Source of the DNA: an uncultured Bacteroides sp.
Lineage (GTDB): Bacteria > Bacteroidota > Bacteroidia > Bacteroidales > Bacteroidaceae
Direction: 5' to 3'
DNA: 64,000 bases
Assembly: GCF_963677715.1 (NCBI RefSeq)
Contig: NZ_OY782495.1
Coordinates: 1,240,001-1,304,000, forward strand
The notes beneath the pieces were generated by a model. The model had not been told where the DNA came from. It worked only from the letters and a program-made list of their open reading frames with translations, and did no database searches. The position numbers and the translations under genes were made by a program. Below are positions 1 to 64,000 of the stretch, piece after piece. Position 1 is the first letter of the stretch, and each line of letters starts with the position of its first letter.

Positions 1-159
1 CAAAAAATATAATTCTTCCATCTTAAAGAATTCGTGAGCGTGTTCACTCGATTCTTTCAACCAGACATTCAGTCTACAAAGCTCATCCTCCGTACATTCT
101 CCCATCAGGAATTTCGCCATTATAGCCTCATCCAATTTATCCATATTTTTACTTATCAT
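1..159 (-). CDS. FecR-like anti-sigma factor, N-terminal part (cut by window edge)
   Basis: About 53 codons are visible, starting at an ATG at 159 with a second in-frame ATG at 144. The translation opens with a short helical, acidic segment (DKLDEAIMAKFLMGE) like the cytoplasmic anti-sigma region of FecR-family membrane regulators. It lies 32 nt downstream of an ECF sigma factor on the same strand, the usual sigma/FecR arrangement in Bacteroides, where such pairs control a SusC/SusD-type uptake system. The membrane helix and periplasmic FecR domain lie outside the window, so the call depends mostly on context. Confidence 0.6.
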   Translation of the reverse strand, partial: MISKNMDKLDEAIMAKFLMGECTEDELCRLNVWLKESSEHAHEFFKMEELYFL

Positions 160-191
160 AATACAACGCCCTCAACAAAACATTTATCATA

Positions 192-740
192 TTAAAAAAA
201 CAGAACTAATAGAAGATTCAGATATTTCAATTTTTCCCGCAGAAACTTCAAAGCATTATACATATGAGCTTCTACCGTTCGTGACGAAATATTCATTGCC
301 TCGGCTACATCTTTACTTTTCATATGATGCAAGTATTTAAGTTTAAATACCGTTTTGCATTTAGCCGGTAATTCGTTTATTGCAGCAACAATTTCCGTTC
401 TAAGTTCCCTATCTTCTATTCTTTTCACCACATCATGGTCGTCCGGGCCATAACATTCAACCCTTTTCTGATTTATTTCCATCATGACGGCTTCGTAAGA
501 ATCTCTCACTTTACGATGTTTCAACACATTAAGTGAACGCGTATACACAGCCCGGTACAAAAAAGCTCGTGCTTCTTCCCCAAGTATCATCGTGTCTTTC
601 CGACGCCACAAATCCACAAATACTTCTTGTACCAAATCCTCAGCCTCTTCTTCTCCGACAATACGTGTGGCATAAAAAAGCAAATTAGAATAGTATTTAT
701 GAAAAAGAGACTTATAAATTATTTCAAACTCATCGTCCAT
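192..740 (-). CDS. RNA polymerase ECF sigma factor (sigma-70 family)
   Basis: A protein of 182 residues with the two ECF domains in order. Region 2 spans about residues 10-75 and contains the EEEAEDLVQEVFVDLWRR segment. Region 4 spans about 120-175 and contains ELPAKCKTVFKLKYL followed by a helix-turn-helix (SKDVAEAMNISSRTVEAHM). It would direct RNA polymerase to a small regulon in response to an outer-membrane signal relayed by the FecR-like protein encoded just downstream. Length is normal for the family. Which polysaccharide or iron system it controls cannot be told, because that system lies outside the window. Confidence 0.93.
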   Translation of the reverse strand: MDDEFEIIYKSLFHKYYSNLLFYATRIVGEEEAEDLVQEVFVDLWRRKDTMILGEEARAFLYRAVYTRSLNVLKHRKVRDSYEAVMMEINQKRVECYGPDDHDVVKRIEDRELRTEIVAAINELPAKCKTVFKLKYLHHMKSKDVAEAMNISSRTVEAHMYNALKFLREKLKYLNLLLVLFF

Positions 741-1265
741 AACTCCATGTTACATTTCTGATACTTTTTCCCTTTTCTTATCTCTCTTATTTCTTTATTT
801 ATCGGCAGAAATACGTACATCCAAAAGAGTATTATCAAACAGCTAAATTTTAGTGAATTCATAATATTATATAGTTAACGTGTATATAAAACAACTCAGG
901 AAAAGAAAACACTTAGAACTTCTTTAAATTTATTGTGCCTAAATTTAATTAAAGAATGGACCGTTTAAAAATGCAAGATATGTAAATGAAGTAATTATTG
1001 CAAGCGAAGAGCGAAAAAAGTGAGTATACTGCCAATTTCATAAAGGAGAAGTAACCTAAATCGGGACATCACTAGGCACAAGTGTAGGAAAAAACACTGA
1101 GGGCTATCGAAAGTAAGCGAACTCGCAACTACCGTGGTGGTTCGCAAATAGATTTTGTTATTTGCTCACTTATCAAACGGCGTTCAATCTCCGTGCTGAT
1201 CGGCATTGTATGCGTATTCTTCACCCATTTGCATTACATACAAACGTTCTGTGCCCCTTACCCGA
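741..1265. other. Intergenic region without a recognised gene
   Basis: This 525-nt gap separates the start of the ECF sigma gene from the end of the DUF3256 gene; both are on the minus strand. No convincing ORF is present. A short inverted repeat (gcgaac at 1118-1123 with gttcgc at 1140-1145) could form a hairpin after the DUF3256 operon, but there is no adjacent T-run, so a terminator is not claimed. The left half is AT-rich and probably holds the sigma-factor promoter; no clear TAnnTTTG box was found on the minus strand. Confidence 0.5.
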
Positions 1266-1907
1266 CTACTTTCTAACGAAGCTTCTTGTATCTTGTTGCC
1301 ACACATACACCAACGGCGAGCGAAGAAAAGGCTTTAGTTTCTCTGCTTCATCCTTCTCCATATAATCTACCGTAGCAAAAGTAAAAGTCAGCGTATCATT
1401 CGCTTTAGAAAAGTCCGCTTTGAGCAACAACATATCCGCCTGCGAGCGAAGACGATTATATTTATCCATCTCCGTAGAGTCGGGCACCTGAAAGAAATCA
1501 TCCATTGCCGGAACAGTCAGAAACTTCGAAGCCGGCAGTTCCTTCCAGTTGGTCGTAAAGAAACGCACCTCACTATCACACGCTGGGCCGCAGGCAGTGG
1601 CAACGGTACAGATTACTTTCGTAGAATCCGTAGTAGCCAGCAACTTCATCTGCCAGTCACTTCTATCGCTCATCTTCATACGGATATAGTCGGGTGCCAA
1701 TTCAGTCATTTCAGACATATTATCAAACTTGTTCTTCACCTGCGCCTTCATCTTGCTATTCAGAAAATCAATGCAGTCGGCACGATTCACTGCCGTGAGT
1801 ATCGGACTAAGCGAATCGGGCATGTTAACGAACAATGTTTTAGCCTCCTGCCCCTTCACGAAGATAGCCGGCAACATAAAAAACAGCAGCAATAGATTCT
1901 TTTTCAT
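1266..1907 (-). CDS. DUF3256 family secreted protein
   Basis: A protein of 213 residues with a clean N-terminal signal peptide (MKKNLLLLFFMLPAIFVKGQ, cleavage expected near the Q), so it is exported from the cytoplasm. The body, with the segment TVATACGPACDSEVRFF near residue 105 and its two cysteines, matches my recollection of the Bacteroidales family DUF3256, whose function is unknown. It lies 9 nt downstream of the EamA transporter and probably shares an operon with that gene and truA, an order seen in other Bacteroides genomes. Nothing in the sequence suggests an enzymatic role. Confidence 0.8.
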   Translation of the reverse strand: MKKNLLLLFFMLPAIFVKGQEAKTLFVNMPDSLSPILTAVNRADCIDFLNSKMKAQVKNKFDNMSEMTELAPDYIRMKMSDRSDWQMKLLATTDSTKVICTVATACGPACDSEVRFFTTNWKELPASKFLTVPAMDDFFQVPDSTEMDKYNRLRSQADMLLLKADFSKANDTLTFTFATVDYMEKDEAEKLKPFLRSPLVYVWQQDTRSFVRK

Positions 1908-1916
1908 ATTTTGTAG

Positions 1917-2816
1917 TTATTTTGATCCCAAATATAGGAATATCATTCCTATTAATATCAGAACAAGGTCAATAGCCTTGCTTTTTAAATTCTTTTCACG
2001 GAAGAGCATCGCGCCGAAAATGAACGAAACCACCACACTCCCCCTACGCACCATCGACACAATGGATATCATCGAACCATCAAAGCTGAGAGCATAGAAA
2101 TAAACAAAGTCCGCCGCCGACAGAAAAATGGAAATCAGCAAAATGCTCCAATCCCATCTGAAAGGCGTGTTATTTTTTCGTTTGGGCCACCACAGCAACA
2201 GCAAGATGGGGCACATGATAAACATCTGATAAATATTATACCACGCCTGCACCACCATCGGAGCGAATTGTTTCATCAGGAACTTATCATACAACCCGCT
2301 AATGGCACCCGTTATGGCAGCCAGCACAATAAAAAGTATCCATTTGTTGTGCACAAAGTCTATCCCCTCTTTCTTTCCCGAACGGCTCAGCAAGAAAAAG
2401 GAAAACACGGCCAGCATCACCCCTATCCATTGATACAAATTGAGCCGCTCACCAAACAGTAACATAGCCCCCACCAGTACCATCACCGGGCGTGTGGCGT
2501 TGATAGGCCCCACAATAGTCAGCGGCAAATGCTTCATGCCGAAGTAGCCGAATATCCACGACGAAAGAACGATAAACGACTTAAGGATGATAAACTTATG
2601 CACCTCCCACCCCACTAACGGCACATCAAACATGGAACCACCCAGCAAACGGGGCACAAAGATCGATAATAAAATAAAAGGTAGGAAAATCAGGCTAGAA
2701 AACAATGTATTCAGAAACAACACCGGAAGAACGGCATTTTCTTTCAGCGAATGTTTTTTAAACACATCATAAAACCCCAGCAGGGCTGCCGAAAAAAAAG
2801 CAAATAATAACCACAT
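1917..2816 (-). CDS. EamA/DMT-superfamily inner-membrane transporter
   Basis: A protein of 299 residues made almost entirely of hydrophobic helices, about ten, in the two-fold repeated layout of drug/metabolite transporters. The first EamA repeat ends around residue 145 (VMLAVFSFFLLS) after the conserved stretch GPINATRPVMVLVGAMLLFGE. The second repeat carries the matching VSFIFGAMLFREK near residue 265. Such proteins export small metabolites; the substrate cannot be deduced. The gene sits 40 nt downstream of truA and 9 nt upstream of the DUF3256 gene, so the three genes are probably co-transcribed. Confidence 0.88.
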   Translation of the reverse strand: MWLLFAFFSAALLGFYDVFKKHSLKENAVLPVLFLNTLFSSLIFLPFILLSIFVPRLLGGSMFDVPLVGWEVHKFIILKSFIVLSSWIFGYFGMKHLPLTIVGPINATRPVMVLVGAMLLFGERLNLYQWIGVMLAVFSFFLLSRSGKKEGIDFVHNKWILFIVLAAITGAISGLYDKFLMKQFAPMVVQAWYNIYQMFIMCPILLLLWWPKRKNNTPFRWDWSILLISIFLSAADFVYFYALSFDGSMISIVSMVRRGSVVVSFIFGAMLFREKNLKSKAIDLVLILIGMIFLYLGSK

Positions 2817-2856
2817 CTCTCTATCCTTATTTTTAGATGATACAACTTAACAGCAC

Positions 2857-3612
2857 TTACTCTGCAAAAATATCTTCACCATACTCTATATCCACCAAAA
2901 ACAAACCATTTCCGGGAGCCGAAGTGCCTGCCTTGCCACGATCTTGTTGCTCTATGATGGTTCGAAAACCCTCTATACTGAGCTTGCCCCGCCCCACCTC
3001 AACGAGCGTACCCACTATGGCACGCACCATATTCCGCAGAAAGCGGTCGGCACGAATGGTAAACACCCACGTCGTATCGTCCACCTGTTCCCACTCAGCC
3101 TGCATAATTTCACAAAGATTCGTCTTCACATCCGTATGCAGCTTACTAAAACTGGTAAAGTCCGCATAACGAAACAACTGGCCGGACGCCTCGTTCATCT
3201 TCTCAAAATCGAGTTCTCCATACAGCCTCCAACGATACTGCCGATTAAAGGCATGCTTCGCCGTTGTTATGTAATACTTATACGTACGCGATCTCGCATC
3301 AAAGCGTGCATGCGCATCGGGCTTCACCCGCTTCACACTGTACACTGATATATCCTGCGGGAGCAAACGGTTCAGCTTTTCGGCCATAAACTCCACATCC
3401 ATCGGTTCATCATCAAAATCAAAATGCGCCACCATCAACGAAGCATGTACGCCAGCATCCGTTCGCCCGGCACCCGTCACCCTCATTTCCCGTTGAAGAG
3501 AAACAGAAAGCGCCTTCTCCAGACATTCCTGCACGCTAATACCGTTTGGTTGTATCTGCCAACCGTGATAGTTTGCACCGTCGTAAGCTAAATAGATGAA
3601 ATATCGTTGCAC
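2857..3612 (-). CDS. truA: tRNA pseudouridine(38-40) synthase TruA
   Basis: Isomerises uridines 38, 39 and 40 in the tRNA anticodon arm to pseudouridine. The catalytic motif [11 protein letters not shown] is present, with the nucleophilic aspartate at about residue 52 when counted from the chosen start. The open frame extends to an ATG at 3693, but a -7 promoter box (TACCTTTG, minus strand, 3640-3647) lies inside that extension. A GTG at 3612 directly precedes [11 protein letters not shown], the usual N-terminus of the family. I therefore place the start at GTG 3612, giving 251 residues, close to the family length. It leads the truA-EamA-DUF3256 operon. Confidence 0.9.
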
Positions 3613-3639
3613 AATTATTGTTTCTTGGTTTTCAATGTG

Positions 3640-3647
3640 CAAAGGTA
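3640..3647 (-). promoter_or_regulatory. Bacteroides -7 box ahead of truA
   Basis: The minus strand reads TACCTTTG, a perfect match to the TAnnTTTG consensus of the Bacteroides primary sigma factor. Transcription would start near 3633, upstream of GTG 3612 but downstream of ATG 3693, which is why the longer truA start is rejected. No clear -33 TTTG is seen. Confidence 0.55.
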
Positions 3648-4091
3648 CTACTTTTTGAGTTATCCATGCACGCCACGCGCAGGCTAATGTCAATTAACAG
3701 ACGTATTAGTTGTTTTCTTCCCATAAGCTAAGCGTTTTTATCAGGAATAATACGTCGTCATGCATATGGAGGATCTTCATCACACATCTGCGTGACGAAG
3801 ATCACTCAATTGAAGTATACATATCACCCAATTGTGTGACGTAAAAGTTCTCTCGTAGAAATAACTTAAAGAACCTGTAGAGAGCAACTAATTACCCCAT
3901 AAATCAACTATAACAAAGCCGCAGCCTATGGCAGCCATGTGTATGAGATACACACAACTTACCCGATTGCTAAGAGAAAAGCCTTGCAAAAATTAAAAAA
4001 AGTGCAGAAAAAGGAGTACTTTGTACTTCACGGACGTACAAGCCACGTAGGGTAGTATATTAAGAATAGCTAAGCCAAATGACCAAAGAGC
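3648..4091. other. Intergenic region with an imperfect palindrome
   Basis: About 440 nt without a supported gene, between truA and the small lipoprotein gene. It holds a 30-nt interrupted palindrome at 3773-3802 (outer arms atcttc/gaagat, inner arms tcac/gtga). Nearby are two related motifs, tcaattga at about 3805-3812 and a caattg flanked by tcac/gtga at about 3824-3839. The segment at 3980-4025 is purine-rich and ends in an inexact promoter-like tactttg on the plus strand with no gene behind it. The region may be the remains of a deleted gene or a regulatory region. Confidence 0.45.
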
Positions 4092-4487
4092 TTAATAAGG
4101 ATGAAATTCCGCATAATCGCCATCCAGATAACCGGTTAAGAAATCAGCACCAACAACAACATTATCAAAATAAACACGATCATCAGAACCGTATTCTATG
4201 GCAATAGCATTAAAGTATCCTGAAGTCCAGTTCCAATAAAATGAATACTTTTCGGTATAAGTATGCCCGGGATTATAGGTAGTAAAAAACTCTACCCCTG
4301 TTCCGTCCTTATCAAACAAAAACTCCTGTTCGCACTCCACCCCATTGGTATTAGTAAAGGAACTATCCCAATGTGTTTGGCACAGATAGTAAGTTGCCTC
4401 ATTGGCATCAACTGTATCATCTGTTGGTTCGCAAGCCGTAAAGAAACTGAGACTCATCAATAAAAAGAGTAGTTTAGTTATTTTCAT
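4092..4487 (-). CDS. Small lipoprotein of unknown function
   Basis: A protein of 131 residues starting with a lipoprotein signal peptide ending in a lipobox-like FFTAC (cysteine at residue 19), so it should be lipidated and membrane-anchored. The mature part is rich in tyrosine, aspartate and tryptophan, and alternating polar and aromatic strands (YSFYWNWTSGYFNAIAIEYG) suggest a small beta-rich, lipocalin-like fold; this is inference only. It stands alone between truA and an IS4 scrap and has its own well-formed promoter at 4513-4544. I do not recognise a named family. Confidence 0.7.
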   Translation of the reverse strand: MKITKLLFLLMSLSFFTACEPTDDTVDANEATYYLCQTHWDSSFTNTNGVECEQEFLFDKDGTGVEFFTTYNPGHTYTEKYSFYWNWTSGYFNAIAIEYGSDDRVYFDNVVVGADFLTGYLDGDYAEFHPY

Positions 4488-4512
4488 TTTCCAAGTTTAA
4501 GCATTTGCTGTG

Positions 4513-4544
4513 CAAATATAAGCATAATTTATGAAACGTAACAA
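4513..4544 (-). promoter_or_regulatory. Promoter of the small lipoprotein gene
   Basis: On the minus strand a -33 element ttg (plus-strand caa at 4542-4544) is followed after 21 nt by TATATTTG (4513-4520), an exact -7 consensus. The start codon at 4487 lies about 25 nt downstream of the -7 box. Confidence 0.65.
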
Positions 4545-4710
4545 TATTTGCTAAAAGCAAGAACTAAAATCACTGTTGTCCGCTAAACCAGAATTATTAT
4601 TTTGGCCTACAAATAGAAGTATTCAGACTGAATTTATGTTATTTTTTAGAAGTAAGCCCCCTCTCAATTAATGCAAAGTGAATTTTGATTATTCATTTTG
4701 CTTTCCTTTA

Positions 4711-4910
4711 TTAGTTCCTGTCCGCCAAACAAGGAGTGCGTTGATGATATGTGTCATAGCATATTTTGGCAAACAACTCTGCAGACCGGCGAGGATTTGC
4801 CTCTGACAAGGTACTGCGCTTAACCACGTAATACAACCCTAAATTCTGGAGCTTATGAGTATTGGACGCAGGCCTTGAACCAGAATAATGATAACCTTCA
4901 AAGGCTACAA
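4711..4910 (-). pseudogene. IS4-family transposase fragment (DUF4372-type N-terminal region)
   Basis: Reading the minus strand from about 4910 to a stop at 4711 gives a continuous peptide containing NLGLYYVVKRSTLSEANPRR and AELFAKICYDTYHQ. This is the hallmark of the N-terminal half of a group of Bacteroides IS4 transposases (a small residue, STLS, then an N-rich segment, then F..IY). Only about 65 codons of an expected 380-400 remain; the DDE catalytic part is absent and no terminal repeats were recognised. The rest of the gap 4488-5046 shows nothing else. It belongs to the same broad transposase group as the longer relic at 9155-10154 but differs from it in sequence. Confidence 0.65.
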
Positions 4911-5046
4911 AAAACAGAACTACAACATATTTGTAACCAGTAAACCTCGGAGCAATTTATTAGAACTTGATTTTCTATTTATTAAAAGCACATTTTTAAG
5001 CGTAACTATATTTAAACAGTAATACTTCAGAGAAGCAAGGCTTTTA

Positions 5047-6042
5047 TTATTCAAATAAATATTGAGTAAATCCCTTGGAATATTCAGTACATAATTTACC
5101 TTTCTTGTCGGCATATATAATAAAATATTCTATACAAGGAGCTTTCTCCTTAAGTAATTTAGCCTTCTCCATCCCCATAGCCATAAATGCAGTGGCGTAA
5201 GCATCAGCTGTCATACAATTATCTGCAATGATGGTGGCACTCAATATATCTTGCTGGGCAGGATAACCGGTTTTCGGATTAATGGTATGGCCATATTTTA
5301 CCCCATTATTTTCATGATAATTACGATAGTTGCCCGAAGTGGCCAACCCTTTCTTCCCACACAAGCACACCACTTGTTGTAACTCCTGATTCACTCCAAG
5401 AGAATCGTAAGTTGGCTTAACTATTCCCACATGCCAGCAATCTCCTTTAGGATTTACCCCTCTAGCCATAATCTCCCCTCCTATCTCAATCATGTAGTTT
5501 TTAATGCCCTTCTTCTCGAATAAATTGGCTACCACATCGCACATCGTTCCATCTCCAAGAGCCGAAAAGTTGAGCAAAATACGGGGATCTTCTTTTACCA
5601 ACATTCCATTTTCAATCTTCACTTTATGAAAGCCTACAAATGAACGGATACTATCAATCGTTTGTGGAGTAGGGTCATTCATCTTTTTAAATCCAAATCC
5701 CCAAAGATTGATAAAGGGAGCACAAGTCACATCAAGCATTCCATCCGTTTTGCTACCTACCTCAACTGCCTTAGCAAACACTGCATTGAACAAACTATCG
5801 GTACGCATATCTTCATTGCGGTTAATCATGGAAATGACAGACAACGAATCAAATGGATTTATTGTGTGATAACAGCGATGAAGCTCCTCTTTAATAGCGC
5901 CATCAAGAGATTCAGTATATTCAAGTTTAATATGATAAAGAGTATGTAAATAAGTTCCTGCCACCTCGTAATATTGCATCCGGCCATGGCAACTACATAA
6001 AACACACAATGCAAGCATCCAATAAATTATCCTTGTTTTCAT
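5047..6042 (-). CDS. apbE: FAD:protein FMN transferase (ApbE)
   Basis: Attaches FMN covalently to threonine residues of periplasmic or membrane flavoproteins such as NqrB/NqrC and RnfG, using FAD as donor. The 331-residue product begins with a lipoprotein signal (cysteine in LCVLCSC at about residue 18). Family motifs follow in order: a central SALGDGTMCDVVANL and IEIGGEIMARG around residues 165-195, and HTINPKTGYPA near 255, the variant of the HTIDPRTGYP signature. It has its own -7 box at 6072-6079. A decayed scrap of a second apbE copy lies about 640 nt upstream at 6679-6768. Confidence 0.92.
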   Translation of the reverse strand: MKTRIIYWMLALCVLCSCHGRMQYYEVAGTYLHTLYHIKLEYTESLDGAIKEELHRCYHTINPFDSLSVISMINRNEDMRTDSLFNAVFAKAVEVGSKTDGMLDVTCAPFINLWGFGFKKMNDPTPQTIDSIRSFVGFHKVKIENGMLVKEDPRILLNFSALGDGTMCDVVANLFEKKGIKNYMIEIGGEIMARGVNPKGDCWHVGIVKPTYDSLGVNQELQQVVCLCGKKGLATSGNYRNYHENNGVKYGHTINPKTGYPAQQDILSATIIADNCMTADAYATAFMAMGMEKAKLLKEKAPCIEYFIIYADKKGKLCTEYSKGFTQYLFE

Positions 6043-6071
6043 TTTTGTATATCATTCTGTATTTAAAGCCT

Positions 6072-6079
6072 CAAAATTA
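6072..6079 (-). promoter_or_regulatory. -7 box ahead of apbE
   Basis: The minus strand reads TAATTTTG, an exact TAnnTTTG match, 30 nt upstream of the apbE ATG at 6042. No convincing -33 element is present at the expected distance. Confidence 0.5.
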
Positions 6080-6253
6080 AAGATATTTTTCTTTATTACT
6101 GCTCAGTATTTCGTTTTATTTCCTCTTATCCATCATACAGCATCTTAAGAGCCCAAAAGAGGACTAAATGGTTTGGTACTCATCATACCTTTACAAGAAT
6201 GATCACAAGGGGGGAATATAATTTTGTTTTTAACCGTTTAGAATTTAATTTTA

Positions 6254-6661
6254 TCATGGCCTTAGTGTCTCTAGTAACAAAAATTGTGCAACCGTCAATC
6301 TGGTGATATCCAAACTAATAGACATGATGCCTGATGATATTAACAATAGATCCGTGACAAAAATATCTCTACTAATTTTTAGAGAAATAGTTGTAGCAGC
6401 AAAACTTTTGTTTTCACAATTTACAGTCGATTCAAAAGGACTCACTCTCTGCGCTACCATTAAATTGACGTTATTAACGATAAATGGATAGCTTACTTCT
6501 CCATAGGACAAATAAGCATTTTGCATTTCATTATCATTTCCGGTTTTCTTATCAGATCCCAAGAATTTAGTATACCACGCTTCGTATCCTTCGAGTTCCA
6601 TCAATCAAACCAAAAGTTTTCGGATTTGCGCTTCGTCGTCAACGATAAAAATTTTATTCAT
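6254..6661 (-). pseudogene. Response-regulator N-terminal remnant followed by an unrelated open stretch
   Basis: From an ATG at 6661 the minus strand encodes MNKIFIVDDEAQIRKLLV, then a TGA stop, then LMELEGYEAW. This is plainly the start of a receiver (REC) domain with its acidic pocket (DDE), interrupted by a nonsense codon. After about 32 codons the resemblance ends. The remaining roughly 100 codons, down to the stop at 6254, do not look like a receiver domain and I do not recognise them. The phospho-accepting aspartate and the output domain are missing, so the gene cannot be functional. The adjoining gap 6043-6253 contains only the apbE promoter. Confidence 0.6.
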
Positions 6662-6678
6662 TTTTATATAATAATTCA

Positions 6679-6768
6679 TCAAAACAAGTTGTCTGTATGC
6701 ATTTCTATATTGCGATTAATCATCGAAATAGCAGAAAATGACGTTTCTTCTCGATTATATAGTGTCAT
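6679..6768 (-). pseudogene. ApbE fragment (second, decayed copy)
   Basis: An ATG at 6768 on the minus strand opens a 29-codon frame containing SFSAISMINRNIEM and TDNLF. The intact apbE nearby has SLSVISMINRNEDM and TDSLF at the corresponding place, so this scrap is clearly homologous. It ends at a TGA at 6679 and overlaps the end of the aspartokinase remnant by 14 nt. The rest of the gene is not present. Confidence 0.65.
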
Positions 6769-7429
6769 CTATATCTTTCCATATTAAAATTTCTTTTGCA
6801 TCTATAGCTGTACCGATTAATAACGCACAAGAATCACTCTGTTCTGCATCCATAATATCAATTTCGCCATCAACGTTAATGCAGATATTTCCTTGAATGA
6901 CAAAACAAGAAGTTTTTTTGTAAAGAAGAAAATTAGCCCTTAACTTTGTTCTAAGATCTTGCATATCGGGCTCCATATTGATGTCCAACTTAATAAAATC
7001 AGTAGAAGAAAGCAATGCATTGTTAACTCCTTGATCTTCAAGACAAAAATGAATAAAAGAGGCGGCAATAAGCTCTCCTTGTGCTAAAATTATCCTCTCT
7101 TCAGCTGAGGTAAATGTACTCTTCGTTAAATTCCATATAATTGCAAATCGGTCCAAAATATAGCCCACAGCCAACTTCTTTATTTCATCATTTATTAGTA
7201 AAGAATTTAATGTGTCAATAAAATTAAATTCCAATCTAGTAATTGCATCCCGAGATTTTTCTATTTCTCCATTAAATAAATAAGTAGATATTCTATTCAA
7301 ATAACTAACTGTTTCAGGAGACGCTGAAATAATGATGACTTTGGGAGTGGCATCATTACTTAAACTCACAACTCTTCTTATTTTTTTTATGGAACCCATG
7401 GATGCCCCTACGAACTTTAAAATCTTCAT
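6755..7429 (-). pseudogene. Truncated aspartokinase (ThrA/LysC-type) remnant
   Basis: The 224-residue open frame begins MKILKFVGASMGSIKKI, which lines up with the aspartokinase start (MKVLKFGGTSVGS) but has lost key phosphate-binding residues: GGTSVG has become VGASMG. Further family features remain, including IIISASPET in place of VVSAMxG-type text, and the C-terminal DAKEILIWKDIDDT that matches the WTDVDG region. Intact aspartokinases have about 440 residues or more, and ThrA about 810. Here the protein stops just after the first catalytic half and no regulatory ACT domains follow. I regard it as a non-functional relic despite the intact frame. Confidence 0.65.
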
Positions 7430-7770
7430 ATCCTTCTATCATTAATCTATTTATAAATATAATCCCTTCCAATATTGCAGAGTATTTATCAAAATGGTAT
7501 GCTATCTGCTATTTTTTAGATTATCCAGAATCATCTAATATACTGTAAAATAGGCATATAGCAAGCTTATCAAGTATGCTCACAAATATAATAGTTCAAA
7601 TGCTATGCCAATAAATATTGTTTAATAATTGAGATGAACGAATACAGGCATTGCCCTAATAAGATCCAACTTGTGGGTGAACAGCAGGATCTTCATATAC
7701 TTTGCTGATAGATGCCTGAAATATTTTAGTTTTCACACGTTTGGCAATCCTAATAACTATTCAGCGCTCC
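7430..7770. other. AT-rich gap in the pseudogene region
   Basis: About 340 nt between the aspartokinase relic and the first IS3 scrap. No ORF with recognisable coding character, promoter or repeat was found on either strand. Confidence 0.4.
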
Positions 7771-7860
7771 ATAAATGAATGCTATGGATTTAGTTATGAG
7801 AGAAAGAATGTGAGTGATTTAGCCTGCGAACTAGGTGTAAGCGCTACCTTAATTGATTGA
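7771..7860 (+). pseudogene. IS3-family transposase OrfA fragment (HTH segment)
   Basis: The plus strand encodes SYERKNVSDLACELGVSATL followed by a TGA. This is the helix-turn-helix of IS3-type OrfA proteins, where the text usually reads like VSDLAKELGVSPTLIYRW. It is about 30 codons long, lacks a start and has stops on both sides. It lies immediately upstream of a stretch that is repeated beside hipA (7894-8004). Confidence 0.55.
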
Positions 7861-7893
7861 TTGTTAGTAAGAAGAATATATCCAATAATTAGG

Positions 7894-8004
7894 AAAGGAA
7901 GAAACCGATCAAGGCTGTAGGTAGGTATTGCTGTTTGCTATCCTCGTATGGTAAATGAAGTCACCTGATTACGGCAAAAAGATCTTCATAACTATCACTT
8001 GTTG
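7894..8004 (-). pseudogene. HipA fragment, near-identical to an internal part of the intact hipA
   Basis: Plus-strand bases 7921-8004 match 39982-40065 inside the intact hipA with five differences by direct comparison. The minus-strand frame reads DSYEDLFAVIR, then a stop, then LHLPYEDSKQQYL. Bases 7894-7913 also match 39599-39618, which lies just beyond the hipA stop codon. The piece is therefore a hipA 3' region with its last ~120 codons deleted. It is in the same orientation as the intact gene, about 32 kb away on the far side of the capsule locus. Confidence 0.85.
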
Positions 8005-8262
8005 CAAACGGGCGATTTCCCGCTTTAAGGCAGCGATCTCATTCGATGGATTTTGATCAGGAGATTTTTTTGTCCTCATATAGGCTGTCATTTCAGAGTT
8101 CGAACTCTCAAAGGTATGAATCCAGCGCCATAATGTAGTACGAGAAATCCCTTTTTTTACAGATAATGAACGGAGAGATTCAAGATTAGCAAAATACCCC
8201 GAAAGAATCTCTAAACGAAACGAATCTGAATAAACGTCTGACTATACTTTTATAGGGTGATT
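8005..8262 (-). pseudogene. IS3-family transposase OrfA fragment (HTH plus coiled coil)
   Basis: The minus strand from about 8262 encodes DSFRLEILSGYFANLESL, then KKGISRTTLWRWIHTF, then NPSNEIAALKREIARLQ, where it runs straight into the hipA fragment. The order helix-turn-helix then leucine-zipper coil is characteristic of IS3 OrfA. About 83 codons survive and no OrfB is present. It reads on the opposite strand to the OrfA scrap at 7771 and its sequence differs, so two separate elements were probably involved. Confidence 0.65.
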
Positions 8263-8743
8263 ATGAAGTCAACCTTTTCCAAGATAAAACACAATTAACG
8301 GACAAAGCTAGTCACTTCGCTCACTGCTTTTTCATGAGCTTAAATAGTGAAAAAGGAGCAAAAAACCTAAGAACACACCCCCTCTTACTATTGCAGTATT
8401 ACAACAGTCCTCGATGGAATCGTTAATTATTACAGTCCTAAAACATAATTTAACAATTAATTTTTAGCTTAATATTTCTTCAATCCAAATAGAAAATGTA
8501 TTTTCGCACATTAATATTACAGAAAATGCAAGGATACATTAGCCCTAAAGCTATTGCTGGAACCTTTTCCAGTTACTCTATCTCACTGAGAGACGGAGAA
8601 AAAAAACGCATATTCCAACTTAAATACCGAAAAAAAATTGTGTTGTCAAAAAGACATGTAACACACAATATATTTATTCTGTAAGAGAATAATCTATTCT
8701 TTTGCAGACTTTTTACGTTTATATCCTTTGAAAAATAAGATCT

Positions 8744-8797
8744 AAAACAAATAAAACAAATAAAACAAATAAAACAAATAAAACAAATAAAACAAAT
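8744..8797. repeat. 9-bp tandem repeat, six perfect units
   Basis: The unit aaaacaaat occurs six times without a mismatch. Short perfect tandem repeats of this kind can gain or lose units by slippage. It lies about 20 nt downstream of a promoter-like sequence (ttttgcag at about 8699-8706, then tatcctttg at 8721-8729) and just before an imperfect palindrome, so it could sit in a leader; no intact gene follows closely. Confidence 0.9.
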
Positions 8798-8802
8798 AAC
8801 CT

Positions 8803-8832
8803 ATAATTCTCGCAATCTAGTTGCGGAATTAT
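8803..8832. repeat. Imperfect palindrome beside the tandem repeat
   Basis: Arms ataattc + cgcaa and ttgcg + gaattat pair over 12 bp with one bulged t at 8810 and a 5-nt loop (8816-8820). It could be a hairpin in RNA or a protein-binding site. There is no T-run after it. Confidence 0.6.
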
Positions 8833-9154
8833 CAGAATAAGCCGAAAGAGCTTTATTCTCTAAATTATTAACATAATACTATAATCGAATGAAATCCACT
8901 TTTTCACCGAAGGATATAGTATTAAATACAAAGAGTTGTCGCTGGATAGCATAATCTTGTATTTATGTAAATTGATCTGATACCTGTTGTTTGATGCAAT
9001 AGGGAGATTCTTTTATACCATAATCCTCACTAGTATCCACTAGAAATATTCAGTATCCTCTATAATCAATTATACATATACAACAGTGAATTGAGGCAAA
9101 GAAATTACTCTTCACTCTTGAAAAGACTATTTTGCTACCAATAGAAAAATGTCA
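8833..9154. other. AT-rich gap without a gene
   Basis: About 320 nt between the palindrome and the beginning of the IS4 relic. No recognisable ORF, promoter or repeat was seen. Confidence 0.4.
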
Positions 9155-10154
9155 CATAATATTTAAAGTCAGTATATCTTCACCCAATTCGGTGAGTTTA
9201 TTCCTAAAATTAATTTGACTTATCTATCAAGAAACATTACGTGAAATCATTTACCTTCTGGAACTATTTATTAGTTATGGCCTTTGGTCAACTACCCAAT
9301 CGTGAAAGCTTAAGATATCTCATGACTATACCGAATGCGCACCAATCAAAGTTTCATCACTTGGGCTTTAGCGATAACACGAACCACAACAATTCGTCTA
9401 AAGCTAACAAAATATGTGAAATAAATATTTCCGAAGACTTCGCAAATGTTTTGATTCAGTCAGCTCGTCAGAGGCATAGTCTGGCACAAGACTTCTTTAT
9501 AGATGGTATTGTCTATGCTTTTTCATTATGCCCCAATACATTTTGATGGACAAAACTACGCCATGATAAAGGAGGTGCGAAATTGCATACACTTTATAAT
9601 GCCAAGACAAATATACCGGCATTCAATATCATTACAAATGCAAGTTTACATGATTCATCTGGCAAGAATTACAATAATCCCAAAACATGCATCATGACTG
9701 ATCAAATTATAAAATTTGATGGCAAAGAAACTAAGAAAAACATATAAAACAAACCTCCGACGCATAGTCTTTTTCGACAAAGACAGAGAATAAAACATTT
9801 ATCTTCTACGCCAATAATTTTCATATAACAGCAGAAAATGTTGCATTGCTTTATAAAATTAGACAACGTGTCAAATTGTTTTTCAAATGGATGAAGCAAC
9901 ATCTTAGGATTAAAAAATTTATAGCACTTCTGAGAATGTTGCCAAAATTCAAATCTATTGCGCCATCATAGCCTTACTGTCTTATTTCTATCATCGTATG
10001 AATTTATATTTATCTATTTATAATGCGTTACGAACTCTAAATGTATCGCTCATCGAGAAAAGGCCATTGAGTAAATTCTTTGTTATGGCCAACTAAGAGT
10101 TAAACTATCAACGGAACACACAACAAATGTCTTTAGTGGACACAAACACCTAAT
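9155..10154 (+). pseudogene. Decayed IS4-family transposase spanning most of the gene
   Basis: Pieces of one transposase can be followed through several frames. Residues like KSFTFWNYLLVMAFGQLPN and NAHQSKFHHLGFSD (9241-9400) are the N-terminal DUF4372-type region. HDKGGAKLHTLYNAKTNIPAF (about 9561-9620) is the catalytic core. After an internal deletion, LRRIVFFDKDRE (about 9756-9791), NVALLYKIRQRVKLFFKWMK (about 9840-9895) and STSENVAKIQIYCAII (about 9926-9973) are the C-terminal DDE part. Frameshifts at several points and in-frame stops make it inactive. The reading stops 5 nt short of the upxY start codon. Terminal repeats were not identified. Confidence 0.85.
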
Positions 10155-10159
10155 CTTAT

Positions 10160-10696
10160 ATGTACGCTATTCAATCCGCTCAATGGTTTGTTTTAAGGAC
10201 AAATTATAGTCGTGAGCTTAAAGTGATGAAACAACTAGCAGATAAAAACATTCAATGTTTCATACCCATGAAGTATAAAAACATCATTAAAGACGAACAG
10301 AGGAAACGTATAAAAGTTCCCTACATTCACAATATGGTGTTTGTCAATATTGCACGTAATATATTGGATTCATTTATAGCCCAATCAGATTTTAATTGCC
10401 CAGTTAGCTATATGAAAAAAAACAATTCAAATGAACCAATAATCATACCCCAGCAAGAAATGAATAATTTTATGCTAGTCGCAGGATGCAATCAAGAAAA
10501 TTTAATCTTTTTGAATGACGGAATTGAGAAGTTTGCACAGTCTGATCAAGTTCGCGTAATCGGAGGTTTATTAGAAGGTTTGGAAGGTTATGTTGTACGT
10601 ATTCGTCGAGATCGGAAAGTCGTCGTTTCATTACAAGGTGTAGTAGCCGTAGCAATTTCGGGCATACACCCCTCTTTATTAGAAAAAATACATTGA
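10160..10696 (+). CDS. upxY: UpxY-type NusG-like transcription antiterminator of the capsule locus
   Basis: A protein of 178 residues with a NusG N-terminal domain (WFVLRTNYSRELKVMKQL from residue 9) and a C-terminal KOW-like domain (SDQVRVIGGLLEGLEGYV from about residue 127). In Bacteroides fragilis the first gene of each capsule locus encodes such an UpxY protein, which acts on the leader of its own operon to let RNA polymerase read through. Here it is likewise first and only 12 nt ahead of the biosynthesis genes. The partner gene upxZ, usually second, is absent. Upstream DNA is a decayed IS4 transposase, so the leader and promoter must lie in or beyond that debris. Confidence 0.9.
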   Translation: MYAIQSAQWFVLRTNYSRELKVMKQLADKNIQCFIPMKYKNIIKDEQRKRIKVPYIHNMVFVNIARNILDSFIAQSDFNCPVSYMKKNNSNEPIIIPQQEMNNFMLVAGCNQENLIFLNDGIEKFAQSDQVRVIGGLLEGLEGYVVRIRRDRKVVVSLQGVVAVAISGIHPSLLEKIH

Positions 10697-10708
10697 AAAA
10701 ATTAAAAA

Positions 10709-12025
10709 GTGGATAAAAAACAATTATTAGACAAAATTCACAACCGACAAATCATTACTGGAGTTGTAGGTTTGGGGTATGTAGGACTTCCTTTATCAGT
10801 AGAGAAAGCCAAAGCAGGATTTAAAACCATAGGTTTTGACGTGCAGAAAGAAAAAGTGGATATGGTGAATGCCGGTCATAATTATATAGGCGATGTGGTA
10901 GATTCCGAATTATCAGAGTTGGTGAAAGAAGGAATGTTGTCAGCAACAACAGATTTTTCATTTGTCAAAGACGTGGATTTTATTGCCATTTGTGTGCCGA
11001 CCCCATTGGATGCTCATCAGCAACCAGATATTAGTTATGTTGAATCGTCAGTTAAAGCTATAGCTCAGTATCTCACTCCAAACACAATGGTTGTTCTCGA
11101 ATCGACCACCTATCCCGGAACAACAGAAGAATTAATAAAGCCAATATTGGAACAGGGTTCTGGCTTGAAATGTGGAGAGGATTTTTATCTCGGATTCTCG
11201 CCTGAGCGCGTTGATCCAGGTAACCTTATTTATAAGACAAAAAATACCCCAAAGGTCGTTGGTGCAATAGGTAAAGATGCGCAAGAGGTGATAAGTGCTG
11301 TATATGCCGCTGTATTGGGGGATAATGTACATGTGGTGTCTTCACCAGCGGTAGCCGAAATGACAAAAATATTAGAAAACACTTATAGAAACATAAACAT
11401 CGGTTTGATAAATGAATTAGCCATTCTTGCCAATCGTATGGGTATCGATATTTGGGAAGTAATAGAAGCCGCCAAATCAAAACCATTTGGCTTTACGCCA
11501 TTTTATCCCGGTCCTGGGTTGGGCGGACATTGCATTCCCCTGGATCCTTATTATTTGAGTTGGAAAGCACGCGAATATGGTTTTCATACTTCAATGATTG
11601 AATCGTCCATGATGATTAATGACCGAATGCCGGAATATGTAGTAGAACGTTGCAGCATCGTATTGAACCGTTTCTGTAAATCACTCAAACAAGCCAGAAT
11701 ATTAGTGTTGGGGGTAGCCTATAAACAAGATATTGACGACTATAGAGAAAGTCCAGCTCTTCGAGTAATTGAAGAATTGCAGAAGGCAGGTGCAATCGTG
11801 TCATTCTATGATCCATATATTCCTATATATAAATATAAAGGAATAAATCATGACGGAGAAAAGAATCTGACGGAAGATTTGATAGAATCAGCCGATTTGG
11901 TTGTCGTTACTGCTGCTCATATCACTGTAGATTATGATTTTGTACAACAACATGCACGTGCAATCTTCGATACAAAGAACGTAATGAAAAAGGTAGTAAC
12001 CAGAGAGAATATCGAAGTTTTATAA
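10709..12025 (+). CDS. wbpA: UDP-N-acetylglucosamine 6-dehydrogenase (WbpA type)
   Basis: Oxidises UDP-GlcNAc to UDP-GlcNAcA with two NAD+. The 438-residue protein starts at GTG 10709. It has the Rossmann motif GVVGLGYVGLP (about residues 18-28), the segments ESTTYPGTTEE and GFSPERVDPGN, and the catalytic cysteine in GLGGHCIPLDPYYL (about C275). Length and motifs fit the UDP-GlcNAc/ManNAc branch of the UDP-sugar dehydrogenases. The next three genes are the WbpB, WbpD and WbpE types, which makes UDP-GlcNAc rather than UDP-ManNAc or UDP-glucose the likely substrate. It follows upxY by 12 nt. Confidence 0.9.
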   Translation: MDKKQLLDKIHNRQIITGVVGLGYVGLPLSVEKAKAGFKTIGFDVQKEKVDMVNAGHNYIGDVVDSELSELVKEGMLSATTDFSFVKDVDFIAICVPTPLDAHQQPDISYVESSVKAIAQYLTPNTMVVLESTTYPGTTEELIKPILEQGSGLKCGEDFYLGFSPERVDPGNLIYKTKNTPKVVGAIGKDAQEVISAVYAAVLGDNVHVVSSPAVAEMTKILENTYRNINIGLINELAILANRMGIDIWEVIEAAKSKPFGFTPFYPGPGLGGHCIPLDPYYLSWKAREYGFHTSMIESSMMINDRMPEYVVERCSIVLNRFCKSLKQARILVLGVAYKQDIDDYRESPALRVIEELQKAGAIVSFYDPYIPIYKYKGINHDGEKNLTEDLIESADLVVVTAAHITVDYDFVQQHARAIFDTKNVMKKVVTRENIEVL

Positions 12026-12035
12026 AAGAAATAAG

Positions 12036-12992
12036 ATGGAAAAAAGGATATGCGTAATTGGTGGAGGCCGATGGGGTAAAAACCACATCAAGACACTGAG
12101 TGGTATGGGATGTTTGGCTGCGATCGTAGAGAGCAATGCCGAGCGATTAAACAACTTTTTGACACAATACCCATCGGCAAAAGGATTTACCGACATAGAT
12201 GAAGCAATTGCTGAGCGATATGATGGCTACACGGTAGCGGTACCTGCCGAGTTGCACTTTGACATAGGTGAAAAGCTATTAAAAAAAGGCTTGAACGTAC
12301 TTATGGAAAAGCCAATGACAATGACTGCTCAAGAGTCAGAACAATTAGTAAAAATCGCTAAAGATAATAATGCGAGATTAATGGTTGGACACGTATTATT
12401 GTTTCATCCTGCTATTCGCAAAATAAAAGAATTGATAGGCTGCAAAAAAATAGGTAAACTATATTATATCTACTCCAATCGCTTAAACCTTGGCACAGTG
12501 CGTACGGAGGAAAGCGTTTTTGCAAGCTTTGCCCCTCATGACATTTCAGTTCTAGACTACCTAACAGATAGCCATGCAACCCAAATTGAAGCCAAAGGCG
12601 AATGCTTCTTGCAGAAGAATGTGTGCGACTGTACTGTCACGCAATTAGAATATCCTGATAACGTACACGGACATATTTTTGTTTCGTGGCTGCACCCGTT
12701 TAAGCAACAATTATTGGTAGTAGTTGGCAGTGAAGGTATGATTTCTTTTGATGATGCCACAACAGAAAAAGAAATCCATTTCTATAATAAGAAAATAGAA
12801 TTTCAGAATGGTATTCCCGCTAAAGTGGAGCAGCCAGATGAAATCATAGCTTATGAAAAGAAGATGCCACTTGAAGAAGAATTACACTATTTCGTGTCTC
12901 ACACAGATAGTGAGATAGAAATAAATAGTGGAAAGGCCGGACTTGAGGTGGTGAGAATCTTGGAACAGGTACAAAAACTGATAAATAAATAA
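12036..12992 (+). CDS. wbpB: UDP-GlcNAcA 3-dehydrogenase, Gfo/Idh/MocA family (WbpB type)
   Basis: A protein of 318 residues with an N-terminal NAD-binding fold (CVIGGGRWGKNHIKTL from residue 5) and the Gfo/Idh/MocA signature EKPM at about residues 91-94. In the Pseudomonas aeruginosa pathway WbpB oxidises C3 of UDP-GlcNAcA, and the 3-keto sugar is then aminated by WbpE. The gene lies 10 nt after wbpA and 3 nt before the acetyltransferase, in the same operon. The set of neighbours rather than the sequence alone points to this substrate; as an isolated protein it could only be called an oxidoreductase. Confidence 0.85.
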   Translation: MEKRICVIGGGRWGKNHIKTLSGMGCLAAIVESNAERLNNFLTQYPSAKGFTDIDEAIAERYDGYTVAVPAELHFDIGEKLLKKGLNVLMEKPMTMTAQESEQLVKIAKDNNARLMVGHVLLFHPAIRKIKELIGCKKIGKLYYIYSNRLNLGTVRTEESVFASFAPHDISVLDYLTDSHATQIEAKGECFLQKNVCDCTVTQLEYPDNVHGHIFVSWLHPFKQQLLVVVGSEGMISFDDATTEKEIHFYNKKIEFQNGIPAKVEQPDEIIAYEKKMPLEEELHYFVSHTDSEIEINSGKAGLEVVRILEQVQKLINK

Positions 12993-12995
12993 ACC

Positions 12996-13565
12996 ATGGA
13001 AACAAAAGATTATTTTCTGCATGAAAGCAGTTATGTTGACGAAGGTGCCGTAGTGGGAAAAGAATGTAAGATATGGCATTTCTGTCATGTTCAAAAAGGT
13101 GCAATCATCGGAGAGAACTGCTCGTTAGGTCAGAACGTAAACATCGCCAACAATGTAAAGATAGGCAATGGCGTTCGTGTTCAGAATAACGTGTCGATTT
13201 ATGAGGGAGTAGAGTTGGAAGACAACGTGTTTTGCGGACCGTCTTGTGTCTTTACCAATGTCACCACTCCGCGAGCACATTTCCCTGTACATGGTGTATA
13301 TGGTAAGACTTTAATTAAGGAAGGTGCCTCTTTAGGTGCCAATTCCACAGTAGTTTGCGGACATACCGTAGGGCGAAGCGCATTGATAGCAGCCGGTGCT
13401 GTGGTAACCAAAGACGTGAAAGATTATGCGTTAATGGCAGGTGTACCAGCACGCCAAATAGGTTGGGTGTGCGAATGTGGCGAACGATTGACAAACGCGT
13501 TGAAATGTAAGTGTGGTAGAAATTATCGGGAAGAGAATGGAACATTAACAAAAATCGGATTATAA
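12996..13565 (+). CDS. wbpD: UDP-2-acetamido-3-amino-glucuronate N-acetyltransferase (WbpD type)
   Basis: A left-handed beta-helix acetyltransferase of 189 residues. Hexapeptide repeats run from about residue 20 to 140 (for example IGENCSLGQNVNIANNVKIG and LGANSTVVCGHTVGRSALI). It would acetylate the 3-amino group made by WbpE, giving UDP-GlcNAc(3NAc)A. The end of the helix has the usual GVPARQIGW. After it come four cysteines in two CxC pairs (CEC at about 159-161 and CKC at about 171-173), which look like a small metal-binding tail. The gene is 3 nt after wbpB and 14 nt before wbpE. Confidence 0.87.
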   Translation: METKDYFLHESSYVDEGAVVGKECKIWHFCHVQKGAIIGENCSLGQNVNIANNVKIGNGVRVQNNVSIYEGVELEDNVFCGPSCVFTNVTTPRAHFPVHGVYGKTLIKEGASLGANSTVVCGHTVGRSALIAAGAVVTKDVKDYALMAGVPARQIGWVCECGERLTNALKCKCGRNYREENGTLTKIGL

Positions 13566-13579
13566 ATTATTTTATTACT

Positions 13580-14701
13580 ATGCAATTCAGAGATTTAAAG
13601 AAACAATACCAAGTATTGAAAAAAGATATAGATGCTGCCATGATGGATGTAGCCGCATCATCAGCCTATATCATGGGCAAACCGGTAAAAGAGTTGGAAA
13701 CCGAACTGGCGGAATATGTAGGAGTAAAACGCTGTATTACATGTGCTAATGGGACAGAAGCATTAACATTAGCTTTGAAAGTATGGAATATAGGTTCTGG
13801 TGATGCTGTGTTTGTACCTGATTTTACATTCTTTGCTTCGGCAGAGGTGATTTCATTGGAAGGTGCTACTCCTGTCTTTGTGGATGTAGAAAAAGAGACA
13901 TTCAATATCTCTGTCAGTGATTTGGAAAAGAAAATCGCAGCTGTGAAAGCCGAAGGGAAGCTCACTCCTAAGGTAATTATAGCAGTAGATTTGTTTGGAC
14001 TTCCTGCTAATTATATTGAATTGCGCAAGACTGCGGACAGGCACAAACTCTTAATTTTAGAAGATGGCGCGCAAGGTTTCGGCGGATATATAGGCGAACA
14101 GAAAGCGTGCAGTTTTGGCGATATTTCCGCCACTTCATTCTTCCCGGCCAAGCCGCTGGGCTGCTACGGTGACGGAGGCGCAGTATTCATGAACAATGAC
14201 GATTGGGCAACCTTGGCGGAATCTTTCCGTGTACACGGAAAGGGCAGTTTCAAGTACGATAATGTGCGTATTGGCATGAACTCTCGTTTAGACACCCTTC
14301 AAGCGGGCATTCTGAAAGTAAAGTTCAAAGCTTTCAAGGAGTATGAGTTAGAAGACATCAATAAGGCAGCCGCTAAATATACAGCTAAGTTGCAAGGACA
14401 TGTAATTACACCGGTTATCCCCGAAGGGTTCTATTGCAGTTGGGCACAATATACCATCCGGCTTGCCAATAAGGAGCAACGTGATGGGCTGCAAGCCGTA
14501 CTAAAGGAGCAGGGTATTCCGTCTATGGTTTATTACCCGACACCAATGCACGGACAGACTGCTTATCAGAACGTTGGCGATAAGTATGGTGTATGTCCCA
14601 ATACGATTGAACTGTGTGAAACCGTTTTGTCTTTGCCCATTCATCCTTATATTACAGATGAAGACATAGATACTGTTTGCAACCTTATTTCTCAGCAATA
14701 A
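13580..14701 (+). CDS. wbpE: PLP-dependent sugar aminotransferase, DegT/DnrJ/EryC1 family (WbpE type)
   Basis: A protein of 373 residues. The family pattern is clear: CANGTEALTLALKVWNIG near residue 55, the PLP-ring aspartate in LILEDGAQGFGG near 160, and the Schiff-base lysine in SFFPAKPLGCYGDGGAV at K191. It would transfer an amino group from glutamate to the 3-keto sugar made by the WbpB-type enzyme. With WbpA, WbpB and WbpD it completes the route to UDP-2,3-diacetamido-2,3-dideoxy-glucuronic acid. No WbpI-type 2-epimerase is seen in this window, so the sugar may stay in the gluco form unless an epimerase lies elsewhere. Confidence 0.88.
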   Translation: MQFRDLKKQYQVLKKDIDAAMMDVAASSAYIMGKPVKELETELAEYVGVKRCITCANGTEALTLALKVWNIGSGDAVFVPDFTFFASAEVISLEGATPVFVDVEKETFNISVSDLEKKIAAVKAEGKLTPKVIIAVDLFGLPANYIELRKTADRHKLLILEDGAQGFGGYIGEQKACSFGDISATSFFPAKPLGCYGDGGAVFMNNDDWATLAESFRVHGKGSFKYDNVRIGMNSRLDTLQAGILKVKFKAFKEYELEDINKAAAKYTAKLQGHVITPVIPEGFYCSWAQYTIRLANKEQRDGLQAVLKEQGIPSMVYYPTPMHGQTAYQNVGDKYGVCPNTIELCETVLSLPIHPYITDEDIDTVCNLISQQ

Positions 14702-14705
14702 ATAT

Positions 14706-16211
14706 ATGGCATTCTTGAAAAGAGAGAGGATTCTCATTGTATTCTTTGATTTATGGTTCTCTCTCTTCTCTTTTTGGTTAGCTCGCTATTTTGGCGATTT
14801 GCCACGATGGTATTGGTTGGTGCTATCAGCCGTCATTTGGGTGATAATTGGCATCTTGTCCGGCAAATTACAATTCGGGGAATATAAAAGAGTACGGTAT
14901 GCGTGGTTGGGAATTATCTCTGTTGATGCATTGACAGGTGGCTTTCTGTATTTATTTTATAAATACTTCATACCAACCTATGCATATGATAATTCCATCT
15001 TGCTTGCAAGCGGACTTATCATATGCCTGGAAATATCGCAATATCATTTCATCCGAAAAATCTATTACCGCAACATCCCCTATTTTTATGAAGAGACTCC
15101 AATCACGGATGTCATAGAAAAAGGATTGCATTCCCCTTTAAATATTCAAGAAGAGATATGGAATAAGGATTTATCTTTAGTTACCAATATATTGCAGAAT
15201 AAGCAAGATGTAAAAGAATTCAAACGGAGTTTGAAGGAAGCGGATTTATCGGATAAAACGGCCATTATAGAATCGACTGCTCCCGAAAGTGTTTTGAGAG
15301 ACAAAGTGCAAGCCCCGTCTTTAATTATTTTACTCAATAAGCTTAACGATGCCAGATACCTGAATACACTGCTTTCATACACCAATTATTGCTTGCCTGA
15401 TGGTGGTTATGCCGTTTGCCATTGTACCATAACGTCCTTGCACAAACAACGTATCATGCGGCAAACTCCGGTGGGAATAAACTATGTCATTATTTTCTTG
15501 GATTACTTGTTTCACCGCATTATACCAAAGATTTCTTTTATGAAACCTCTCTATTATTGGATCACTAAAGGACGTAACCGTGCTATCCACCGTGTAGAAC
15601 TCTTAGGCAAGCTTTATCGTGCAGGGTTTGAAGTCATTCATGAAGAAATCAGTCTCGGAGAATTTTATGTAATAGCAAGCAAGCAGAAAGCACCCATCCG
15701 ATCTGACAAACCCAATACGGGCACACTGATACGTCTGAAGAGAATAGGTAAGGATGGTAAAGAAATTGGTGTCTATAAATTCAGAACCATGTATACCTAT
15801 TCAGAATATCTGCAACCTTATATTTACAAGCAGGAAGGTTTATGCAAAGGAGGCAAAATAGCCGATGATTATCGAGTCACTCCCATCGGACGTTTCCTGC
15901 GCTGTACATGGCTCGATGAACTTCCCATGTTGATAAACTGGATAAGAGGAGACATGAAACTGGTGGGTATCCGACCGTTAAGTCTTCATTATTACAGCCT
16001 GTATAGCAAAGAAGTGCAAGAGCTACGCATAAAAACGAAACCCGGTTTGCTTCCTCCGTTTTATGCGGACATGCCGGAAACGCTGGACGAGATACAGGAG
16101 AGTGAAAGAAGGTATCTGAAGGCTTATCTAAGCCACCCGGCAGCTACGGATTGGAGGTATTTTTGGAAAGCGTTTAGAAATATAGTGCTTAGGGGGAAAA
16201 GAAGTAAGTAG
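14706..16211 (+). CDS. Divergent sugar transferase (putative undecaprenyl-phosphate glycosyl-1-phosphate transferase)
   Basis: A protein of 501 residues with four predicted helices in the first 120 residues, a soluble middle part, and a C-terminal segment with bacterial sugar-transferase text: GVYKFRTM (about 356-363), then DDYRVTPIGRFLRCTWLDEL and KLVGIRPLS (about 390-430). It would load the first sugar phosphate onto the lipid carrier. The usual amphipathic entry helix and GPVFFxQxRxG are not visible before KFRTM, and the usual acidic pair shortly after KFRTM is also missing. I recall similar long proteins in other Bacteroidetes capsule loci. It sits 4 nt after wbpE. Confidence 0.75.
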   Translation: MAFLKRERILIVFFDLWFSLFSFWLARYFGDLPRWYWLVLSAVIWVIIGILSGKLQFGEYKRVRYAWLGIISVDALTGGFLYLFYKYFIPTYAYDNSILLASGLIICLEISQYHFIRKIYYRNIPYFYEETPITDVIEKGLHSPLNIQEEIWNKDLSLVTNILQNKQDVKEFKRSLKEADLSDKTAIIESTAPESVLRDKVQAPSLIILLNKLNDARYLNTLLSYTNYCLPDGGYAVCHCTITSLHKQRIMRQTPVGINYVIIFLDYLFHRIIPKISFMKPLYYWITKGRNRAIHRVELLGKLYRAGFEVIHEEISLGEFYVIASKQKAPIRSDKPNTGTLIRLKRIGKDGKEIGVYKFRTMYTYSEYLQPYIYKQEGLCKGGKIADDYRVTPIGRFLRCTWLDELPMLINWIRGDMKLVGIRPLSLHYYSLYSKEVQELRIKTKPGLLPPFYADMPETLDEIQESERRYLKAYLSHPAATDWRYFWKAFRNIVLRGKRSK

Positions 16212-16218
16212 AAAGCAA

Positions 16219-17685
16219 ATGAACGAATCACTAAAACAAAAGACAATATCCGGAATGATATGGAATGCAATAGAAAAATTCGGATCGTCATTCTTTTTAT
16301 TCATATCCAATCTAATATTAGCCAGATTATTGTCACCTAATGATTTCGGATGCATCGGCATGTTGATGATATTCATCAGTCTTTCGAATGCCATTATAGA
16401 TGGAGGATTCGGTAATGCGTTGATACAAAAGAAAGAGCCCACACAAGAAGACTATTCAACCATATTTTATTGGAACATTTTCCTATCTATAACAATGTAT
16501 GGTTTATTATATATTTCAGCACCTGCGATCGCTGAATTTTATAAAATACCTTTATTATCAGATATATTACGTGTTCAAGGAATAGTGTTAATCTTTAATT
16601 CATTGACGTTAATACAACTTAATATTCTGAAGAAAAAAGTCGCATTTAAACGTATTACTAAAATAAATCTGACAGCAACAGTAGTTGGTACAATTTTAGG
16701 TATAACATGTGCATATACAGGATTGGGGGTATGGAGTTTGGTTGTTAAGACTCTTACTACAGCTGTTATCGGCTCTCTGCTTTATTGGAATGCTTGCTAT
16801 TGGAGAGCGACAGGAGCTTTTAGTTGGAAGTCATTCTCGGAACTATTCAAATTCGGGGGCTTTATGTTTCTGAATACAATAGTCGTAACCACCTCTTCAA
16901 ATCTTATGCAATTGATAATCGGAAAAATATTCTCTGCGTCAGTACTAGGTTATTATACACAAGCGAGAAAGATGGAAGACTTACCGCGCGGCTCTTTTTC
17001 AGCAATAGTTACTAATGTAATCTTTCCTATTTTCTCTTCCATCCAAGATGACTTATTCCGAGTAAAGAATGCTGCAAAAAAATGCATGAAAGCAATCGCA
17101 TATATCAATTTCCCATTAATGATTCTATTGATAGTTATTGCTCGCCCTTTATTTTTTATACTCTTTACTGATAAATGGGAACAATCAATACCCTATTTTC
17201 AACTCTTATGTATATCTGGTATTGTTTTAACTCCTATAGAAATGAACTGCAGATATATAATATCTTTGGGAAAGAGTAGTATAAATCTAAGAATCGTCTC
17301 TGTACAATGTATTTCTGCCATTGCATTAATCTTTTGCGGAATGCCTTGGCAAATGACAGGTATTTTGACAGGGTTTATTTTGTCATATTATATCACTTAT
17401 GTTATTTCGGCCATTTATACAGGCCGATTATTAAATTATGGATTGTTAGAACAGATCAAAGATTGTTCACCAACACTTCTATTGTCTTTATTTGCAGGTG
17501 TAGTATCGTATTCCCTTTCGTTTCTTATTGTTAATTCGATATTGTTATTAAGCTGTCAATGTTTAATGTTTGCTATCATGTATATATGTTTATCTTACCT
17601 ATTCAAATTGGATACATTTCTATTGTACAGTCAGATTATAAAAAAAATAAAGTTTACAAATGAAAAAAAAATCAGAAAAATATAA
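16219..17685 (+). CDS. wzx: Oligosaccharide repeat-unit flippase (Wzx-like, MOP superfamily)
   Basis: A protein of 488 residues with about 12-14 hydrophobic helices and the typical N-terminus of the polysaccharide transporter family (KTISGMIWNAIEKFGSSFF, then ILARLLSPNDFGCIGML). It moves lipid-linked capsule repeat units across the inner membrane. The last 26 nt overlap the following glycosyltransferase, indicating translational coupling. With the Wzy-like, Wza and Wzc proteins it defines this as a Wzx/Wzy-dependent locus. Base composition drops to clearly AT-rich from here to about 31 kb. Confidence 0.9.
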   Translation: MNESLKQKTISGMIWNAIEKFGSSFFLFISNLILARLLSPNDFGCIGMLMIFISLSNAIIDGGFGNALIQKKEPTQEDYSTIFYWNIFLSITMYGLLYISAPAIAEFYKIPLLSDILRVQGIVLIFNSLTLIQLNILKKKVAFKRITKINLTATVVGTILGITCAYTGLGVWSLVVKTLTTAVIGSLLYWNACYWRATGAFSWKSFSELFKFGGFMFLNTIVVTTSSNLMQLIIGKIFSASVLGYYTQARKMEDLPRGSFSAIVTNVIFPIFSSIQDDLFRVKNAAKKCMKAIAYINFPLMILLIVIARPLFFILFTDKWEQSIPYFQLLCISGIVLTPIEMNCRYIISLGKSSINLRIVSVQCISAIALIFCGMPWQMTGILTGFILSYYITYVISAIYTGRLLNYGLLEQIKDCSPTLLLSLFAGVVSYSLSFLIVNSILLLSCQCLMFAIMYICLSYLFKLDTFLLYSQIIKKIKFTNEKKIRKI

Positions 17686-18622
17686 GTTTTCATTTATAGT
17701 AATAGGGAAAAATGAAGGATGGAAACTATCGCAATGCTTTCAATCCATTTTGTTCTGCATTAAAGAAAACAATATTCCTAATTATGAAATTATTTACGTA
17801 GATAGCCGTTCTACAGATGACAGTCTTGAGAGAGCAAAAAATATTACTAACATTAAGGTATTCAGTATTACCGGAAAATGCAATGCTGCGATTGCCCGAA
17901 ATATCGGAGGCAAAGAAGCACAAGGAGATATTCTATTCTTTTTGGATGGCGATATGGAACTTCAGGCCGATTTTATTCCAGCCATATTTGATGAAAACGG
18001 CATGATAGTCCATCCATTTATCTCAGGAATTCATTGTCATTGGTATTATAATAAAGAATGGAAGTTTTTTAAAACAGGATTATCTATACGAAAAGAAAAT
18101 AATTGGTTCCGTTCTGTTACGGGAGGCTTTTTTATCATCACAAAAAAGCTGTGGAATGCCGTTGGAGGTATGGATTCAAGATTAATCGCTTATGAAGATT
18201 TGGACTTGGGGCTTAGAATTACAAAAAAAGGGATTCGCCAGCTGGTAATAGCTAAAGTTGGGATTAATCATCATACTATCGCATATAGCGATTCGTCCAG
18301 AATATGGAAAATGTTTCAAAAATATAGATACATTCCTTTGCCAGTCAGAAACAATCTGCTAAATCGCTTTTACATTCCGTTGCTATTAAGAACACATTAC
18401 ACAGCTCTGCTCCTGCTTGTATCCATTATTCTTTTTTTGCTCGTATCTCACTATTTCATACTCCTTTATGTAATTGTTGTGTTAATTCGTGCTCTATCTA
18501 AAGGTATTCAATTGTTTATTAGAATGGCCACTTTCTATGTTGCCAGAGATGTTGTTTTTTGGTGGTCAATATTTACGTTTTTTCCTAAAAAATTAGAATG
18601 TAAATACAAAATAATAGAATAA
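17660..18622 (+). CDS. Family 2 glycosyltransferase with C-terminal membrane helices
   Basis: A protein of 320 residues. The GT-A fold is visible from residue 8 (FSFIVIGKNEGWKLSQC), with VDSRSTDDSLERA near 50 and the metal-binding LFFLDGDMEL near 93-102, a DGD variant of DxD. The later acidic motif AYEDLDLGLR falls near residue 177. Hydrophobic helices follow between about 245 and 305. It probably adds one sugar of the repeat unit at the cytoplasmic face of the inner membrane. Donor and linkage cannot be told. It overlaps wzx by 26 nt. Confidence 0.85.
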   Translation: MKKKSEKYKFSFIVIGKNEGWKLSQCFQSILFCIKENNIPNYEIIYVDSRSTDDSLERAKNITNIKVFSITGKCNAAIARNIGGKEAQGDILFFLDGDMELQADFIPAIFDENGMIVHPFISGIHCHWYYNKEWKFFKTGLSIRKENNWFRSVTGGFFIITKKLWNAVGGMDSRLIAYEDLDLGLRITKKGIRQLVIAKVGINHHTIAYSDSSRIWKMFQKYRYIPLPVRNNLLNRFYIPLLLRTHYTALLLLVSIILFLLVSHYFILLYVIVVLIRALSKGIQLFIRMATFYVARDVVFWWSIFTFFPKKLECKYKIIE

Positions 18623-18629
18623 GTAAACT

Positions 18630-19970
18630 ATGTTATTGGCAAATATTAATCGTTATTACTGGTACATAGGATTTATCCTATTTATTCAATTATCGGCATC
18701 TGTAATGCTAAATGTTGATTTTACGTTTGTGCATTTTATTTCTTTTTGTACCTTCATAATATATGGTATAGTAATTGATAATTCAAGTCAGCAAGTCAAT
18801 ATTTTTTTCACAAAACGTAATTTAGCCATTATAGTCTTTTCTGTTTCAGTTTTAGAAGTTGCGTTATTTCAATTGTTATCGTTTTATATAGATGGAGACA
18901 CTTTCGTGTTTTCAAAAGCAGATGCAATACAATATTACACAATTGGATATAAAATGAGCGGGATGTCGATGATTGACGGATTTCACTATATGGCTGATAT
19001 ATTAGGATATGGATTTGATGATTGGGGGGCATTCATTTGGATCTCTTGTATTTTCAGAATTATTCCGTCTCAACAATTTCTAAGTTTTAGTTATTGTATT
19101 ATTGGCACTCTTTCCTCATTGATGTTGTTTGATATTGGCAGAAATTTTATGCCCCGCAGATATGCTTTTATTGCTGCACTTAGTTTTTCACTGGCTTCGT
19201 TCATGACTTCATTTTATGCACAATCTCTTAAGGAACCGATTATGATTTGCATCATCATTGCATCTTTCGACTGTTTTGTTACTTATACGAGAAACAAAAA
19301 AGAAACATATTTAGTATCGGCATTGCTATTTGTTTCGTTGGTGCTTTTTTTTAGAGTACCCACAGCATTATTACTTTTATTCTCCTTCGGATTAACCTGG
19401 ACGCTATTAAGAGTAAAAGGTCTTACAGCTATCGTATTAACCATTCTTTTTACAGTGGCAATATGTGCAACTCCTTTTTTCTCATCCTCTTATGACAGAT
19501 ATTTGAAAGGTGGAGATACCGAAGCTATCATAAAACGAAAGAATAAAATGGCAAAAGAAGGAGGTTTTGTTAATCAGATGGCCGACCCCATTGCTGCTAT
19601 AGCAGGTCCATTTCCATCTATCAAGATAAAGACAATTAAAGCCACTCCGCTATATGCTTCAGGCTTATTGTACCGCTTGCTTTTATCTGTCCCATTTCTC
19701 CTTGGCTCTTTTTTTATCATAAAGGAAAAATATTTCAAAATGTATCCATTAGTTTTTTTTTTTATAATGAGTGCTTTAGGAGTAGCGATTAGTGCGAAAG
19801 GTCTGGAAGTACGGCTCACGACACCTCATCTCGCAGTTGCATATATTGTAGCCTTCTGGTTTATCGCAAAATGTGATTACGGGCAATTTTCGTGTAAAAT
19901 ATCCCCGAAACTTTTACATATTTATTTTGCAAGTATTGCCCTTCTATGTTTAATATGGAATTTGAGATAA
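18630..19970 (+). CDS. wzy: Putative capsule repeat-unit polymerase (Wzy-like membrane protein)
   Basis: A protein of 446 residues with about 10-12 transmembrane helices and a larger hydrophilic loop around residues 285-330 (RYLKGGDTEAIIKRKNKMAK and following). Wzy polymerases have little sequence conservation; this topology and the position between glycosyltransferase genes of a locus with Wzx, Wza and Wzc are the evidence. It would join repeat units on the periplasmic side. No other polymerase candidate is present in the locus. Confidence 0.7.
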   Translation: MLLANINRYYWYIGFILFIQLSASVMLNVDFTFVHFISFCTFIIYGIVIDNSSQQVNIFFTKRNLAIIVFSVSVLEVALFQLLSFYIDGDTFVFSKADAIQYYTIGYKMSGMSMIDGFHYMADILGYGFDDWGAFIWISCIFRIIPSQQFLSFSYCIIGTLSSLMLFDIGRNFMPRRYAFIAALSFSLASFMTSFYAQSLKEPIMICIIIASFDCFVTYTRNKKETYLVSALLFVSLVLFFRVPTALLLLFSFGLTWTLLRVKGLTAIVLTILFTVAICATPFFSSSYDRYLKGGDTEAIIKRKNKMAKEGGFVNQMADPIAAIAGPFPSIKIKTIKATPLYASGLLYRLLLSVPFLLGSFFIIKEKYFKMYPLVFFFIMSALGVAISAKGLEVRLTTPHLAVAYIVAFWFIAKCDYGQFSCKISPKLLHIYFASIALLCLIWNLR

Positions 19971-19988
19971 AAATTCAGAAACGGTATT

Positions 19989-20558
19989 ATGTCGAGATTA
20001 GTAAACAAACTCATGAATTTATACTCACGCCTATATTGTAGATATAAGCTTGGATTTGGGGTTAGCTGCAAGGTTAACAGGAAACCCATCATTCAGCTAT
20101 ATTCAAAAGAGTCCATTGAATTGGGAAATAACGTGTCGCTTAATTCTAATAGATACACTTATCATTTAAATATGCATTCTCCGGTTAAATTGATGGCAGA
20201 TACCCCCAACGCCAAAATAATTATCGGAGATAACACCCGAATAAACGGTGCTTGTATTCACGCGCAAAATAAGATCGTGATTGGGAAAAACTGTCTGATT
20301 GCAGCCAATGTACAGATATTTGATTCTAACGGACATTTGCCTGCCTTTGACTGTGTGCAACTTCGTATTAACACAAGGGATATTCCAAAGGAAATTATAA
20401 TAGGTGACAATATTTGGATTGGAGCTAATTCCATCATTTTGCCAGGTGTACATATAGGAAATGGTTCCGTTATAGCAGCTGGAAGTATTGTAACCCAAGA
20501 TATTCCTGCGATGGTATTGGCCGGAGGAAATCCGGCTAAAATAATCAAAGAATATTAA
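19989..20558 (+). CDS. Hexapeptide-repeat O-acetyltransferase
   Basis: A protein of 189 residues of the maltose/galactoside acetyltransferase-like group. Left-handed beta-helix repeats run from about residue 70 (IIIGDNTRINGACIHAQN) to 180. The catalytic-site text is IFDSNGHLPAFDC near residue 113, the usual D.(N/D).H pattern. It ends in VLAGGNPAKIIKEY, typical for the group. It would acetylate a sugar of the capsule repeat unit using acetyl-CoA. It follows the polymerase gene by 18 nt. Confidence 0.82.
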   Translation: MSRLVNKLMNLYSRLYCRYKLGFGVSCKVNRKPIIQLYSKESIELGNNVSLNSNRYTYHLNMHSPVKLMADTPNAKIIIGDNTRINGACIHAQNKIVIGKNCLIAANVQIFDSNGHLPAFDCVQLRINTRDIPKEIIIGDNIWIGANSIILPGVHIGNGSVIAAGSIVTQDIPAMVLAGGNPAKIIKEY

Positions 20559-20620
20559 TGGTAATGTAGCTTATAAAAAATGTGATATGAATTATATCAT
20601 CACACCTAATAAATAATATC

Positions 20621-21760
20621 ATGAGAATCTTATTTTCCGGAGACTTTATTTCATATCCTGAACTCGATGCTTATTGTACGAATAACCCGAATCGAGAAAA
20701 TATTTTCGGAGATTTAGTAGCCGATATAAAAAAAACTGATTATGCTGGGATTAACATCGAATTTCCGATAACAAAGAATAAAAAGGTAATTCAAAAAATA
20801 GGACCAGCACTTAAGGGACACGAATTACCATTAACCGATGTTGAAAAAGCTGGGTTTAATATCGCATATATGGCAAATAATCATACTCTTGATTTTGGGA
20901 CTGAAGGTTTACAAGATACAGCTTCCACTCTGATCAATCATAAATTGAATATAGTCGGAATAGGAAATAATAGAGATGAAGCGAGAGAAGGGTTAAGACT
21001 TGATAAGAATGGAGTATCTGTCACCATCTTGAACTTTGCTGAGAATGAATTCTCAATAGCCACAGAGACATCTCCCGGAGCAAATGGACTGGATATTATA
21101 GACAACATAAATGATATAAAAAAAGCCAGACAAGATTCAAACCATGTATTCGTTGTTATTCATTGTGGGCAAGACTTCAATCTTTATCCCCCCGCATTTT
21201 TGATAAAGCAACTTCGATTTTATGCAGAGAATGGAGCTTCCGCGATAATTTGCCATCATAGTCATTATATTGCCGGATATGAAAATTGGAAAGGTGTCCC
21301 TATCTTTTATGGATTGGGTAGCGTTGTGTACCCAAAGATATATGAAAATGAAAGAAATAAAACAGTGGTACCCATATTTGATATAAACAAAGAATCTTTA
21401 TCCTATACTTATAAACTAATGTATTTTGAGATTGATTCCATGAGATTGATAGAAGTTAAAGATACAAAGTATGATTTTTCAGTGCAGTTTGAAAAGTTGT
21501 CTTATTTGATAGCTAATGATTTGAAAATAAATCAGGAACTATGGTATAAAAAATTAAGCAAATTAGAAAGATACAGATACATATCGCTTATATTAGGGTA
21601 TAATCAATGGATTTTTAGGATTCTGAAACGGCTTAAATGCCTTGTTTTTTTTGATTTGGTTTTCAAACAACAAAGAAGCAGGCGTTTGGTCTTGTTGAAT
21701 CTGTTACGAAGGGAGGTTCATCGGGAAGCATTACTTGAAATCTTGAAAAGAGAAAAATAA
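20621..21760 (+). CDS. CapA-like protein (poly-gamma-glutamate capsule family, metallophosphatase fold)
   Basis: A protein of 379 residues with the CapA core: FSGDFISYPELDAY at residues 4-17, GINIEFPIT near 47, ANNHTLDFGTEGL near 87-99 and VVIHCGQDFNLYPP near 187, followed by AIICHHSHYIAGYE. CapA proteins take part in making poly-gamma-glutamate and also occur in many polysaccharide loci, where their exact step is unsettled. No signal peptide is visible, so it should be cytoplasmic. It shares a single base with the following ATP-grasp gene (TAATG), pointing to tightly coupled expression of the two. Confidence 0.85.
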   Translation: MRILFSGDFISYPELDAYCTNNPNRENIFGDLVADIKKTDYAGINIEFPITKNKKVIQKIGPALKGHELPLTDVEKAGFNIAYMANNHTLDFGTEGLQDTASTLINHKLNIVGIGNNRDEAREGLRLDKNGVSVTILNFAENEFSIATETSPGANGLDIIDNINDIKKARQDSNHVFVVIHCGQDFNLYPPAFLIKQLRFYAENGASAIICHHSHYIAGYENWKGVPIFYGLGSVVYPKIYENERNKTVVPIFDINKESLSYTYKLMYFEIDSMRLIEVKDTKYDFSVQFEKLSYLIANDLKINQELWYKKLSKLERYRYISLILGYNQWIFRILKRLKCLVFFDLVFKQQRSRRLVLLNLLRREVHREALLEILKREK

Positions 21761-22797
21761 TGAGAACAAATGTGTACATACTTGTAGATTATAAGAATAA
21801 ATTTTCATCCAATTATGGCGGCCAAATATATAGAGGCGGCTTAAATCATGATTCACTAGAAAATGCTTTTTCTAAATATGGCATGAATATTATTTGGAAG
21901 ACCTTTTCGGAAATTGACTTTACGAATGATTGGAGCGGTAAAATAGTGCTATATACAAGTTCAGAAGACAATAAGATCTTATATAAATCTTATATCGAAG
22001 ATATTATTTATGGACTTGAATTGCATGGTGCTGTTGTTATTCCTAAGTTCAAATATCTTAGAGCACACCATAATAAGGTCTTTATGGAAATTCTACGTTC
22101 CAAAATAGATTCAAACAATCATTCGAAATCACTGCTTTTGGGAACTTTAGAGGAATCCATAGATGCTTTAAAAGCAAATAAAATAACTTTTCCTTGCGTA
22201 ATTAAAGCCGCTGCCGGTGCAATGAGCAAAGCCGTTGCTAAAGCTACAAATAAAAAAGAATTCATCGCGGTCGTTTCGGATATGAGTAAAACGCCCAACT
22301 TAAAACTTGATGTGAAGGACTTTCTTAGAACCTATAAGCACAAAGGTTACATTCCGGAATCTACCCACAGGAACAAATTCATAGTACAGCCAATGATTCA
22401 AGGGTTAGAAAATGACTGGAAAGTATTGGTATATGGAGACAAAATTTTTAATCTTAAACGTTTTGTCAGAAAGAATGATTTTAGGGCAAGTGGAAGCCAT
22501 GTAAACTATAAAATTGGTTCGGAATCAGGATTAACTTCTGAAATGATGGATTTTGTTTTTGACATTTATAAAAAAATGGATATCCCCATGCTGTCATTTG
22601 ATTTAGCATACGATGGAAAGAATTACTATATGATAGAATTTCAAACATTATACTTTGGAACGAGCACCTTTGCATTGTCCAAGGATTATTATGAAAGAGT
22701 TGGTTCTGAATGGGTTTTAAAACCAAAGGATGAAAACAAACTTGAAATGTTGTTTGCTTATGCTATCAACAAATATATATGCGAACATAAACGATGA
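21760..22797 (+). CDS. ATP-grasp ligase-like protein
   Basis: A protein of 345 residues. From about residue 110 an ATP-grasp fold can be read: TFPCVIKAAAGAMSKAV near 145, KFIVQPMIQGLENDWKVLVY near 205-225, and the metal-binding end SFDLAYDGKNYYMIEFQ near 285. ATP-grasp enzymes join a carboxylate to an amine through an acyl phosphate. Because its start overlaps the CapA-like gene by one base and the capsule contains a uronic acid, an amide-forming decoration (an amino acid or amine on the uronic acid) is a reasonable guess. The substrates are unknown. Confidence 0.75.
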   Translation: MRTNVYILVDYKNKFSSNYGGQIYRGGLNHDSLENAFSKYGMNIIWKTFSEIDFTNDWSGKIVLYTSSEDNKILYKSYIEDIIYGLELHGAVVIPKFKYLRAHHNKVFMEILRSKIDSNNHSKSLLLGTLEESIDALKANKITFPCVIKAAAGAMSKAVAKATNKKEFIAVVSDMSKTPNLKLDVKDFLRTYKHKGYIPESTHRNKFIVQPMIQGLENDWKVLVYGDKIFNLKRFVRKNDFRASGSHVNYKIGSESGLTSEMMDFVFDIYKKMDIPMLSFDLAYDGKNYYMIEFQTLYFGTSTFALSKDYYERVGSEWVLKPKDENKLEMLFAYAINKYICEHKR

Positions 22798-23720
22798 AGA
22801 GCATGAAAGTTCTTTTTATTTGTAGCGGAAATAGAGTCGGAGTTTCTCCAATCATAAAAAATCAGGCGGAATCTTTGATTGCAAAGGGCATAGAAATTGA
22901 GTATTTTACGATTATAGGCAAAGGATGGAAGGGGTATTTCAATAATATAAAAAAAATACGACTCTATTTAAAAACTCACAAATACGATATTGTTCATGTA
23001 CATTATTCATTGTCCGCTTTTGTAACAAGTTTGGCAGGTGCCAGGGCACTTGTAGTTTCATTAATGGGTAGTGATTTAAAGGCTGCAAAATGGTATAAAT
23101 ATATTATCCTATTATTCCAATTTCTCTTTCAATGGAAAGCAGTAATAGTAAAGTCACAGGATATGTATAATGAGTTGAATCTTAAGTCAGCCCGAATCAT
23201 TCCGAATGGAGTTAATACCGACAAATTCAGACCAATGGATAAGACTGATTGCCAGAAACAGCTAAATTGGGACAGTTCAAAAAAGCACATATTGTTTCCG
23301 GCATCCCCTTATAGAAGAGAAAAAAACTATTCTTTGGCTTTAGATGCTGTGCATACATTGAGAAAAGAAGATGTAGTACTGCACTATTTTGATAATATAC
23401 CCAATTCAGTCACTCCAATATGGTACAACGCCGCCGATGTAGTTATAATGACTTCTTTGTGGGAAGGCAGTCCCAACGCTATTAAAGAAGCGCTGGCTTG
23501 CTGCCGACCGATAGTGACAACGAATGTGGGCGATGTGAATTTCCTTTTAGGTAATGTAGCAGGCACTTTTATTTCTTCTTTTAATAAAGAAGAAATATCG
23601 TCGTGTTTGAATAATGCTTTGCAATATAATGGCACAGATGGATTGAAGCATATTCAATCGATTCAAATCACTTCATCAATAATCGCACAGAAGATTATAA
23701 ATATATACACCAACCAATGA
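22794..23720 (+). CDS. Family 4 (GT-B) glycosyltransferase
   Basis: A protein of 308 residues with the two Rossmann-like halves of GT4 enzymes. The N-terminal half has VLFICSGNRVGVSPIIKNQA and the HxH-containing DIVHVHYSLSAFVTSL near residue 68. The C-terminal half has RIIPNGVNTDKFRP near 140, FPASPYRREKNYSLAL near 168, and the donor-binding TSLWEGSPNAIKEALAC near 222 with its EGxPxxxxEA pattern. It should build one linkage of the repeat unit. ATGA overlaps join it to the genes on both sides. Confidence 0.87.
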   Translation: MKSMKVLFICSGNRVGVSPIIKNQAESLIAKGIEIEYFTIIGKGWKGYFNNIKKIRLYLKTHKYDIVHVHYSLSAFVTSLAGARALVVSLMGSDLKAAKWYKYIILLFQFLFQWKAVIVKSQDMYNELNLKSARIIPNGVNTDKFRPMDKTDCQKQLNWDSSKKHILFPASPYRREKNYSLALDAVHTLRKEDVVLHYFDNIPNSVTPIWYNAADVVIMTSLWEGSPNAIKEALACCRPIVTTNVGDVNFLLGNVAGTFISSFNKEEISSCLNNALQYNGTDGLKHIQSIQITSSIIAQKIINIYTNQ

Positions 23721-24730
23721 AAATATTAATTACAGGAGGCGCAGGTTTCATAGGGAGTAACTTGTGCGAATACTTTAGAAACAAAGGGCATGAGGTTACT
23801 TGTTTGGATAATCTCTCTACCGGATTCGAGCATAACATAAAAGATTTGCTCGATAAAGAAAACTTCCACTTTATAAAAGGGGATATATGCGATTTAAATA
23901 CTTGTAAAGATGCGGTAAAAGGAATGGATGTTGTGCTACACGAAGCAGCATTAGGTTCGGTTCCACGCTCAATAGAAGATCCGGTTAAGACTAACAGAAA
24001 TAATATTGATGGATTCCTTAACATGTTGGTGGCTTCGAGAGATGAAGGCATAAAACGATTTATTTATGCGGCAAGTTCATCTACTTATGGGGACAACAAG
24101 GAATTACCCAAGATAGAACATAATATCGGTCGTCCGCTTTCTCCATATGCTATCACTAAATTCGTAAATGAACTGTATGCAAATGTTTTTGCTGATTTAT
24201 ATGGGTTAGAAACAATTGGTTTACGTTACTTTAATGTATTTGGTCAGAGGCAAGATCCGAACGGTGCTTATGCTGCAGTTATTCCATTATGGGTAAAGGA
24301 ACTTATTAATCATCGGTCACCGGTAATAAATGGAAACGGTACTTATTCAAGGGATTTCACCTATATAGACAATGTGATTCAGGCAAACGAGCTGGCAGTA
24401 ACTTTGTCAAAGGAAAACATTATAAAGCGAGCATCATTGTATAATATGAATCTTCCGGGTAATGCTCCCCTAGACTTAGTTTTCAATGTAGCATACGGCG
24501 GAAATACGACTTTGTTGAATCTATTTAAATGCCTGCGGGAAAACTTATCAAGATATGATTCCGAGATAAGTACCATAGAACCTAAATTCAGGGAGAACCG
24601 GAAAGGAGATATCCCCCACTCCTTGGCTTCAATTGAAAAGGCGAAAAGGATTTTGGGCTATTTGCCTCAATATAGTGCTACGGAGGGATTTGAACAGGCT
24701 TGCAAATGGTATTGGAAGAACCTTCAATAA
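23717..24730 (+). CDS. UDP-N-acetylglucosamine 4-epimerase-like SDR (WbpP type)
   Basis: A protein of 337 residues of the extended short-chain dehydrogenase family. It has the NAD motif TGGAGFIGSNL (residues 6-16), AASSSTYGD near 116, the catalytic YAITK (YxxxK) near 145 and GLRYFNVFGQRQDPNGAYAA near 170. The segment LGSVPRSIEDP near 82 is characteristic of the WbpP/WbgU group, which interconverts UDP-GlcNAc and UDP-GalNAc, or their uronic acids. It could therefore supply UDP-GalNAc or the galacto form of UDP-GlcNAcA to this capsule. A 4-nt overlap links it to the preceding glycosyltransferase. Confidence 0.85.
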   Translation: MKILITGGAGFIGSNLCEYFRNKGHEVTCLDNLSTGFEHNIKDLLDKENFHFIKGDICDLNTCKDAVKGMDVVLHEAALGSVPRSIEDPVKTNRNNIDGFLNMLVASRDEGIKRFIYAASSSTYGDNKELPKIEHNIGRPLSPYAITKFVNELYANVFADLYGLETIGLRYFNVFGQRQDPNGAYAAVIPLWVKELINHRSPVINGNGTYSRDFTYIDNVIQANELAVTLSKENIIKRASLYNMNLPGNAPLDLVFNVAYGGNTTLLNLFKCLRENLSRYDSEISTIEPKFRENRKGDIPHSLASIEKAKRILGYLPQYSATEGFEQACKWYWKNLQ

Positions 24731-24791
24731 TAATTGATAAAGAATTTCCCATTTATTCAATAACATATCATAGTTTTAAAAGTTGTTTTTT

Positions 24792-26012
24792 ATGAAATGT
24801 ATCAAAATATCCTTTATTATTATTATTGCTGCATTCATCTCATTTATTAATGTAAAAGCTGGAAACATCAATACGGATTCATTATCTATCAGATACAAAA
24901 TCGATGAAGAATGGTATGTACAAGCACAAGGAGGCATAAATTATATGGCAGCAGAAAACACCCGTTTTGTGAATTTCTGGGAAGTGCTTTCACCGCAAGT
25001 ATCCCTTTCATTAGGCAAGTATTTCACTCCGGTGTGGGGAGCACGATTACAGTTCGTAATGGGGAAAAACAAAGGCGTTTATTATGCCCATGATGCAAAC
25101 AGCCCTCTATATTCGTTCAGCCACTATGGGATACTTGGAATAGGTTCGTTCAACATAACAAATTTCCTCAATCGTAATAAGAGCAGTTATAACCCGAAGT
25201 CTTGGAACATAAGTACTTTATTGGGGCTAGGTACACTCTACACTTCTTTTGGATTTGACAAAAACATATCTAGAGCAAATGTCATTGACTTAGACAACGA
25301 GACTTATCTATCGGCATTTGCAGGAGTGGAAGCGACACGGAAAATATCCCGCAATTGGGAAGTGAACCTGGAGCTAAGTAGTAATTGGATGGATAATAAA
25401 TATAATGGACAAACGTCTATCGGAAGCTCTAAACTGAATTTCGATGGTATGATCAATCTGCTTGTGGGCGTTCGTTATATATTTAATCGCGCAAAAAGGA
25501 TAGAAAAAACAAGCACTGTAACCCATAGAAGGGAGGGACCTTTCATCCCTTCTATGCAGCAAAGTGAACCGGAAATTCAGCAGAGCATAGTTTCAGATAA
25601 GGTCAAACATGATACAATAAGACAAACAGTGACATACTACAGCGTTGAGGAACTTCTTGAAATGACAGATAACCACAAGTCTATACGAGGAAAGCAATTT
25701 GCGAAAACAGAAAGTATAAATTTCGATTATGGAAAATACACCATAAAACCTTTCAATTCCATTTATCTTGATAAGATAGCTGAGCTAATGAAAAAGACGA
25801 ACATCGTACTGTTAATAAGAGGATTTGCAGTAAAAGAATCCGTTTTAGATGATCAGTTAATGGGGAAAAGGATAAATGCAGTCAGAGACTATCTTCTAAA
25901 AAATAGAATCAAGAGAGACCGTTTGGTATATCAAAGCATAAAAAGTGCCGAACTTTCACTCGAGGATAAAGATAAGGGACAGACGGTGGAACTTGAAATT
26001 CTGCCACTATAA
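24792..26012 (+). CDS. OmpA-like outer-membrane protein with a degenerate peptidoglycan-binding domain
   Basis: The start is taken at ATG 24792 rather than an upstream TTG, giving 406 residues with a signal peptide ending near VKAG. Residues about 35-230 form an alternating-strand, beta-barrel-like region; about 280-405 form an OmpA_C-like domain (SINFDYGKYTIKPFNS). The domain has lost the GHTDxxG motif: the position reads LIRGFAVKESVLDD. Binding of diaminopimelate is therefore doubtful, although an arginine is kept in GKRINAVRDYL. It is a paralogue of the next gene, which has the intact motif, and they are 23 nt apart within the capsule operon. Confidence 0.78.
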   Translation: MKCIKISFIIIIAAFISFINVKAGNINTDSLSIRYKIDEEWYVQAQGGINYMAAENTRFVNFWEVLSPQVSLSLGKYFTPVWGARLQFVMGKNKGVYYAHDANSPLYSFSHYGILGIGSFNITNFLNRNKSSYNPKSWNISTLLGLGTLYTSFGFDKNISRANVIDLDNETYLSAFAGVEATRKISRNWEVNLELSSNWMDNKYNGQTSIGSSKLNFDGMINLLVGVRYIFNRAKRIEKTSTVTHRREGPFIPSMQQSEPEIQQSIVSDKVKHDTIRQTVTYYSVEELLEMTDNHKSIRGKQFAKTESINFDYGKYTIKPFNSIYLDKIAELMKKTNIVLLIRGFAVKESVLDDQLMGKRINAVRDYLLKNRIKRDRLVYQSIKSAELSLEDKDKGQTVELEILPL

Positions 26013-26035
26013 AACGATCTTAATATTAGTATATT

Positions 26036-27268
26036 ATGAGAAAAAGCAGATATAGATTACTCACCCTATTTATGCTCTTTTCTGTTACCGTAATGAAGAG
26101 TTATGCAACGGATGAAGTGCAAGATTCTCTGCGGAAATCATACGATTGGAGTGAAAAATGGTATTATCAAGTTCAAGGCGGAGTCAATCATTTACTTGCG
26201 GAAAATATTAGGTTTGTCAGCTTTGGTAAAACTTTATCACCATCTTATACTTTTGCAGTAGGAAAAAGATTCACACCACTATGGGGTTCACGAATCCAAT
26301 TCTTATACGGTAAGGATAAAGGGGTTTATTATGATCATGACAAAGATAGCCCGATGTTTTCCTTCCGTCATTATGGAATAATAGCGGAAGGGACTTTCAA
26401 CTTTGCCAATTTTGTACGTGGCAACAATATTGTAGGAAGAGAAAAGAAATGGAACCTTGATTTGAAATTCGGGATTGGCTTTATTCATAGTGCTTCCTAC
26501 GAATTAGCAGATGTACAGAACTATAATTTGTTGAATCCTGTACCAAGAGATAATTTCACATTTTATGCCGGAGCAGAAGTTTCTAAAGTCGTTTGCAAAA
26601 ATGTGGATGTCAATTTTGAATTAAGTGCTAACAGATTAGGTAACAGATATAACGGACAAATATGCGGTAATCAAAACACAGAGGTGATTGGAGACATTCT
26701 GACTACAGCCCTTATCGGTATACGCTATACAATCCCTTGCAAAAAACCGTGTAAAAGTACATTTGTATATGTAAATGCCCCATTACCTGCAATACCGATT
26801 AAAGGGAATGTGCCTACAAAGAAAGAAGCGGAAGTAGTGAAAGAAGTCGAAACTGCTGTCCCCCCCCCATGTTATAATATTGATGAACTGCTGTTGATGG
26901 TTAAGCAAGGCAAATCAATCAGAGGGAAAAGACTTTGTGGCATCGAAATGGTACATTTCAATTTTGACAAAAGTGATATAAAACCTGAATTTGCTTTATA
27001 TCTGGACAAATTAGCTACTCTTATGCTGAACTGTCCGGACATCAGGTTGCTGATAATGGGACATACAGACATTAAAGGATCAGTAGATTATAATTACGGA
27101 TTGTCTGAACGCCGTTCAAAAGGGGTTATGGAATATCTAAAGCGGAAAGGGGTGAATTATAACAGAATGATTTATTCTTACTATAGTAAATTGAATCCAA
27201 GAACAGAAAATGTTACGGATTTTGGCAGAAGTGTAAATAGACGTGTGGAATTTATGATATTACCTTAA
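26036..27268 (+). CDS. OmpA-like outer-membrane protein with intact peptidoglycan-binding domain
   Basis: A protein of 410 residues: signal peptide (ending near SYA), a beta-rich N-terminal half with segments nearly parallel to the preceding gene (WYYQVQGGVNHLLAENIRF against WYVQAQGGINYMAAENTRF), and a C-terminal OmpA domain. The latter holds VHFNFDKSDIKPEFALYLDK near residue 305 and MGHTDIKGSVDYNYGLSERR near 340, with the aspartate and arginine that bind peptidoglycan. Such proteins anchor the outer membrane to the cell wall. Their place inside a capsule operon suggests a role in export or surface attachment of the polysaccharide. Confidence 0.83.
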   Translation: MRKSRYRLLTLFMLFSVTVMKSYATDEVQDSLRKSYDWSEKWYYQVQGGVNHLLAENIRFVSFGKTLSPSYTFAVGKRFTPLWGSRIQFLYGKDKGVYYDHDKDSPMFSFRHYGIIAEGTFNFANFVRGNNIVGREKKWNLDLKFGIGFIHSASYELADVQNYNLLNPVPRDNFTFYAGAEVSKVVCKNVDVNFELSANRLGNRYNGQICGNQNTEVIGDILTTALIGIRYTIPCKKPCKSTFVYVNAPLPAIPIKGNVPTKKEAEVVKEVETAVPPPCYNIDELLLMVKQGKSIRGKRLCGIEMVHFNFDKSDIKPEFALYLDKLATLMLNCPDIRLLIMGHTDIKGSVDYNYGLSERRSKGVMEYLKRKGVNYNRMIYSYYSKLNPRTENVTDFGRSVNRRVEFMILP

Positions 27269-27334
27269 AGCTGGTATTTCCACAACCAAGAAAATAACAG
27301 CCGCGGAATTTCATATTTAATATAAGATATAACA

Positions 27335-28513
27335 ATGCAATCACTTCCTAATACAATGAAAATTAGCGGAGCTATCATTATAGAAGGCCATGTACAAGGG
27401 CTTTCTAATGTCCGCTCTCTTGGAGAAAGGGGCATTCCGATATACGTAATAGACGTAAACCATTGTTTGGCTCAGCATTCCAAATACTGTAGAAAATTTT
27501 TTAGATGTCCTGCATTCAGTTCGCCACAGTTCATCGATTTCATATTAAAAATAGGCGAAAACGAACAATTGGATGGATGGGTTCTCATACCGAGTAATGA
27601 CCATATTGTAGAAAATCTGTCTCACAACAAAGAAAGATTAACGCCATATTTTAAGACGATTGTTCCATCTCCGGATATTCTAAATAAAATTATAAATAAA
27701 AAGAATTTGCTTGATGTTGCATTGCAATGTGGAACACCATTTCCAGCGACATGCTATCCGGAAAATCTAAAAATGGTGAAATCGTTCAATTTCCCCATTT
27801 TGCTTAAAGGAAATTATGGCTTGTCTTTTTATAAGGCCACCCATGCTAAAGCCATTCAAGCAAATAACATAGAGGAACTTCATTCCTTATTATCTGATAT
27901 ATTGACTAAAGTTGAACCCAAAAATATAATGATTCAAGAGTTAATACCATTTGATGCAGAAAACAAAGTGGTCTCTTTTACTTGCTTTGCTGAACAAGGT
28001 GAAATAAAGACTTACTGGATGGGAGAAAAATTACGTGAACATCCCATAAAATACGGTACCGCGACTTATAGCAGAAGCATAAACATACCACAAGTACTCC
28101 GTGGTGCTGTTCCTTTGGTAAATAATTTAAGCTACACCGGCGTTTGTGAAATAGAATTTATGCGTGATCCAAGAGACGGAGTTTACAAACTAATTGAAAT
28201 AAATCCGAGGACATGGCTTTGGGTGGGTCTTGCCAAAACTTGCGGTATTGACTATGCATACATGGTTTATGCTTATTTGAATAAGCTTCCCATAAATTAT
28301 GGGATGGAATATACCATAAATATAAAATGGATTAATTGGATCACTGATTTAGTATTCGGCATGGAGTCTATCGTTAAGCATAACATTACGCTAAGAAATT
28401 ATTTAAAATCGCTGAAAGGCAGAAAGGTGAATGCTATTTGGAACTGGAATGATATTATGCCAGGCATTGCATTTCTTTTTTTGTTACTCTATATAGCTAA
28501 AAAAAGAGGTTAG
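27335..28513 (+). CDS. ATP-grasp protein (carbamoyl-phosphate synthase large-chain-like)
   Basis: A protein of 392 residues. The N-terminal preATP-grasp region (GAIIIEGHVQGLSNVRSLGE from about residue 11) and ATP-grasp core (NFPILLKGNYGLSFYK near 155, MIQELIPFDAENKVVSFTC near 200, CEIEFMRDPRDGVYKLIEIN near 270-290, including the ExN metal site) are all recognisable. A hydrophobic tail at 370-388 may touch the membrane. It is the second ATP-grasp enzyme of the locus and, like the first, probably forms an amide on a capsule precursor. Substrate unknown. It may start at the in-frame ATG 27356. Confidence 0.78.
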   Translation: MQSLPNTMKISGAIIIEGHVQGLSNVRSLGERGIPIYVIDVNHCLAQHSKYCRKFFRCPAFSSPQFIDFILKIGENEQLDGWVLIPSNDHIVENLSHNKERLTPYFKTIVPSPDILNKIINKKNLLDVALQCGTPFPATCYPENLKMVKSFNFPILLKGNYGLSFYKATHAKAIQANNIEELHSLLSDILTKVEPKNIMIQELIPFDAENKVVSFTCFAEQGEIKTYWMGEKLREHPIKYGTATYSRSINIPQVLRGAVPLVNNLSYTGVCEIEFMRDPRDGVYKLIEINPRTWLWVGLAKTCGIDYAYMVYAYLNKLPINYGMEYTINIKWINWITDLVFGMESIVKHNITLRNYLKSLKGRKVNAIWNWNDIMPGIAFLFLLLYIAKKRG

Positions 28514-28516
28514 AAT

Positions 28517-29605
28517 ATGAATATACTCATAGCAACAGGACATCCTGCACAGATCCACAATTTCCGTTTGGTTAAGAAACTGTTGGAAGAACATGGACAT
28601 CAAGTGTTTTGGTTATCAACGAACAAGGATATTAGTTTATATTTATTAAACTATTATCATATAGACTATCAACTGCTTAAAAGACCTAAACGAAGTTTTT
28701 TTTCAAAAATAAAAACATTATATAATAATTGTATTACCACACGCGTCCTGATAAAAAAACGTAATATTGATTTTGTCATTAGCCGTATAAATCCGGCAGT
28801 AGTATTAGCCGCATTTATGTCTAATGTTAAGCAAATAGGATTAGCAGATACAGAAGCGTCCGGTATTTATGACGTAGTATTTTCAAAGTTGCTTGGGGCC
28901 GTATTAACCGGAAACTCTTTTGAAAAGGATTTTTCTAAAAATAAGCATATTAGATTTAAAGGTAATATAGAATTATTTTATCTGCATCCGAACAGATTTG
29001 TCACACGGCAAGAAAGCGGACATCAAATTTTAGGAATAGACGCACATACGCCATATATTATTCTAAGATTTGTCGCATGGGAAGCCTATCATGATGTTGG
29101 ACATCATGGCTTCTCTGAAGAAAATAAATTAAAAACTGCAGAAGTTTTTTCACAATATGCCAAAGTCTTTATCAGTTCTGAAAAGCCTCTTGCTCCAGAA
29201 CTTTCAAAATACCAAATAAAAATTCCTTTTGAGAAAATGCATACGGTTTTGAAAGATGCTACCATGTTTTTTGGAGAAGGTGCTTCGATGGCTTCGGAAA
29301 GTGCTGTATTGGGAACCCCGGCTATTTATATAAATGATTTATTGGCTGGCTGTACCAACGAAGAAACAAAATATGGAATTCTTTTTTCCTTTAAACAAGA
29401 TGTAAACAGCCAAAAGTTGTCTATCGAAAAAGGAATTGAATTACTTCAAACAGAAGGTTTAAAAGACATATGGAATATAAAGTTACAATCTTTCTTATCT
29501 GACAAAATAGATGTAACCGCTTTCCTCGTTTGGTTTGTAGAAAAATATCCGGTAAGCAAGAAAATAATGAAACAAAATCCGGACTATCAAAACCGTTTCA
29601 AATAA
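28517..29605 (+). CDS. DUF354-like protein with GT-B/epimerase fold
   Basis: A protein of 362 residues opening with NILIATGHPAQIHNFRLVKK, the N-terminus of the DUF354 family, related in fold to UDP-GlcNAc 2-epimerases and GT-B glycosyltransferases. The nucleotide-sugar-binding end is readable as FFGEGASMASESAVLGTPAI near residue 254. Many archaeal and bacterial polysaccharide loci carry members, but a defined reaction is lacking. It could be a glycosyltransferase acting on the repeat unit. It is separated by 3 nt from the ATP-grasp gene and shares one base with the next gene (TAATG). Confidence 0.72.
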   Translation: MNILIATGHPAQIHNFRLVKKLLEEHGHQVFWLSTNKDISLYLLNYYHIDYQLLKRPKRSFFSKIKTLYNNCITTRVLIKKRNIDFVISRINPAVVLAAFMSNVKQIGLADTEASGIYDVVFSKLLGAVLTGNSFEKDFSKNKHIRFKGNIELFYLHPNRFVTRQESGHQILGIDAHTPYIILRFVAWEAYHDVGHHGFSEENKLKTAEVFSQYAKVFISSEKPLAPELSKYQIKIPFEKMHTVLKDATMFFGEGASMASESAVLGTPAIYINDLLAGCTNEETKYGILFSFKQDVNSQKLSIEKGIELLQTEGLKDIWNIKLQSFLSDKIDVTAFLVWFVEKYPVSKKIMKQNPDYQNRFK

Positions 29606-30378
29606 TGGATTTTACACTTAAAACTTATCACAGTCTTTTGACTGTACTACTCAATGCCGGTTACACCTTTTACACTTTCGAGCAATTTATGTCTGTTCCT
29701 CCAAAAGGTAAGATAGTTGTACTTCGACATGATATTGACAAAAAGCCACAAAATGCTTTAATATTAGCAGAGATAGAACATCAATTAGGCATAAAAGCTT
29801 CTGATTATATCAGAGTGGTAAAAGGGACTTGGAATGAGAATATTATTAGGAAGATTGTAGCCTTGGGACACGAGGTCTCTTATCATTATGAGGACTTAAG
29901 CATTACCAAAGGTGATTATAAAAAAGCATGGGAACATTTTAAAGAAAACATGGCGAAAATTCGTGAATTTTACCCTGCCAAAACAATTTGTATGCATGGC
30001 AGTCCACTCAGCAAATGGGATAATCGCAAATTGTGGGAGAAGTATAACTATCGAGAAATCGGTATTATCGGTGAGCCTTATTTTGATGTGGACTATTCAA
30101 AAGTGCTTTATATCACAGATACCGGTAGAGGATGGAGTAATGCCAAAGTAAGTGTAAGAGATAAAATTGCAAACTCAAATAAGACACTACAGCTAAACAT
30201 CAAGAACACTCAACAAATGATTGAAATGATTGAAAGCAATTGCTTCCCTAATTATATTATTATCAATACCCATCCGCAACGTTGGTTTCCTTTTGGAATA
30301 AACTGGATGAAAGAATTATTGCTCCAAGCATTGAAAAATAGAGTAAAACGAATATTGATTTTAATACGCACAAATTAA
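29605..30378 (+). CDS. Polysaccharide-deacetylase-like protein
   Basis: I place the start at ATG 29605, which overlaps the stop of the DUF354 gene by one base; an upstream ATG at 29530 would overlap that gene by 76 nt. The product has 257 residues. It shows the NodB-type first motif as VVLRHDIDKKPQNA near residue 37, then HEVSYHYEDLS near 90 and ICMHGSPLSKWD near 130, resembling the HxxxH metal site with changes. Such proteins remove N-acetyl groups from sugars. No signal peptide is seen, so it probably acts on a cytoplasmic lipid-linked intermediate, or has another hydrolytic role. Confidence 0.72.
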   Translation: MDFTLKTYHSLLTVLLNAGYTFYTFEQFMSVPPKGKIVVLRHDIDKKPQNALILAEIEHQLGIKASDYIRVVKGTWNENIIRKIVALGHEVSYHYEDLSITKGDYKKAWEHFKENMAKIREFYPAKTICMHGSPLSKWDNRKLWEKYNYREIGIIGEPYFDVDYSKVLYITDTGRGWSNAKVSVRDKIANSNKTLQLNIKNTQQMIEMIESNCFPNYIIINTHPQRWFPFGINWMKELLLQALKNRVKRILILIRTN

Positions 30379-30391
30379 ACAATAACAATCA

Positions 30392-31174
30392 ATGAAACAA
30401 ATCTTTTATATTCTTATAGTCATCACACTATTTTCTTCTTGTACCTCGCAAAAGCAAATATCCTATCTGCAAGATATTCAAGGAGATTATTCAATGAAAA
30501 TTGGACAAAAACAAGATGCTACCGTGCAAACAGGTGATTGGATGTCTATTATAATTAGCAGTAAGGATGCTGAGTTGGCACAAATGTTCAATCTACCTAT
30601 TGTTAGTAATTCGATAGTAGGTAACGAAATCTATTCAGGAGGGACAAACCGCGTGTCAGGCTATTTGGTGGATGAAAACGGTTACATTGACTTTCCGCAA
30701 TTGGGAAGCATTAAAATACAAGGAATGACACTGATAGAGATTTCCTCATTAATAAAAAGAAAACTTATTGATAGAGGATACCTAAATGATCCGACAGTAA
30801 CAACACAATATATGAATTTCAAAATATCAGTGATGGGTGAAGTTGCTCATCCAGGCACATTTAGCATTTCCACGGGAAGAATTACCTTATTAGAAGCATT
30901 GAGTATGGCGGGCGATCTCACCATATTCGGAAAACGGGAAAATGTAAAGGTGATACGTGAAGAGAATGGGATACGAAATGTAGTTAATATGGATTTGAGA
31001 AGCAAGAAGATTTTTAACTCTCCCTATTTTTATCTGCACCAGAATGATATGGTGTATGTGGAACCGAACAAAGTAAGAGCGGGGCAACGGGAAATAAATC
31101 AGAACCGTAGCATAGGAACGTTTGCTTCTATCATATCCGTACTTATTTCTCTCTCTGTCCTAATCTTCAAATAA
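30392..31174 (+). CDS. wza: Polysaccharide export outer-membrane lipoprotein (Wza-like)
   Basis: A protein of 260 residues with a lipoprotein signal peptide (cysteine at residue 17 in LFSSC). The polysaccharide biosynthesis/export domain covers about residues 45-125 (QTGDWMSIIISSKDAE to the GYLNDPTVTTQY region), followed by a SLBB-type domain (VSVMGEVAHPGTFSI-like text near 150). A C-terminal hydrophobic helix is present near 240-258. It should form the outer-membrane channel together with Wzc. The C-terminal helix after the SLBB part is usual for Bacteroidetes members. It lies 12 nt before wzc. Confidence 0.9.
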   Translation: MKQIFYILIVITLFSSCTSQKQISYLQDIQGDYSMKIGQKQDATVQTGDWMSIIISSKDAELAQMFNLPIVSNSIVGNEIYSGGTNRVSGYLVDENGYIDFPQLGSIKIQGMTLIEISSLIKRKLIDRGYLNDPTVTTQYMNFKISVMGEVAHPGTFSISTGRITLLEALSMAGDLTIFGKRENVKVIREENGIRNVVNMDLRSKKIFNSPYFYLHQNDMVYVEPNKVRAGQREINQNRSIGTFASIISVLISLSVLIFK

Positions 31175-31186
31175 CGCACAAAAGGA

Positions 31187-33604
31187 ATGAATGACGATAA
31201 ATTCGCAGACTACGATCTGGTTGACATAAAAAACAAGAAGCAGCCGGAATCGGCTTTGCTAGCGGATGCACTAACCATCTTGCTGAGGTATAAATTTCTA
31301 TTTGCTTTTTGTCTGATAGCTAGTTGCACATTGGGATATGTATATATTCGTACTACTCCGAAAATGTTTATGCGCACGGCTACCATCATGGTGAAAGATA
31401 CTCAAAAGGGCACAGGGTTGATGGAATCACAGACTTTCAATGACGTGTTGACATTGGGTAGCAACTCTGTAGCTAATGAGACAGGCATTCTTAAAAGCCG
31501 GAGGTTGATGTATAAAGTGACGGAACGATTAAAACTGAATGTAAGCTATCGGGCTTTGAATCTAAAGAAAACAGAGCTATACTCCAGCTCACCGATAAAA
31601 GTACATTTCATGAATGAAAATGAAGAGTGTAGTATGGTGGTAAAATTGGCCGGAAACGATGTAATAGAGTTGAGTGAAATCAACGATAATAGAATATCTG
31701 CCATAAATGTGACTGTAGGCAAAATTACAAATACACCTATAGGTAAGATATATATAGAGATGGACTCTATAGGAAAAGCAGAAAATAAGGGGATGGAAAT
31801 ATTGGTAAGCAATGCCCCATTAAAGATCACGGCAAATGCTTTCTGTAATCGATTGAATGTAGGAGCAAATGAAACTCAATCATCATTACTAAATTTGTCT
31901 ATTGTAGATGAGAATCCACAACGAGCGGAAGATGTATTAAACACATTGATTGATGTTTACAACCAAGATGCCATAGATGATAAGAACAAAGTGACAATCA
32001 ACACCGCTAACTTTATAGATGAGCGTTTAAGCATAATTGAAAAGGGACTTGGGCTGGTTGATTCGGAAATAGAAGAATACAAGAAGCAAAACAGATTAAC
32101 TGACCTATCTTCTGAAAGTGATGTTTTTCTGAATAATTCCAATAAACTGGACAATGATGGACTGAGTATAGAGAACCAGTTAAATATGGTAGAATACATG
32201 AAAGCCTACCTGCTAAGAAATGGCAAAGATACAGAAATGATTCCGGGAAGTATTGGTATACAAGACAATGGTATTCTGAAACAAATAACGGATTATAATG
32301 AGATAGTGGCCAAAAGAAACAAACTGCTAGCAAACAGTAGTGAGCGTAATCCGTTGGTGAAAGATATGGACGCTACTCTGAAGTTACAACGGAATTCCAT
32401 TGTCCGCGCGATAGATAATTTACAGACTTCGTTGAAACTTCAGTCCATGAATATGAAGAGTAAGGAACAAGAAACGTATGACAAGATAACGAGTCTACCT
32501 ACCCAACAGAAACAGATTGTTAGCATAGAGAGGCAACAGAAAATCAAAGAGGAACTGTATCTCTATCTGCTGAATAAGAAAGAAGAAAATGAATTGCAGC
32601 AGACCATTGCCGAGAGCAATTGCAAAATTGTAGATGTGGCAGACGGTCCTTCATCTCCTGTATCACCCAATAAAATTCAGGTTATATTGATTTGCCTGAT
32701 AGCGGGATTTTCTATCCCCTCTTTGTTGCTTTACTTGAGAATGCTACTAAATACGAAAGTATATCTGAAAGAAGACATCAAGGATAAAGTGTCCATTCCA
32801 TTCCTGGGCGAAGTACCTTTTGACAAGGTTAGTGAAGAAAAAGATATAAGGATTTCGGAAGATAGTGCCCACGAACACCTTAACGAGGCTTTGAAAATAG
32901 TACGTGAGAATCTGAACTTTATAAACGGAAAGCAAGACGAAAAAGGAAAAACGGTTCAATTAATCTCATTCAACCCGTCATCGGGAAAAACTTTCATTAC
33001 CATAAATCTTGCCGTCAATATAGCAAGCTCAAATGCCAAGGTGATAGCACTGGACTTGGACTTACGAAAAGCATCATTGAGCAAGCGTTTAGGATTCAGC
33101 ACAAAACAAGAGGGAATATCAAACTATCTGTCAGGAGATGCAAATAATATACAGACATTGATACATACTGTTAACGCAGATAATCTGAGTTTTGACGTGA
33201 TTTCTTCGGGAGTCATTCCGCCGAACCCTTCCGAACTATTGAAAGACACACGACTGGACAAACTGATGGAATTTCTAAAACAGGAGTATGATTATGTGCT
33301 TTTCGACAATCCGCCTTACGGATTGTTGGTGGATGCCTTTGTCTGTTCGCGCCTCGCCGACCACTCCATCTATGTCATCCGCTCGGGCATGTTTGACAAA
33401 CGTCTGCTACCTGATTTGCAGGAGTTGTATGATTCCAATAAACTAAAACACCTAAGTATCATACTAAACGGAGTAGACTATAAAAAGATGGCATATAGCT
33501 ATAAGTATGGCTACAGTTATCACTATCACCACTACAAGAAACAACATGAGAAGCAAAGAGGATGGAAGAACCTTTACAGTAAGCTTTTTGGAGATAAATA
33601 TTAA
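31187..33604 (+). CDS. wzc: Polysaccharide co-polymerase with BY-kinase domain (Wzc-like)
   Basis: A protein of 805 residues controlling chain length and export. The order is a first membrane helix near residues 38-56, a long periplasmic coiled-coil region, a second helix near 504-526, and a cytoplasmic tyrosine kinase. The kinase has a Walker A in FNPSSGKTFITINLA (about 598-608), Walker A' in VIALDLDLRKA and Walker B in VLFDNPPYG. It ends in a tyrosine-rich cluster (YSYKYGYSYHYHHYK), the autophosphorylation tail. All parts for function are present. The peptide cassette begins only 11 nt after its stop codon, so read-through transcription is likely. Confidence 0.95.
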   Translation: MNDDKFADYDLVDIKNKKQPESALLADALTILLRYKFLFAFCLIASCTLGYVYIRTTPKMFMRTATIMVKDTQKGTGLMESQTFNDVLTLGSNSVANETGILKSRRLMYKVTERLKLNVSYRALNLKKTELYSSSPIKVHFMNENEECSMVVKLAGNDVIELSEINDNRISAINVTVGKITNTPIGKIYIEMDSIGKAENKGMEILVSNAPLKITANAFCNRLNVGANETQSSLLNLSIVDENPQRAEDVLNTLIDVYNQDAIDDKNKVTINTANFIDERLSIIEKGLGLVDSEIEEYKKQNRLTDLSSESDVFLNNSNKLDNDGLSIENQLNMVEYMKAYLLRNGKDTEMIPGSIGIQDNGILKQITDYNEIVAKRNKLLANSSERNPLVKDMDATLKLQRNSIVRAIDNLQTSLKLQSMNMKSKEQETYDKITSLPTQQKQIVSIERQQKIKEELYLYLLNKKEENELQQTIAESNCKIVDVADGPSSPVSPNKIQVILICLIAGFSIPSLLLYLRMLLNTKVYLKEDIKDKVSIPFLGEVPFDKVSEEKDIRISEDSAHEHLNEALKIVRENLNFINGKQDEKGKTVQLISFNPSSGKTFITINLAVNIASSNAKVIALDLDLRKASLSKRLGFSTKQEGISNYLSGDANNIQTLIHTVNADNLSFDVISSGVIPPNPSELLKDTRLDKLMEFLKQEYDYVLFDNPPYGLLVDAFVCSRLADHSIYVIRSGMFDKRLLPDLQELYDSNKLKHLSIILNGVDYKKMAYSYKYGYSYHYHHYKKQHEKQRGWKNLYSKLFGDKY

Positions 33605-33615
33605 AACTGTCACCG

Positions 33616-34728
33616 ATGAAACGCACTTTTCATGAAACAGTATTGTTTGATTTGCTGAAGATTTCTCTTTGGAACCAAGGGGCGATTATCAATTATGCCA
33701 ATCTTGCAGAGGAAGACTGGAAAGCAATTTATCAACTTGCAGCCGAACAGGGAGTACAAAGCTTAGTATTTGATTCTATAATCCAGCTTCCTGAAAAGTG
33801 GCGGCCAGAGGATACACTACTGTTAATGTGGGCAGCCAATACAAAACTACAAGAGCAGAGATTTATGCGTAATGTAATGGCGACAAATCAGTTGAACGAA
33901 ATTTTCAAAGCTCAGGAATTAGAAATATTGCTGCTCAAAGGAGTAGGATTGGCGATTTTCTATCCGAACCTTTTATATCGAGAGTTTGGAGACATCGACA
34001 TCTATACGAATGACCATAAGAAAGCAGACAACATCTTGCTGCAATACGGTGAACAGACACGAGAACACCCGAAACACAATGTTTTCAAATTTAAAGGAAT
34101 TCCGGTAGAGAATCACAGAAATTTTATCACTTTAATAAAAGGTACAGACCTTTTCAGCAGGAAGCGAAGAAAGGCATTTGAAACAGTAGAGAAAGAATTG
34201 CATGATATTCTGAAAGATGAAGGGAGTTTCCTCTTCAGAACTTACGATAACTTAAGAGTGCCTTCCGCTACATTCAATTTTCTCTTTTTGCTGATGCACA
34301 CCGGAACGCATTTAGGAGGAGAATTAGTCATGAGGCATTTATGTGATTGGGCTTGTTTCTTGAGCACCAATCAGGGAAGATATAATGAAAAGCGAATTGA
34401 AACAACACTGGGACTATTGAACTTCCGGAAGATATGCTTTCTGATGACGGATACGGCAATCCGATACTTGGGAATGCCTCCTGAATTTGCTCCTTCTTTT
34501 TATCGGAAAGAGAGCCGGGCAAGACTGAATGAAAGGTTTATGAACAGCCTATTTCATAGGTTCCCTGGTTCTAAGGAAGTAAGAAAGAATACATTATGGT
34601 GTAAGTGGAGAAGGTTTTATAGCAAACAATGGAAATATGATTTGCTCTATTGTGAGTATCTGCCTGAAAGGTTGGTACGCACTCTGATACTTTGGTATCA
34701 AGGATATAAAGGAAGAATGTTTAAATGA
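33616..34728 (+). CDS. Nucleotidyltransferase-family protein of the peptide cassette
   Basis: A protein of 370 residues matching the 'uncharacterised nucleotidyltransferase' type: EILLLKGVGLAIFYPNLLYR near residue 95-120 and the acidic pair in GDIDIYT at about D126 and D128. Members accompany PqqD-like and HprK-like genes in several lasso-peptide clusters, where they are thought to modify the peptide. They also occur alone in exopolysaccharide loci. The gene starts 11 nt after wzc and 21 nt before the small peptide gene. Whether it serves the capsule or the peptide cassette cannot be decided from sequence; context favours the cassette. Confidence 0.78.
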   Translation: MKRTFHETVLFDLLKISLWNQGAIINYANLAEEDWKAIYQLAAEQGVQSLVFDSIIQLPEKWRPEDTLLLMWAANTKLQEQRFMRNVMATNQLNEIFKAQELEILLLKGVGLAIFYPNLLYREFGDIDIYTNDHKKADNILLQYGEQTREHPKHNVFKFKGIPVENHRNFITLIKGTDLFSRKRRKAFETVEKELHDILKDEGSFLFRTYDNLRVPSATFNFLFLLMHTGTHLGGELVMRHLCDWACFLSTNQGRYNEKRIETTLGLLNFRKICFLMTDTAIRYLGMPPEFAPSFYRKESRARLNERFMNSLFHRFPGSKEVRKNTLWCKWRRFYSKQWKYDLLYCEYLPERLVRTLILWYQGYKGRMFK

Positions 34729-34749
34729 TTAATTTTAAAAATTACAATT

Positions 34750-34923
34750 ATGGAAAAAGAAGATGAAAAAAAGAAGGAAGAAATGCTGCAACACGCCCAA
34801 AAGAAAGAAACTTTTGAACCGTTGGAAATGAAAATAGTAGATGTGAAAGTAGAAAAAGGTTATGCTACTTCAGGGCATAATGATCCTGTCACAATTCAAC
34901 AGTGGAAAAATGGTAATTGGTAA
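34750..34923 (+). CDS. Small peptide, candidate precursor of a modified exported peptide
   Basis: A frame of 57 residues (ATG 34750, TAA 34921-34923). The first 20 residues are highly charged (MEKEDEKKKEEMLQHAQKK). A hydrophobic/acidic middle follows (FEPLEMKIVDVKVEKGYATS), then a polar tail rich in N, D, Q, W and G ending in tryptophan. It has no cysteine and no signal peptide. The division into a charged leader-like half and a distinct tail, the strong placement just ahead of PqqD-like, kinase, peptidase and ABC exporter genes, and the serine and threonines of the tail fit a ribosomally made precursor. Its stop overlaps an upstream ATG of the next gene's frame. Function is inferred, not shown. 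Confidence 0.65.
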   Translation: MEKEDEKKKEEMLQHAQKKETFEPLEMKIVDVKVEKGYATSGHNDPVTIQQWKNGNW

Positions 34924-34937
34924 TAAAAAAAGCAATT

Positions 34938-35882
34938 ATGAGAATAAAATTATTATTAGGCTTGAGTCTGTTTGCTATCTTGGCAATGGACTGTATATCT
35001 GAAACGGACACGCCAAAGAGTAATGATAAGATTACGCGCATCTATGTAGGAACGGCTAATGCTAAGTCGAGAACCTTAACCGATGCTTCTACAGCTGAAG
35101 TGACTTGGAAAGATGGTGACGAGATTGCAGTGTTCCATATAAATGGTAGTGGACGAAGTGATTATAAACGCTTTCTATTATCTTCGGGTGCCGGCGAACA
35201 GTCGGCCTATTTTGAAGGCGTTACAGCAGATGACTATCTTACAGCTGGAGAGACGTATAAGGTAGCTTATCCTTATTCTTCAGTAGAAGAGTACGATGGA
35301 GATAACAATATCTTTAATATGCACGCTAATATAAGTGCAAGCAACAACACTGACCATTTGGCCAATCACAATTGGCTTGTTTCCGGTAACCGCGTCATAC
35401 CAACGGATGGAACAATGCCTTCTTTCTCTCTTGCACAAATCACAGCTCTTGCGAAAATTCGTCTGGATATTGACAACTTTACGGTAACAGGTCTAACTAA
35501 CAGACGTTATTTGACTAATGTAAACTTCACAATAGCAGATGCAACAAAGGCATTCTATAATTATATCTATTGGAATGAAGACTTAGACGTTACAGCATAC
35601 GAACGTTCAGAAGTTGCTACGGCAGGATTTTCAAATCAAGTCCAAATCGTTAATAATAGCTCCTATTATTATTGGGTGCCTATTATGCAAGAAACTTCAA
35701 GCGGTATTAAACAGTTAGACCTGTCTGTCCATTGGAGAGATGGAAACAATGTAGATTATTCAAGCGTTGTAGAGTATACGCCAAAGAGTATGTTTGTTCC
35801 GGGATATATTTATAATGTACATTTAATTCTGACTTTTACAGAAAATAGTGGAAATAGTGGCATACTAAGTTTGGTAGAGTAG
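34938..35882 (+). CDS. Fimbrillin-like (Mfa-like) surface protein
   Basis: The start is placed at ATG 34938 because the earlier ATG at 34917 lies inside the small peptide gene; this gives 314 residues. A signal peptide ends in AMDC (C19), a lipobox with an unusual aspartate before the cysteine. The mature part has the fimbrillin-like pattern SRTLTDASTAEVTWKDGDEI near residues 45-65, FSLAQITALAKIRLDI near 160-175 and a C-terminal VPGYIYNVHLILTF strand. Bacteroidetes fimbrillin-like proteins are lipoprotein precursors that assemble on the surface. Its position between the peptide and the modification genes is odd for a stalk or tip fimbrial locus. Confidence 0.8.
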   Translation: MRIKLLLGLSLFAILAMDCISETDTPKSNDKITRIYVGTANAKSRTLTDASTAEVTWKDGDEIAVFHINGSGRSDYKRFLLSSGAGEQSAYFEGVTADDYLTAGETYKVAYPYSSVEEYDGDNNIFNMHANISASNNTDHLANHNWLVSGNRVIPTDGTMPSFSLAQITALAKIRLDIDNFTVTGLTNRRYLTNVNFTIADATKAFYNYIYWNEDLDVTAYERSEVATAGFSNQVQIVNNSSYYYWVPIMQETSSGIKQLDLSVHWRDGNNVDYSSVVEYTPKSMFVPGYIYNVHLILTFTENSGNSGILSLVE

Positions 35883-35907
35883 TGTAATTATTCGATCATG
35901 TCAAATT

Positions 35908-36177
35908 ATGTATATTAGAAAAGAATACCAATTGCAGACCATAGCCAGCAAGAATTTTATCTTTCTTCACAAAAGTGGGGAAGTGGATATGACACGCATC
36001 TTGTCGTTCAACAAAACATCTGTCTGGCTATGGCAACAATTGTCAGAAAAAGAGTTTACCGAAGAGGAGGCATTGACTTTGTTGTGCGAACACTATGAGG
36101 GAGACATTTCACAAATAAAACAGAATCTAGAATGGTGGATAGAGTCGTTAATAGAAGAAGATGTCATTGTGAAGTAG
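35908..36177 (+). CDS. PqqD-like peptide-recognition protein (RRE domain)
   Basis: A protein of 89 residues with the PqqD fold: a beta-rich first half (LQTIASKNFIFLHKSGEVDM) then helices (SVWLWQQLSEKEFTEEEALT and ISQIKQNLEWWIESLIEEDV) with the typical NxTxxxLWxxL pattern read as NKTSVWLWQQL near residues 35-45. PqqD-family RRE domains bind leader peptides of ribosomally made natural products and deliver them to modifying enzymes. It is free-standing here, 25 nt after the fimbrillin-like gene and about 107 nt before the kinase gene. Confidence 0.85.
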   Translation: MYIRKEYQLQTIASKNFIFLHKSGEVDMTRILSFNKTSVWLWQQLSEKEFTEEEALTLLCEHYEGDISQIKQNLEWWIESLIEEDVIVK

Positions 36178-36284
36178 CTTTTTGACATGCTGATAAATAC
36201 ATTCTCAATCTTAACTAGGAGAACTGGTTTTCGTTGTTTGTCCCTCGATGCACATTAGTCCCTTTTATGTTCTAATATCAAAAG

Positions 36285-37154
36285 ATGGAAAACTATTATA
36301 GTATAGCTGGGCATTTAGTTTGTATTGTTTGTGAAAGCCCTACGGTGATGCTAGCCCTTTCAGAATTTGAGGCGTTTCAGGTTTCGGGTTCCGAATCAGA
36401 ATCGGGTAACACGGATATAATCGTGACTTTGCAAGAAGATACACCTCAATCTGTTCAGGGCACTCTATATCACACACTTGTGACCGATGTTGCGGTTTCT
36501 CGTTTTTACAACTCGGCAGAGGTCTCAGGAATGGAAATTTGGCAGTGTGAACGATTGCAATTAACAATGCGGTTCAAACATGGCAGTCAAGAGTGTTTCA
36601 TACAAGGAAACTTGTCGCCATTGTTACTTCGCTTTGCTTTGTGGGCCGCTTTCAATATAGCGGTCATCGGTCGTCAGACGGTGGCTATTCATGCTTCGGC
36701 AGTTATCTATCAAGGCCGGGCATTCCTGTTTTTGGGTGAATCGGGTACAGGTAAAAGCACACATACCCGACTGATTTGTCAGCATTATCCCCAAGCGGAA
36801 TTGCTGAACGACGACAGCCCTATTCTTAGGATTGAGCACGATAGATGTATGGTTTACGGTTCGCCTTGGAGTGGAAAGACATCTTGCTATAGACAGTGTA
36901 AGGCTCCTTTGGGTGGAGTGGTTAGGCTTCATCAGTCGGTAGTAAATAAGATTTCACGATTGCCTGTACATCAAGCAATCGGTGCTTTATTGCCCTCTTT
37001 CCCCCCAGAATTGTATTTATGCTATGGTAGTCAGTCCAAAGTCTTAGCTATCATTTCGGAAATCATAGAGCAAGCCCCTGTTTATTCCTTGCAATGTCTT
37101 CCTGATAAAGAGGCAGCCGAAATGTCAGTTGAAACCATAACGAAATCTTTGTGA
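36285..37154 (+). CDS. HPr kinase-like P-loop protein
   Basis: A protein of 289 residues. The P-loop GESGTGKST lies at about residues 151-159, preceded by IHASAVIYQGRAFLFL. Acidic LLNDDSP follows near 176-182, then GSPWSGKTS near 195. This order matches HprK-type kinases that act on the serine or threonine of a small partner, including those of lasso-peptide clusters (paeninodin type). The N-terminal 100 residues are not a recognised HPr-sensing domain. It follows the PqqD-like gene and abuts the peptidase gene. A likely role is phosphorylation of the precursor peptide; this is inference. Confidence 0.78.
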   Translation: MENYYSIAGHLVCIVCESPTVMLALSEFEAFQVSGSESESGNTDIIVTLQEDTPQSVQGTLYHTLVTDVAVSRFYNSAEVSGMEIWQCERLQLTMRFKHGSQECFIQGNLSPLLLRFALWAAFNIAVIGRQTVAIHASAVIYQGRAFLFLGESGTGKSTHTRLICQHYPQAELLNDDSPILRIEHDRCMVYGSPWSGKTSCYRQCKAPLGGVVRLHQSVVNKISRLPVHQAIGALLPSFPPELYLCYGSQSKVLAIISEIIEQAPVYSLQCLPDKEAAEMSVETITKSL

Positions 37155-37156
37155 AT

Positions 37157-37615
37157 ATGGAAGAAATCGATAACAATTGGTTGTTCCGGCAGGTTGAGAT
37201 AGCCTTGAACACTAAAAAACGAGTAAAAATCCGTTTGATGGGAGAAAGCATGTATCCTTTTCTAAATTCAAGGAGCGACATATTGGTCATTGCCCCATTT
37301 ATTTCAGAAACTGTGCGCGTGGGCGATGTGGTATTGGCTAAGGTCAACGACCAATATGTTCTTCATCGGCTTATTGAAAAAAAAGAGCAGGGATGGTGTA
37401 AGTTGCAGGGTGATGCAAACATGAAAAAACAAGAGTTGGTGCATGTGGGAAATATTATTGGACGATTAGTACAGATAGAACGAAATGGGACACAAACGAT
37501 AGATTGTCTCTCTAAAAAGTGGCAGTGGTATGGACGATGCTGGATAAAATTAAGATTCTGCAGAACCTATTTGTTGAAAATTATTTTATGGAAACGCCGT
37601 GCCATAAAGAAATGA
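37157..37615 (+). CDS. S26-type (signal-peptidase-like) processing peptidase
   Basis: A protein of 152 residues, start taken as ATG 37157 (a GTG at 37151 would overlap the kinase stop). The motif GESMYPFL places the serine nucleophile at S31. GDVVLAKVNDQYVLHRLI has histidine H70 where bacterial signal peptidases have the catalytic lysine. LQGDAN places an aspartate at D86. This Ser/His arrangement is the S26B (ER/archaeal) kind. No membrane anchor is evident at the N-terminus, but a hydrophobic stretch near 137-145 (TYLLKIILW) could attach it. It probably trims the cassette's peptide. Confidence 0.8.
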   Translation: MEEIDNNWLFRQVEIALNTKKRVKIRLMGESMYPFLNSRSDILVIAPFISETVRVGDVVLAKVNDQYVLHRLIEKKEQGWCKLQGDANMKKQELVHVGNIIGRLVQIERNGTQTIDCLSKKWQWYGRCWIKLRFCRTYLLKIILWKRRAIKK

Positions 37616-37622
37616 AGTGGTA

Positions 37623-39260
37623 ATGGGAAAATATGAAAAAATAAGAAGCATATATCAGGCATTACCCGATAAAACTCGTGTATGTGGTATTTGGGTGCTA
37701 ATCTGGATTGTGATAAGATCCTTGTTCGATTTTATAGGAATAGCAAGCGTCCTATCTGTTGTATATTTCTTGATCAGAAAGGAATATATGAATTATGCGC
37801 TATGGGTTATAGCATTGTGCTTTGCGATTTTGCTTATTAAAATGGTCGCATTACATTACATCGACAAGTATTGTATGCAATGGTATTTATCCATTTATAA
37901 GTATTTTTCAACGTCTGTTTTATTGAAGTATTATCAGAGTGGTTTGCTATTTATCCGAAAACAGGGTATCGCAGATTTAACTTATAACACAAACGGTATC
38001 TGTTATGCTTTTACTACACTTGTTATTCCATCCATTTTACAGTCGGCAGGCAACATCTGTTTGATCATTGTTTTTATGATCTGTTTTTTGATCTTTTCTC
38101 CTTATGTAGCTTTATTGTTTCTGTTTTTTGTCAGTTTGTTTATCGTGGCTTATGTGTGGCTCGTAGGGAAAGACATTTCGCAAATTGGTAAAGAGGAGAT
38201 AGAGGCAAAAAAAGGGCAGTGGGAAACCGTACAAGATTGTTTCAACGGGTATGTGGAGATGGAAATATATAATGCTTTCCCTTATTTCATGAAGCGTTTT
38301 ATAAAAGGCATTAATGCGATTATCTCCTGCCAAAACAGGATGAAAATAAAAACAGAAATACCCGCTTATCTTCTGGAAATGATGATGCTAGTACTTTTGA
38401 TAATTGTCTTTCTTATTAGTCACAGTACAGAAGAATTAGTCCTGTTGTTGAGCGCTGTATCAATAGGTGTTTTTAAAATATTGCCATCCATAAAGCAAAT
38501 TATATCGGGATATAACACGTTGCAGAATCATTTATGTACGATCGATATTCTTTACGATGCCATAAACCTACAATGCGAATCTTTGAAAAGAAGCAGAAGT
38601 GTAATCTATAAAGATACAATAAAGTTCAATGATGTTGATTTCTATTATGATAAACAAAATCAAGTGTTGAACAGAGTGAATATTGAGATAAAAAAGGGTG
38701 AGCGAATAGGAATTCAAGGTGAATCAGGTTTTGGAAAAACAACATTGCTAAACGTTTTGCTCGGATTTCTTGATCCCAACAATGGTCAGGTGTTGATAGA
38801 TGAGACCAATTTGGCAGACATGAATTTACAGATGTGGCATCAACAGATTGGCTATGTTCCGCAAGAGGTGTTTATCGCCGATGATACCATCGCTGGAAAT
38901 ATTGCATTCGGATTATCTCATGAAAAAATGAACGAACAAAAAATATATGAGGTCTTAAAAATAGTGCAACTCTATGATTGGGTAAAAGCTTTACCTCTTG
39001 ACATAAATACACGCATTGGCGAGAATGGCTGCTTGGTATCGTGCGGGCAGAAACAAAGGCTTGGAATTGCACGGGCGTTGTACAAAAAGGCCCAACTACT
39101 GATCCTTGACGAAGCTACTTCTGCGTTAGATGAGGTGACTGAAAAAAATATATTGAGTATCATTGATAGATTGACGGAAAAAGATTCGGGACGAACTTTA
39201 ATTATGGTTTCACATAATAAATATTCAATGAAAATGTGTGAAAGATTTATTAACATATAG
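37623..39260 (+). CDS. ABC exporter (membrane and ATPase domains fused)
   Basis: Start taken at ATG 37623 (an upstream GTG is the alternative), giving 545 residues. About six transmembrane helices occupy residues 20-310, then the ATPase: Walker A GESGFGKTT near 370, Q-loop GYVPQEVF, a signature that reads VSCGQKQR instead of LSGGQ, Walker B LLILDEATSALDE and the switch histidine in MVSHNK. There is no N-terminal C39 peptidase, so cleavage must be done by another enzyme, fitting the S26-type gene 8 nt upstream. It would export the modified peptide. A terminator follows at 39475. Confidence 0.88.
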   Translation: MGKYEKIRSIYQALPDKTRVCGIWVLIWIVIRSLFDFIGIASVLSVVYFLIRKEYMNYALWVIALCFAILLIKMVALHYIDKYCMQWYLSIYKYFSTSVLLKYYQSGLLFIRKQGIADLTYNTNGICYAFTTLVIPSILQSAGNICLIIVFMICFLIFSPYVALLFLFFVSLFIVAYVWLVGKDISQIGKEEIEAKKGQWETVQDCFNGYVEMEIYNAFPYFMKRFIKGINAIISCQNRMKIKTEIPAYLLEMMMLVLLIIVFLISHSTEELVLLLSAVSIGVFKILPSIKQIISGYNTLQNHLCTIDILYDAINLQCESLKRSRSVIYKDTIKFNDVDFYYDKQNQVLNRVNIEIKKGERIGIQGESGFGKTTLLNVLLGFLDPNNGQVLIDETNLADMNLQMWHQQIGYVPQEVFIADDTIAGNIAFGLSHEKMNEQKIYEVLKIVQLYDWVKALPLDINTRIGENGCLVSCGQKQRLGIARALYKKAQLLILDEATSALDEVTEKNILSIIDRLTEKDSGRTLIMVSHNKYSMKMCERFINI

Positions 39261-39268
39261 TTGAAACA

Positions 39269-39412
39269 ATGAAGAGAGCGGGTGATTTTGATGGGACAAT
39301 CGCTCATTTTACATACCCTAAGATTGGTAAAGAAATAACATTCGCTATAGAAACACTTAAACTTCTACAAAGTGAGTATCACCAGATCATATTATAGACA
39401 GTTCGTGAATAA
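39269..39412 (+). pseudogene. HAD-family hydrolase start, broken by two stop codons
   Basis: Starting at ATG 39269 the frame contains DFDGTIAHFTYPKIGKEI and ETLKLLQSEYHQIIL, then TAG, then TVRE, then TAA. This is the N-terminus of a small HAD-type hydrolase; the motif DFDGT is the nucleophile motif, and the usual continuation is LWTVREG, with W replaced by a stop. No further homologous sequence follows. It lies 8 nt after the ABC exporter, at the right end of the capsule and peptide region. Confidence 0.7.
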
Positions 39413-39474
39413 TTTGTTGTATCATATCATTACTATCTCATTAAAAAAACACTCCCCAATAAATTGTGTAAATG

Positions 39475-39510
39475 ATAACTCGGGTCTTTAGATTCGAGTT
39501 ATTTTTTTAT
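39475..39510 (+). terminator. Rho-independent terminator after the peptide cassette
   Basis: Stem ataactcg (39475-39482) pairs perfectly with cgagttat (39495-39502) around a 12-nt loop, followed by an uninterrupted run of t. It is placed to end the long plus-strand transcript of the capsule and peptide genes. The rest of 39413-39628 shows no gene. Confidence 0.75.
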
Positions 39511-39628
39511 ATTTTTAAAACGAATAATTCATGGACTGGAATAGCTAACTTTAGCCGAACATTGAGTTAAGCATAAAATTTTAGTTTTTCTGATGAAAAA
39601 AGGAAGAAACCGATCAAGTTGATGTCTA

Positions 39629-40882
39629 TTACACTTTTACAAAATCAGACAGCATACTTTCAATCAATTTTTCATTAATCCCCAACTCCTTTGCATACCC
39701 TTCAAATTGTGCAATTGCATTGGCAACAGTATCGAGCAAAGCTTTATAATCTTGTATGTCATTGTTTAGACCTACTGTTTCTAAGTCTTCACGGGTAATA
39801 TTTTCGTTCTTGCCATTCACTGTCAATGAATGCGTATTGGAATAAGCTGGCGCAGTGGGGTCGACACTATAGGTTAGATCGTAGGCAGGTGATAACCGCC
39901 AAGCTCCATCACGATTCATGCAGAATGAAAAATTCTTTGAATGGTCATCTACATTTCGGGCAATAACGTTAAACACCATCCGTAGGTATTGCTGTTTGCT
40001 ATCCTCGTATGGTAAATGAAGCCGTCTGATTACGGCAAAAAGATCTTCATAGCTATCGCTTGTTAGTGACATGGCAGCTAGCGTTTGCGTATGCACTTTA
40101 TCGTTTCCGATACGGTCGAATCGTTGAGTCAGAAAATGTGTTACGTTGCCGTATGTACGGAGTTCTGAAGGCATCATCTCAATTCCGGCATCCAAAGCCA
40201 TCCGATAATAAATATATTCTAGTTTGGCGAAAGGATAAGCAGAATTATCATCATATTTAAGAATATAATGTTGAAATCCTTCTGGAATTACTCCTTGGCC
40301 TGAAATGACTTCTTCTGTGGTTTGGTTTAACGCTACAATGGCTTTCGGACGTTTTCCTCCGGGTGAAGAACTTAGCTCTACTAAATCTTGCCACAAAATA
40401 GAATTTTCCTGATTTAAAACGGTTGTCTCTCTTTCGTTCAGCACTTGCTTAGCAAATGCATATAGTTTTTGAACATCTACGGCAAAAGTAGAGTTATTGC
40501 CCAGCTTATGGGCCGGCTCATATTCTAAAGCTCCCATTGCCCGACTATCGATAAATGAGAGATGGTCTACGGGGGTGGTTGTCTTTATCGAAACATGATT
40601 GTCTCTTAACCACGCCTTGAAAAGTGAGTTGCCCCATTTGTCGGGTAGCGAATCGGCAATCATTGGCGGAAGTCCTTGATAAAGTTTCTCTTTGTCACCT
40701 GTCCATGGCAGTTGCTTTTGGCTGCGGGGAGAATTTATAGACATCGTTAATGGTGCAATATCTAATCCTCGCTTAAGGAACGAAGGCTCATATTCAAAAA
40801 CAGCTACTCCTGCTTCCTTATCCCATGAAAGATAACCAACATCCATTCCCCATAACTTGACTTTTACCACATTTGTTTCCAT
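39629..40882 (-). CDS. hipA: HipA-family serine/threonine kinase toxin
   Basis: A protein of 417 residues, full length for the family. N-terminal domain (VKVKLWGMDVGYLSWDKEAG), then SSPGGKRPKAIVALNQT near residue 173, and the kinase core with the catalytic NVDDHSKNFSFCMNRD near 312 and AYDLTYS near 335. HipA toxins phosphorylate an aminoacyl-tRNA synthetase, as E. coli HipA does with GltX, and cause growth arrest. It forms a two-gene operon with the HipB-like antitoxin 3 nt upstream. An 84-nt piece of the same gene occurs again at 7921-8004. All core residues seem intact, so it should be active. Confidence 0.9.
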   Translation of the reverse strand: METNVVKVKLWGMDVGYLSWDKEAGVAVFEYEPSFLKRGLDIAPLTMSINSPRSQKQLPWTGDKEKLYQGLPPMIADSLPDKWGNSLFKAWLRDNHVSIKTTTPVDHLSFIDSRAMGALEYEPAHKLGNNSTFAVDVQKLYAFAKQVLNERETTVLNQENSILWQDLVELSSSPGGKRPKAIVALNQTTEEVISGQGVIPEGFQHYILKYDDNSAYPFAKLEYIYYRMALDAGIEMMPSELRTYGNVTHFLTQRFDRIGNDKVHTQTLAAMSLTSDSYEDLFAVIRRLHLPYEDSKQQYLRMVFNVIARNVDDHSKNFSFCMNRDGAWRLSPAYDLTYSVDPTAPAYSNTHSLTVNGKNENITREDLETVGLNNDIQDYKALLDTVANAIAQFEGYAKELGINEKLIESMLSDFVKV

Positions 40883-40885
40883 ATC

Positions 40886-41176
40886 TTATTTTTTGTTTTG
40901 CTTCTTGAATAGTTCTCGTGGGCTGGCAGGTAATTCGGGCAATAATTTTTCAATCTCTTCCAAGCTGTCTATTGCTCGAAGTAGTTTGATGAATGAGGCC
41001 AAAGTTATTCCGGTAGAAGAACCATTCTCAAAAGAGCTGATAGTAAATATACTCAAACCGGATTTTTCTGCAACTTCTTTTTGCGTATATCCCATCCGCT
41101 TTCGGTAATCAGAATATCGTTTACCAAATTCCCTAATTATATCGCTCCCTGATTTCTCGTATAATTCTCTGTACAT
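40886..41176 (-). CDS. hipB: HipB-like antitoxin, helix-turn-helix regulator
   Basis: A protein of 96 residues with a Cro/C1-type helix-turn-helix at about 24-60 (YRKRMGYTQKEVAEKSGL, then ISSFENGSSTGI). It binds and neutralises HipA and represses its own promoter. It is first in the operon, 3 nt ahead of hipA. Upstream are a strong Bacteroides promoter and two palindromic sites that probably are its operators (41202-41217 and 41243-41258). Length is slightly above that of E. coli HipB (88 residues). Confidence 0.88.
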   Translation of the reverse strand: MYRELYEKSGSDIIREFGKRYSDYRKRMGYTQKEVAEKSGLSIFTISSFENGSSTGITLASFIKLLRAIDSLEEIEKLLPELPASPRELFKKQNKK

Positions 41177-41197
41177 ACCTTTAGATCATTTATTATA

Positions 41198-41231
41198 CAA
41201 ATATAGATAAATCTATAATAATAACAACAAA
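41198..41231 (-). promoter_or_regulatory. Promoter of hipBA
   Basis: On the minus strand TTTG (41228-41231) is followed after 22 nt by TATATTTG (41198-41205), an exact -7 match, 22 nt upstream of the hipB ATG at 41176. The -7 box overlaps operator 1, so binding of HipB there would block transcription. Confidence 0.75.
41202..41217. promoter_or_regulatory. Palindromic operator 1 of hipBA
   Basis: tatagat-aa-atctata, with perfect 7-bp arms. It overlaps the -7 box of hipBA. A related site with the same half-site (atctata) lies 41 bp away, about four helical turns. Confidence 0.65.
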
Positions 41232-41242
41232 TAACCAAATAA

Positions 41243-41258
41243 TATAGTTTTATCTATA
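41243..41258. promoter_or_regulatory. Palindromic operator 2 of hipBA
   Basis: tatag-ttttat-ctata, with 5-bp perfect arms and the atctata half-site of operator 1. It lies just upstream of the -33 element of hipBA. It is weaker than operator 1 in symmetry. Confidence 0.5.
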
Positions 41259-41480
41259 CTAAAAATCCTTTTATGGAGTTTCAATCGAGCAACAAAGATA
41301 GGGAAGGCTTGGCTAGTTGTATGGAGCAAAACAGCTGATGACTATGAGGAGTTTTATCCTGAATATTCATACATCTTCGCTAAAAACCGCACAAAAACCG
41401 CACAAAAAGATACCGATCTAAAGAAAAAGGTTTTTTAAATTTGCCCTCAAAAAATAGTTAAACTTAATTTATTATGAAAT
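41259..41480. other. Gap with an open, startless stretch and an 11-bp duplication
   Basis: The plus-strand frame 41283-41438 is open for 51 codons without a start (it contains TKIGKAWLVVWSKTADDY) and may be the tail of a lost gene; I do not recognise it. Within it the 11-mer aaaaaccgcac occurs twice in tandem (41382-41403). The end carries the promoter of the next gene. Confidence 0.4.
41436..41443 (+). promoter_or_regulatory. -7 box ahead of the TonB-receptor-like gene
   Basis: TAAATTTG matches TAnnTTTG exactly and lies 37 nt upstream of the ATG at 41481. No clear -33 element. Confidence 0.5.
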
Positions 41481-43757
41481 ATGAGAAAAATAGTACATTG
41501 TTTTATAATCATGGCTTATGCAACAACTCTATATGCTCAGAACTATACAATAAAGGGACGCGTTATAGACCAAAATAAACAAGCTATATCTTACGCTTCT
41601 ATAGCCCTTCTTGCGTCGGATAGCACTGCATTGGTGACAGGTACGATCAGTGATGATAAAGGAGAATTTCGATTGCCCGGGATAAATAGAGGGAAGTATT
41701 ACATTTCATTGAGTTTTGTAGGTTATAAGCCTATTAAAGAGTTTGTACTATTAAACTCAAATATAGATCGAACATTTGTGCTTGCAGATGATGCCGTTGC
41801 ACTGAACGAGATTGTTGTCAAGGCAAATAGGAGCAATATTATTAAACAGTCTGCGGCGGGTCAAACTTTTATGTTGTCGGAAAGTGCATTGAAGAAAAAA
41901 GATGTTCTTGATGCACTACAGGAAGTTCCTTCTCTGGCTATTGATCCGGGAACTCGGAAAATAACGTTGAATGATGGTAGCAATCCTCTCATTTTAGTTA
42001 ATGGAATAAGAAGAGAAGGCGGACTTTCTGCTATTAATCCGGAAGATATTTTATCGGTAGAGGTGATCCCAACCTCTTCTGCGGAGTTCCTAAGAGAAGG
42101 TTATACTAGCGTGGTTAATATTAAGGTGAGAAAAGCAGATCGATCTTATACTTCGTTTAATGGTGGTATTAATTCTAATCCACTTCTTCAATTTGGAATA
42201 ACCGATGCTTCACTTGAATTTGGGAATAGTAAATCTTCATTTTATCTGTCGGGACAAACTTTTACTTTTCTCAATAATAAATCGGATATGCTAGAGAGCA
42301 GTAGAACTTCCGAAAGTAGTAGAGAAGTACGCTATAAGCGAAAAGGGGATTATACCGATACAAATTGGGCAATGGGAGGAGATAGAAATTGGTCGGCATC
42401 AGACTATACTTCATTTGGTTTGACATTCGATTACATTCCGCAAAATAATAATGCCGATGGTGAAACTGAGATAAGAGATCTCACGGCGGATAGAACTACC
42501 CGTTATGATTACACGAGAGATTATGATGATAAGTCTTGGACAGGTACAGCAAATCTCTATCACAGACATACTTTTTCGGCATCAACGTTGGATTTTCTGT
42601 TTCAGTTAAATCGAAGTAAAAATGAGAATAAAGTCAATCAGTTGGAGAGCGGTGCAACGAACTTAGTTTATGATTATGATTTTAGAAATCATCATACGGG
42701 AATGGCATTTACGCCTGCATATCAGTTTGCTTTTTCGAATTTTAAAGTGAAAACAGGCATAAACAATTACTATCAGTATAATAAGATTTATCAGAATGAA
42801 GGAGTTAGGTCTGAATTTACTCACAAAGAATGGAATGAGTATCCTTATTTGGATATAAATGGATTGTGGAAGCATTTCTCATTAGCAGTATCTGCCGGAG
42901 TCGATGCAGTGTTTAGGAGTATTAATGACTATTCCGATCATTATTTTCGGCTGAGACCGGTAGTAAATCTGAATTATAAATTTAATACTCATCAGGCTAT
43001 TACGTTGAATTATAGCATGCAATCTACTTCTCCTGATGTTGTGCAACTTAATCCTTATAATACGTCATCGGATACCTTATCTATTATTACAGGAAATCCT
43101 TCTCTTCGACCTTTCAGAACCAACCAAGTGAGATTTAGCTATTCTCTTTCAAAAGGGCCTTTTTTTGTGGAACCGGCTGTAAGATATAAGAAAATAACGA
43201 ATAGTATTGTTACTGTTGGTGAAGATTCTCCGGAAGGGTATATACAATCGTTGGCAAATGCGGGAACGTGTGAGGTATGGTCTGGTATGCTTACCTTTCG
43301 CTATACGATTGGGAAGTATGGGTTTATCGGAGGAAATATGGAATATAGCAGGCAGAGATTTCCTGATATATCGCAAAGTGATAACTTCTTAAACGGAAGG
43401 ATTAACTGGGGACTAAATTGTAAGAAATTTAATTTGTCAGGATTTTATGGGCTTCCAAGATATTCGTATGATATGTATAAACACACTAAATCATCTCCGG
43501 AGTCATGGTGCACGCTATCTTTTGCTGCATCTGAAAGTTTAAACGTTTCAGTAGGCATGCGTTATATTGGGAATCATAGCCATGTTCAGCGATGGGTTGA
43601 TATGCCCGATTATTCGTCTTATTATGACAATCGGTTCACGAATAGAGGTAATACTATTATGCTAGGCATTCGTTATAAGTTTCAAAGTAGAAAACAGAGC
43701 CGTTCTATTGAGAAATTACAGAATAATGATAAGGGATTTAGGGTAATCAGTGAATAG
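41481..43757 (+). CDS. TonB-receptor-like outer-membrane beta-barrel protein
   Basis: A protein of 758 residues with a signal peptide ending at LYAQ, a carboxypeptidase-regulatory-like domain (YTIKGRVIDQNKQAISYASI to about residue 105), a plug-like segment (SALKKKDVLDALQEVPSL near 135 and GRNP-like VNGIRREGG near 170) and a long beta-rich barrel. It is of the Bacteroidetes 'outer membrane beta-barrel family' related to TonB-dependent receptors but is shorter than SusC-type proteins, and no SusD partner is adjacent. Its substrate is unknown. It stands alone, with a -7 box before it and a terminator after it. Confidence 0.85.
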   Translation: MRKIVHCFIIMAYATTLYAQNYTIKGRVIDQNKQAISYASIALLASDSTALVTGTISDDKGEFRLPGINRGKYYISLSFVGYKPIKEFVLLNSNIDRTFVLADDAVALNEIVVKANRSNIIKQSAAGQTFMLSESALKKKDVLDALQEVPSLAIDPGTRKITLNDGSNPLILVNGIRREGGLSAINPEDILSVEVIPTSSAEFLREGYTSVVNIKVRKADRSYTSFNGGINSNPLLQFGITDASLEFGNSKSSFYLSGQTFTFLNNKSDMLESSRTSESSREVRYKRKGDYTDTNWAMGGDRNWSASDYTSFGLTFDYIPQNNNADGETEIRDLTADRTTRYDYTRDYDDKSWTGTANLYHRHTFSASTLDFLFQLNRSKNENKVNQLESGATNLVYDYDFRNHHTGMAFTPAYQFAFSNFKVKTGINNYYQYNKIYQNEGVRSEFTHKEWNEYPYLDINGLWKHFSLAVSAGVDAVFRSINDYSDHYFRLRPVVNLNYKFNTHQAITLNYSMQSTSPDVVQLNPYNTSSDTLSIITGNPSLRPFRTNQVRFSYSLSKGPFFVEPAVRYKKITNSIVTVGEDSPEGYIQSLANAGTCEVWSGMLTFRYTIGKYGFIGGNMEYSRQRFPDISQSDNFLNGRINWGLNCKKFNLSGFYGLPRYSYDMYKHTKSSPESWCTLSFAASESLNVSVGMRYIGNHSHVQRWVDMPDYSSYYDNRFTNRGNTIMLGIRYKFQSRKQSRSIEKLQNNDKGFRVISE

Positions 43758-43799
43758 GTTAGATTTCATATAGAGGCGTATAAAAAGGCTAATTCTTAT

Positions 43800-43840
43800 A
43801 AAGGACAGTGTCGGTTTTAGCGACATTCCTTTTACTTTTC
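43800..43840 (+). terminator. Terminator after the TonB-receptor-like gene
   Basis: Stem aaagga + gtgtcg pairs with cgacat + tcctt(t) (one G-U pair, a 2-nt bulge) around a 7-nt loop, then a T-rich tail (ttttacttttc). It lies 43 nt past the stop codon. Confidence 0.6.
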
Positions 43841-43874
43841 GTTGTTATTCCGCTTAGCTTTTGCTGTAAAGTCG

Positions 43875-43882
43875 TATCTTTG
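43875..43882 (+). promoter_or_regulatory. -7 box ahead of the small conserved protein
   Basis: TATCTTTG fits TAnnTTTG exactly and lies 26 nt upstream of ATG 43909. No good -33 element at the right distance. Confidence 0.45.
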
Positions 43883-43908
43883 TTTTTCCAATCAAATGCA
43901 AAAAAGTT

Positions 43909-44076
43909 ATGGCTGATAATTATTTAGAAAAACAACATGAGGAGTATGAAGCCCGGAAGGCAGCTTGGGAAAAAGCTCGTAAGCTAGGAATAAAGAAACC
44001 GTTTACCCCTTCTGTACGCAAAACAGAACAACCGGATAAATCGGCCGTTCAGCAACCTCCTAAGCAAAACGATTAA
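43909..44076 (+). CDS. Small charged conserved protein of unknown function
   Basis: A frame of 55 residues beginning MADNYLEKQHEEYEARKAAW, followed by a basic segment and a proline- and glutamine-rich end. The N-terminal half would be an amphipathic, coiled-coil-like helix. Small Bacteroides proteins with this MADNYLEK start are familiar to me as conserved hypotheticals. It has its own -7 box and follows a terminator, so it is expressed alone. It is too short to assign a role. Confidence 0.7.
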   Translation: MADNYLEKQHEEYEARKAAWEKARKLGIKKPFTPSVRKTEQPDKSAVQQPPKQND

Positions 44077-44135
44077 GACTGATTTAATCCTTCATTTATT
44101 CCGGCTGATTATAGCGGCTTTGCCGTTTCTCTATT

Positions 44136-44392
44136 TCAGCGTTTCCACAACCACTTATCGAGTTCCGCCAGCCATTGTTATTTGTAGACATAATCGTCTT
44201 TAAAGCCGAAACGATGACCTCCGGAGAGATAAATGTGCAAAGATACGGGGATCCCTGTCTTTTTGTAATTGAGCTTCATATAACATGACCCGGAGGGAGT
44301 ATTTCCGGATCATCGGCATTGGCTACAATAAAGACGGAGGAAGTTCCCATGACTCCTAACTTTTCGGTCTGTGAGGAGAATTTTATTCTCAT
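44136..44392 (-). pseudogene. Decayed alpha/beta-hydrolase (acetyl-esterase/xylanase-like) C-terminal remnant
   Basis: In two minus-strand frames the end of an esterase can be read: TSSVFIVANADDPEILPPGH (about 44307-44366), then after a frameshift KKTGIPVSLHIYLSGGHRFGF and, after a stop, QWLAELDKWLWKR ending at the TGA at 44136. The aspartate (DDPEILPP) and histidine (GGHxFGF) positions of the catalytic triad are visible, but the GxSxG half is gone. No start can be found. It is a relic of a carbohydrate-esterase-type gene. Confidence 0.7.
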
Positions 44393-44584
44393 GGACTTGC
44401 AAACTTATACAAATTCCAAAATTCAATAATGGTGAGATTTTCAACTACAGCGGAGAGCGTAAATCAAGCTAAAAAATTAGCCTTATTTGCTTTTTAGTTT
44501 AAAAAACATAAAATAGGAACATGTTATTGAATTACTTGCTACTTTTGCCACAAGATTTTCTGTCACTCTAAATGAAGAGATTAG
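44393..44584. other. AT-rich gap with a -7 box
   Basis: No gene in this stretch. A TACTTTTG box at 44540-44547 matches TAnnTTTG and lies 37 nt ahead of the next reading frame. Confidence 0.45.
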
Positions 44585-45001
44585 ATGAACTTGCCTAAAA
44601 GATTTATAATGCTTTTTATCTTTTCCATACTAGCTATTAGTATGAAAGTTAGCGCTATATGTTCTATTGGAGTTTCTAATTCATTTTCTGATTCTTCTTC
44701 CTTTACATCAGACGTTACAACGCAGGACTCTAACAATATACACAAGGCTTTATCTTTGTCTTTTGCCGAAATTGCAGGGAAATCCATTACTGAATCTTTT
44801 TCTTTCACTAATAATGTGCGACTTCGTAGATCGATCGTTGATTATTTTAATATTATTAAAAAACACATGTCGTTGCTATGTATAAGAGAAAGTTTGTTAG
44901 TATCCGACAGAAGTAAATTATTCTATTCAAATATGTCCTCTCACTGCATGCAAACGTGCAGCGATTATTATGTCTTTTCGTTAAGGCACATTCTTATTTA
45001 A
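44585..45001 (+). CDS. Putative small secreted protein
   Basis: A frame of 138 residues with a plausible signal peptide (RFIMLFIFSILAISMKVSA, cleavage near residue 24) and a serine-rich mature part (SFSDSSSFTSDVTTQD). It is preceded by an exact -7 box (44540-44547). An overlapping minus-strand frame (44581-44808) looks like its shadow. I do not recognise a family, and the coding quality of the second half is only moderate. It lies ahead of the exbB cluster on the same strand, with a 120-nt gap. Confidence 0.5.
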   Translation: MNLPKRFIMLFIFSILAISMKVSAICSIGVSNSFSDSSSFTSDVTTQDSNNIHKALSLSFAEIAGKSITESFSFTNNVRLRRSIVDYFNIIKKHMSLLCIRESLLVSDRSKLFYSNMSSHCMQTCSDYYVFSLRHILI

Positions 45002-45123
45002 ATCCTCTTTATATACTCTGTTTTATTTTCATATAGGCTTACTTTTTTGTGAGTTTATGGGGGATTGTTTTGCCCTCATCGGTATGTATCTAATCAATAA
45101 GAATATATTTAATAATGTTTATT

Positions 45124-45936
45124 ATGGAAACTAATAAAAAAAAGTCTTTCTCTTTTACTGGCATCAGATCGGCTGGTCTTGTTATTATTTGTTGCTTTAT
45201 TATAGCAGTATGCATTTATAATTTCATATTTGGAAATCCATCGAACTTTATGCATAACGACCCGAATAATCATCCTCTTCCAGAAAACTTCTTGGGTACA
45301 ATATATAAAGGCGGAGTAATTGTTCCGATTATTCAAACCTTATTGCTTACTGTTCTTGCATTGAGCATTGAACGATATTTTGCTATTCGCACAGCCTTTG
45401 GCAAAGGGCCACTAGTGAAGTTTGTGAAAAGCATAAAAGAGGCTCTTACGGCAGGCGATATTAAGAAAGCTCAGGAGATTTGCAATAAACAACAAGGATC
45501 TGTGGCTAATGTCGTTATTTCAACTTTAAAAAAATACGATGAAATGGAATTTGATACCGCTTTGCCTAAAGATCAAAAATTACTTGCTATCCAAAAGGAA
45601 TTGGATGAAGCTACTGCCTTAGAATTGCCTATGATGGAACAAAATTTACCAATAATTGGAACGATCACTACGTTAGGAACTTTGATGGGATTGTTAGGCA
45701 CCGTTATCGGTATGATTCGCTCTTTTGCAGCTTTGGCTGCCGGCGGGTCGGCAGATTCAATGGCTCTTTCTCAAGGTATTTCAGAAGCATTGATTAATAC
45801 GGCTTTTGGTATACTTACCGGTGCATTGGCTGTGATTTCTTACAACTATTATACAAATAAAATAGATAAACTGACCTACAGCCTTGATGAGGTGGGTTTT
45901 TCTATTGTACAAACATTTGCCGCAACTCACAAATAA
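45124..45936 (+). CDS. exbB: ExbB/TolQ-type proton channel protein
   Basis: A protein of about 270 residues starting METNKKKSFSF (an ATG three codons earlier, 45115, is possible). Three membrane helices lie near 12-35, 60-80 and in the C-terminal part, where the family signature LPIIGTITTLGTLMGLLGTV and ALINTAFGILTGALAVI fall around residues 175-250. With two ExbD proteins and TonB it harnesses the proton gradient to drive TonB-dependent outer-membrane transport. First gene of a tightly spaced operon. Confidence 0.92.
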   Translation: METNKKKSFSFTGIRSAGLVIICCFIIAVCIYNFIFGNPSNFMHNDPNNHPLPENFLGTIYKGGVIVPIIQTLLLTVLALSIERYFAIRTAFGKGPLVKFVKSIKEALTAGDIKKAQEICNKQQGSVANVVISTLKKYDEMEFDTALPKDQKLLAIQKELDEATALELPMMEQNLPIIGTITTLGTLMGLLGTVIGMIRSFAALAAGGSADSMALSQGISEALINTAFGILTGALAVISYNYYTNKIDKLTYSLDEVGFSIVQTFAATHK

Positions 45937-45966
45937 TATATTGAAGTTAAAAATGCGGATAGAATT

Positions 45967-46572
45967 ATGAGTAGAGCAAAAATCAAGAAAAAAAGCACAT
46001 TCATTGACATGACTGCAATGAGCGATGTTACCGTACTGTTACTAACCTTTTTTATGTTGACGTCTACGTTTGTAAAAAAGGAACCCGTGAAGGTAACTAC
46101 TCCGGCATCTGTTTCTGAAATCAAAATACCGGAAACTAACATTTTGCAAATATTAGTTAATCCGGATGGGAAAATCTTCATGAGTTTAGATAAGCAATCA
46201 GATTTAAAGGCTACTTTGGAAGGCATGGGGAAGGAATATGGAATGGCTTTCACACCCGAACAAATTAAAAAATTTATGCTTTCAACGACATTTGGTGTGC
46301 CAATGAAAAGCATGAAAACTTATTTGAATTTGCCTGCGGAGAAACAAGATGCTGTTTTGAAAAATGAAGGGATTCCTTGTGACAGTATTGATAACCAATT
46401 TAAAGCGTGGATAAGGAATGCACGTATGGTAAATGCAGATTTGCGTATTGCAATTAAAGCTGATCAATCTACTCCTTATTCCGTTATAAAGAGGGTAATG
46501 AATTCACTTCAGGATCTTCGGGAGAATCGATATAACTTGATTACTTCGTTAAAAACGACTTCTGAAAAATAA
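45967..46572 (+). CDS. exbD: ExbD/TolR-type protein, first copy
   Basis: A protein of 201 residues with a short cytoplasmic N-terminus, one membrane helix (about 22-35: VTVLLLTFFMLTSTF) that carries the family aspartate just before it (DMTAMSDVTVLL), and a periplasmic domain. The region around residues 75-125 is longer than in E. coli ExbD (about 141 residues), as is usual in Bacteroidetes. It works with ExbB in the Ton motor. It lies 30 nt after exbB and 13 nt before the second exbD. Confidence 0.9.
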   Translation: MSRAKIKKKSTFIDMTAMSDVTVLLLTFFMLTSTFVKKEPVKVTTPASVSEIKIPETNILQILVNPDGKIFMSLDKQSDLKATLEGMGKEYGMAFTPEQIKKFMLSTTFGVPMKSMKTYLNLPAEKQDAVLKNEGIPCDSIDNQFKAWIRNARMVNADLRIAIKADQSTPYSVIKRVMNSLQDLRENRYNLITSLKTTSEK

Positions 46573-46585
46573 AAACGAATAAATT

Positions 46586-47239
46586 ATGAGTGCTGAAGTA
46601 CAAGAAAGTGGCAATAAAAAAGCCGGTAAAAGCAAGCAGAAGAAAATAGCAGTTCGCGTAGATTTTACACCAATGGTAGATATGAACATGCTGCTAATTA
46701 CTTTTTTTATGCTTTGCACCTCGTTGAGCAAACCTCAAACGATGGAAATAAGTATGCCGAGTAATGATAAAAATATAACGGAAGAACAGAAAACGAAAGT
46801 AAAAGCTTCTCAAGCTATAACATTATTATTGGGCAGTGACGATAAGTTGTTTTATTATGAAGGGGAACCTAATTACAAAGATTATACCTCATTGAAAGAA
46901 ACGACCTATAAACCTGATGGCTTACGTGCTTTACTTCTTAAACGAAATAAAGAAGCTGTGCAAAAAGTAAATGATTTAAAGCAACAAAAGCTGAATATGA
47001 AAATATCAGATAAAGAATATATGGACAAACTCACTGAAATAAAGAATGGAAAGAATACCCCTGTGGTTATTATTAAAGGAACGAATGAGTCTACCTATAA
47101 AAATCTGATCGATGCTCTAGACGAAATGCAGATATGCAATATTGGTAAATATGTAATTACAGATATTGCAGATGCTGACAAATTCTTATTAAAGAATTTT
47201 GAAACTCAGGGTGGGCTCTCAAGTAAAATTGTTGAGTAG
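46586..47239 (+). CDS. ExbD/TolR-type protein, second copy
   Basis: A protein of 217 residues with the conserved VDFTPMVDMNMLLITFFML around the single helix (about 26-46); the aspartate of PMVDMN is the proton-path residue. The periplasmic domain is longer and differs from the first ExbD. Two unlike ExbD genes in tandem suggest a hetero-oligomeric motor. It lies 29 nt ahead of the TonB gene. Confidence 0.9.
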   Translation: MSAEVQESGNKKAGKSKQKKIAVRVDFTPMVDMNMLLITFFMLCTSLSKPQTMEISMPSNDKNITEEQKTKVKASQAITLLLGSDDKLFYYEGEPNYKDYTSLKETTYKPDGLRALLLKRNKEAVQKVNDLKQQKLNMKISDKEYMDKLTEIKNGKNTPVVIIKGTNESTYKNLIDALDEMQICNIGKYVITDIADADKFLLKNFETQGGLSSKIVE

Positions 47240-47268
47240 TAATACCACTTAAAAACAAGAGAATAAAG

Positions 47269-48084
47269 ATGGCAAAAATAGATTTGGCCTCCCTAGAGTG
47301 GTGTGAATTGGTCTTTAAAGGCAAGAATAAGTCTTATGGCGCATATAAACTACGCATAGATTCTCCTAAACGTCATAATCGGGCGATGTTTATTGTTCTT
47401 ATTATTGCTTTAATAGGTTTTAGTATACCGGCGCTCATTAGAATGGCAACTCCAAAGCAGAAGGAATTGATGACTGAGGTTACTGCATTATCGCAATTAG
47501 AAAAGCCTGATGTGAAGCAGGATGATATGAAAAAAGTGCAGCCCGTGGCTCCTCCGCCTCCTGCGCTGAAAAGTACCATTAAGTTTACTGCTCCTATTAT
47601 TAAAAAGGATTCTGAGGTGCGCGACGATGATGAAATTAAGAGTCAGCAAGAATTAGCTCAGACTAAGGTATCTATTTCTATAGCCGATGTAAAAGGTAAT
47701 GATGAAGCCAATGGAAAGGATATTGCTGATTTAAAGCAAGTTGTTACGCAAGCTCCGGCTGAAGAAGATAAGGTTTTCGATATGGTAGAGCAAATGCCTA
47801 CATTCCCGGGAGGACAGGCTGAACTACTCTCTTTTATCGGAAAGAATTTAAAATACCCCACTATTGCTCAGGAAAATGGTACGCAAGGGCGCGTCATTTG
47901 TCAGTTTATTGTAGGGAAAGACGGAACGGTGAGAGATGTGCAAGTTGTTAAATCTCTCGACCCTTATTGTGATAAAGAAGCTGTACGTGTTATTCGTTCA
48001 ATGCCTCGGTGGATTCCCGGGAAACAAAACGGTAAAACTGTAACGGTAAAATACACAGTGCCCATCGTATTTAGATTACAGTAA
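47269..48084 (+). CDS. tonB: TonB-like energy transducer
   Basis: A protein of 271 residues. A Bacteroidetes-type N-terminus (WCELVFKGKNKSYGAYKLR) precedes the membrane helix (about 44-60: IVLIIALIGFSIPALI). A proline- and lysine-rich linker follows (VAPPPPALK near 85), then the C-terminal TonB domain (about 190-271: GRVICQFIVGKDGTVRDVQV and RWIPGKQNGKTVTVKYTVPI). It transmits motor energy to outer-membrane receptors through the TonB box. The gene lies between the second exbD and the PstS-like gene. Confidence 0.92.
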   Translation: MAKIDLASLEWCELVFKGKNKSYGAYKLRIDSPKRHNRAMFIVLIIALIGFSIPALIRMATPKQKELMTEVTALSQLEKPDVKQDDMKKVQPVAPPPPALKSTIKFTAPIIKKDSEVRDDDEIKSQQELAQTKVSISIADVKGNDEANGKDIADLKQVVTQAPAEEDKVFDMVEQMPTFPGGQAELLSFIGKNLKYPTIAQENGTQGRVICQFIVGKDGTVRDVQVVKSLDPYCDKEAVRVIRSMPRWIPGKQNGKTVTVKYTVPIVFRLQ

Positions 48085-48086
48085 TA

Positions 48087-49031
48087 ATGATGAAAAAAGA
48101 ATGGCTAATTGTAATGTTGTCTTTAGTTGGATTTTCTGCTTGTAGCCGGAAACCGAAAGATGGATTGACGGATACTTATACGTCGGGCGTAATAATAATT
48201 GCTGCCGATGAGAGCTTTCAGCCCATTGTTCAAGAAGAAGTAGATGTGTTTGAGGGCATCAATACGTTGGCCGGAATTGTTCCCCGTTATACTACTGAAG
48301 TGAATGCAATTAATTTATTTCTAAAGGACAGTGTGCGCGTGGCTATCGTTACACGCACACTGACCCCGAAGGAGATTAATTCATTTCACAGCCGTAAATT
48401 TTTCCCTCAGGAAATAAAACTGGCTACAGATGGATTGGCACTTATCGTAAATCGAACGAATACGGACTCGCTGATTAGTGTACGTGATATTCAACGGATA
48501 CTAACCGGCAAAGTGAAGGAATGGAAAGATATATATTCTGCTTCACATTTAAAAAATATTCAGTTTGTTTTTGATAATAAGAACTCGAGTTCGGTTCGCT
48601 TTGTTGTCGATTCTTTATGCAAAGATAAGCCTTTATCGAAAAATTTGAGGGCGCTAAATAATAATCGGGAGGTGATAAATTATGTTGCTAATACTCCGGA
48701 AGCTATAGGGATAATTGGAGTTAATTGGTTAGGTAACCGTAGTGACACAACGAATCTCTCTTTTCGAAATGAAATAAGAGTTATGTCTGTTAGTTCGGAA
48801 GATGTGGCTACACCGGATAATAGTTACAAGCCCTATCAGGCATATCTCTTCTATGGAAACTATCCGCTGGTTAGAAGCATCTATGTTTTACTTAATGATC
48901 CTCGTAATGCATTGCCTTGGGGGTTTACTTCATTTCTTACTTCTGACAGAGGACAAAGGATTATTTTAAAATCGGGACTGGTACCTGCTACGCAACCTGT
49001 GCGTGTGGTAGATGTAGAAAATAAACAATAA
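48087..49031 (+). CDS. PstS-like phosphate-binding lipoprotein
   Basis: A protein of 314 residues with a lipoprotein signal peptide (cysteine in FSACSRK near residue 19). The periplasmic-binding fold of the phosphate family is shown by GVIIIAADESFQPIVQEEVD near 35 and by LATDGLALIVNRTNTDSLIS near 115. No Pst transporter genes follow. In this conserved cluster the PstS-like protein sits directly after TonB (2-nt gap), suggesting a role linked to Ton transport or to a periplasmic scaffold, not classical phosphate import. Confidence 0.85.
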   Translation: MMKKEWLIVMLSLVGFSACSRKPKDGLTDTYTSGVIIIAADESFQPIVQEEVDVFEGINTLAGIVPRYTTEVNAINLFLKDSVRVAIVTRTLTPKEINSFHSRKFFPQEIKLATDGLALIVNRTNTDSLISVRDIQRILTGKVKEWKDIYSASHLKNIQFVFDNKNSSSVRFVVDSLCKDKPLSKNLRALNNNREVINYVANTPEAIGIIGVNWLGNRSDTTNLSFRNEIRVMSVSSEDVATPDNSYKPYQAYLFYGNYPLVRSIYVLLNDPRNALPWGFTSFLTSDRGQRIILKSGLVPATQPVRVVDVENKQ

Positions 49032-49047
49032 TTTAATATAAATTGCT

Positions 49048-50475
49048 ATGAAACGAATTCAACTGTTAATGTTAGTGATGTGTGTAGCCGTTAGTCCGCT
49101 TCTGGCCCAGTCAGTAAGTACTGATCTACAAAGCAATGTAGCTCGGATAAAAGAGCTTGTACAAACGAATGCTCAACAAGCAACAGAAGAAATTAACCAA
49201 CTACTTAAAGGAAAAAACAAAAAAGATCCTGATTTATTAGTTGCTATCGGCCGTGTCTATTTAGATGCAGGAAAAAGTTCTGATGCGGAGATTTATCTCG
49301 ATCAAGCGAAGAAAGTGAATAATAAATATCCGGCTGTCTATTTACTTGAAGGAGATATCGCCTTATCTAAAAAAGATGGTGGAGCAGCCTGCCAGTTTTA
49401 TGAGCAAGCCATTTATTTTGATCCTAATTGTAAAGAGGCATATTTAAAATATGCTCACGTTTATAAGGAGGCAAATCCGGAGCAGGCCATAGAAATGCTG
49501 TTACGTTTAAAAGAAATTGCGCCGGATTATCTTCCAGCTGATAAAGAATTGGCTGATGTATATTATAAAAGTAATCAATTTGCTAAGGCTATCGAAGTGT
49601 ATGCTCGTTTTATTAATAGCCCTGAAGCAACTGAGGATGATATGTTGAAGTATGCTTTTGCACTTTTTCTAAATCATGATTTCACTAAATCACTTGAAAT
49701 TACTCAGCTGGGGTTGCAACGCAATAGTCACTATGCTCCTTTTAACCGTTTGGCAATGTACAACTATACTGATCTAAAGCTTTACGAACAAGGGCTGAAA
49801 GCTGCCGATGATTTTTTTAATCATTCTGATAATCCCGATTTTTCTTATCTTGATTATATGTATTATGGCCATTTGCTTAGCGTTTCGAAAAAATATGATG
49901 AAGCAATAGTTCAATATGAAAAAGCATTAAAGTTGGATAGTTTGAAAACTGATTTATGGCGCGAAATTTCAAATGCTTATGAGAACATGAGCAATTATGT
50001 AAGTGCTATTGATTCTTATAAGAAATATTTCGCATCATTTACAGCTGATCTTCAGACGCCCGATTTGCTGTTTCAGTTAGGGAAGTTATATTATGAAGAA
50101 GGGACAATGCCTGCTTTGCAAGATCTTGCGATAAAAAAGACGTCCCTTGTTGAAGCTGATTCGGTCTTTTCTATTATTGTAGAAAAAGTTCCTGAAAGCT
50201 ATCTTGGCCTTTTTTGGCGTGCACGTGCCAATTCGGCTTTAGATTCCGAAACGACTCAAGGACTTGCAAAACCTTATTATGAGGCAACGCTTTCGCTATT
50301 GGCCGGCAAAAATGAAGCTCGTTATAATCCTGTTATAATAGAATGTTATAGCTATTTAGGATATTATTATTTGATAAACAATAAATTACTTCAATCCAAA
50401 GAGTACTGGACTAAAATTCTCTCTATTGATCCTACTAATTCTACTGCGAAGAAAGCATTAGCAGGTATTAAATAA
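49048..50475 (+). CDS. Tetratricopeptide-repeat protein, exported
   Basis: A protein of 475 residues with a signal peptide ending at LLAQ and at least eight TPR-like helical repeats from about residue 35 to the end (for example DPDLLVAIGRVYLDAGKSSD and ACQFYEQAIYFDPNCKEAYL). TPR proteins scaffold protein complexes. It is the last gene of the Ton cluster, 16 nt behind the PstS-like gene, and ends 16 nt before the convergent DUF5715 gene. Confidence 0.87.
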   Translation: MKRIQLLMLVMCVAVSPLLAQSVSTDLQSNVARIKELVQTNAQQATEEINQLLKGKNKKDPDLLVAIGRVYLDAGKSSDAEIYLDQAKKVNNKYPAVYLLEGDIALSKKDGGAACQFYEQAIYFDPNCKEAYLKYAHVYKEANPEQAIEMLLRLKEIAPDYLPADKELADVYYKSNQFAKAIEVYARFINSPEATEDDMLKYAFALFLNHDFTKSLEITQLGLQRNSHYAPFNRLAMYNYTDLKLYEQGLKAADDFFNHSDNPDFSYLDYMYYGHLLSVSKKYDEAIVQYEKALKLDSLKTDLWREISNAYENMSNYVSAIDSYKKYFASFTADLQTPDLLFQLGKLYYEEGTMPALQDLAIKKTSLVEADSVFSIIVEKVPESYLGLFWRARANSALDSETTQGLAKPYYEATLSLLAGKNEARYNPVIIECYSYLGYYYLINNKLLQSKEYWTKILSIDPTNSTAKKALAGIK

Positions 50476-50491
50476 TCCAAATGCATTGCAT

Positions 50492-51190
50492 TTATCTCGC
50501 AGTAATATGAAAACAACCTTGCTTTAATTCATACTTTACATAACATTTATCGGCTTTGCGCACATCACGCAGCACTTCGGAAAGAACCAGTTTTAGAGTC
50601 TCGGCACTGACATCTTCCAAAGGACGTCCGTCTTCGTCTTCTACCTTGGTAAATCGTTTCCAACTGACATCAAACGTAGTGCCATAGAAATGGGTGGAAT
50701 TCTCGGAAGCATTACCGTTACGACGGCGCAGACGATCGACATCATAGCGCGTACGAAGCATAGAGGTAACCATTATACGGTTAGGATTGAGGCCTTTAGA
50801 ATGCAAAGAATCGAGGAAATTGGCGCCTATGGTGCTCAAGAGCTCACTAGCACGGGGTACTAAATAAGGAACAGAATGGGTAAGAGAATCTATAGAGTAA
50901 AATTCGTTATTTGATAAGTGGACCACCTTATCGCCCAACGCCTTTAATTCTTCACGCGTATTGAGCGGAGTTATTCCATTGACCATAGCAGAGACAAGCT
51001 GAGTATCGTTTAAATCGCCAAAAGAACGTCTGTAACTGATTACACCATGTATATTGTGCGGATGATTTAACTTTAAAGACATATTTTTGCTGCTTTCACT
51101 GCTTGGAAATATCAAAAGAATTATACCAACAAATAGCACAAAGAGCAGCAGATAGGCAATGTTACGATAACGGGGTTTTAACTTTCGCAT
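50492..51190 (-). CDS. DUF5715 family protein with M15-peptidase-like motif
   Basis: I start it at ATG 51190 (232 residues). An earlier ATG at 51214 lies only 1-2 nt from the -7 box at 51216-51223, too close to be in the transcript. The protein has one N-terminal membrane helix (about 10-30) and then a periplasmic domain. Near residue 170 it carries STHFYGTTFDVSW, the SxHxxGxxxD zinc motif of M15 D,D/L,D-carboxypeptidases, and it ends in GCFHITAR, like the second histidine motif. A role in peptidoglycan trimming is plausible. It is a single-gene transcript with a good promoter. Confidence 0.75.
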   Translation of the reverse strand: MRKLKPRYRNIAYLLLFVLFVGIILLIFPSSESSKNMSLKLNHPHNIHGVISYRRSFGDLNDTQLVSAMVNGITPLNTREELKALGDKVVHLSNNEFYSIDSLTHSVPYLVPRASELLSTIGANFLDSLHSKGLNPNRIMVTSMLRTRYDVDRLRRRNGNASENSTHFYGTTFDVSWKRFTKVEDEDGRPLEDVSAETLKLVLSEVLRDVRKADKCYVKYELKQGCFHITAR

Positions 51191-51215
51191 GTTTCTATTC
51201 TTCAGTTTTCTCATG

Positions 51216-51245
51216 CAAATATAACTAAATTGACTCTTTCACAAA
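51216..51245 (-). promoter_or_regulatory. Promoter of the DUF5715 gene
   Basis: On the minus strand TTTG (51242-51245) and, after 18 nt, TATATTTG (51216-51223), an exact -7 match. Its position decides the start of the gene at 51190. Confidence 0.65.
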
Positions 51246-51298
51246 AGTGCCCTGCAAATTAATTGGTAAAAAACCCTAAAAATATTCAGCCGATTGAT

Positions 51299-51306
51299 TA
51301 AATTTG
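51299..51306 (+). promoter_or_regulatory. -7 box ahead of phoH
   Basis: TAAATTTG fits TAnnTTTG exactly; the phoH ATG lies 82 nt downstream at 51389. No clear -33 element. Confidence 0.45.
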
Positions 51307-51388
51307 CAGGCGTTTAACGCTGAACACTTCCATAACCCGGCGAAAAAATAGTTCGGCAACCAAACAAATCAACCCTTAAACTCATTTA

Positions 51389-52396
51389 ATGATAGAAAAA
51401 CTAATTGTTCTCGAGGACATTGATCCTGTTATTTTTTACGGTGTTAACAACACTAACATACAACTGATTAAAGCCTTGTATCCCAAGCTGAGAATAGTAG
51501 CCAGGGGTAATGTAATTAAGGTACTTGGAGACGAAAAAGAGATGTGTACTTTTGAGGAAAACATCATTGCATTGGAAAAATATTGTGCGGAATATAATTC
51601 CCTCAAAGAGGAGGTAATCATTGACATTGTAAAAGGAAATGCACCACAAGCGGAAAAATCCGGAAATGTCATCGTATTCAGCGTTACAGGAAAACCGATC
51701 ATTCCACGTAGTGAGAATCAATTAAAACTGGTGGAAGGCTTTGCCAAAAATGATATGATCTTCGCCATCGGGCCTGCCGGTTCGGGAAAAACTTACACAG
51801 CAATAGCGTTGGCCGTAAGAGCACTGAAAAATAAGGAAATAAAGAAGATAATACTCAGCCGTCCGGCCGTGGAGGCCGGCGAGAAGCTAGGTTTCTTGCC
51901 GGGAGATATGAAAGAAAAAATAGACCCGTATCTGCAACCGCTCTATGATGCTTTACAGGATATGATTCCGGCAGCCAAACTGAAAGAATATATGGAGTTA
52001 AACGTGATACAAATTGCCCCGTTGGCTTTTATGCGCGGAAGAACGCTAAACGATGCGGTGGTTATCTTGGATGAAGCGCAAAACACGACCGTACAACAAA
52101 TCAAAATGTTTCTAACCCGCATGGGCATGAATACAAAGATGATCGTTACGGGTGATATGACGCAGATTGACTTGCCTGCTTCGCAAACATCGGGTTTGGT
52201 ACAGGCCATCAGAATTTTGAAAGGGGTAAAGGGCATCAGTTTTGTGGAATTAGGCAAGCGAGACATTGTACGCCACAAATTGGTGGAACGAATTGTAGAT
52301 GCTTACGAAAAGTTCGATAAAGAACAAAAAACGGAACGGGACAAAAAGAGAGAAGAAGAAAAGACAAATAGACAGAGTGAGGTAAATCGTAATTGA
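51389..52396 (+). CDS. phoH: PhoH-family ATPase
   Basis: A protein of 335 residues with an N-terminal KH-like region and the PhoH ATPase core: Walker [15 protein letters not shown] near residues 127-140, [18 protein letters not shown] near 158 and Walker [19 protein letters not shown] near 225. PhoH-family (YbeZ-type) proteins act in RNA metabolism and ribosome maturation. It ends in a lysine- and glutamate-rich tail (about 310-335). Its end overlaps by 4 nt the longer, rejected start of purC; order phoH-purC-menG-aroE continues as an operon. Confidence 0.92.
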
Positions 52397-52404
52397 TAAT
52401 TGAT

Positions 52405-53346
52405 ATGAAAGCATTAGTAAAAACAGATTTCAACTTTCAGGGACAGAAAAGTGTGTATCACGGGAAAGTACGTGACGTGTACAACATAAATGACGAACTG
52501 CTCGTTATGGTGGCAAGTGACCGTATTTCGGCATTCGACGTTATTTTACCGAAAGGTATTCCTTTTAAAGGACAGGTATTAAATCAGATAGCTGCAAAGT
52601 TTCTGGATGCTACGGCAGACATTGTTCCGAATTGGAAAATAGCCGCACCGGACCCTATGGTTACCGTAGGCATCAAATGTGAAGGTTTTCGTGTGGAAAT
52701 GATTATTCGCGGATATCTGACTGGAAGTGCCTGGCGCGAATATGAAACCGGATGTCGTAATATCTGTGGCGTAATATTGCCAGACGGGATGAAAGAAAAC
52801 CAAAAATTCGCTACTCCTATTATTACTCCTACAACGAAAGCAGACGAAGGGCACGATGAAAACATCTCGAAAGAGGAAATTATCGAGCAAGACATCGTTA
52901 GCAAAGAGGATTATGAATTGATGGAAAAATACACGTATGCTCTCTTTCAACGTGGTACAGAAATGGCTGCTGAAAAAGGGCTGATATTGGTAGATACGAA
53001 ATATGAATTCGGCAAGAAAGACGGTAAGGTCTATCTGATTGACGAAATACATACGCCGGATTCTTCACGCTACTTCTACGCCGATGGTTACGAAGAAAAG
53101 TTTGCTAAAGGTGAAGCTCAAAAACAACTTTCAAAAGAATTTGTACGCCAGTGGCTCATTGAACATAACTTCATGGGCAAAACCGGCCAACAGGTTCCTG
53201 AAATGACAGACGAATATGTAACTTCTGTTTCTGAACGATATATTGAACTCTACGAGCACATTGTAGGCGAGAAATTCAATAAGGCAACAACGAATGATCT
53301 GGCTGCCCGCATTGAAAAGAATGTAACCGAATTTCTAAAAAAATGA
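52405..53346 (+). CDS. purC: Phosphoribosylaminoimidazole-succinocarboxamide synthase
   Basis: Catalyses step 7 (SAICAR formation) of purine synthesis from CAIR, aspartate and ATP. The start is ATG 52405; the frame extends to an upstream TTG that I reject. The product has 313 residues. It has [20 protein letters not shown] near residues 22-41, the SAICAR signature [13 protein letters not shown] near 97, and [13 protein letters not shown] near 193, plus [12 protein letters not shown] near 213. It is of the longer type (about 310 residues) usual in Bacteroidetes. It overlaps the menG start by 4 nt. Confidence 0.95.
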
Positions 53347-54080
53347 ACTATCCCCAGGAAAACATCAAACCTTATGAAAATGACGGACAGAAAAGTCCGC
53401 AGGTAGAACAGATGTTTAACAATATTGCACGCAAGTATGATTTGTTGAATCATGCGTTATCTATGGGAATCGATAAGAGTTGGAGGCGAAAAGCAATCAA
53501 ATGGCTTAAACCATTTGCCCCACAGCACATTATGGATGTGGCCACAGGAACAGGTGATTTTGCCATTCTATCCTGTCGCAAACTTCAACCCAAAGAGCTT
53601 ATCGGGACGGACATTTCGGAAGGTATGATGAATGTGGGAAGAGAAAAAGTAAAAAAGGAAGGTCTCTCTGGCAAAATCAGTTTTGCCAGAGAAGACTGTA
53701 CCTCTCTATCATTTGCGGCAGACCGTTTCGATGCCATTACGGTGGCATTCGGCATTCGTAATTTTGAAGATCTGGATAAGGGATTGGCCGAAATGCATCG
53801 GGTGCTTAAAAAAAACGGACATCTGGTTATTCTCGAATTGACCACCCCCGAAGGCTTCCCTATGAAACAACTGTTTGCCGTTTATTCTAAAGTTGTGATA
53901 CCTGCTTTAGGCAAGTTATTGTCTAAAGACAAAGGTGCATACACTTATCTGCCACGTAGTATTCAGGCTTTTCCACAAGGAGAGGTAATGAAGAAAGTGA
54001 TAACAAAAGCCGGCTTCACCGACGTTAGTTTTCAAAGACTAACATTCGGTATCTGCACATTATACACAGCGACCAAATAA
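53343..54080 (+). CDS. menG: Demethylmenaquinone methyltransferase (UbiE/MenG)
   Basis: A protein of 245 residues that transfers a methyl group from SAM to demethylmenaquinone, the last step of menaquinone synthesis. Motifs: [19 protein letters not shown] near residue 24, the SAM-binding [13 protein letters not shown] near 62-74, [15 protein letters not shown] near 88 and [17 protein letters not shown] near 133. Bacteroides make menaquinone and no ubiquinone, so the MenG role is expected. The ATGA overlap couples it to purC. Confidence 0.93.
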
Positions 54081-54102
54081 TCAAAATTTAATACAATCCC
54101 CT

Positions 54103-54843
54103 ATGCAAAAGTACGGCTTAATAGGATATCCGTTGAAACATTCGTTTTCTATCGGATATTTTAACGAGAAATTTAGTTCGGAAAATATAAATGCTGAATA
54201 TGTGAATTTTGAAATTCCCAATATCAGCGACTTCATGGAGGTAATAGAAGAAAATCCGAATTTATGTGGACTGAACGTTACAATCCCCTATAAAGAAAAA
54301 GTAATTTCTTTTCTTGATGAATTAGACAAAGACACAATAGCCATCGGCGCAGTTAACGTGATAAAGATTATCCGCGAAAAAGGGAAAGTAAAATTAATCG
54401 GTTATAACTCCGATATCATAGGTTTTACACAATCCATACAACCTTTGCTGCAGCCTCATCACCACAAAGCCCTGATATTAGGTACAGGAGGAGCATCAAA
54501 AGCTGTATTCCACGGCCTGAAAAAATTGGGTATCGAAGGCAAATTCGTATCACGGACTGCCAGATTCGGCATGTACACTTACGAAGAATTAACTCCTGAG
54601 ATTATAAAAGAATATACGGTTATTGTGAATTGTACTCCGGTGGGAATGTATCCCAAAGTGGATATATGCCCGAATATTCTTTATGAATACCTTACGCCTG
54701 ACCATCTGTTATACGACTTGTTGTATAACCCGAATGTAACGCTTTTTATGAAAAAAGGACAAGCAAAAGGAGCTACTACGAAAAACGGGTTGGAGATGCT
54801 GCTGCTACAGGCTTTTGCTTCATGGGAAATCTGGCAGAAATAA
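54103..54843 (+). CDS. aroE: Shikimate dehydrogenase
   Basis: Reduces 3-dehydroshikimate to shikimate with NADPH. The 246-residue protein has the substrate-binding YGLIGYPLKHSFSIGYF near residues 3-19, NVTIPYKEKVISFLDEL near 63-80 containing the catalytic lysine (K70), the nucleotide-binding LILGTGGASKAVFHGL near 125-140, and a C-terminal GATTKNGLEMLLLQA. Length is normal for short AroE proteins. It lies 22 nt after menG and 15 nt ahead of the alpha/beta hydrolase. Confidence 0.93.
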   Translation: MQKYGLIGYPLKHSFSIGYFNEKFSSENINAEYVNFEIPNISDFMEVIEENPNLCGLNVTIPYKEKVISFLDELDKDTIAIGAVNVIKIIREKGKVKLIGYNSDIIGFTQSIQPLLQPHHHKALILGTGGASKAVFHGLKKLGIEGKFVSRTARFGMYTYEELTPEIIKEYTVIVNCTPVGMYPKVDICPNILYEYLTPDHLLYDLLYNPNVTLFMKKGQAKGATTKNGLEMLLLQAFASWEIWQK

Positions 54844-54858
54844 AAGAGTAAAAAGGCT

Positions 54859-55824
54859 ATGGGTACTAAAAAGAAGAGCAGATCGATAGCATATAGTATC
54901 ATTATCACGTTTCTACTACTGGCAGTGGGAATAGTGGGAGGTAGTTCTTATATGCTTCACTATTCACTAATACCGAGCAATAACCGGGGAAAAGATGAGG
55001 TAACATCATATAAATACATGTACGCCAATTATCCGTTTATAAAAAGCTGGATGGATAGTTTGAGACAAGTTTCTGCCCTGAAGGATACGTTTATAACCAA
55101 CAAGGCAGGTATTCGTCTGCATGCTTATTATGTTGCCGCTTCGCATCCTACGCCAAAAACAGCTGTAATTGTACACGGATACACAGACAATGCCATCCGC
55201 ATAATGCAAATAGGCTACCTCTACAACCATGATTTAAAGTACAACATTCTGCTGCCGGACTTACAATATCATGGGCGGAGTGGAGGCAATGCCATTCAAA
55301 TGGGTTGGAAAGACAGACTAGATGTGATGGAATGGATGGATGTAGCCAACCATTTATACGGTGACAGCACAAAGATGATTGTGCACGGCATCTCTATGGG
55401 GGCGGCTACCATCATGATGGTTTCGGGAGAGAAGCAACCGTACTACGTAAAGTGTTTCGTAGAAGACTGTGGATATACCAGCGTATGGGATGAGTTCTTA
55501 AGAGAAATCAAAGAACAGTTTAACTTACCTGCTTTCCCATTGCTCTATACTGCCAGTGCCTTATGTAGCATAAAATACGGTTGGAACTTCAAAGAGGCTT
55601 CAGCACTGAATCAGATAAAGAAGTGCCACTTGCCTATGCTATTTATCCATGGTGATAAAGATGCGTATGTACCGACACGGATGGTATACCAACTGGTAAA
55701 GAATAAACCGGGCGCCAAAGAATTATGGTTAGTGCCCGATGCCATACATGCGGTTTCTTATAAAGAAAACCCAAAAGCCTATACCAACCGGGTAAGAAAT
55801 TTCGCTAATAAGTATTTGCAATAA
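54859..55824 (+). CDS. Alpha/beta hydrolase with N-terminal membrane anchor
   Basis: A protein of 321 residues with one N-terminal hydrophobic helix (about 10-33), so the hydrolase domain lies in the periplasm. The fold is shown by TAVIVHGYTDNAIR near 97-110, the nucleophile elbow GISMG near 175-179, the acid in IHGDKDAYVP near 256-265 and the histidine in PDAIHAVSY near 295. These form a Ser-Asp-His triad. The substrate is unknown. It follows aroE and probably belongs to the same transcript. Confidence 0.87.
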   Translation: MGTKKKSRSIAYSIIITFLLLAVGIVGGSSYMLHYSLIPSNNRGKDEVTSYKYMYANYPFIKSWMDSLRQVSALKDTFITNKAGIRLHAYYVAASHPTPKTAVIVHGYTDNAIRIMQIGYLYNHDLKYNILLPDLQYHGRSGGNAIQMGWKDRLDVMEWMDVANHLYGDSTKMIVHGISMGAATIMMVSGEKQPYYVKCFVEDCGYTSVWDEFLREIKEQFNLPAFPLLYTASALCSIKYGWNFKEASALNQIKKCHLPMLFIHGDKDAYVPTRMVYQLVKNKPGAKELWLVPDAIHAVSYKENPKAYTNRVRNFANKYLQ

Positions 55825-55906
55825 CAACACATCCGCATAACACTAAATAAGCCATTTCTTCGCAACAATATTTTTATCACTCCATGCGATATTCAATATT
55901 TTTATG

Positions 55907-55914
55907 TAGGTTTG
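55907..55914 (+). promoter_or_regulatory. -7 box ahead of the TPM-domain gene
   Basis: TAGGTTTG matches TAnnTTTG exactly; transcription would start near 55921, so only the ATG at 55935 is usable as start codon. Confidence 0.6.
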
Positions 55915-55934
55915 CAAAAACAAATCGAATTGTA

Positions 55935-56852
55935 ATGAAACAGATCACCACTTTTATGTTTTTTCTGTGCTTATTTTTTTCCGTGCAAGCTCAAGAAAAA
56001 ATATATACCGTAGATAATATTCCCAAAGTACATTTGGAAGACAGAACACGATATGTTTGCAACCCGGGAGGCATTCTGTCGCAGGAAGCATGTGATTCTA
56101 TTGATAGAATGTTGTATAACCTTGAAGAAAAAACAGGAATTGAAACAGTTGTGGCTGTGTTGCCTTCCATCGGAGAGGCCGATTGTTTTGATTTTTCACA
56201 TCAATTGTTAAACACTTGGGGAGTGGGCAAAAAAGGAAAAGACAATGGATTGGTGATTTTATTGGTTACCGATCAGCGTCGTATTCAATTCTACACGGGG
56301 TATGGACTTGAGGGAGATTTGCCTGATGCCATTTGCAAACGCATTCAAACAAAGGAGATGAATCCTTACTTAAAGGATAACGACTGGGATAACGGCATGG
56401 TAGCCGGTGTGCGTGCCGCATGTGCCCGTTTGGATGGCTCTATGGTAAACGACGGAGAAGAATCGGGCGGTAAGAGCGGAGGTTTATTTCTGTTTATTGC
56501 CATTATCGGATTCCTGTTTATCGGTGGGCTCAGCAGCATCTGGGCCGTATGGGCCAACAACCGATGCCCCAAATGTGGCAAGCACAAACTGCAACGAAGC
56601 AGCACCAATCTGATATCGAAACATAATGGCGTAAAAACAGAAGACGTAGTTTATAAATGCCTGAACTGCGGACACAGCATTGTAAGACGTCAACAATCTT
56701 ACGATGATAATTACCGTGGCGGCAGAGGCGGCGGCCCGTTTATCGGCGGCTTCGGAGGTGGAAGTTTCGGTTCCGGCGGCGGAGGAGGATTTAGTGGAGG
56801 CAGTTTCGGAGGAGGTATGGGCGGCGGCGGCGGTGCCGGTAGCAACTTCTAA
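55935..56852 (+). CDS. TPM-domain protein with zinc-ribbon and glycine-rich tail (YgcG-like)
   Basis: Start ATG 55935, chosen because the -7 box lies downstream of the alternative ATG 55884; 305 residues. Signal peptide ending at SVQAQ, then a TPM domain (about 35-165: GIETVVAVLPSIGEAD, KDNGLVILLVTDQRRIQFY, GYGLEGDLPD). A membrane helix follows near 175-195, then paired cysteines in CPKCGKHK and CLNCG (a zinc ribbon) and a glycine-rich end. TPM proteins may act in photosystem repair in plants; the bacterial role is unclear, though they are often next to LemA, as here. Confidence 0.85.
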   Translation: MKQITTFMFFLCLFFSVQAQEKIYTVDNIPKVHLEDRTRYVCNPGGILSQEACDSIDRMLYNLEEKTGIETVVAVLPSIGEADCFDFSHQLLNTWGVGKKGKDNGLVILLVTDQRRIQFYTGYGLEGDLPDAICKRIQTKEMNPYLKDNDWDNGMVAGVRAACARLDGSMVNDGEESGGKSGGLFLFIAIIGFLFIGGLSSIWAVWANNRCPKCGKHKLQRSSTNLISKHNGVKTEDVVYKCLNCGHSIVRRQQSYDDNYRGGRGGGPFIGGFGGGSFGSGGGGGFSGGSFGGGMGGGGGAGSNF

Positions 56853-56876
56853 TAAAATTTAAATATAAAAAATGAA

Positions 56877-57464
56877 ATGAATATGAAAAGATCAATTATT
56901 ATCATCATTGCTGTAGTGGCTGTTATCGCTATATGGGCTGTATCGGCTTATAACGGTTTAGTGTCTATGCAGGAAAATGTAAGTAACCAGTGGGCCAATG
57001 TGGAAACACAATACCAACGCCGTTCGGACCTGATTCCTAACTTAGTAAACACAGTAAAAGGTTATGCATCGCACGAAAAAGAGACATTGGAAGGTGTGAT
57101 TGCTGCCCGTTCGCAAGCTACACAAATCAAAGTAGACCCTAGCAACCTTACTCCCGAATCTTTAGCAAAATATCAGAAAGCACAAGGGGAAATTGGTTCT
57201 GCATTGGGTAAGTTGCTTGCTATCACCGAGAACTATCCGGATTTAAAGGCTAATCAGAATTTCCTGGAACTGCAGGCGCAACTGGAAGGAACAGAAAATC
57301 GCATCAATGTGGCACGTAAGAACTTCAACGATACTGCCAAAGAATACAATACCGCTATTCGCAAATTCCCTAAAAACGTTTTTGCAGGCATGTTCGGGTT
57401 CGAAAAGCGTCCGTACTTTGAAGCGGAAGAAGGCGCCGAAAAAGCTCCTAAAGTAGAGTTTTAA
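56877..57464 (+). CDS. lemA: LemA family protein
   Basis: A protein of 195 residues (start ATG 56877; ATG 56883 also possible) with one N-terminal membrane helix (about 5-22) and a coiled-coil domain. The family text is clear: QWANVETQYQRRSDLIPNLV near 40-58, then ALGKLLAITENYPDLKANQN near 108-127, and NFNDTAKEYNTAIRKFP near 150. LemA proteins are membrane-bound with an exposed helical domain and of unknown function. It lies 24 nt after the TPM-domain gene and probably is co-transcribed. Confidence 0.93.
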   Translation: MNMKRSIIIIIAVVAVIAIWAVSAYNGLVSMQENVSNQWANVETQYQRRSDLIPNLVNTVKGYASHEKETLEGVIAARSQATQIKVDPSNLTPESLAKYQKAQGEIGSALGKLLAITENYPDLKANQNFLELQAQLEGTENRINVARKNFNDTAKEYNTAIRKFPKNVFAGMFGFEKRPYFEAEEGAEKAPKVEF

Positions 57465-57475
57465 AAAGAAAAACA

Positions 57476-57516
57476 AATCCCCTTTATCGGTGCATTACTC
57501 AACCGTTAAAGGGGAT
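57476..57516 (+). terminator. Strong hairpin after lemA
   Basis: Arms aatcccctttatcggt and accgttaaaggggatt pair over at least 11 + 4 bp around a loop of about ten bases. There is no T-run behind it, so it may be a transcript 3' end processed or stabilised by the stem, or a bidirectional barrier; a classical intrinsic terminator is not proven. Confidence 0.55.
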
Positions 57517-57565
57517 TGCTATGTGGTTACATCAGGCTAAAGAAGTAGTATCTGGGCAAAATAGT

Positions 57566-57596
57566 TGCCTGTGAGCGAAAAATGAAGTAATTTTGC
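57566..57596 (+). promoter_or_regulatory. Promoter of purM
   Basis: ttg at 57566-57568, a 20-nt spacer, then TAATTTTG at 57589-57596, an exact -7 match at consensus spacing. ATG 57621 lies 24 nt downstream, so the leader is short and leaves no room for a riboswitch. Confidence 0.75.
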
Positions 57597-57620
57597 AGCA
57601 GTACTAAAAATAGTCCATTC

Positions 57621-58787
57621 ATGAGTAACCAGCGATACATGCAACGTGGCGTATCGGCATCTAAAGAAGATGTGCACAATGCCATAAAAAACATCGATAA
57701 AGGTATTTTCCCACAAGCTTTCTGTAAAATTATTCCTGATATTCTGGGCGGTGACCCTGAATATTGCAACATAATGCATGCCGATGGTGCAGGTACAAAG
57801 TCGAGCCTGGCTTATCTGTATTGGAAAGAGACTGGCGATCTGTCGGTCTGGAAAGGCATTGCGCAGGATGCATTGATTATGAATATCGATGATTTGCTCT
57901 GTATAGGAGCTGTTGATAATATTCTGGTTTCATCTACCATCGGACGCAACAAGCTGCTGATTCCGGGTGAAGTTATATCGGCCATAATTAACGGAACGGA
58001 TGAATTACTCGCCGAACTTCGCGAAATGGGTGTCGGTGTGTATGCCACCGGGGGAGAAACAGCCGACGTAGGCGACTTGGTACGTACCATCATAGTAGAT
58101 AGTACGGTAACTTGCCGGATGAAACGCAGCGAAGTAATTGACAATGCCCATATCCGCCCGGGCGATGTGATTGTGGGGCTGGCCTCTTACGGACAAGCTA
58201 CTTACGAAAAAGAATACAACGGAGGCATGGGTAGCAACGGACTAACATCTGCCCGCCACGACGTTTTCTCCAAATATGTTGCCGAAAAATATCCTGAAAG
58301 TTACGATGCGGGTGTGCCCGAAGATTTAGTATACTCCGGCAGATTAAAGTTGACCGATAACATAAAAAACTCTCCGCTAAATGCCGGAAAGTTGGTACTC
58401 TCTCCTACCCGCACGTATGCGCCTGTTGTGAAAAAACTGTTGGATGTATTGCGTCCAGAAATTCACGGAATGGTGCATTGCTCGGGTGGTGCGCAAACTA
58501 AAGTATTGCACTTTATAGATAACATGCGTGTAGTAAAAGATAATCTATTTCCTGTTCCGCCACTATTCAAAACAATTCAAGAACAGAGTGGAACGGATTG
58601 GGCGGAAATGTATAAGGTCTTTAACATGGGGCACCGCCTGGAGGTTTATATTGCTCCTGAGCATGCAAAAGAGGTGATTGCCCTCTCTCAATCTTTTGGA
58701 ATAGAGGCACAGATAGTAGGCCGTATAGAGGAAAGTGACAAAAAAGAATTGATTATTAAGAGTGAATTCGGCGAATTCAGATATTAA
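57621..58787 (+). CDS. purM: Phosphoribosylformylglycinamidine cyclo-ligase (AIR synthase)
   Basis: Step 5 of purine synthesis: closes the imidazole ring of FGAM using ATP. The 388-residue protein has the PurM architecture: MHADGAGTKSSLAYLYWKET near residue 53-72 (the ADGAGTK site), GIAQDALIMNIDDLLCIGA near 80-98 and GGETADVGDLVRTIIVDSTV near 144. It is about 40 residues longer than E. coli PurM (345), as usual for the Bacteroidetes type. It has its own promoter and lies 6 nt before prfA. Confidence 0.92.
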   Translation: MSNQRYMQRGVSASKEDVHNAIKNIDKGIFPQAFCKIIPDILGGDPEYCNIMHADGAGTKSSLAYLYWKETGDLSVWKGIAQDALIMNIDDLLCIGAVDNILVSSTIGRNKLLIPGEVISAIINGTDELLAELREMGVGVYATGGETADVGDLVRTIIVDSTVTCRMKRSEVIDNAHIRPGDVIVGLASYGQATYEKEYNGGMGSNGLTSARHDVFSKYVAEKYPESYDAGVPEDLVYSGRLKLTDNIKNSPLNAGKLVLSPTRTYAPVVKKLLDVLRPEIHGMVHCSGGAQTKVLHFIDNMRVVKDNLFPVPPLFKTIQEQSGTDWAEMYKVFNMGHRLEVYIAPEHAKEVIALSQSFGIEAQIVGRIEESDKKELIIKSEFGEFRY

Positions 58788-58793
58788 AAATAG

Positions 58794-59882
58794 ATGGCAG
58801 ATAATAACAATATATTAGATAAATTAGAAGGTTTAATCAGCCGGTTTGAAGAGGTATCTACACTCATTACAGACCCGGGGGTAATTGCTGATCAAAAGCG
58901 TTTTGTAAGGCTCACCAAAGAGTATAAGGAACTGGACGACCTGATGAATGCACGAAAAGAATATCTCCAAATGCTTGCTAATATTGCGGAAGCCAAAGAA
59001 ATTATTTCGACAGAACAAGATCCTGAAATGAAAGAGATGGCTCGCGAAGAATGGGATACTAGTCAGGCACGACTTCCCGAACTGGAAGAAGAAATTAAGA
59101 TGCTACTTATTCCGACCGACCCACAAGATGATAAAAATGCCATTGTGGAAATACGTGGTGGTACAGGCGGCGATGAGGCAGCTATCTTTGCAGGAGATCT
59201 ATTCCGGATGTACATGAAGTATTGCGAAACAAAAGGCTGGAAAACAGAAATAACGACCTGCAATGAAGGTACTGCCGGAGGATTTAAAGAGGTTGTCTTT
59301 ACTGTAACCGGAGATAACGTATACGGAACACTAAAATATGAAAGTGGTGTACATCGGGTACAACGTGTTCCTGCCACAGAAACACAGGGACGCGTACATA
59401 CATCGGCTGCTACCGTGGCGGTATTGCCGGAAGCAGAAGAATTTGACGTAGATATTAATCCGGCCGACATTGATATGCAAACATCACGTTCGGGAGGAGC
59501 CGGCGGACAGAATGTGAATAAGGTTGAAACCAAAGTACAATTAACCCACAGACCCACCGGTTTGGTTGTTGTTTGCCAGCAAGCCCGGTCACAGTTAGCA
59601 AACCGCGAACTGGCCATGCAAATGCTTCGAACAAAGATATACGATATAGAACTTAGAAAACATCAAGAGGCTATTGCTTCTCACCGTAAGACATTAGTTT
59701 CGACAGGTGACCGCTCGGCTAAAATCCGCACCTATAATTATCCGCAAGGGCGTATTACCGATCATCGCATTAACTACACCGTCTATAATCTGGCGGCTTT
59801 TATGGAGGGTAATATACAAGACTGTCTCGACCACTTAATTGTGGCAGAGAATACCGAACGAATGAAAGAAAGTGAATTGTAA
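58794..59882 (+). CDS. prfA: Peptide chain release factor 1
   Basis: A protein of 362 residues that recognises UAA and UAG stop codons and triggers release of the finished peptide. The stop-codon anticodon motif PAT is present ([15 protein letters not shown], about residue 190); RF2 would have SPF. The catalytic GGQ is in [15 protein letters not shown] near residues 232-246. The N-terminal coiled-coil domain is intact. The gene lies 6 nt after purM and 21 nt before pyrF. Confidence 0.96.
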
Positions 59883-59903
59883 GTATAAAAAAGACATATA
59901 CAG

Positions 59904-60731
59904 ATGAATAAACAACAGCTATTTGAAAACATCAGGAAGAAAAAAACATTTCTCTGTGTAGGATTGGATACGGACATTAAAAAAATACCGGCACATTTGC
60001 TGAAAGAAGATGATCCTGCTTTTGCTTTCAACAAAGCCATCATTGATGCTACCGCTGATTTTTGTATTGCCTATAAACCGAACCTGGCTTTTTATGAAAG
60101 CATGGGCGTGAAAGGATGGATCACTTTTGAAAAGACAGTCAATTACATTAAAGAGAACTATCCGGATCAGTTTATTATTGCGGATGCAAAACGTGGCGAT
60201 ATAGGAAACACCAGCGAAATGTACGCGCGATCTTTTTTCGATGAGCTCAATATCGATTCTGTTACCGTAGCACCTTATATGGGTGAAGATAGTGTAAGGC
60301 CTTTTCTTATCTATCCGGGTAAATGGGTTATTTTGCTGGCATTGACTTCTAACAAAGGCTCACACGACTTTCAGATGACAGAAGACAGTAACGGTGAACG
60401 TCTTTTCGAAAAGGTGTTGAAAAGATCACAAGAATGGGCTACAGACGAACAGATGATGTACGTGGTAGGTGCTACACAAGGACACATGTTTGCTGATATA
60501 CGCAAACATGTACCCAATCACTTTCTATTGGTACCGGGCGTGGGTGCGCAAGGCGGTTCACTCGAAGAAGTTTGTAAATACGGCATGAACAGCATGTGCG
60601 GATTAATTGTAAATTCTTCACGCGGCATCATCTATGCAGACAAGACTGAACGTTTTGCTGAAGCGGCACGTGCTGCCGCCAAAGAAGTACAAGAACAGAT
60701 GGCAGAACAACTGAAAACAATCATTCAATAA
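59904..60731 (+). CDS. pyrF: Orotidine 5'-phosphate decarboxylase
   Basis: Last step of UMP synthesis: removes CO2 from OMP. The 275-residue protein starts with [20 protein letters not shown] and has the catalytic tetrad in [19 protein letters not shown] near residues 90-108 (K and two aspartates), followed by [16 protein letters not shown] and [14 protein letters not shown] near 212. It is of the longer OMPDC type 2 (about 270 residues). It follows prfA by 21 nt; the 33 nt gap to the HD gene suggests an operon. Confidence 0.95.
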
Positions 60732-60764
60732 GAAACTTTTTTCTAACTTTTTGTAAAGTAACTA

Positions 60765-61991
60765 ATGACTAATAAACGTAAAATCATCAACGATCCGGTT
60801 TTCGGTTTCATCAACATTCCCAGAGGGTTGTTGTATGACATTGTGCGACACCCGTTGCTGCAACGTTTAAACCGCATCAAGCAGATGGGGCTTTCCTCTG
60901 TGGTTTATCCCGGAGCCCAGCATACACGTTTTCAACATTCATTAGGTGCGTTTTACCTGATGAAACAAGCCATTACACAACTTACTACCAAAGGGAACTT
61001 CATATTCGATAGCGAAGCGGAAGCTGTACAAATAGCCATTCTGCTACACGATATAGGGCATGGCCCTTTCTCACATGTGCTCGAAGATACGATTGTAAAA
61101 GGAGTGTCGCACGAAGAAATTTCACTCATGCTCATGGAACGGATGAACAAAGAAATGAACGGGCAGTTGACTCTGGCTATTCAGATCTTTAAAGACGAAT
61201 ATCCCAAAAAATTCCTGCATCAATTGGTAAGCGGACAGCTGGACATGGACCGGTTGGATTATTTGCGACGTGACAGTTTCTATACCGGAGTAACGGAAGG
61301 CAGCATCGGTTCGGCACGCATCATTGAAATGCTCAATGTACAAAACGATCAACTAGTCATTGAAGCGAAAGGTATTTATTCGATTGAGAATTTCCTTACT
61401 GCCCGCCGACTTATGTATTGGCAGGTATATTTGCATAAAACATCCGTAGCATACGAACGAATGCTCATCAGTACATTGTTGCGGGCAAAAGAACTAGCCA
61501 GTCAAGGCGTGGAGCTATTTGCCTCACCGGCTCTGCATTTCTTTCTATATAAGACTATCGGACATGAAGATTTTTATCACGACACAGATTGCCTAGAGAA
61601 TTTCATTCAATTGGACGACAATGATATATGGACCTCGCTAAAAGTGTGGAGCACACATCCGGATAAAGTTCTTTCAACCCTAAGCCTTGGCATGATTAAT
61701 CGTAACATATTTAAAGTAGAAATTTCAACCGAACCCATTAGTGAAGAAAGGAAAAAAGAATTAACTTTGCACATCAGCCAACAATTAGGCATAAGCCTCC
61801 GTGAAGCGAGGTATTTTGTTTCTACCCCCAGTATTGAAAAGAATATGTATAACCAGGCAGACGACAGCATTGACATTATCTATCATGACGGAACAATAAA
61901 AAATATTGCTGAAGCATCGGATATGTTGAATTTCGCTCTTCTTTCTAAAAAAGTAAAGAAGTACTATATTTGCTACCAACGTTTGCACTAA
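60765..61991 (+). CDS. HD-domain phosphohydrolase
   Basis: A protein of 408 residues of the dGTPase-like HD superfamily. The four metal-binding positions are visible: H in QHTRFQHSLGAFYL near residues 47-60, the HD pair in ILLHDIGHGPFSH near 91-103, and the aspartate in QLDMDRLDYLRRDS near 160. Members hydrolyse nucleotides or related phosphates; the substrate is not certain. The C-terminal half (about 260-408) is typical for the Bacteroidetes members. Its gene ends 143 nt before lpxD. Confidence 0.87.
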   Translation: MTNKRKIINDPVFGFINIPRGLLYDIVRHPLLQRLNRIKQMGLSSVVYPGAQHTRFQHSLGAFYLMKQAITQLTTKGNFIFDSEAEAVQIAILLHDIGHGPFSHVLEDTIVKGVSHEEISLMLMERMNKEMNGQLTLAIQIFKDEYPKKFLHQLVSGQLDMDRLDYLRRDSFYTGVTEGSIGSARIIEMLNVQNDQLVIEAKGIYSIENFLTARRLMYWQVYLHKTSVAYERMLISTLLRAKELASQGVELFASPALHFFLYKTIGHEDFYHDTDCLENFIQLDDNDIWTSLKVWSTHPDKVLSTLSLGMINRNIFKVEISTEPISEERKKELTLHISQQLGISLREARYFVSTPSIEKNMYNQADDSIDIIYHDGTIKNIAEASDMLNFALLSKKVKKYYICYQRLH

Positions 61992-62134
61992 CGAGTACAA
62001 AATATTCATTAAAGAATAAGGTTATATAAAAAAAAAAACCGTTATTTGCGCCTTAATAGAGGGCAATATAGTATTGCTGTCTCAACCAAAGACAAAAAGT
62101 AACGGATAAAAACCACACAACAATAAATCAAGAA

Positions 62135-63175
62135 ATGGAATTTTCAGCTAAGCAAATAGCGGCATTAACACAGGGGGAAATCGTCGGAAATGAAGATGCA
62201 ACTGTCCATACATTTGCTAAAATTGAAGAAGGAATACCGGGAGCAATCTCTTTCCTTGCAAACCCCAAATATACATCTTATATATATACGACTCAATCCA
62301 GCATTGTGTTAGTCAACAAAGATTTTGTAGCAGAGCACAAAATTGAAACAACGCTTATAAAGGTAGACAATGCGTATGAAAGCCTTGCAAAACTACTCAA
62401 TCTGTACGAGATGAGTAAGCCTAAAAAGCAAGGCATCGACTCACTAGCTTATATCGCTCCCACAGCAAAAATAGGAGAAAATGTGTATATAGGCCCGTTT
62501 GCTTATATCGGCGACAATACTGTAATAGGTGATAACACACTCGTTTATCCCCATACATTTATTGGAGACGGAGTAAATGTCGGAAAAGAATGCATACTCT
62601 ACGCTAACGTAAACATCTACCATGATTGCCGCATAGGCGATGAGTGCATCCTGCATTCTGGGGTAGTGATTGGTGCCGATGGCTTTGGTTTTGCCCCAAC
62701 TTCCCATGGTTACGAAAAGATACCACAAATAGGAATCGTTATCATAAATAATAAAGTAGAGATTGGCGCTAATACCTGCATCGATAGAGCAACAATGGGT
62801 GCCACTGTCATTCACGAAGGAGTGAAGTTGGACAACCTCATTCAAGTAGCCCACAACGATGAAGTGGGTTCGCATACCGTAATGGCGGCGCAGGCGGGAA
62901 TAGCCGGCTCAACAAAAGTAGGTGAATGGTGTATGATTGGCGGACAAGTCGGGTTGGCAGGTCATGCTAAAATCGGTGATAAAGTGGGTATCGCTGCTCA
63001 ATCGGGTGTTCCCGGTAGTGTAAGCTCCGATTCTCAAATTATGGGTTCACCCGCCTTTGATGCAAAAAAATATTTCAAAGCCTCAGTTATATACAAAAGA
63101 CTTCCAGAGATGTATGCCGAACTAAATATGCTACGTAAAGAAATAAATGAATTAAAACAACAATTAAATAAGTAA
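62135..63175 (+). CDS. lpxD: UDP-3-O-acylglucosamine N-acyltransferase
   Basis: Third step of lipid A synthesis: adds a second hydroxyacyl chain to the sugar amine. The 346-residue protein has the N-terminal uridine-binding domain ([16 protein letters not shown]), then left-handed beta-helix repeats from about 105 to 310 ([20 protein letters not shown] and so on), and a C-terminal coiled helix (about 320-346). The catalytic histidine is probably in [11 protein letters not shown] near residue 246. Gene order lpxD-lpxC is the usual one in Bacteroides, only 3 nt apart. Confidence 0.95.
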
Positions 63176-63178
63176 CCA

Positions 63179-64000
63179 ATGTTGAAACAAAAGACTCTAA
63201 AAGATCGCTTTTCGTTAAGCGGAAAAGGTCTTCACACTGGGCTTGACCTTACTGTCACCTTCAATCCAGCACCTGAAAATCATGGATATAAGATACAACG
63301 TATCGATTTAGATGATCAGCCTATTATTGATGCGGTAGCCGATAATGTTATTGAAACAACACGCGGAACAGTATTGGCTAAGAACAACGTAAGAGTGAGC
63401 ACAGTAGAGCATGGCATGGCCGCACTTTACGCTTTAGGCATTGACAACTGCCTTATTCAGGTCAACGGTCCTGAATTTCCGATCCTTGACGGTAGTGCAT
63501 ACTACTATGTACAAGAAATAGAGAAAACAGGTATAGAAGAACAAAATGCAGTGAAGGATTTCTACATCATAAAATCAAAAATAGAATTTCGCGACGAAGA
63601 AAGCGGATCATCTATTACAATTTTGCCTGATGAGAATTTCAGCCTGAATGTATTGGTTTCTTATGATTCGAGTATTGTTCCAAATCAATTTGCAACTTTA
63701 GAGGATATGACCAAATTTCCCACCGAAATTGCAGCAAGTCGAACATTCGTTTTTGTGAGAGAAATTGAACCTTTGCTCTCCGCCGGATTAATAAAAGGAG
63801 GTGATCTTGACAATGCAATCGTTATTTACGAGAACCAGATGTCTCAAGATAGTTTCGATAAATTGGCAGATATTATGAGAGTTCCTCACATGAATGCCGC
63901 CCAATTGGGATATATTAATCATAAACCTTTAGTGTGGCCAAACGAATGTGCACGCCATAAGCTTTTAGACGTAATTGGCGATCTGGCTCTCATAGGAAAA
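63179..64000 (+). CDS. lpxC: UDP-3-O-acyl-N-acetylglucosamine deacetylase, N-terminal part (cut by window edge)
   Basis: The first 274 codons are visible from ATG 63179. The product begins MLKQKTLKDRFSLSGKGLHT and has STVEHGMAALYALGIDNC near residues 75-95 (first zinc histidine in EHG) and GPEFPILDGSAYYYVQEI near 100. Later NECARHKLLDVIGDLAL appears at the window end, with the HKLLDxxGDL zinc and catalytic motif. LpxC removes the acetyl group in the committed step of lipid A synthesis. In Bacteroidetes the gene is usually fused to fabZ (about 460 residues in all); that part lies outside the window. Confidence 0.95.
   Translation, partial: MLKQKTLKDRFSLSGKGLHTGLDLTVTFNPAPENHGYKIQRIDLDDQPIIDAVADNVIETTRGTVLAKNNVRVSTVEHGMAALYALGIDNCLIQVNGPEFPILDGSAYYYVQEIEKTGIEEQNAVKDFYIIKSKIEFRDEESGSSITILPDENFSLNVLVSYDSSIVPNQFATLEDMTKFPTEIAASRTFVFVREIEPLLSAGLIKGGDLDNAIVIYENQMSQDSFDKLADIMRVPHMNAAQLGYINHKPLVWPNECARHKLLDVIGDLALIGK

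Follow-up and report, generated by a model that had tools for sequence, protein, structure and literature searches.

A putative LPP-type RiPP cassette behind a capsule locus of an uncultured Bacteroides

Directly behind Wza and Wzc, a pair for capsule export and control of chain length, the window (the whole stretch of 64,000 nucleotides of contig NZ_OY782495.1 that was analysed) carries a seven-gene array which, with a probability of roughly three in four, is a Bacteroidales form of the linear polyphosphorylated peptide (LPP) type of RiPP pathway. The analysis establishes the gene content of this array, the families and catalytic residues of its products, its recurrence, and the co-occurrence of peptide and peptidase across genomes. 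LPP RiPPs were described in May 2026, in a paper that regards them as restricted to Bacillota (PMC13381572). The five enzymes match the five-gene core of the lpp cluster of Paenibacillus alginolyticus, in which the kinase and peptidase steps were tested (PMC13381572), and the class is thus not undescribed, as a preliminary description of this DNA had supposed. It proposed a leader-guided, possibly phosphorylated or nucleotidylated peptide that a signal-peptidase-like enzyme trims before export; leader-guided modification, trimming and export are, by the same homology, well supported, and phosphorylation is probable. Searches of one open-access library found no LPP-type system of Bacteroidota in print.

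Results

Gene array and recurrence

Seven co-directional genes follow Wzc at gaps of 1-107 nt (from Wzc to the ABC gene 11, 21, 14, 25, 107, 2 and 1 nt; Table 1), which bears out the arrangement described before. The closing terminator proposed with it stands as a hairpin with a T run, but this lies 214 nt downstream of the ABC gene, past a short HAD-like remnant ORF (39269-39397), and such sites barely exceed those of shuffled sequence, with five observed in the region versus 3.2 (sd 2.1).

Table 1. Features of the array and its surroundings (positions in the window)
Feature	Position	Strand	Basis
Wza	30392-31174	+	Poly_export 2.6e-14
Wzc	31187-33604	+	GNVR, AAA_31 and Wzz matches
PF14907 nucleotidyltransferase (LppN-like)	33616..34728	+	PF14907 E=7.9e-37
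57-aa candidate precursor peptide	34750..34923	+	peptide-profile match, position, paired RRE change
Putative secreted, perhaps lipid-anchored protein, fimbrillin-like N-terminal region	34938..35882	+	weak similarity to lipoprotein-like ORFs
PqqD-type RiPP recognition element, RRE (LppB-like)	35908..36177	+	PF05402 (PqqD) E=4.9e-8
HprK-like kinase (LppK-like)	36285..37154	+	AlphaFold2 model, Foldseek, motif residues
S26-type (archaeal/ER signal-peptidase-like) leader peptidase (LppS-like)	37157..37615 (alternative start GTG at 37151)	+	Peptidase_S24 1.2e-5
Peptidase-less ABC exporter (MsbA/PglK-like)	37617..39260	+	ABC_tran 7.6e-32
Terminator-like hairpin, then T run	39474..39503	+	13-pair stem

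Among 84 scanned loci, presumably of the order Bacteroidales, 83 gave any profile match; all five core genes (RRE, kinase, nucleotidyltransferase, S26 peptidase and exporter) are present in 32 of these 83, at least four in 56 and at least three in 71, and the core genes lie all on one strand in 54 of the latter. Of 393 sampled genomes, again presumably Bacteroidales, 60 have a match to the S26 profile; these matches come from 61 loci, 51 of which carry at least three core genes. The array is not a product of chance: in 71 of 83 loci at least three of the five enzymes are again found together, and the peptide profile is clean in its controls (see below). A plasmid of Butyrivibrio (Bacillota) holds a kinase, a 57-aa YVKPEL peptide, PqqD and an S24/S26 protein in a row; tblastn with this kinase and peptidase over plasmids returned no further Bacillota record.

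The enzymes

A profile of 18 RRE sequences, the window's included, matches the solved lasso RREs TfuB1 (5.7e-8) and TbiB1 (0.001); the LppB complex was not among the matches of a PDB search with the window RRE or its profile. The counterpart of LppB N33 is Asn in 62 of 65 RREs, among them the window's (Asn35), and the position matching the Tyr-binding D70 is Asp in 62 of 65 and Asn73, the sole Asn among the 65, in the window, both equivalences being drawn via the lasso-RRE alignment and the text of the LPP paper rather than the LppB sequence itself.

By sequence alone, the kinase has no Pfam HPr-kinase match. Its AlphaFold2 model (pLDDT 92.4) matches PEPCK (E 5.5e-8) and HprK/P (3.3e-6) in Foldseek, and an HprK/PEPCK fold is accordingly predicted by the model; in the alignment the Walker A Lys and Asp177 are present in 74/74 sequences and His136 in 73, with one gap. 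Relatives of the kinase were not found in the set of genome contigs searched. In the nucleotidyltransferase the Lys, Gly, Arg and both Asp residues of the DxD-type motif are kept in all 36 aligned matches.

The S26 protein also matches the archaeal signal peptidase I model (1.8e-10, under that model's cut-off) and, weakly, SEC11 (E 0.05 and more), and its highest 19-residue Kyte-Doolittle mean, 1.67 from residue 42, is about equal to the usual threshold of 1.6, a borderline value for a membrane anchor. A weak match to the nickel-type superoxide dismutase maturation protease (TIGR02754, E=1e-4, below cut-off) relates it to another S26-like maturation peptidase, the substrate of which is an enzyme precursor and not an RRE-bound peptide. 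The triad Ser31, His70 and Asp86 is conserved in 79/79 aligned matches and comprises the Ser, His and Asp residue types tested in LppS (PMC13381572).

The best NCBIfam models of the exporter are PglK and MsbA (MsbA 8.4e-68), both far under the model cut-offs. Peptidase C39, the peptidase domain of PCATs, was not among its Pfam matches. In five distant loci (L027, L056, L057, L066 and L076) the S26 protein is fused to the ABC exporter, which points to coupled leader removal and export. Leader removal and export likewise go together in the PCATs of Bacteroidales RiPP clusters (PMC10352776), from which the present proteins differ by an S24/S26-type serine peptidase domain and by leaders of the YxxP type instead of the GG motif.

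The candidate precursor

The 57-aa peptide comprises a leader part, FEPLEMKIVDVKVEKGYATS, and a tail, GHNDPVTIQQWKNGNW, with a presumed boundary between the two. The all-family peptide profile matches 31 ORFs in 31 loci, as opposed to none in five shuffled sets and none in a reversed set, ruling out chance ORFs, and 30 of the 31 are recovered when each is left out in turn. In this test the window peptide is missed (E=15) and is the most divergent member, which weakens the idea that it is an ordinary one. A profile of eight related, hand-picked peptides, the window peptide excluded, picks it out of 9635 small ORFs with E=0.0039, and on this value and the Asp-to-Asn change of the RRE we retain it as a member. 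Its own sequence has no match in 60 other genomes searched.

YxxP is found in 75 of 78 family peptides, the others being one with Phe and two too short or cut; a Ser or Thr lies 17 to 22 residues beyond the Tyr in all 76 readable peptides, and the tails are variable and Cys-poor. The window peptide has Phe in place of the Tyr and the Pro shifted by one, reading FEPL. The exceptional Asn at the Tyr-binding site of the window RRE matches this Phe and thus supports the peptide as partner of the RRE; together with its position in the array, this suggests that the peptide is a divergent family member.

The preliminary description had raised the question whether a short variable peptide gene always lies upstream of the cassette, and had taken its absence from otherwise like loci as counting against the idea. 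The peptide does recur with the cassette, but a YxxP-type peptide adjoins only 30 of the 71 loci with at least three core genes; 41 have no neighbouring peptide by profile, though at least one is visible by eye in each of L068 and L081. Locally, the objection thus holds in part. Genome-wide, the answer is given by co-occurrence: among 393 genomes 48 have both peptide and S26 peptidase, 12 and 12 have one of them alone and 321 neither, and without the 19 training genomes the figures are 29/12/12/321 (Fisher 2.7e-24, relatedness not corrected for).

Up to 15 scattered precursor genes occur per genome, in several relatives far from the cassette, and in some of them a single gene set seems to provide for many dispersed peptide genes. 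This distribution, the 41 cassettes lacking a profile-matched neighbour and the divergence of the window peptide are what one would expect if the machinery is LPP-like and the 57-aa ORF a relic or unrelated small gene, the true precursors being encoded elsewhere in the genome. We consider this unlikely: the ORF lies co-directional inside the array, it is the only peptide-profile match of its genome at E<=0.01 (5.1e-12, being itself part of the profile), the eight-peptide profile, built without it, still reaches it, and the altered RRE residue corresponds to its Phe.

Part of the family has its precursor genes paired with a lipoprotein gene, and in some relatives several scattered ones each adjoin a surface-protein gene. 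Radical-SAM neighbours stand beside some cassettes. Scattered precursors, precursor-lipoprotein pairing elsewhere and S26-ABC fusions did not feature in the preliminary description. Its 'fimbrillin-like lipoprotein' in the window holds in so far as the N-terminal region is weakly similar to lipoprotein-like ORFs (E 3e-7 to 2e-6, in 3 of 99 other genomes), with Cys19 common to 4/4 aligned proteins; against it, the protein has no Pfam match up to E=1 and an odd lipobox, LAMDC, with an unusual Asp at -1. Its structure model (pLDDT 32.7) is unusable for the fold.

Discussion

Short precursors with a YxxP leader and a variable tail (FEPL in the window peptide), five enzyme families, the Ser-His-Asp triad, the RRE Asn and Asp positions in the set (the latter Asn in the window), an MsbA-like exporter and, in part of the cases, a capsule-locus setting are shared with LPP clusters. 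Besides the phylum, Bacillota as against presumed Bacteroidales, the leaders differ. The LPP leader motif is YxxPxVLxHQxIxFETxxS, followed by a variable C terminus (PMC13381572), and its aromatic residue preceding the conserved Ser lies 13 residues after the Tyr, as opposed to 16 in window-type peptides; because of this spacing and the absence of the FET cut motif from the peptides of the family, the LPP cut site is not transferable. For LPP clusters one to three precursors each are reported, and the accessible text does not mention precursor-lipoprotein pairs, S26-ABC fusions or radical-SAM neighbours (PMC13381572).

The position behind Wza and Wzc might suggest instead that kinase, nucleotidyltransferase and exporter act on the capsule, for example on a phospho- or nucleotidyl-decorated polysaccharide, with the peptide being incidental. 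Tight adjacency is also seen in L021, L023, L028, L085 and L086, and the best-scoring models of the exporter, PglK and MsbA, would agree with such a role. Wza or Wzc, however, lies within the fetched stretch of only 8 of the 71 loci (tightly adjacent in six of the eight), so that the capsule link drawn earlier is overstated; moreover, if there were no peptide it is hard to see what an RRE and a leader peptidase would be for, and peptide and cassette co-occur across genomes. This alternative is improbable.

PqqD, an HprK-like kinase and a nucleotidyltransferase also occur in phosphorylated lasso clusters of the paeninodin and pseudomycoidin type (PMC13381572, PMC9266682), the leaders of which are YxxP/WxxP, but a cryptic lasso cluster with cyclase and B2 cysteine peptidase acting from elsewhere is very hard to credit and was rejected: an S26 peptidase takes their place, no PF00733 or PF13471 match of the window's genome falls close to the cassette, as had been stated before, the Asn-synthase matches of this genome are only C1:401k (561-aa frame) and C3:668k (E=2e-5, over cut-off), one on another contig and one about 0.6 Mb away, the sole B2-like match (C1:562k, another contig) stays below cut-off with 22.5 of 26 bits, and no macrolactam cyclase was seen by eye in the relatives' gene maps. 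A Sec-exported substrate with a membrane signal peptidase is disfavoured because the N-terminal part of the precursors is charged, their leader is of the YxxP type, and five loci encode S26 and exporter as one fused protein; the borderline hydropathy of the S26 protein would nevertheless be compatible with a membrane anchor.

For the LPP-type pathway, the order of steps is modelled by homology on the tested Paenibacillus system, and we infer, rather than observe, each chemical step, the modified residue, the cut site and its membrane side, export and the role of the partner. On binding to the RRE, the precursor leader, with its Y/F-Pro motif and alternating hydrophobic residues, would add a beta strand to it, and the HprK-like kinase would phosphorylate the conserved Ser that lies about 19-20 residues past the Tyr and corresponds to Ser41 of the window peptide. 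A nucleotide or sugar may then be added to the phospho-Ser by the NTP_transf_5 protein; in the published host, deletion of lppN brought no detectable change (PMC13381572). Given the RRE-bound leader, the S26-type Ser-His-Asp peptidase would cut it off near the VEKGYATS segment, and the ABC exporter would carry the linear, Cys-poor tail out, where the adjacent lipoprotein-like gene product is a possible surface partner of the peptide.

It might be speculated, as a tentative scenario, that in Bacteroidales one central RRE-kinase-nucleotidyltransferase-S26-exporter machine matures many scattered short peptides, a large share of which are produced along with a surface lipoprotein of their own (a fimbrillin-like base with an Ig-like, lectin-like or LRR head), and that each modified peptide serves as dedicated partner to an adhesin-like surface protein and, where the cassette is linked to a capsule locus, to the cell envelope, amounting to peptide display rather than a classical bacteriocin. 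The LPP-type reading of the cassette would extend to Bacteroidales a RiPP pathway that was first described in 2026 and called Bacillota-restricted. The biological role of LPP peptides was left open in that work (PMC13381572), and the scattered precursor-lipoprotein pairs would provide a handle on it.

The cassette and its relatives

The seven-gene array of the preliminary description is real, co-directional and tightly spaced, and lies directly 3' of Wza-Wzc. The system had also been called undescribed, which no longer holds: the core is the same in the linear polyphosphorylated peptides (LPP) of Bacillota described by Popov et al. (PMC13381572). There, one Ser is polyphosphorylated in a kinase-dependent manner, the S26-like peptidase LppS, acting with the RiPP recognition element (RRE) protein LppB, cleaves the leader, deletion of the nucleotidyltransferase (NTase) gene lppN was without effect in the host used, and LPP function is given as unknown.

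In the window, the NTase belongs to PF14907 (E = 7.9e-37), the RRE protein matches the PqqD family (E = 4.9e-8), the S26-type peptidase matches Peptidase_S24 (E = 1.2e-5), and the exporter carries ABC_tran (E = 7.6e-32) without C39. The kinase received no family name from Pfam and scored far under the cut-offs of HprK-related NCBIfam models; its AlphaFold2 model, built from a 29-sequence alignment (pLDDT 92.4), matches structures of PEPCK (5.5e-8) and HprK/P (3.3e-6). The supposed fimbrillin-like lipoprotein retains weak support as a lipoprotein, lipoprotein-like ORFs of low similarity occurring in 3 of 99 further genomes; Asp precedes its lipobox Cys, a Pfam search of the protein gave no match, and its structure model was unusable.

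Homologues of the window kinase occur in 19 of 61 genomes, its own counted, and 22 stretches were fetched for the 23 other matches. A further 59 were fetched around matches to the S26-peptidase profile A2, 57 from an order-wide search and two from same-class genomes outside the order. In the order, A2 matches 60/393 genomes (E<=1e-8); outside it the strong S26 form is rarer (22 of 392 in a phylum sample at E<=0.001, five of these below 1e-30). Some profile matched in 83 of the 84 loci scanned, in L005 the radical-SAM profile only; all five core enzymes are present in 32 loci, at least four in 56 and at least three in 71, some loci being cut by contig ends. Core gene order and strand vary, with a single strand for all core genes in 54/71. 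Behind the order-wide S26 matches, 51/61 loci hold at least three core genes, and ordinary signal peptidases may be among the remaining ten.

Catalytic residues were counted, for each locus, in the top match exceeding a set score: Ser, His and Asp of the S26 peptidase in 79/79; the kinase Walker Lys in 74/74, His in 73/74 (one gap), first Asp in 71/74 and second in 74/74; and Lys, Gly, Arg and both Asp of the NTase in 36/36. RRE column 35 is Asn in 62 of 65 proteins, one of the 65 being from Butyrivibrio, and column 73 is Asp in 62, Glu in two and Asn solely in the window.

The candidate precursor peptide

A regular expression revealed eight peptides including that of the window, one trimmed to an inner start. 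When the 9635 small ORFs lying up to 8 kb from core genes were searched with an iterated profile, 31 matched, one per locus in 31 loci; five shuffled sets and a reversed set gave none. Leave-one-out recovered 30/31, the window peptide being missed (E = 15); a profile of eight hand-picked relatives found it at E = 0.0039, and the top 22 matches of that profile (E up to 2.7) are all cassette peptides, the first other appearing at E = 6.9. A profile-detected peptide is present in 30/71 loci with at least three core genes and in 11/32 five-gene loci; L068 holds one more by eye.

YxxP occurs in 75 of 78 peptides; the window has Phe, and two are too short or cut. In all 76 readable peptides a Ser/Thr follows the Tyr by 17-22 residues, and in 59 of them a Ser occupies +19 or +20. 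Mean tail length is 21 residues; G, S, D, N and P are abundant in the tails, Cys is present in 3/76, and 68/76 have an aromatic residue within the last eight positions (shuffled mean 44, maximum 57). Two LppB residues form bonds to the leader, D70 to its Tyr and N33 to the kink at Pro (PMC13381572). In the window, Phe takes the place of the Tyr (by C-terminal register) and Asn that of the RRE Asp; the 27 RREs from peptide-bearing loci comprise 25 with Asp, one with Glu and this one with Asn. Co-variation of leader and RRE is thus suggestive only, because it is a single event and the search for peptides is biased towards Tyr.

Scattered precursors and possible lipoprotein partners

The precursor-peptide profile A6 matches 60/393 genomes of the order (E<=0.01; a few matches contain stops), with 15 matches in each of two genomes, eight in one, five in one and four in two. 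Taking the A6 and S26 samples of 393 as one set, their handles agreeing, both occur in 48 genomes, either alone in 12 and 12, and neither in 321 (Fisher p = 9.4e-39); without the 19 genomes supplying training peptides the counts are 29/12/12/321 (p = 2.7e-24), both values uncorrected for relatedness. These counts indicate that precursors are frequently encoded at a distance from the cassette.

Among 40 stretches with scattered copies, covering part of the copies in six genomes, a lipobox gene follows the peptide within 200 nt on the same strand in 9/14 and 8/8 cases in two related genomes, compared with 1/16 in a third and 0/9 in the other three together; the peptide-lipoprotein pairing therefore concerns part of the family only. 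The background is 78/958 genes of at least 200 aa (8.1%, positives included), and beside cassettes the figure is 12/31 (binomial 2.7e-6), the window and L020 being left out of the positives for off-pattern lipoboxes. The partners share N-terminal similarity; of 22 scanned, five exceeded a Pfam cut-off (three with Big_2, two with LRR), three gave weak matches only (one Lcl_C) and 14 none. In our own reading they are 'fimbrillin-like' and 'lectin-like'. In one genome (L119-L129) most of the scattered precursors lack a lipoprotein neighbour, and many end in LWGDDE- or WSDFEN-type sequences, which hint at a possible second recognition site.

Genomic neighbourhood

An S24/S26 domain is fused to the exporter in five loci. 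In L024 a radical SAM/SPASM protein is encoded next to the peptide, PqqD, S26 and two kinases; L026 has a comparable ORF among comparable neighbours, and L081 and L083 give weaker radical-SAM matches. Wza/Wzc lies within the fetched stretch in 8/71 loci, at most 65 nt from a core gene in the window, L021, L023, L028, L085 and L086 and some kb away in L017 and L071; it also occurs in L025 and L042, both poorer in core genes. In L028 the gene order is NTase, kinase, Wza, Wzc, peptide, lipoprotein, a further secreted protein, S26, ABC, and PqqD was not found in that locus. Named examples are Prevotella oral taxon 299, where kinase and S26 stand in a row with a PqqD recognised by eye, a Phocaeicola massiliensis plasmid (match to the kinase only) and Butyrivibrio fibrisolvens pNP243.

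Of the further features (table), the genes upstream of Wza are likely part of the capsule locus, and the short HAD-type ORF looks like a remnant. One additional PqqD-domain gene stands, by eye, beside an MFS-like transporter; the other PqqD domain forms part of a 492-aa ORF, which weakly matches the radical-SAM profile.

Features in the window and in fetched loci
Stretch	Position	Strand	Feature	Setting
window	26036-30378		OmpA-family protein; ATP-grasp-type protein (PF02786); one protein without Pfam match; polysaccharide deacetylase (by eye)	upstream of Wza
window	39269-39397		short ORF like start of HAD-type protein	
window	39629-41176	minus	HipA-like protein (HipA_C 1.1e-42)	
window			HipB-like HTH gene	directly upstream of HipA-like gene
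L004	9610-9960		PqqD-domain gene	same genome as window, outside cassette
L005	9576-11054		PqqD-domain gene	same genome as window, outside cassette
L025	2912-3349		longer HAD-type counterpart	beside kinase and Wza-Wzc
L081	11392-12592		several adjoining small YQxPEL-type peptides, looser kind, Cys/Ser/Gly tails (by eye)	flanked by two radical-SAM-like genes; S26, NTase and ABC genes close by

Relation to LPP

The leader spacing of the family peptides differs from that of LPP leaders, so that membership in LPP proper is tentative. The window cassette would appear to be a variant of the LPP kind, and by homology its mechanism would follow that of LPP.
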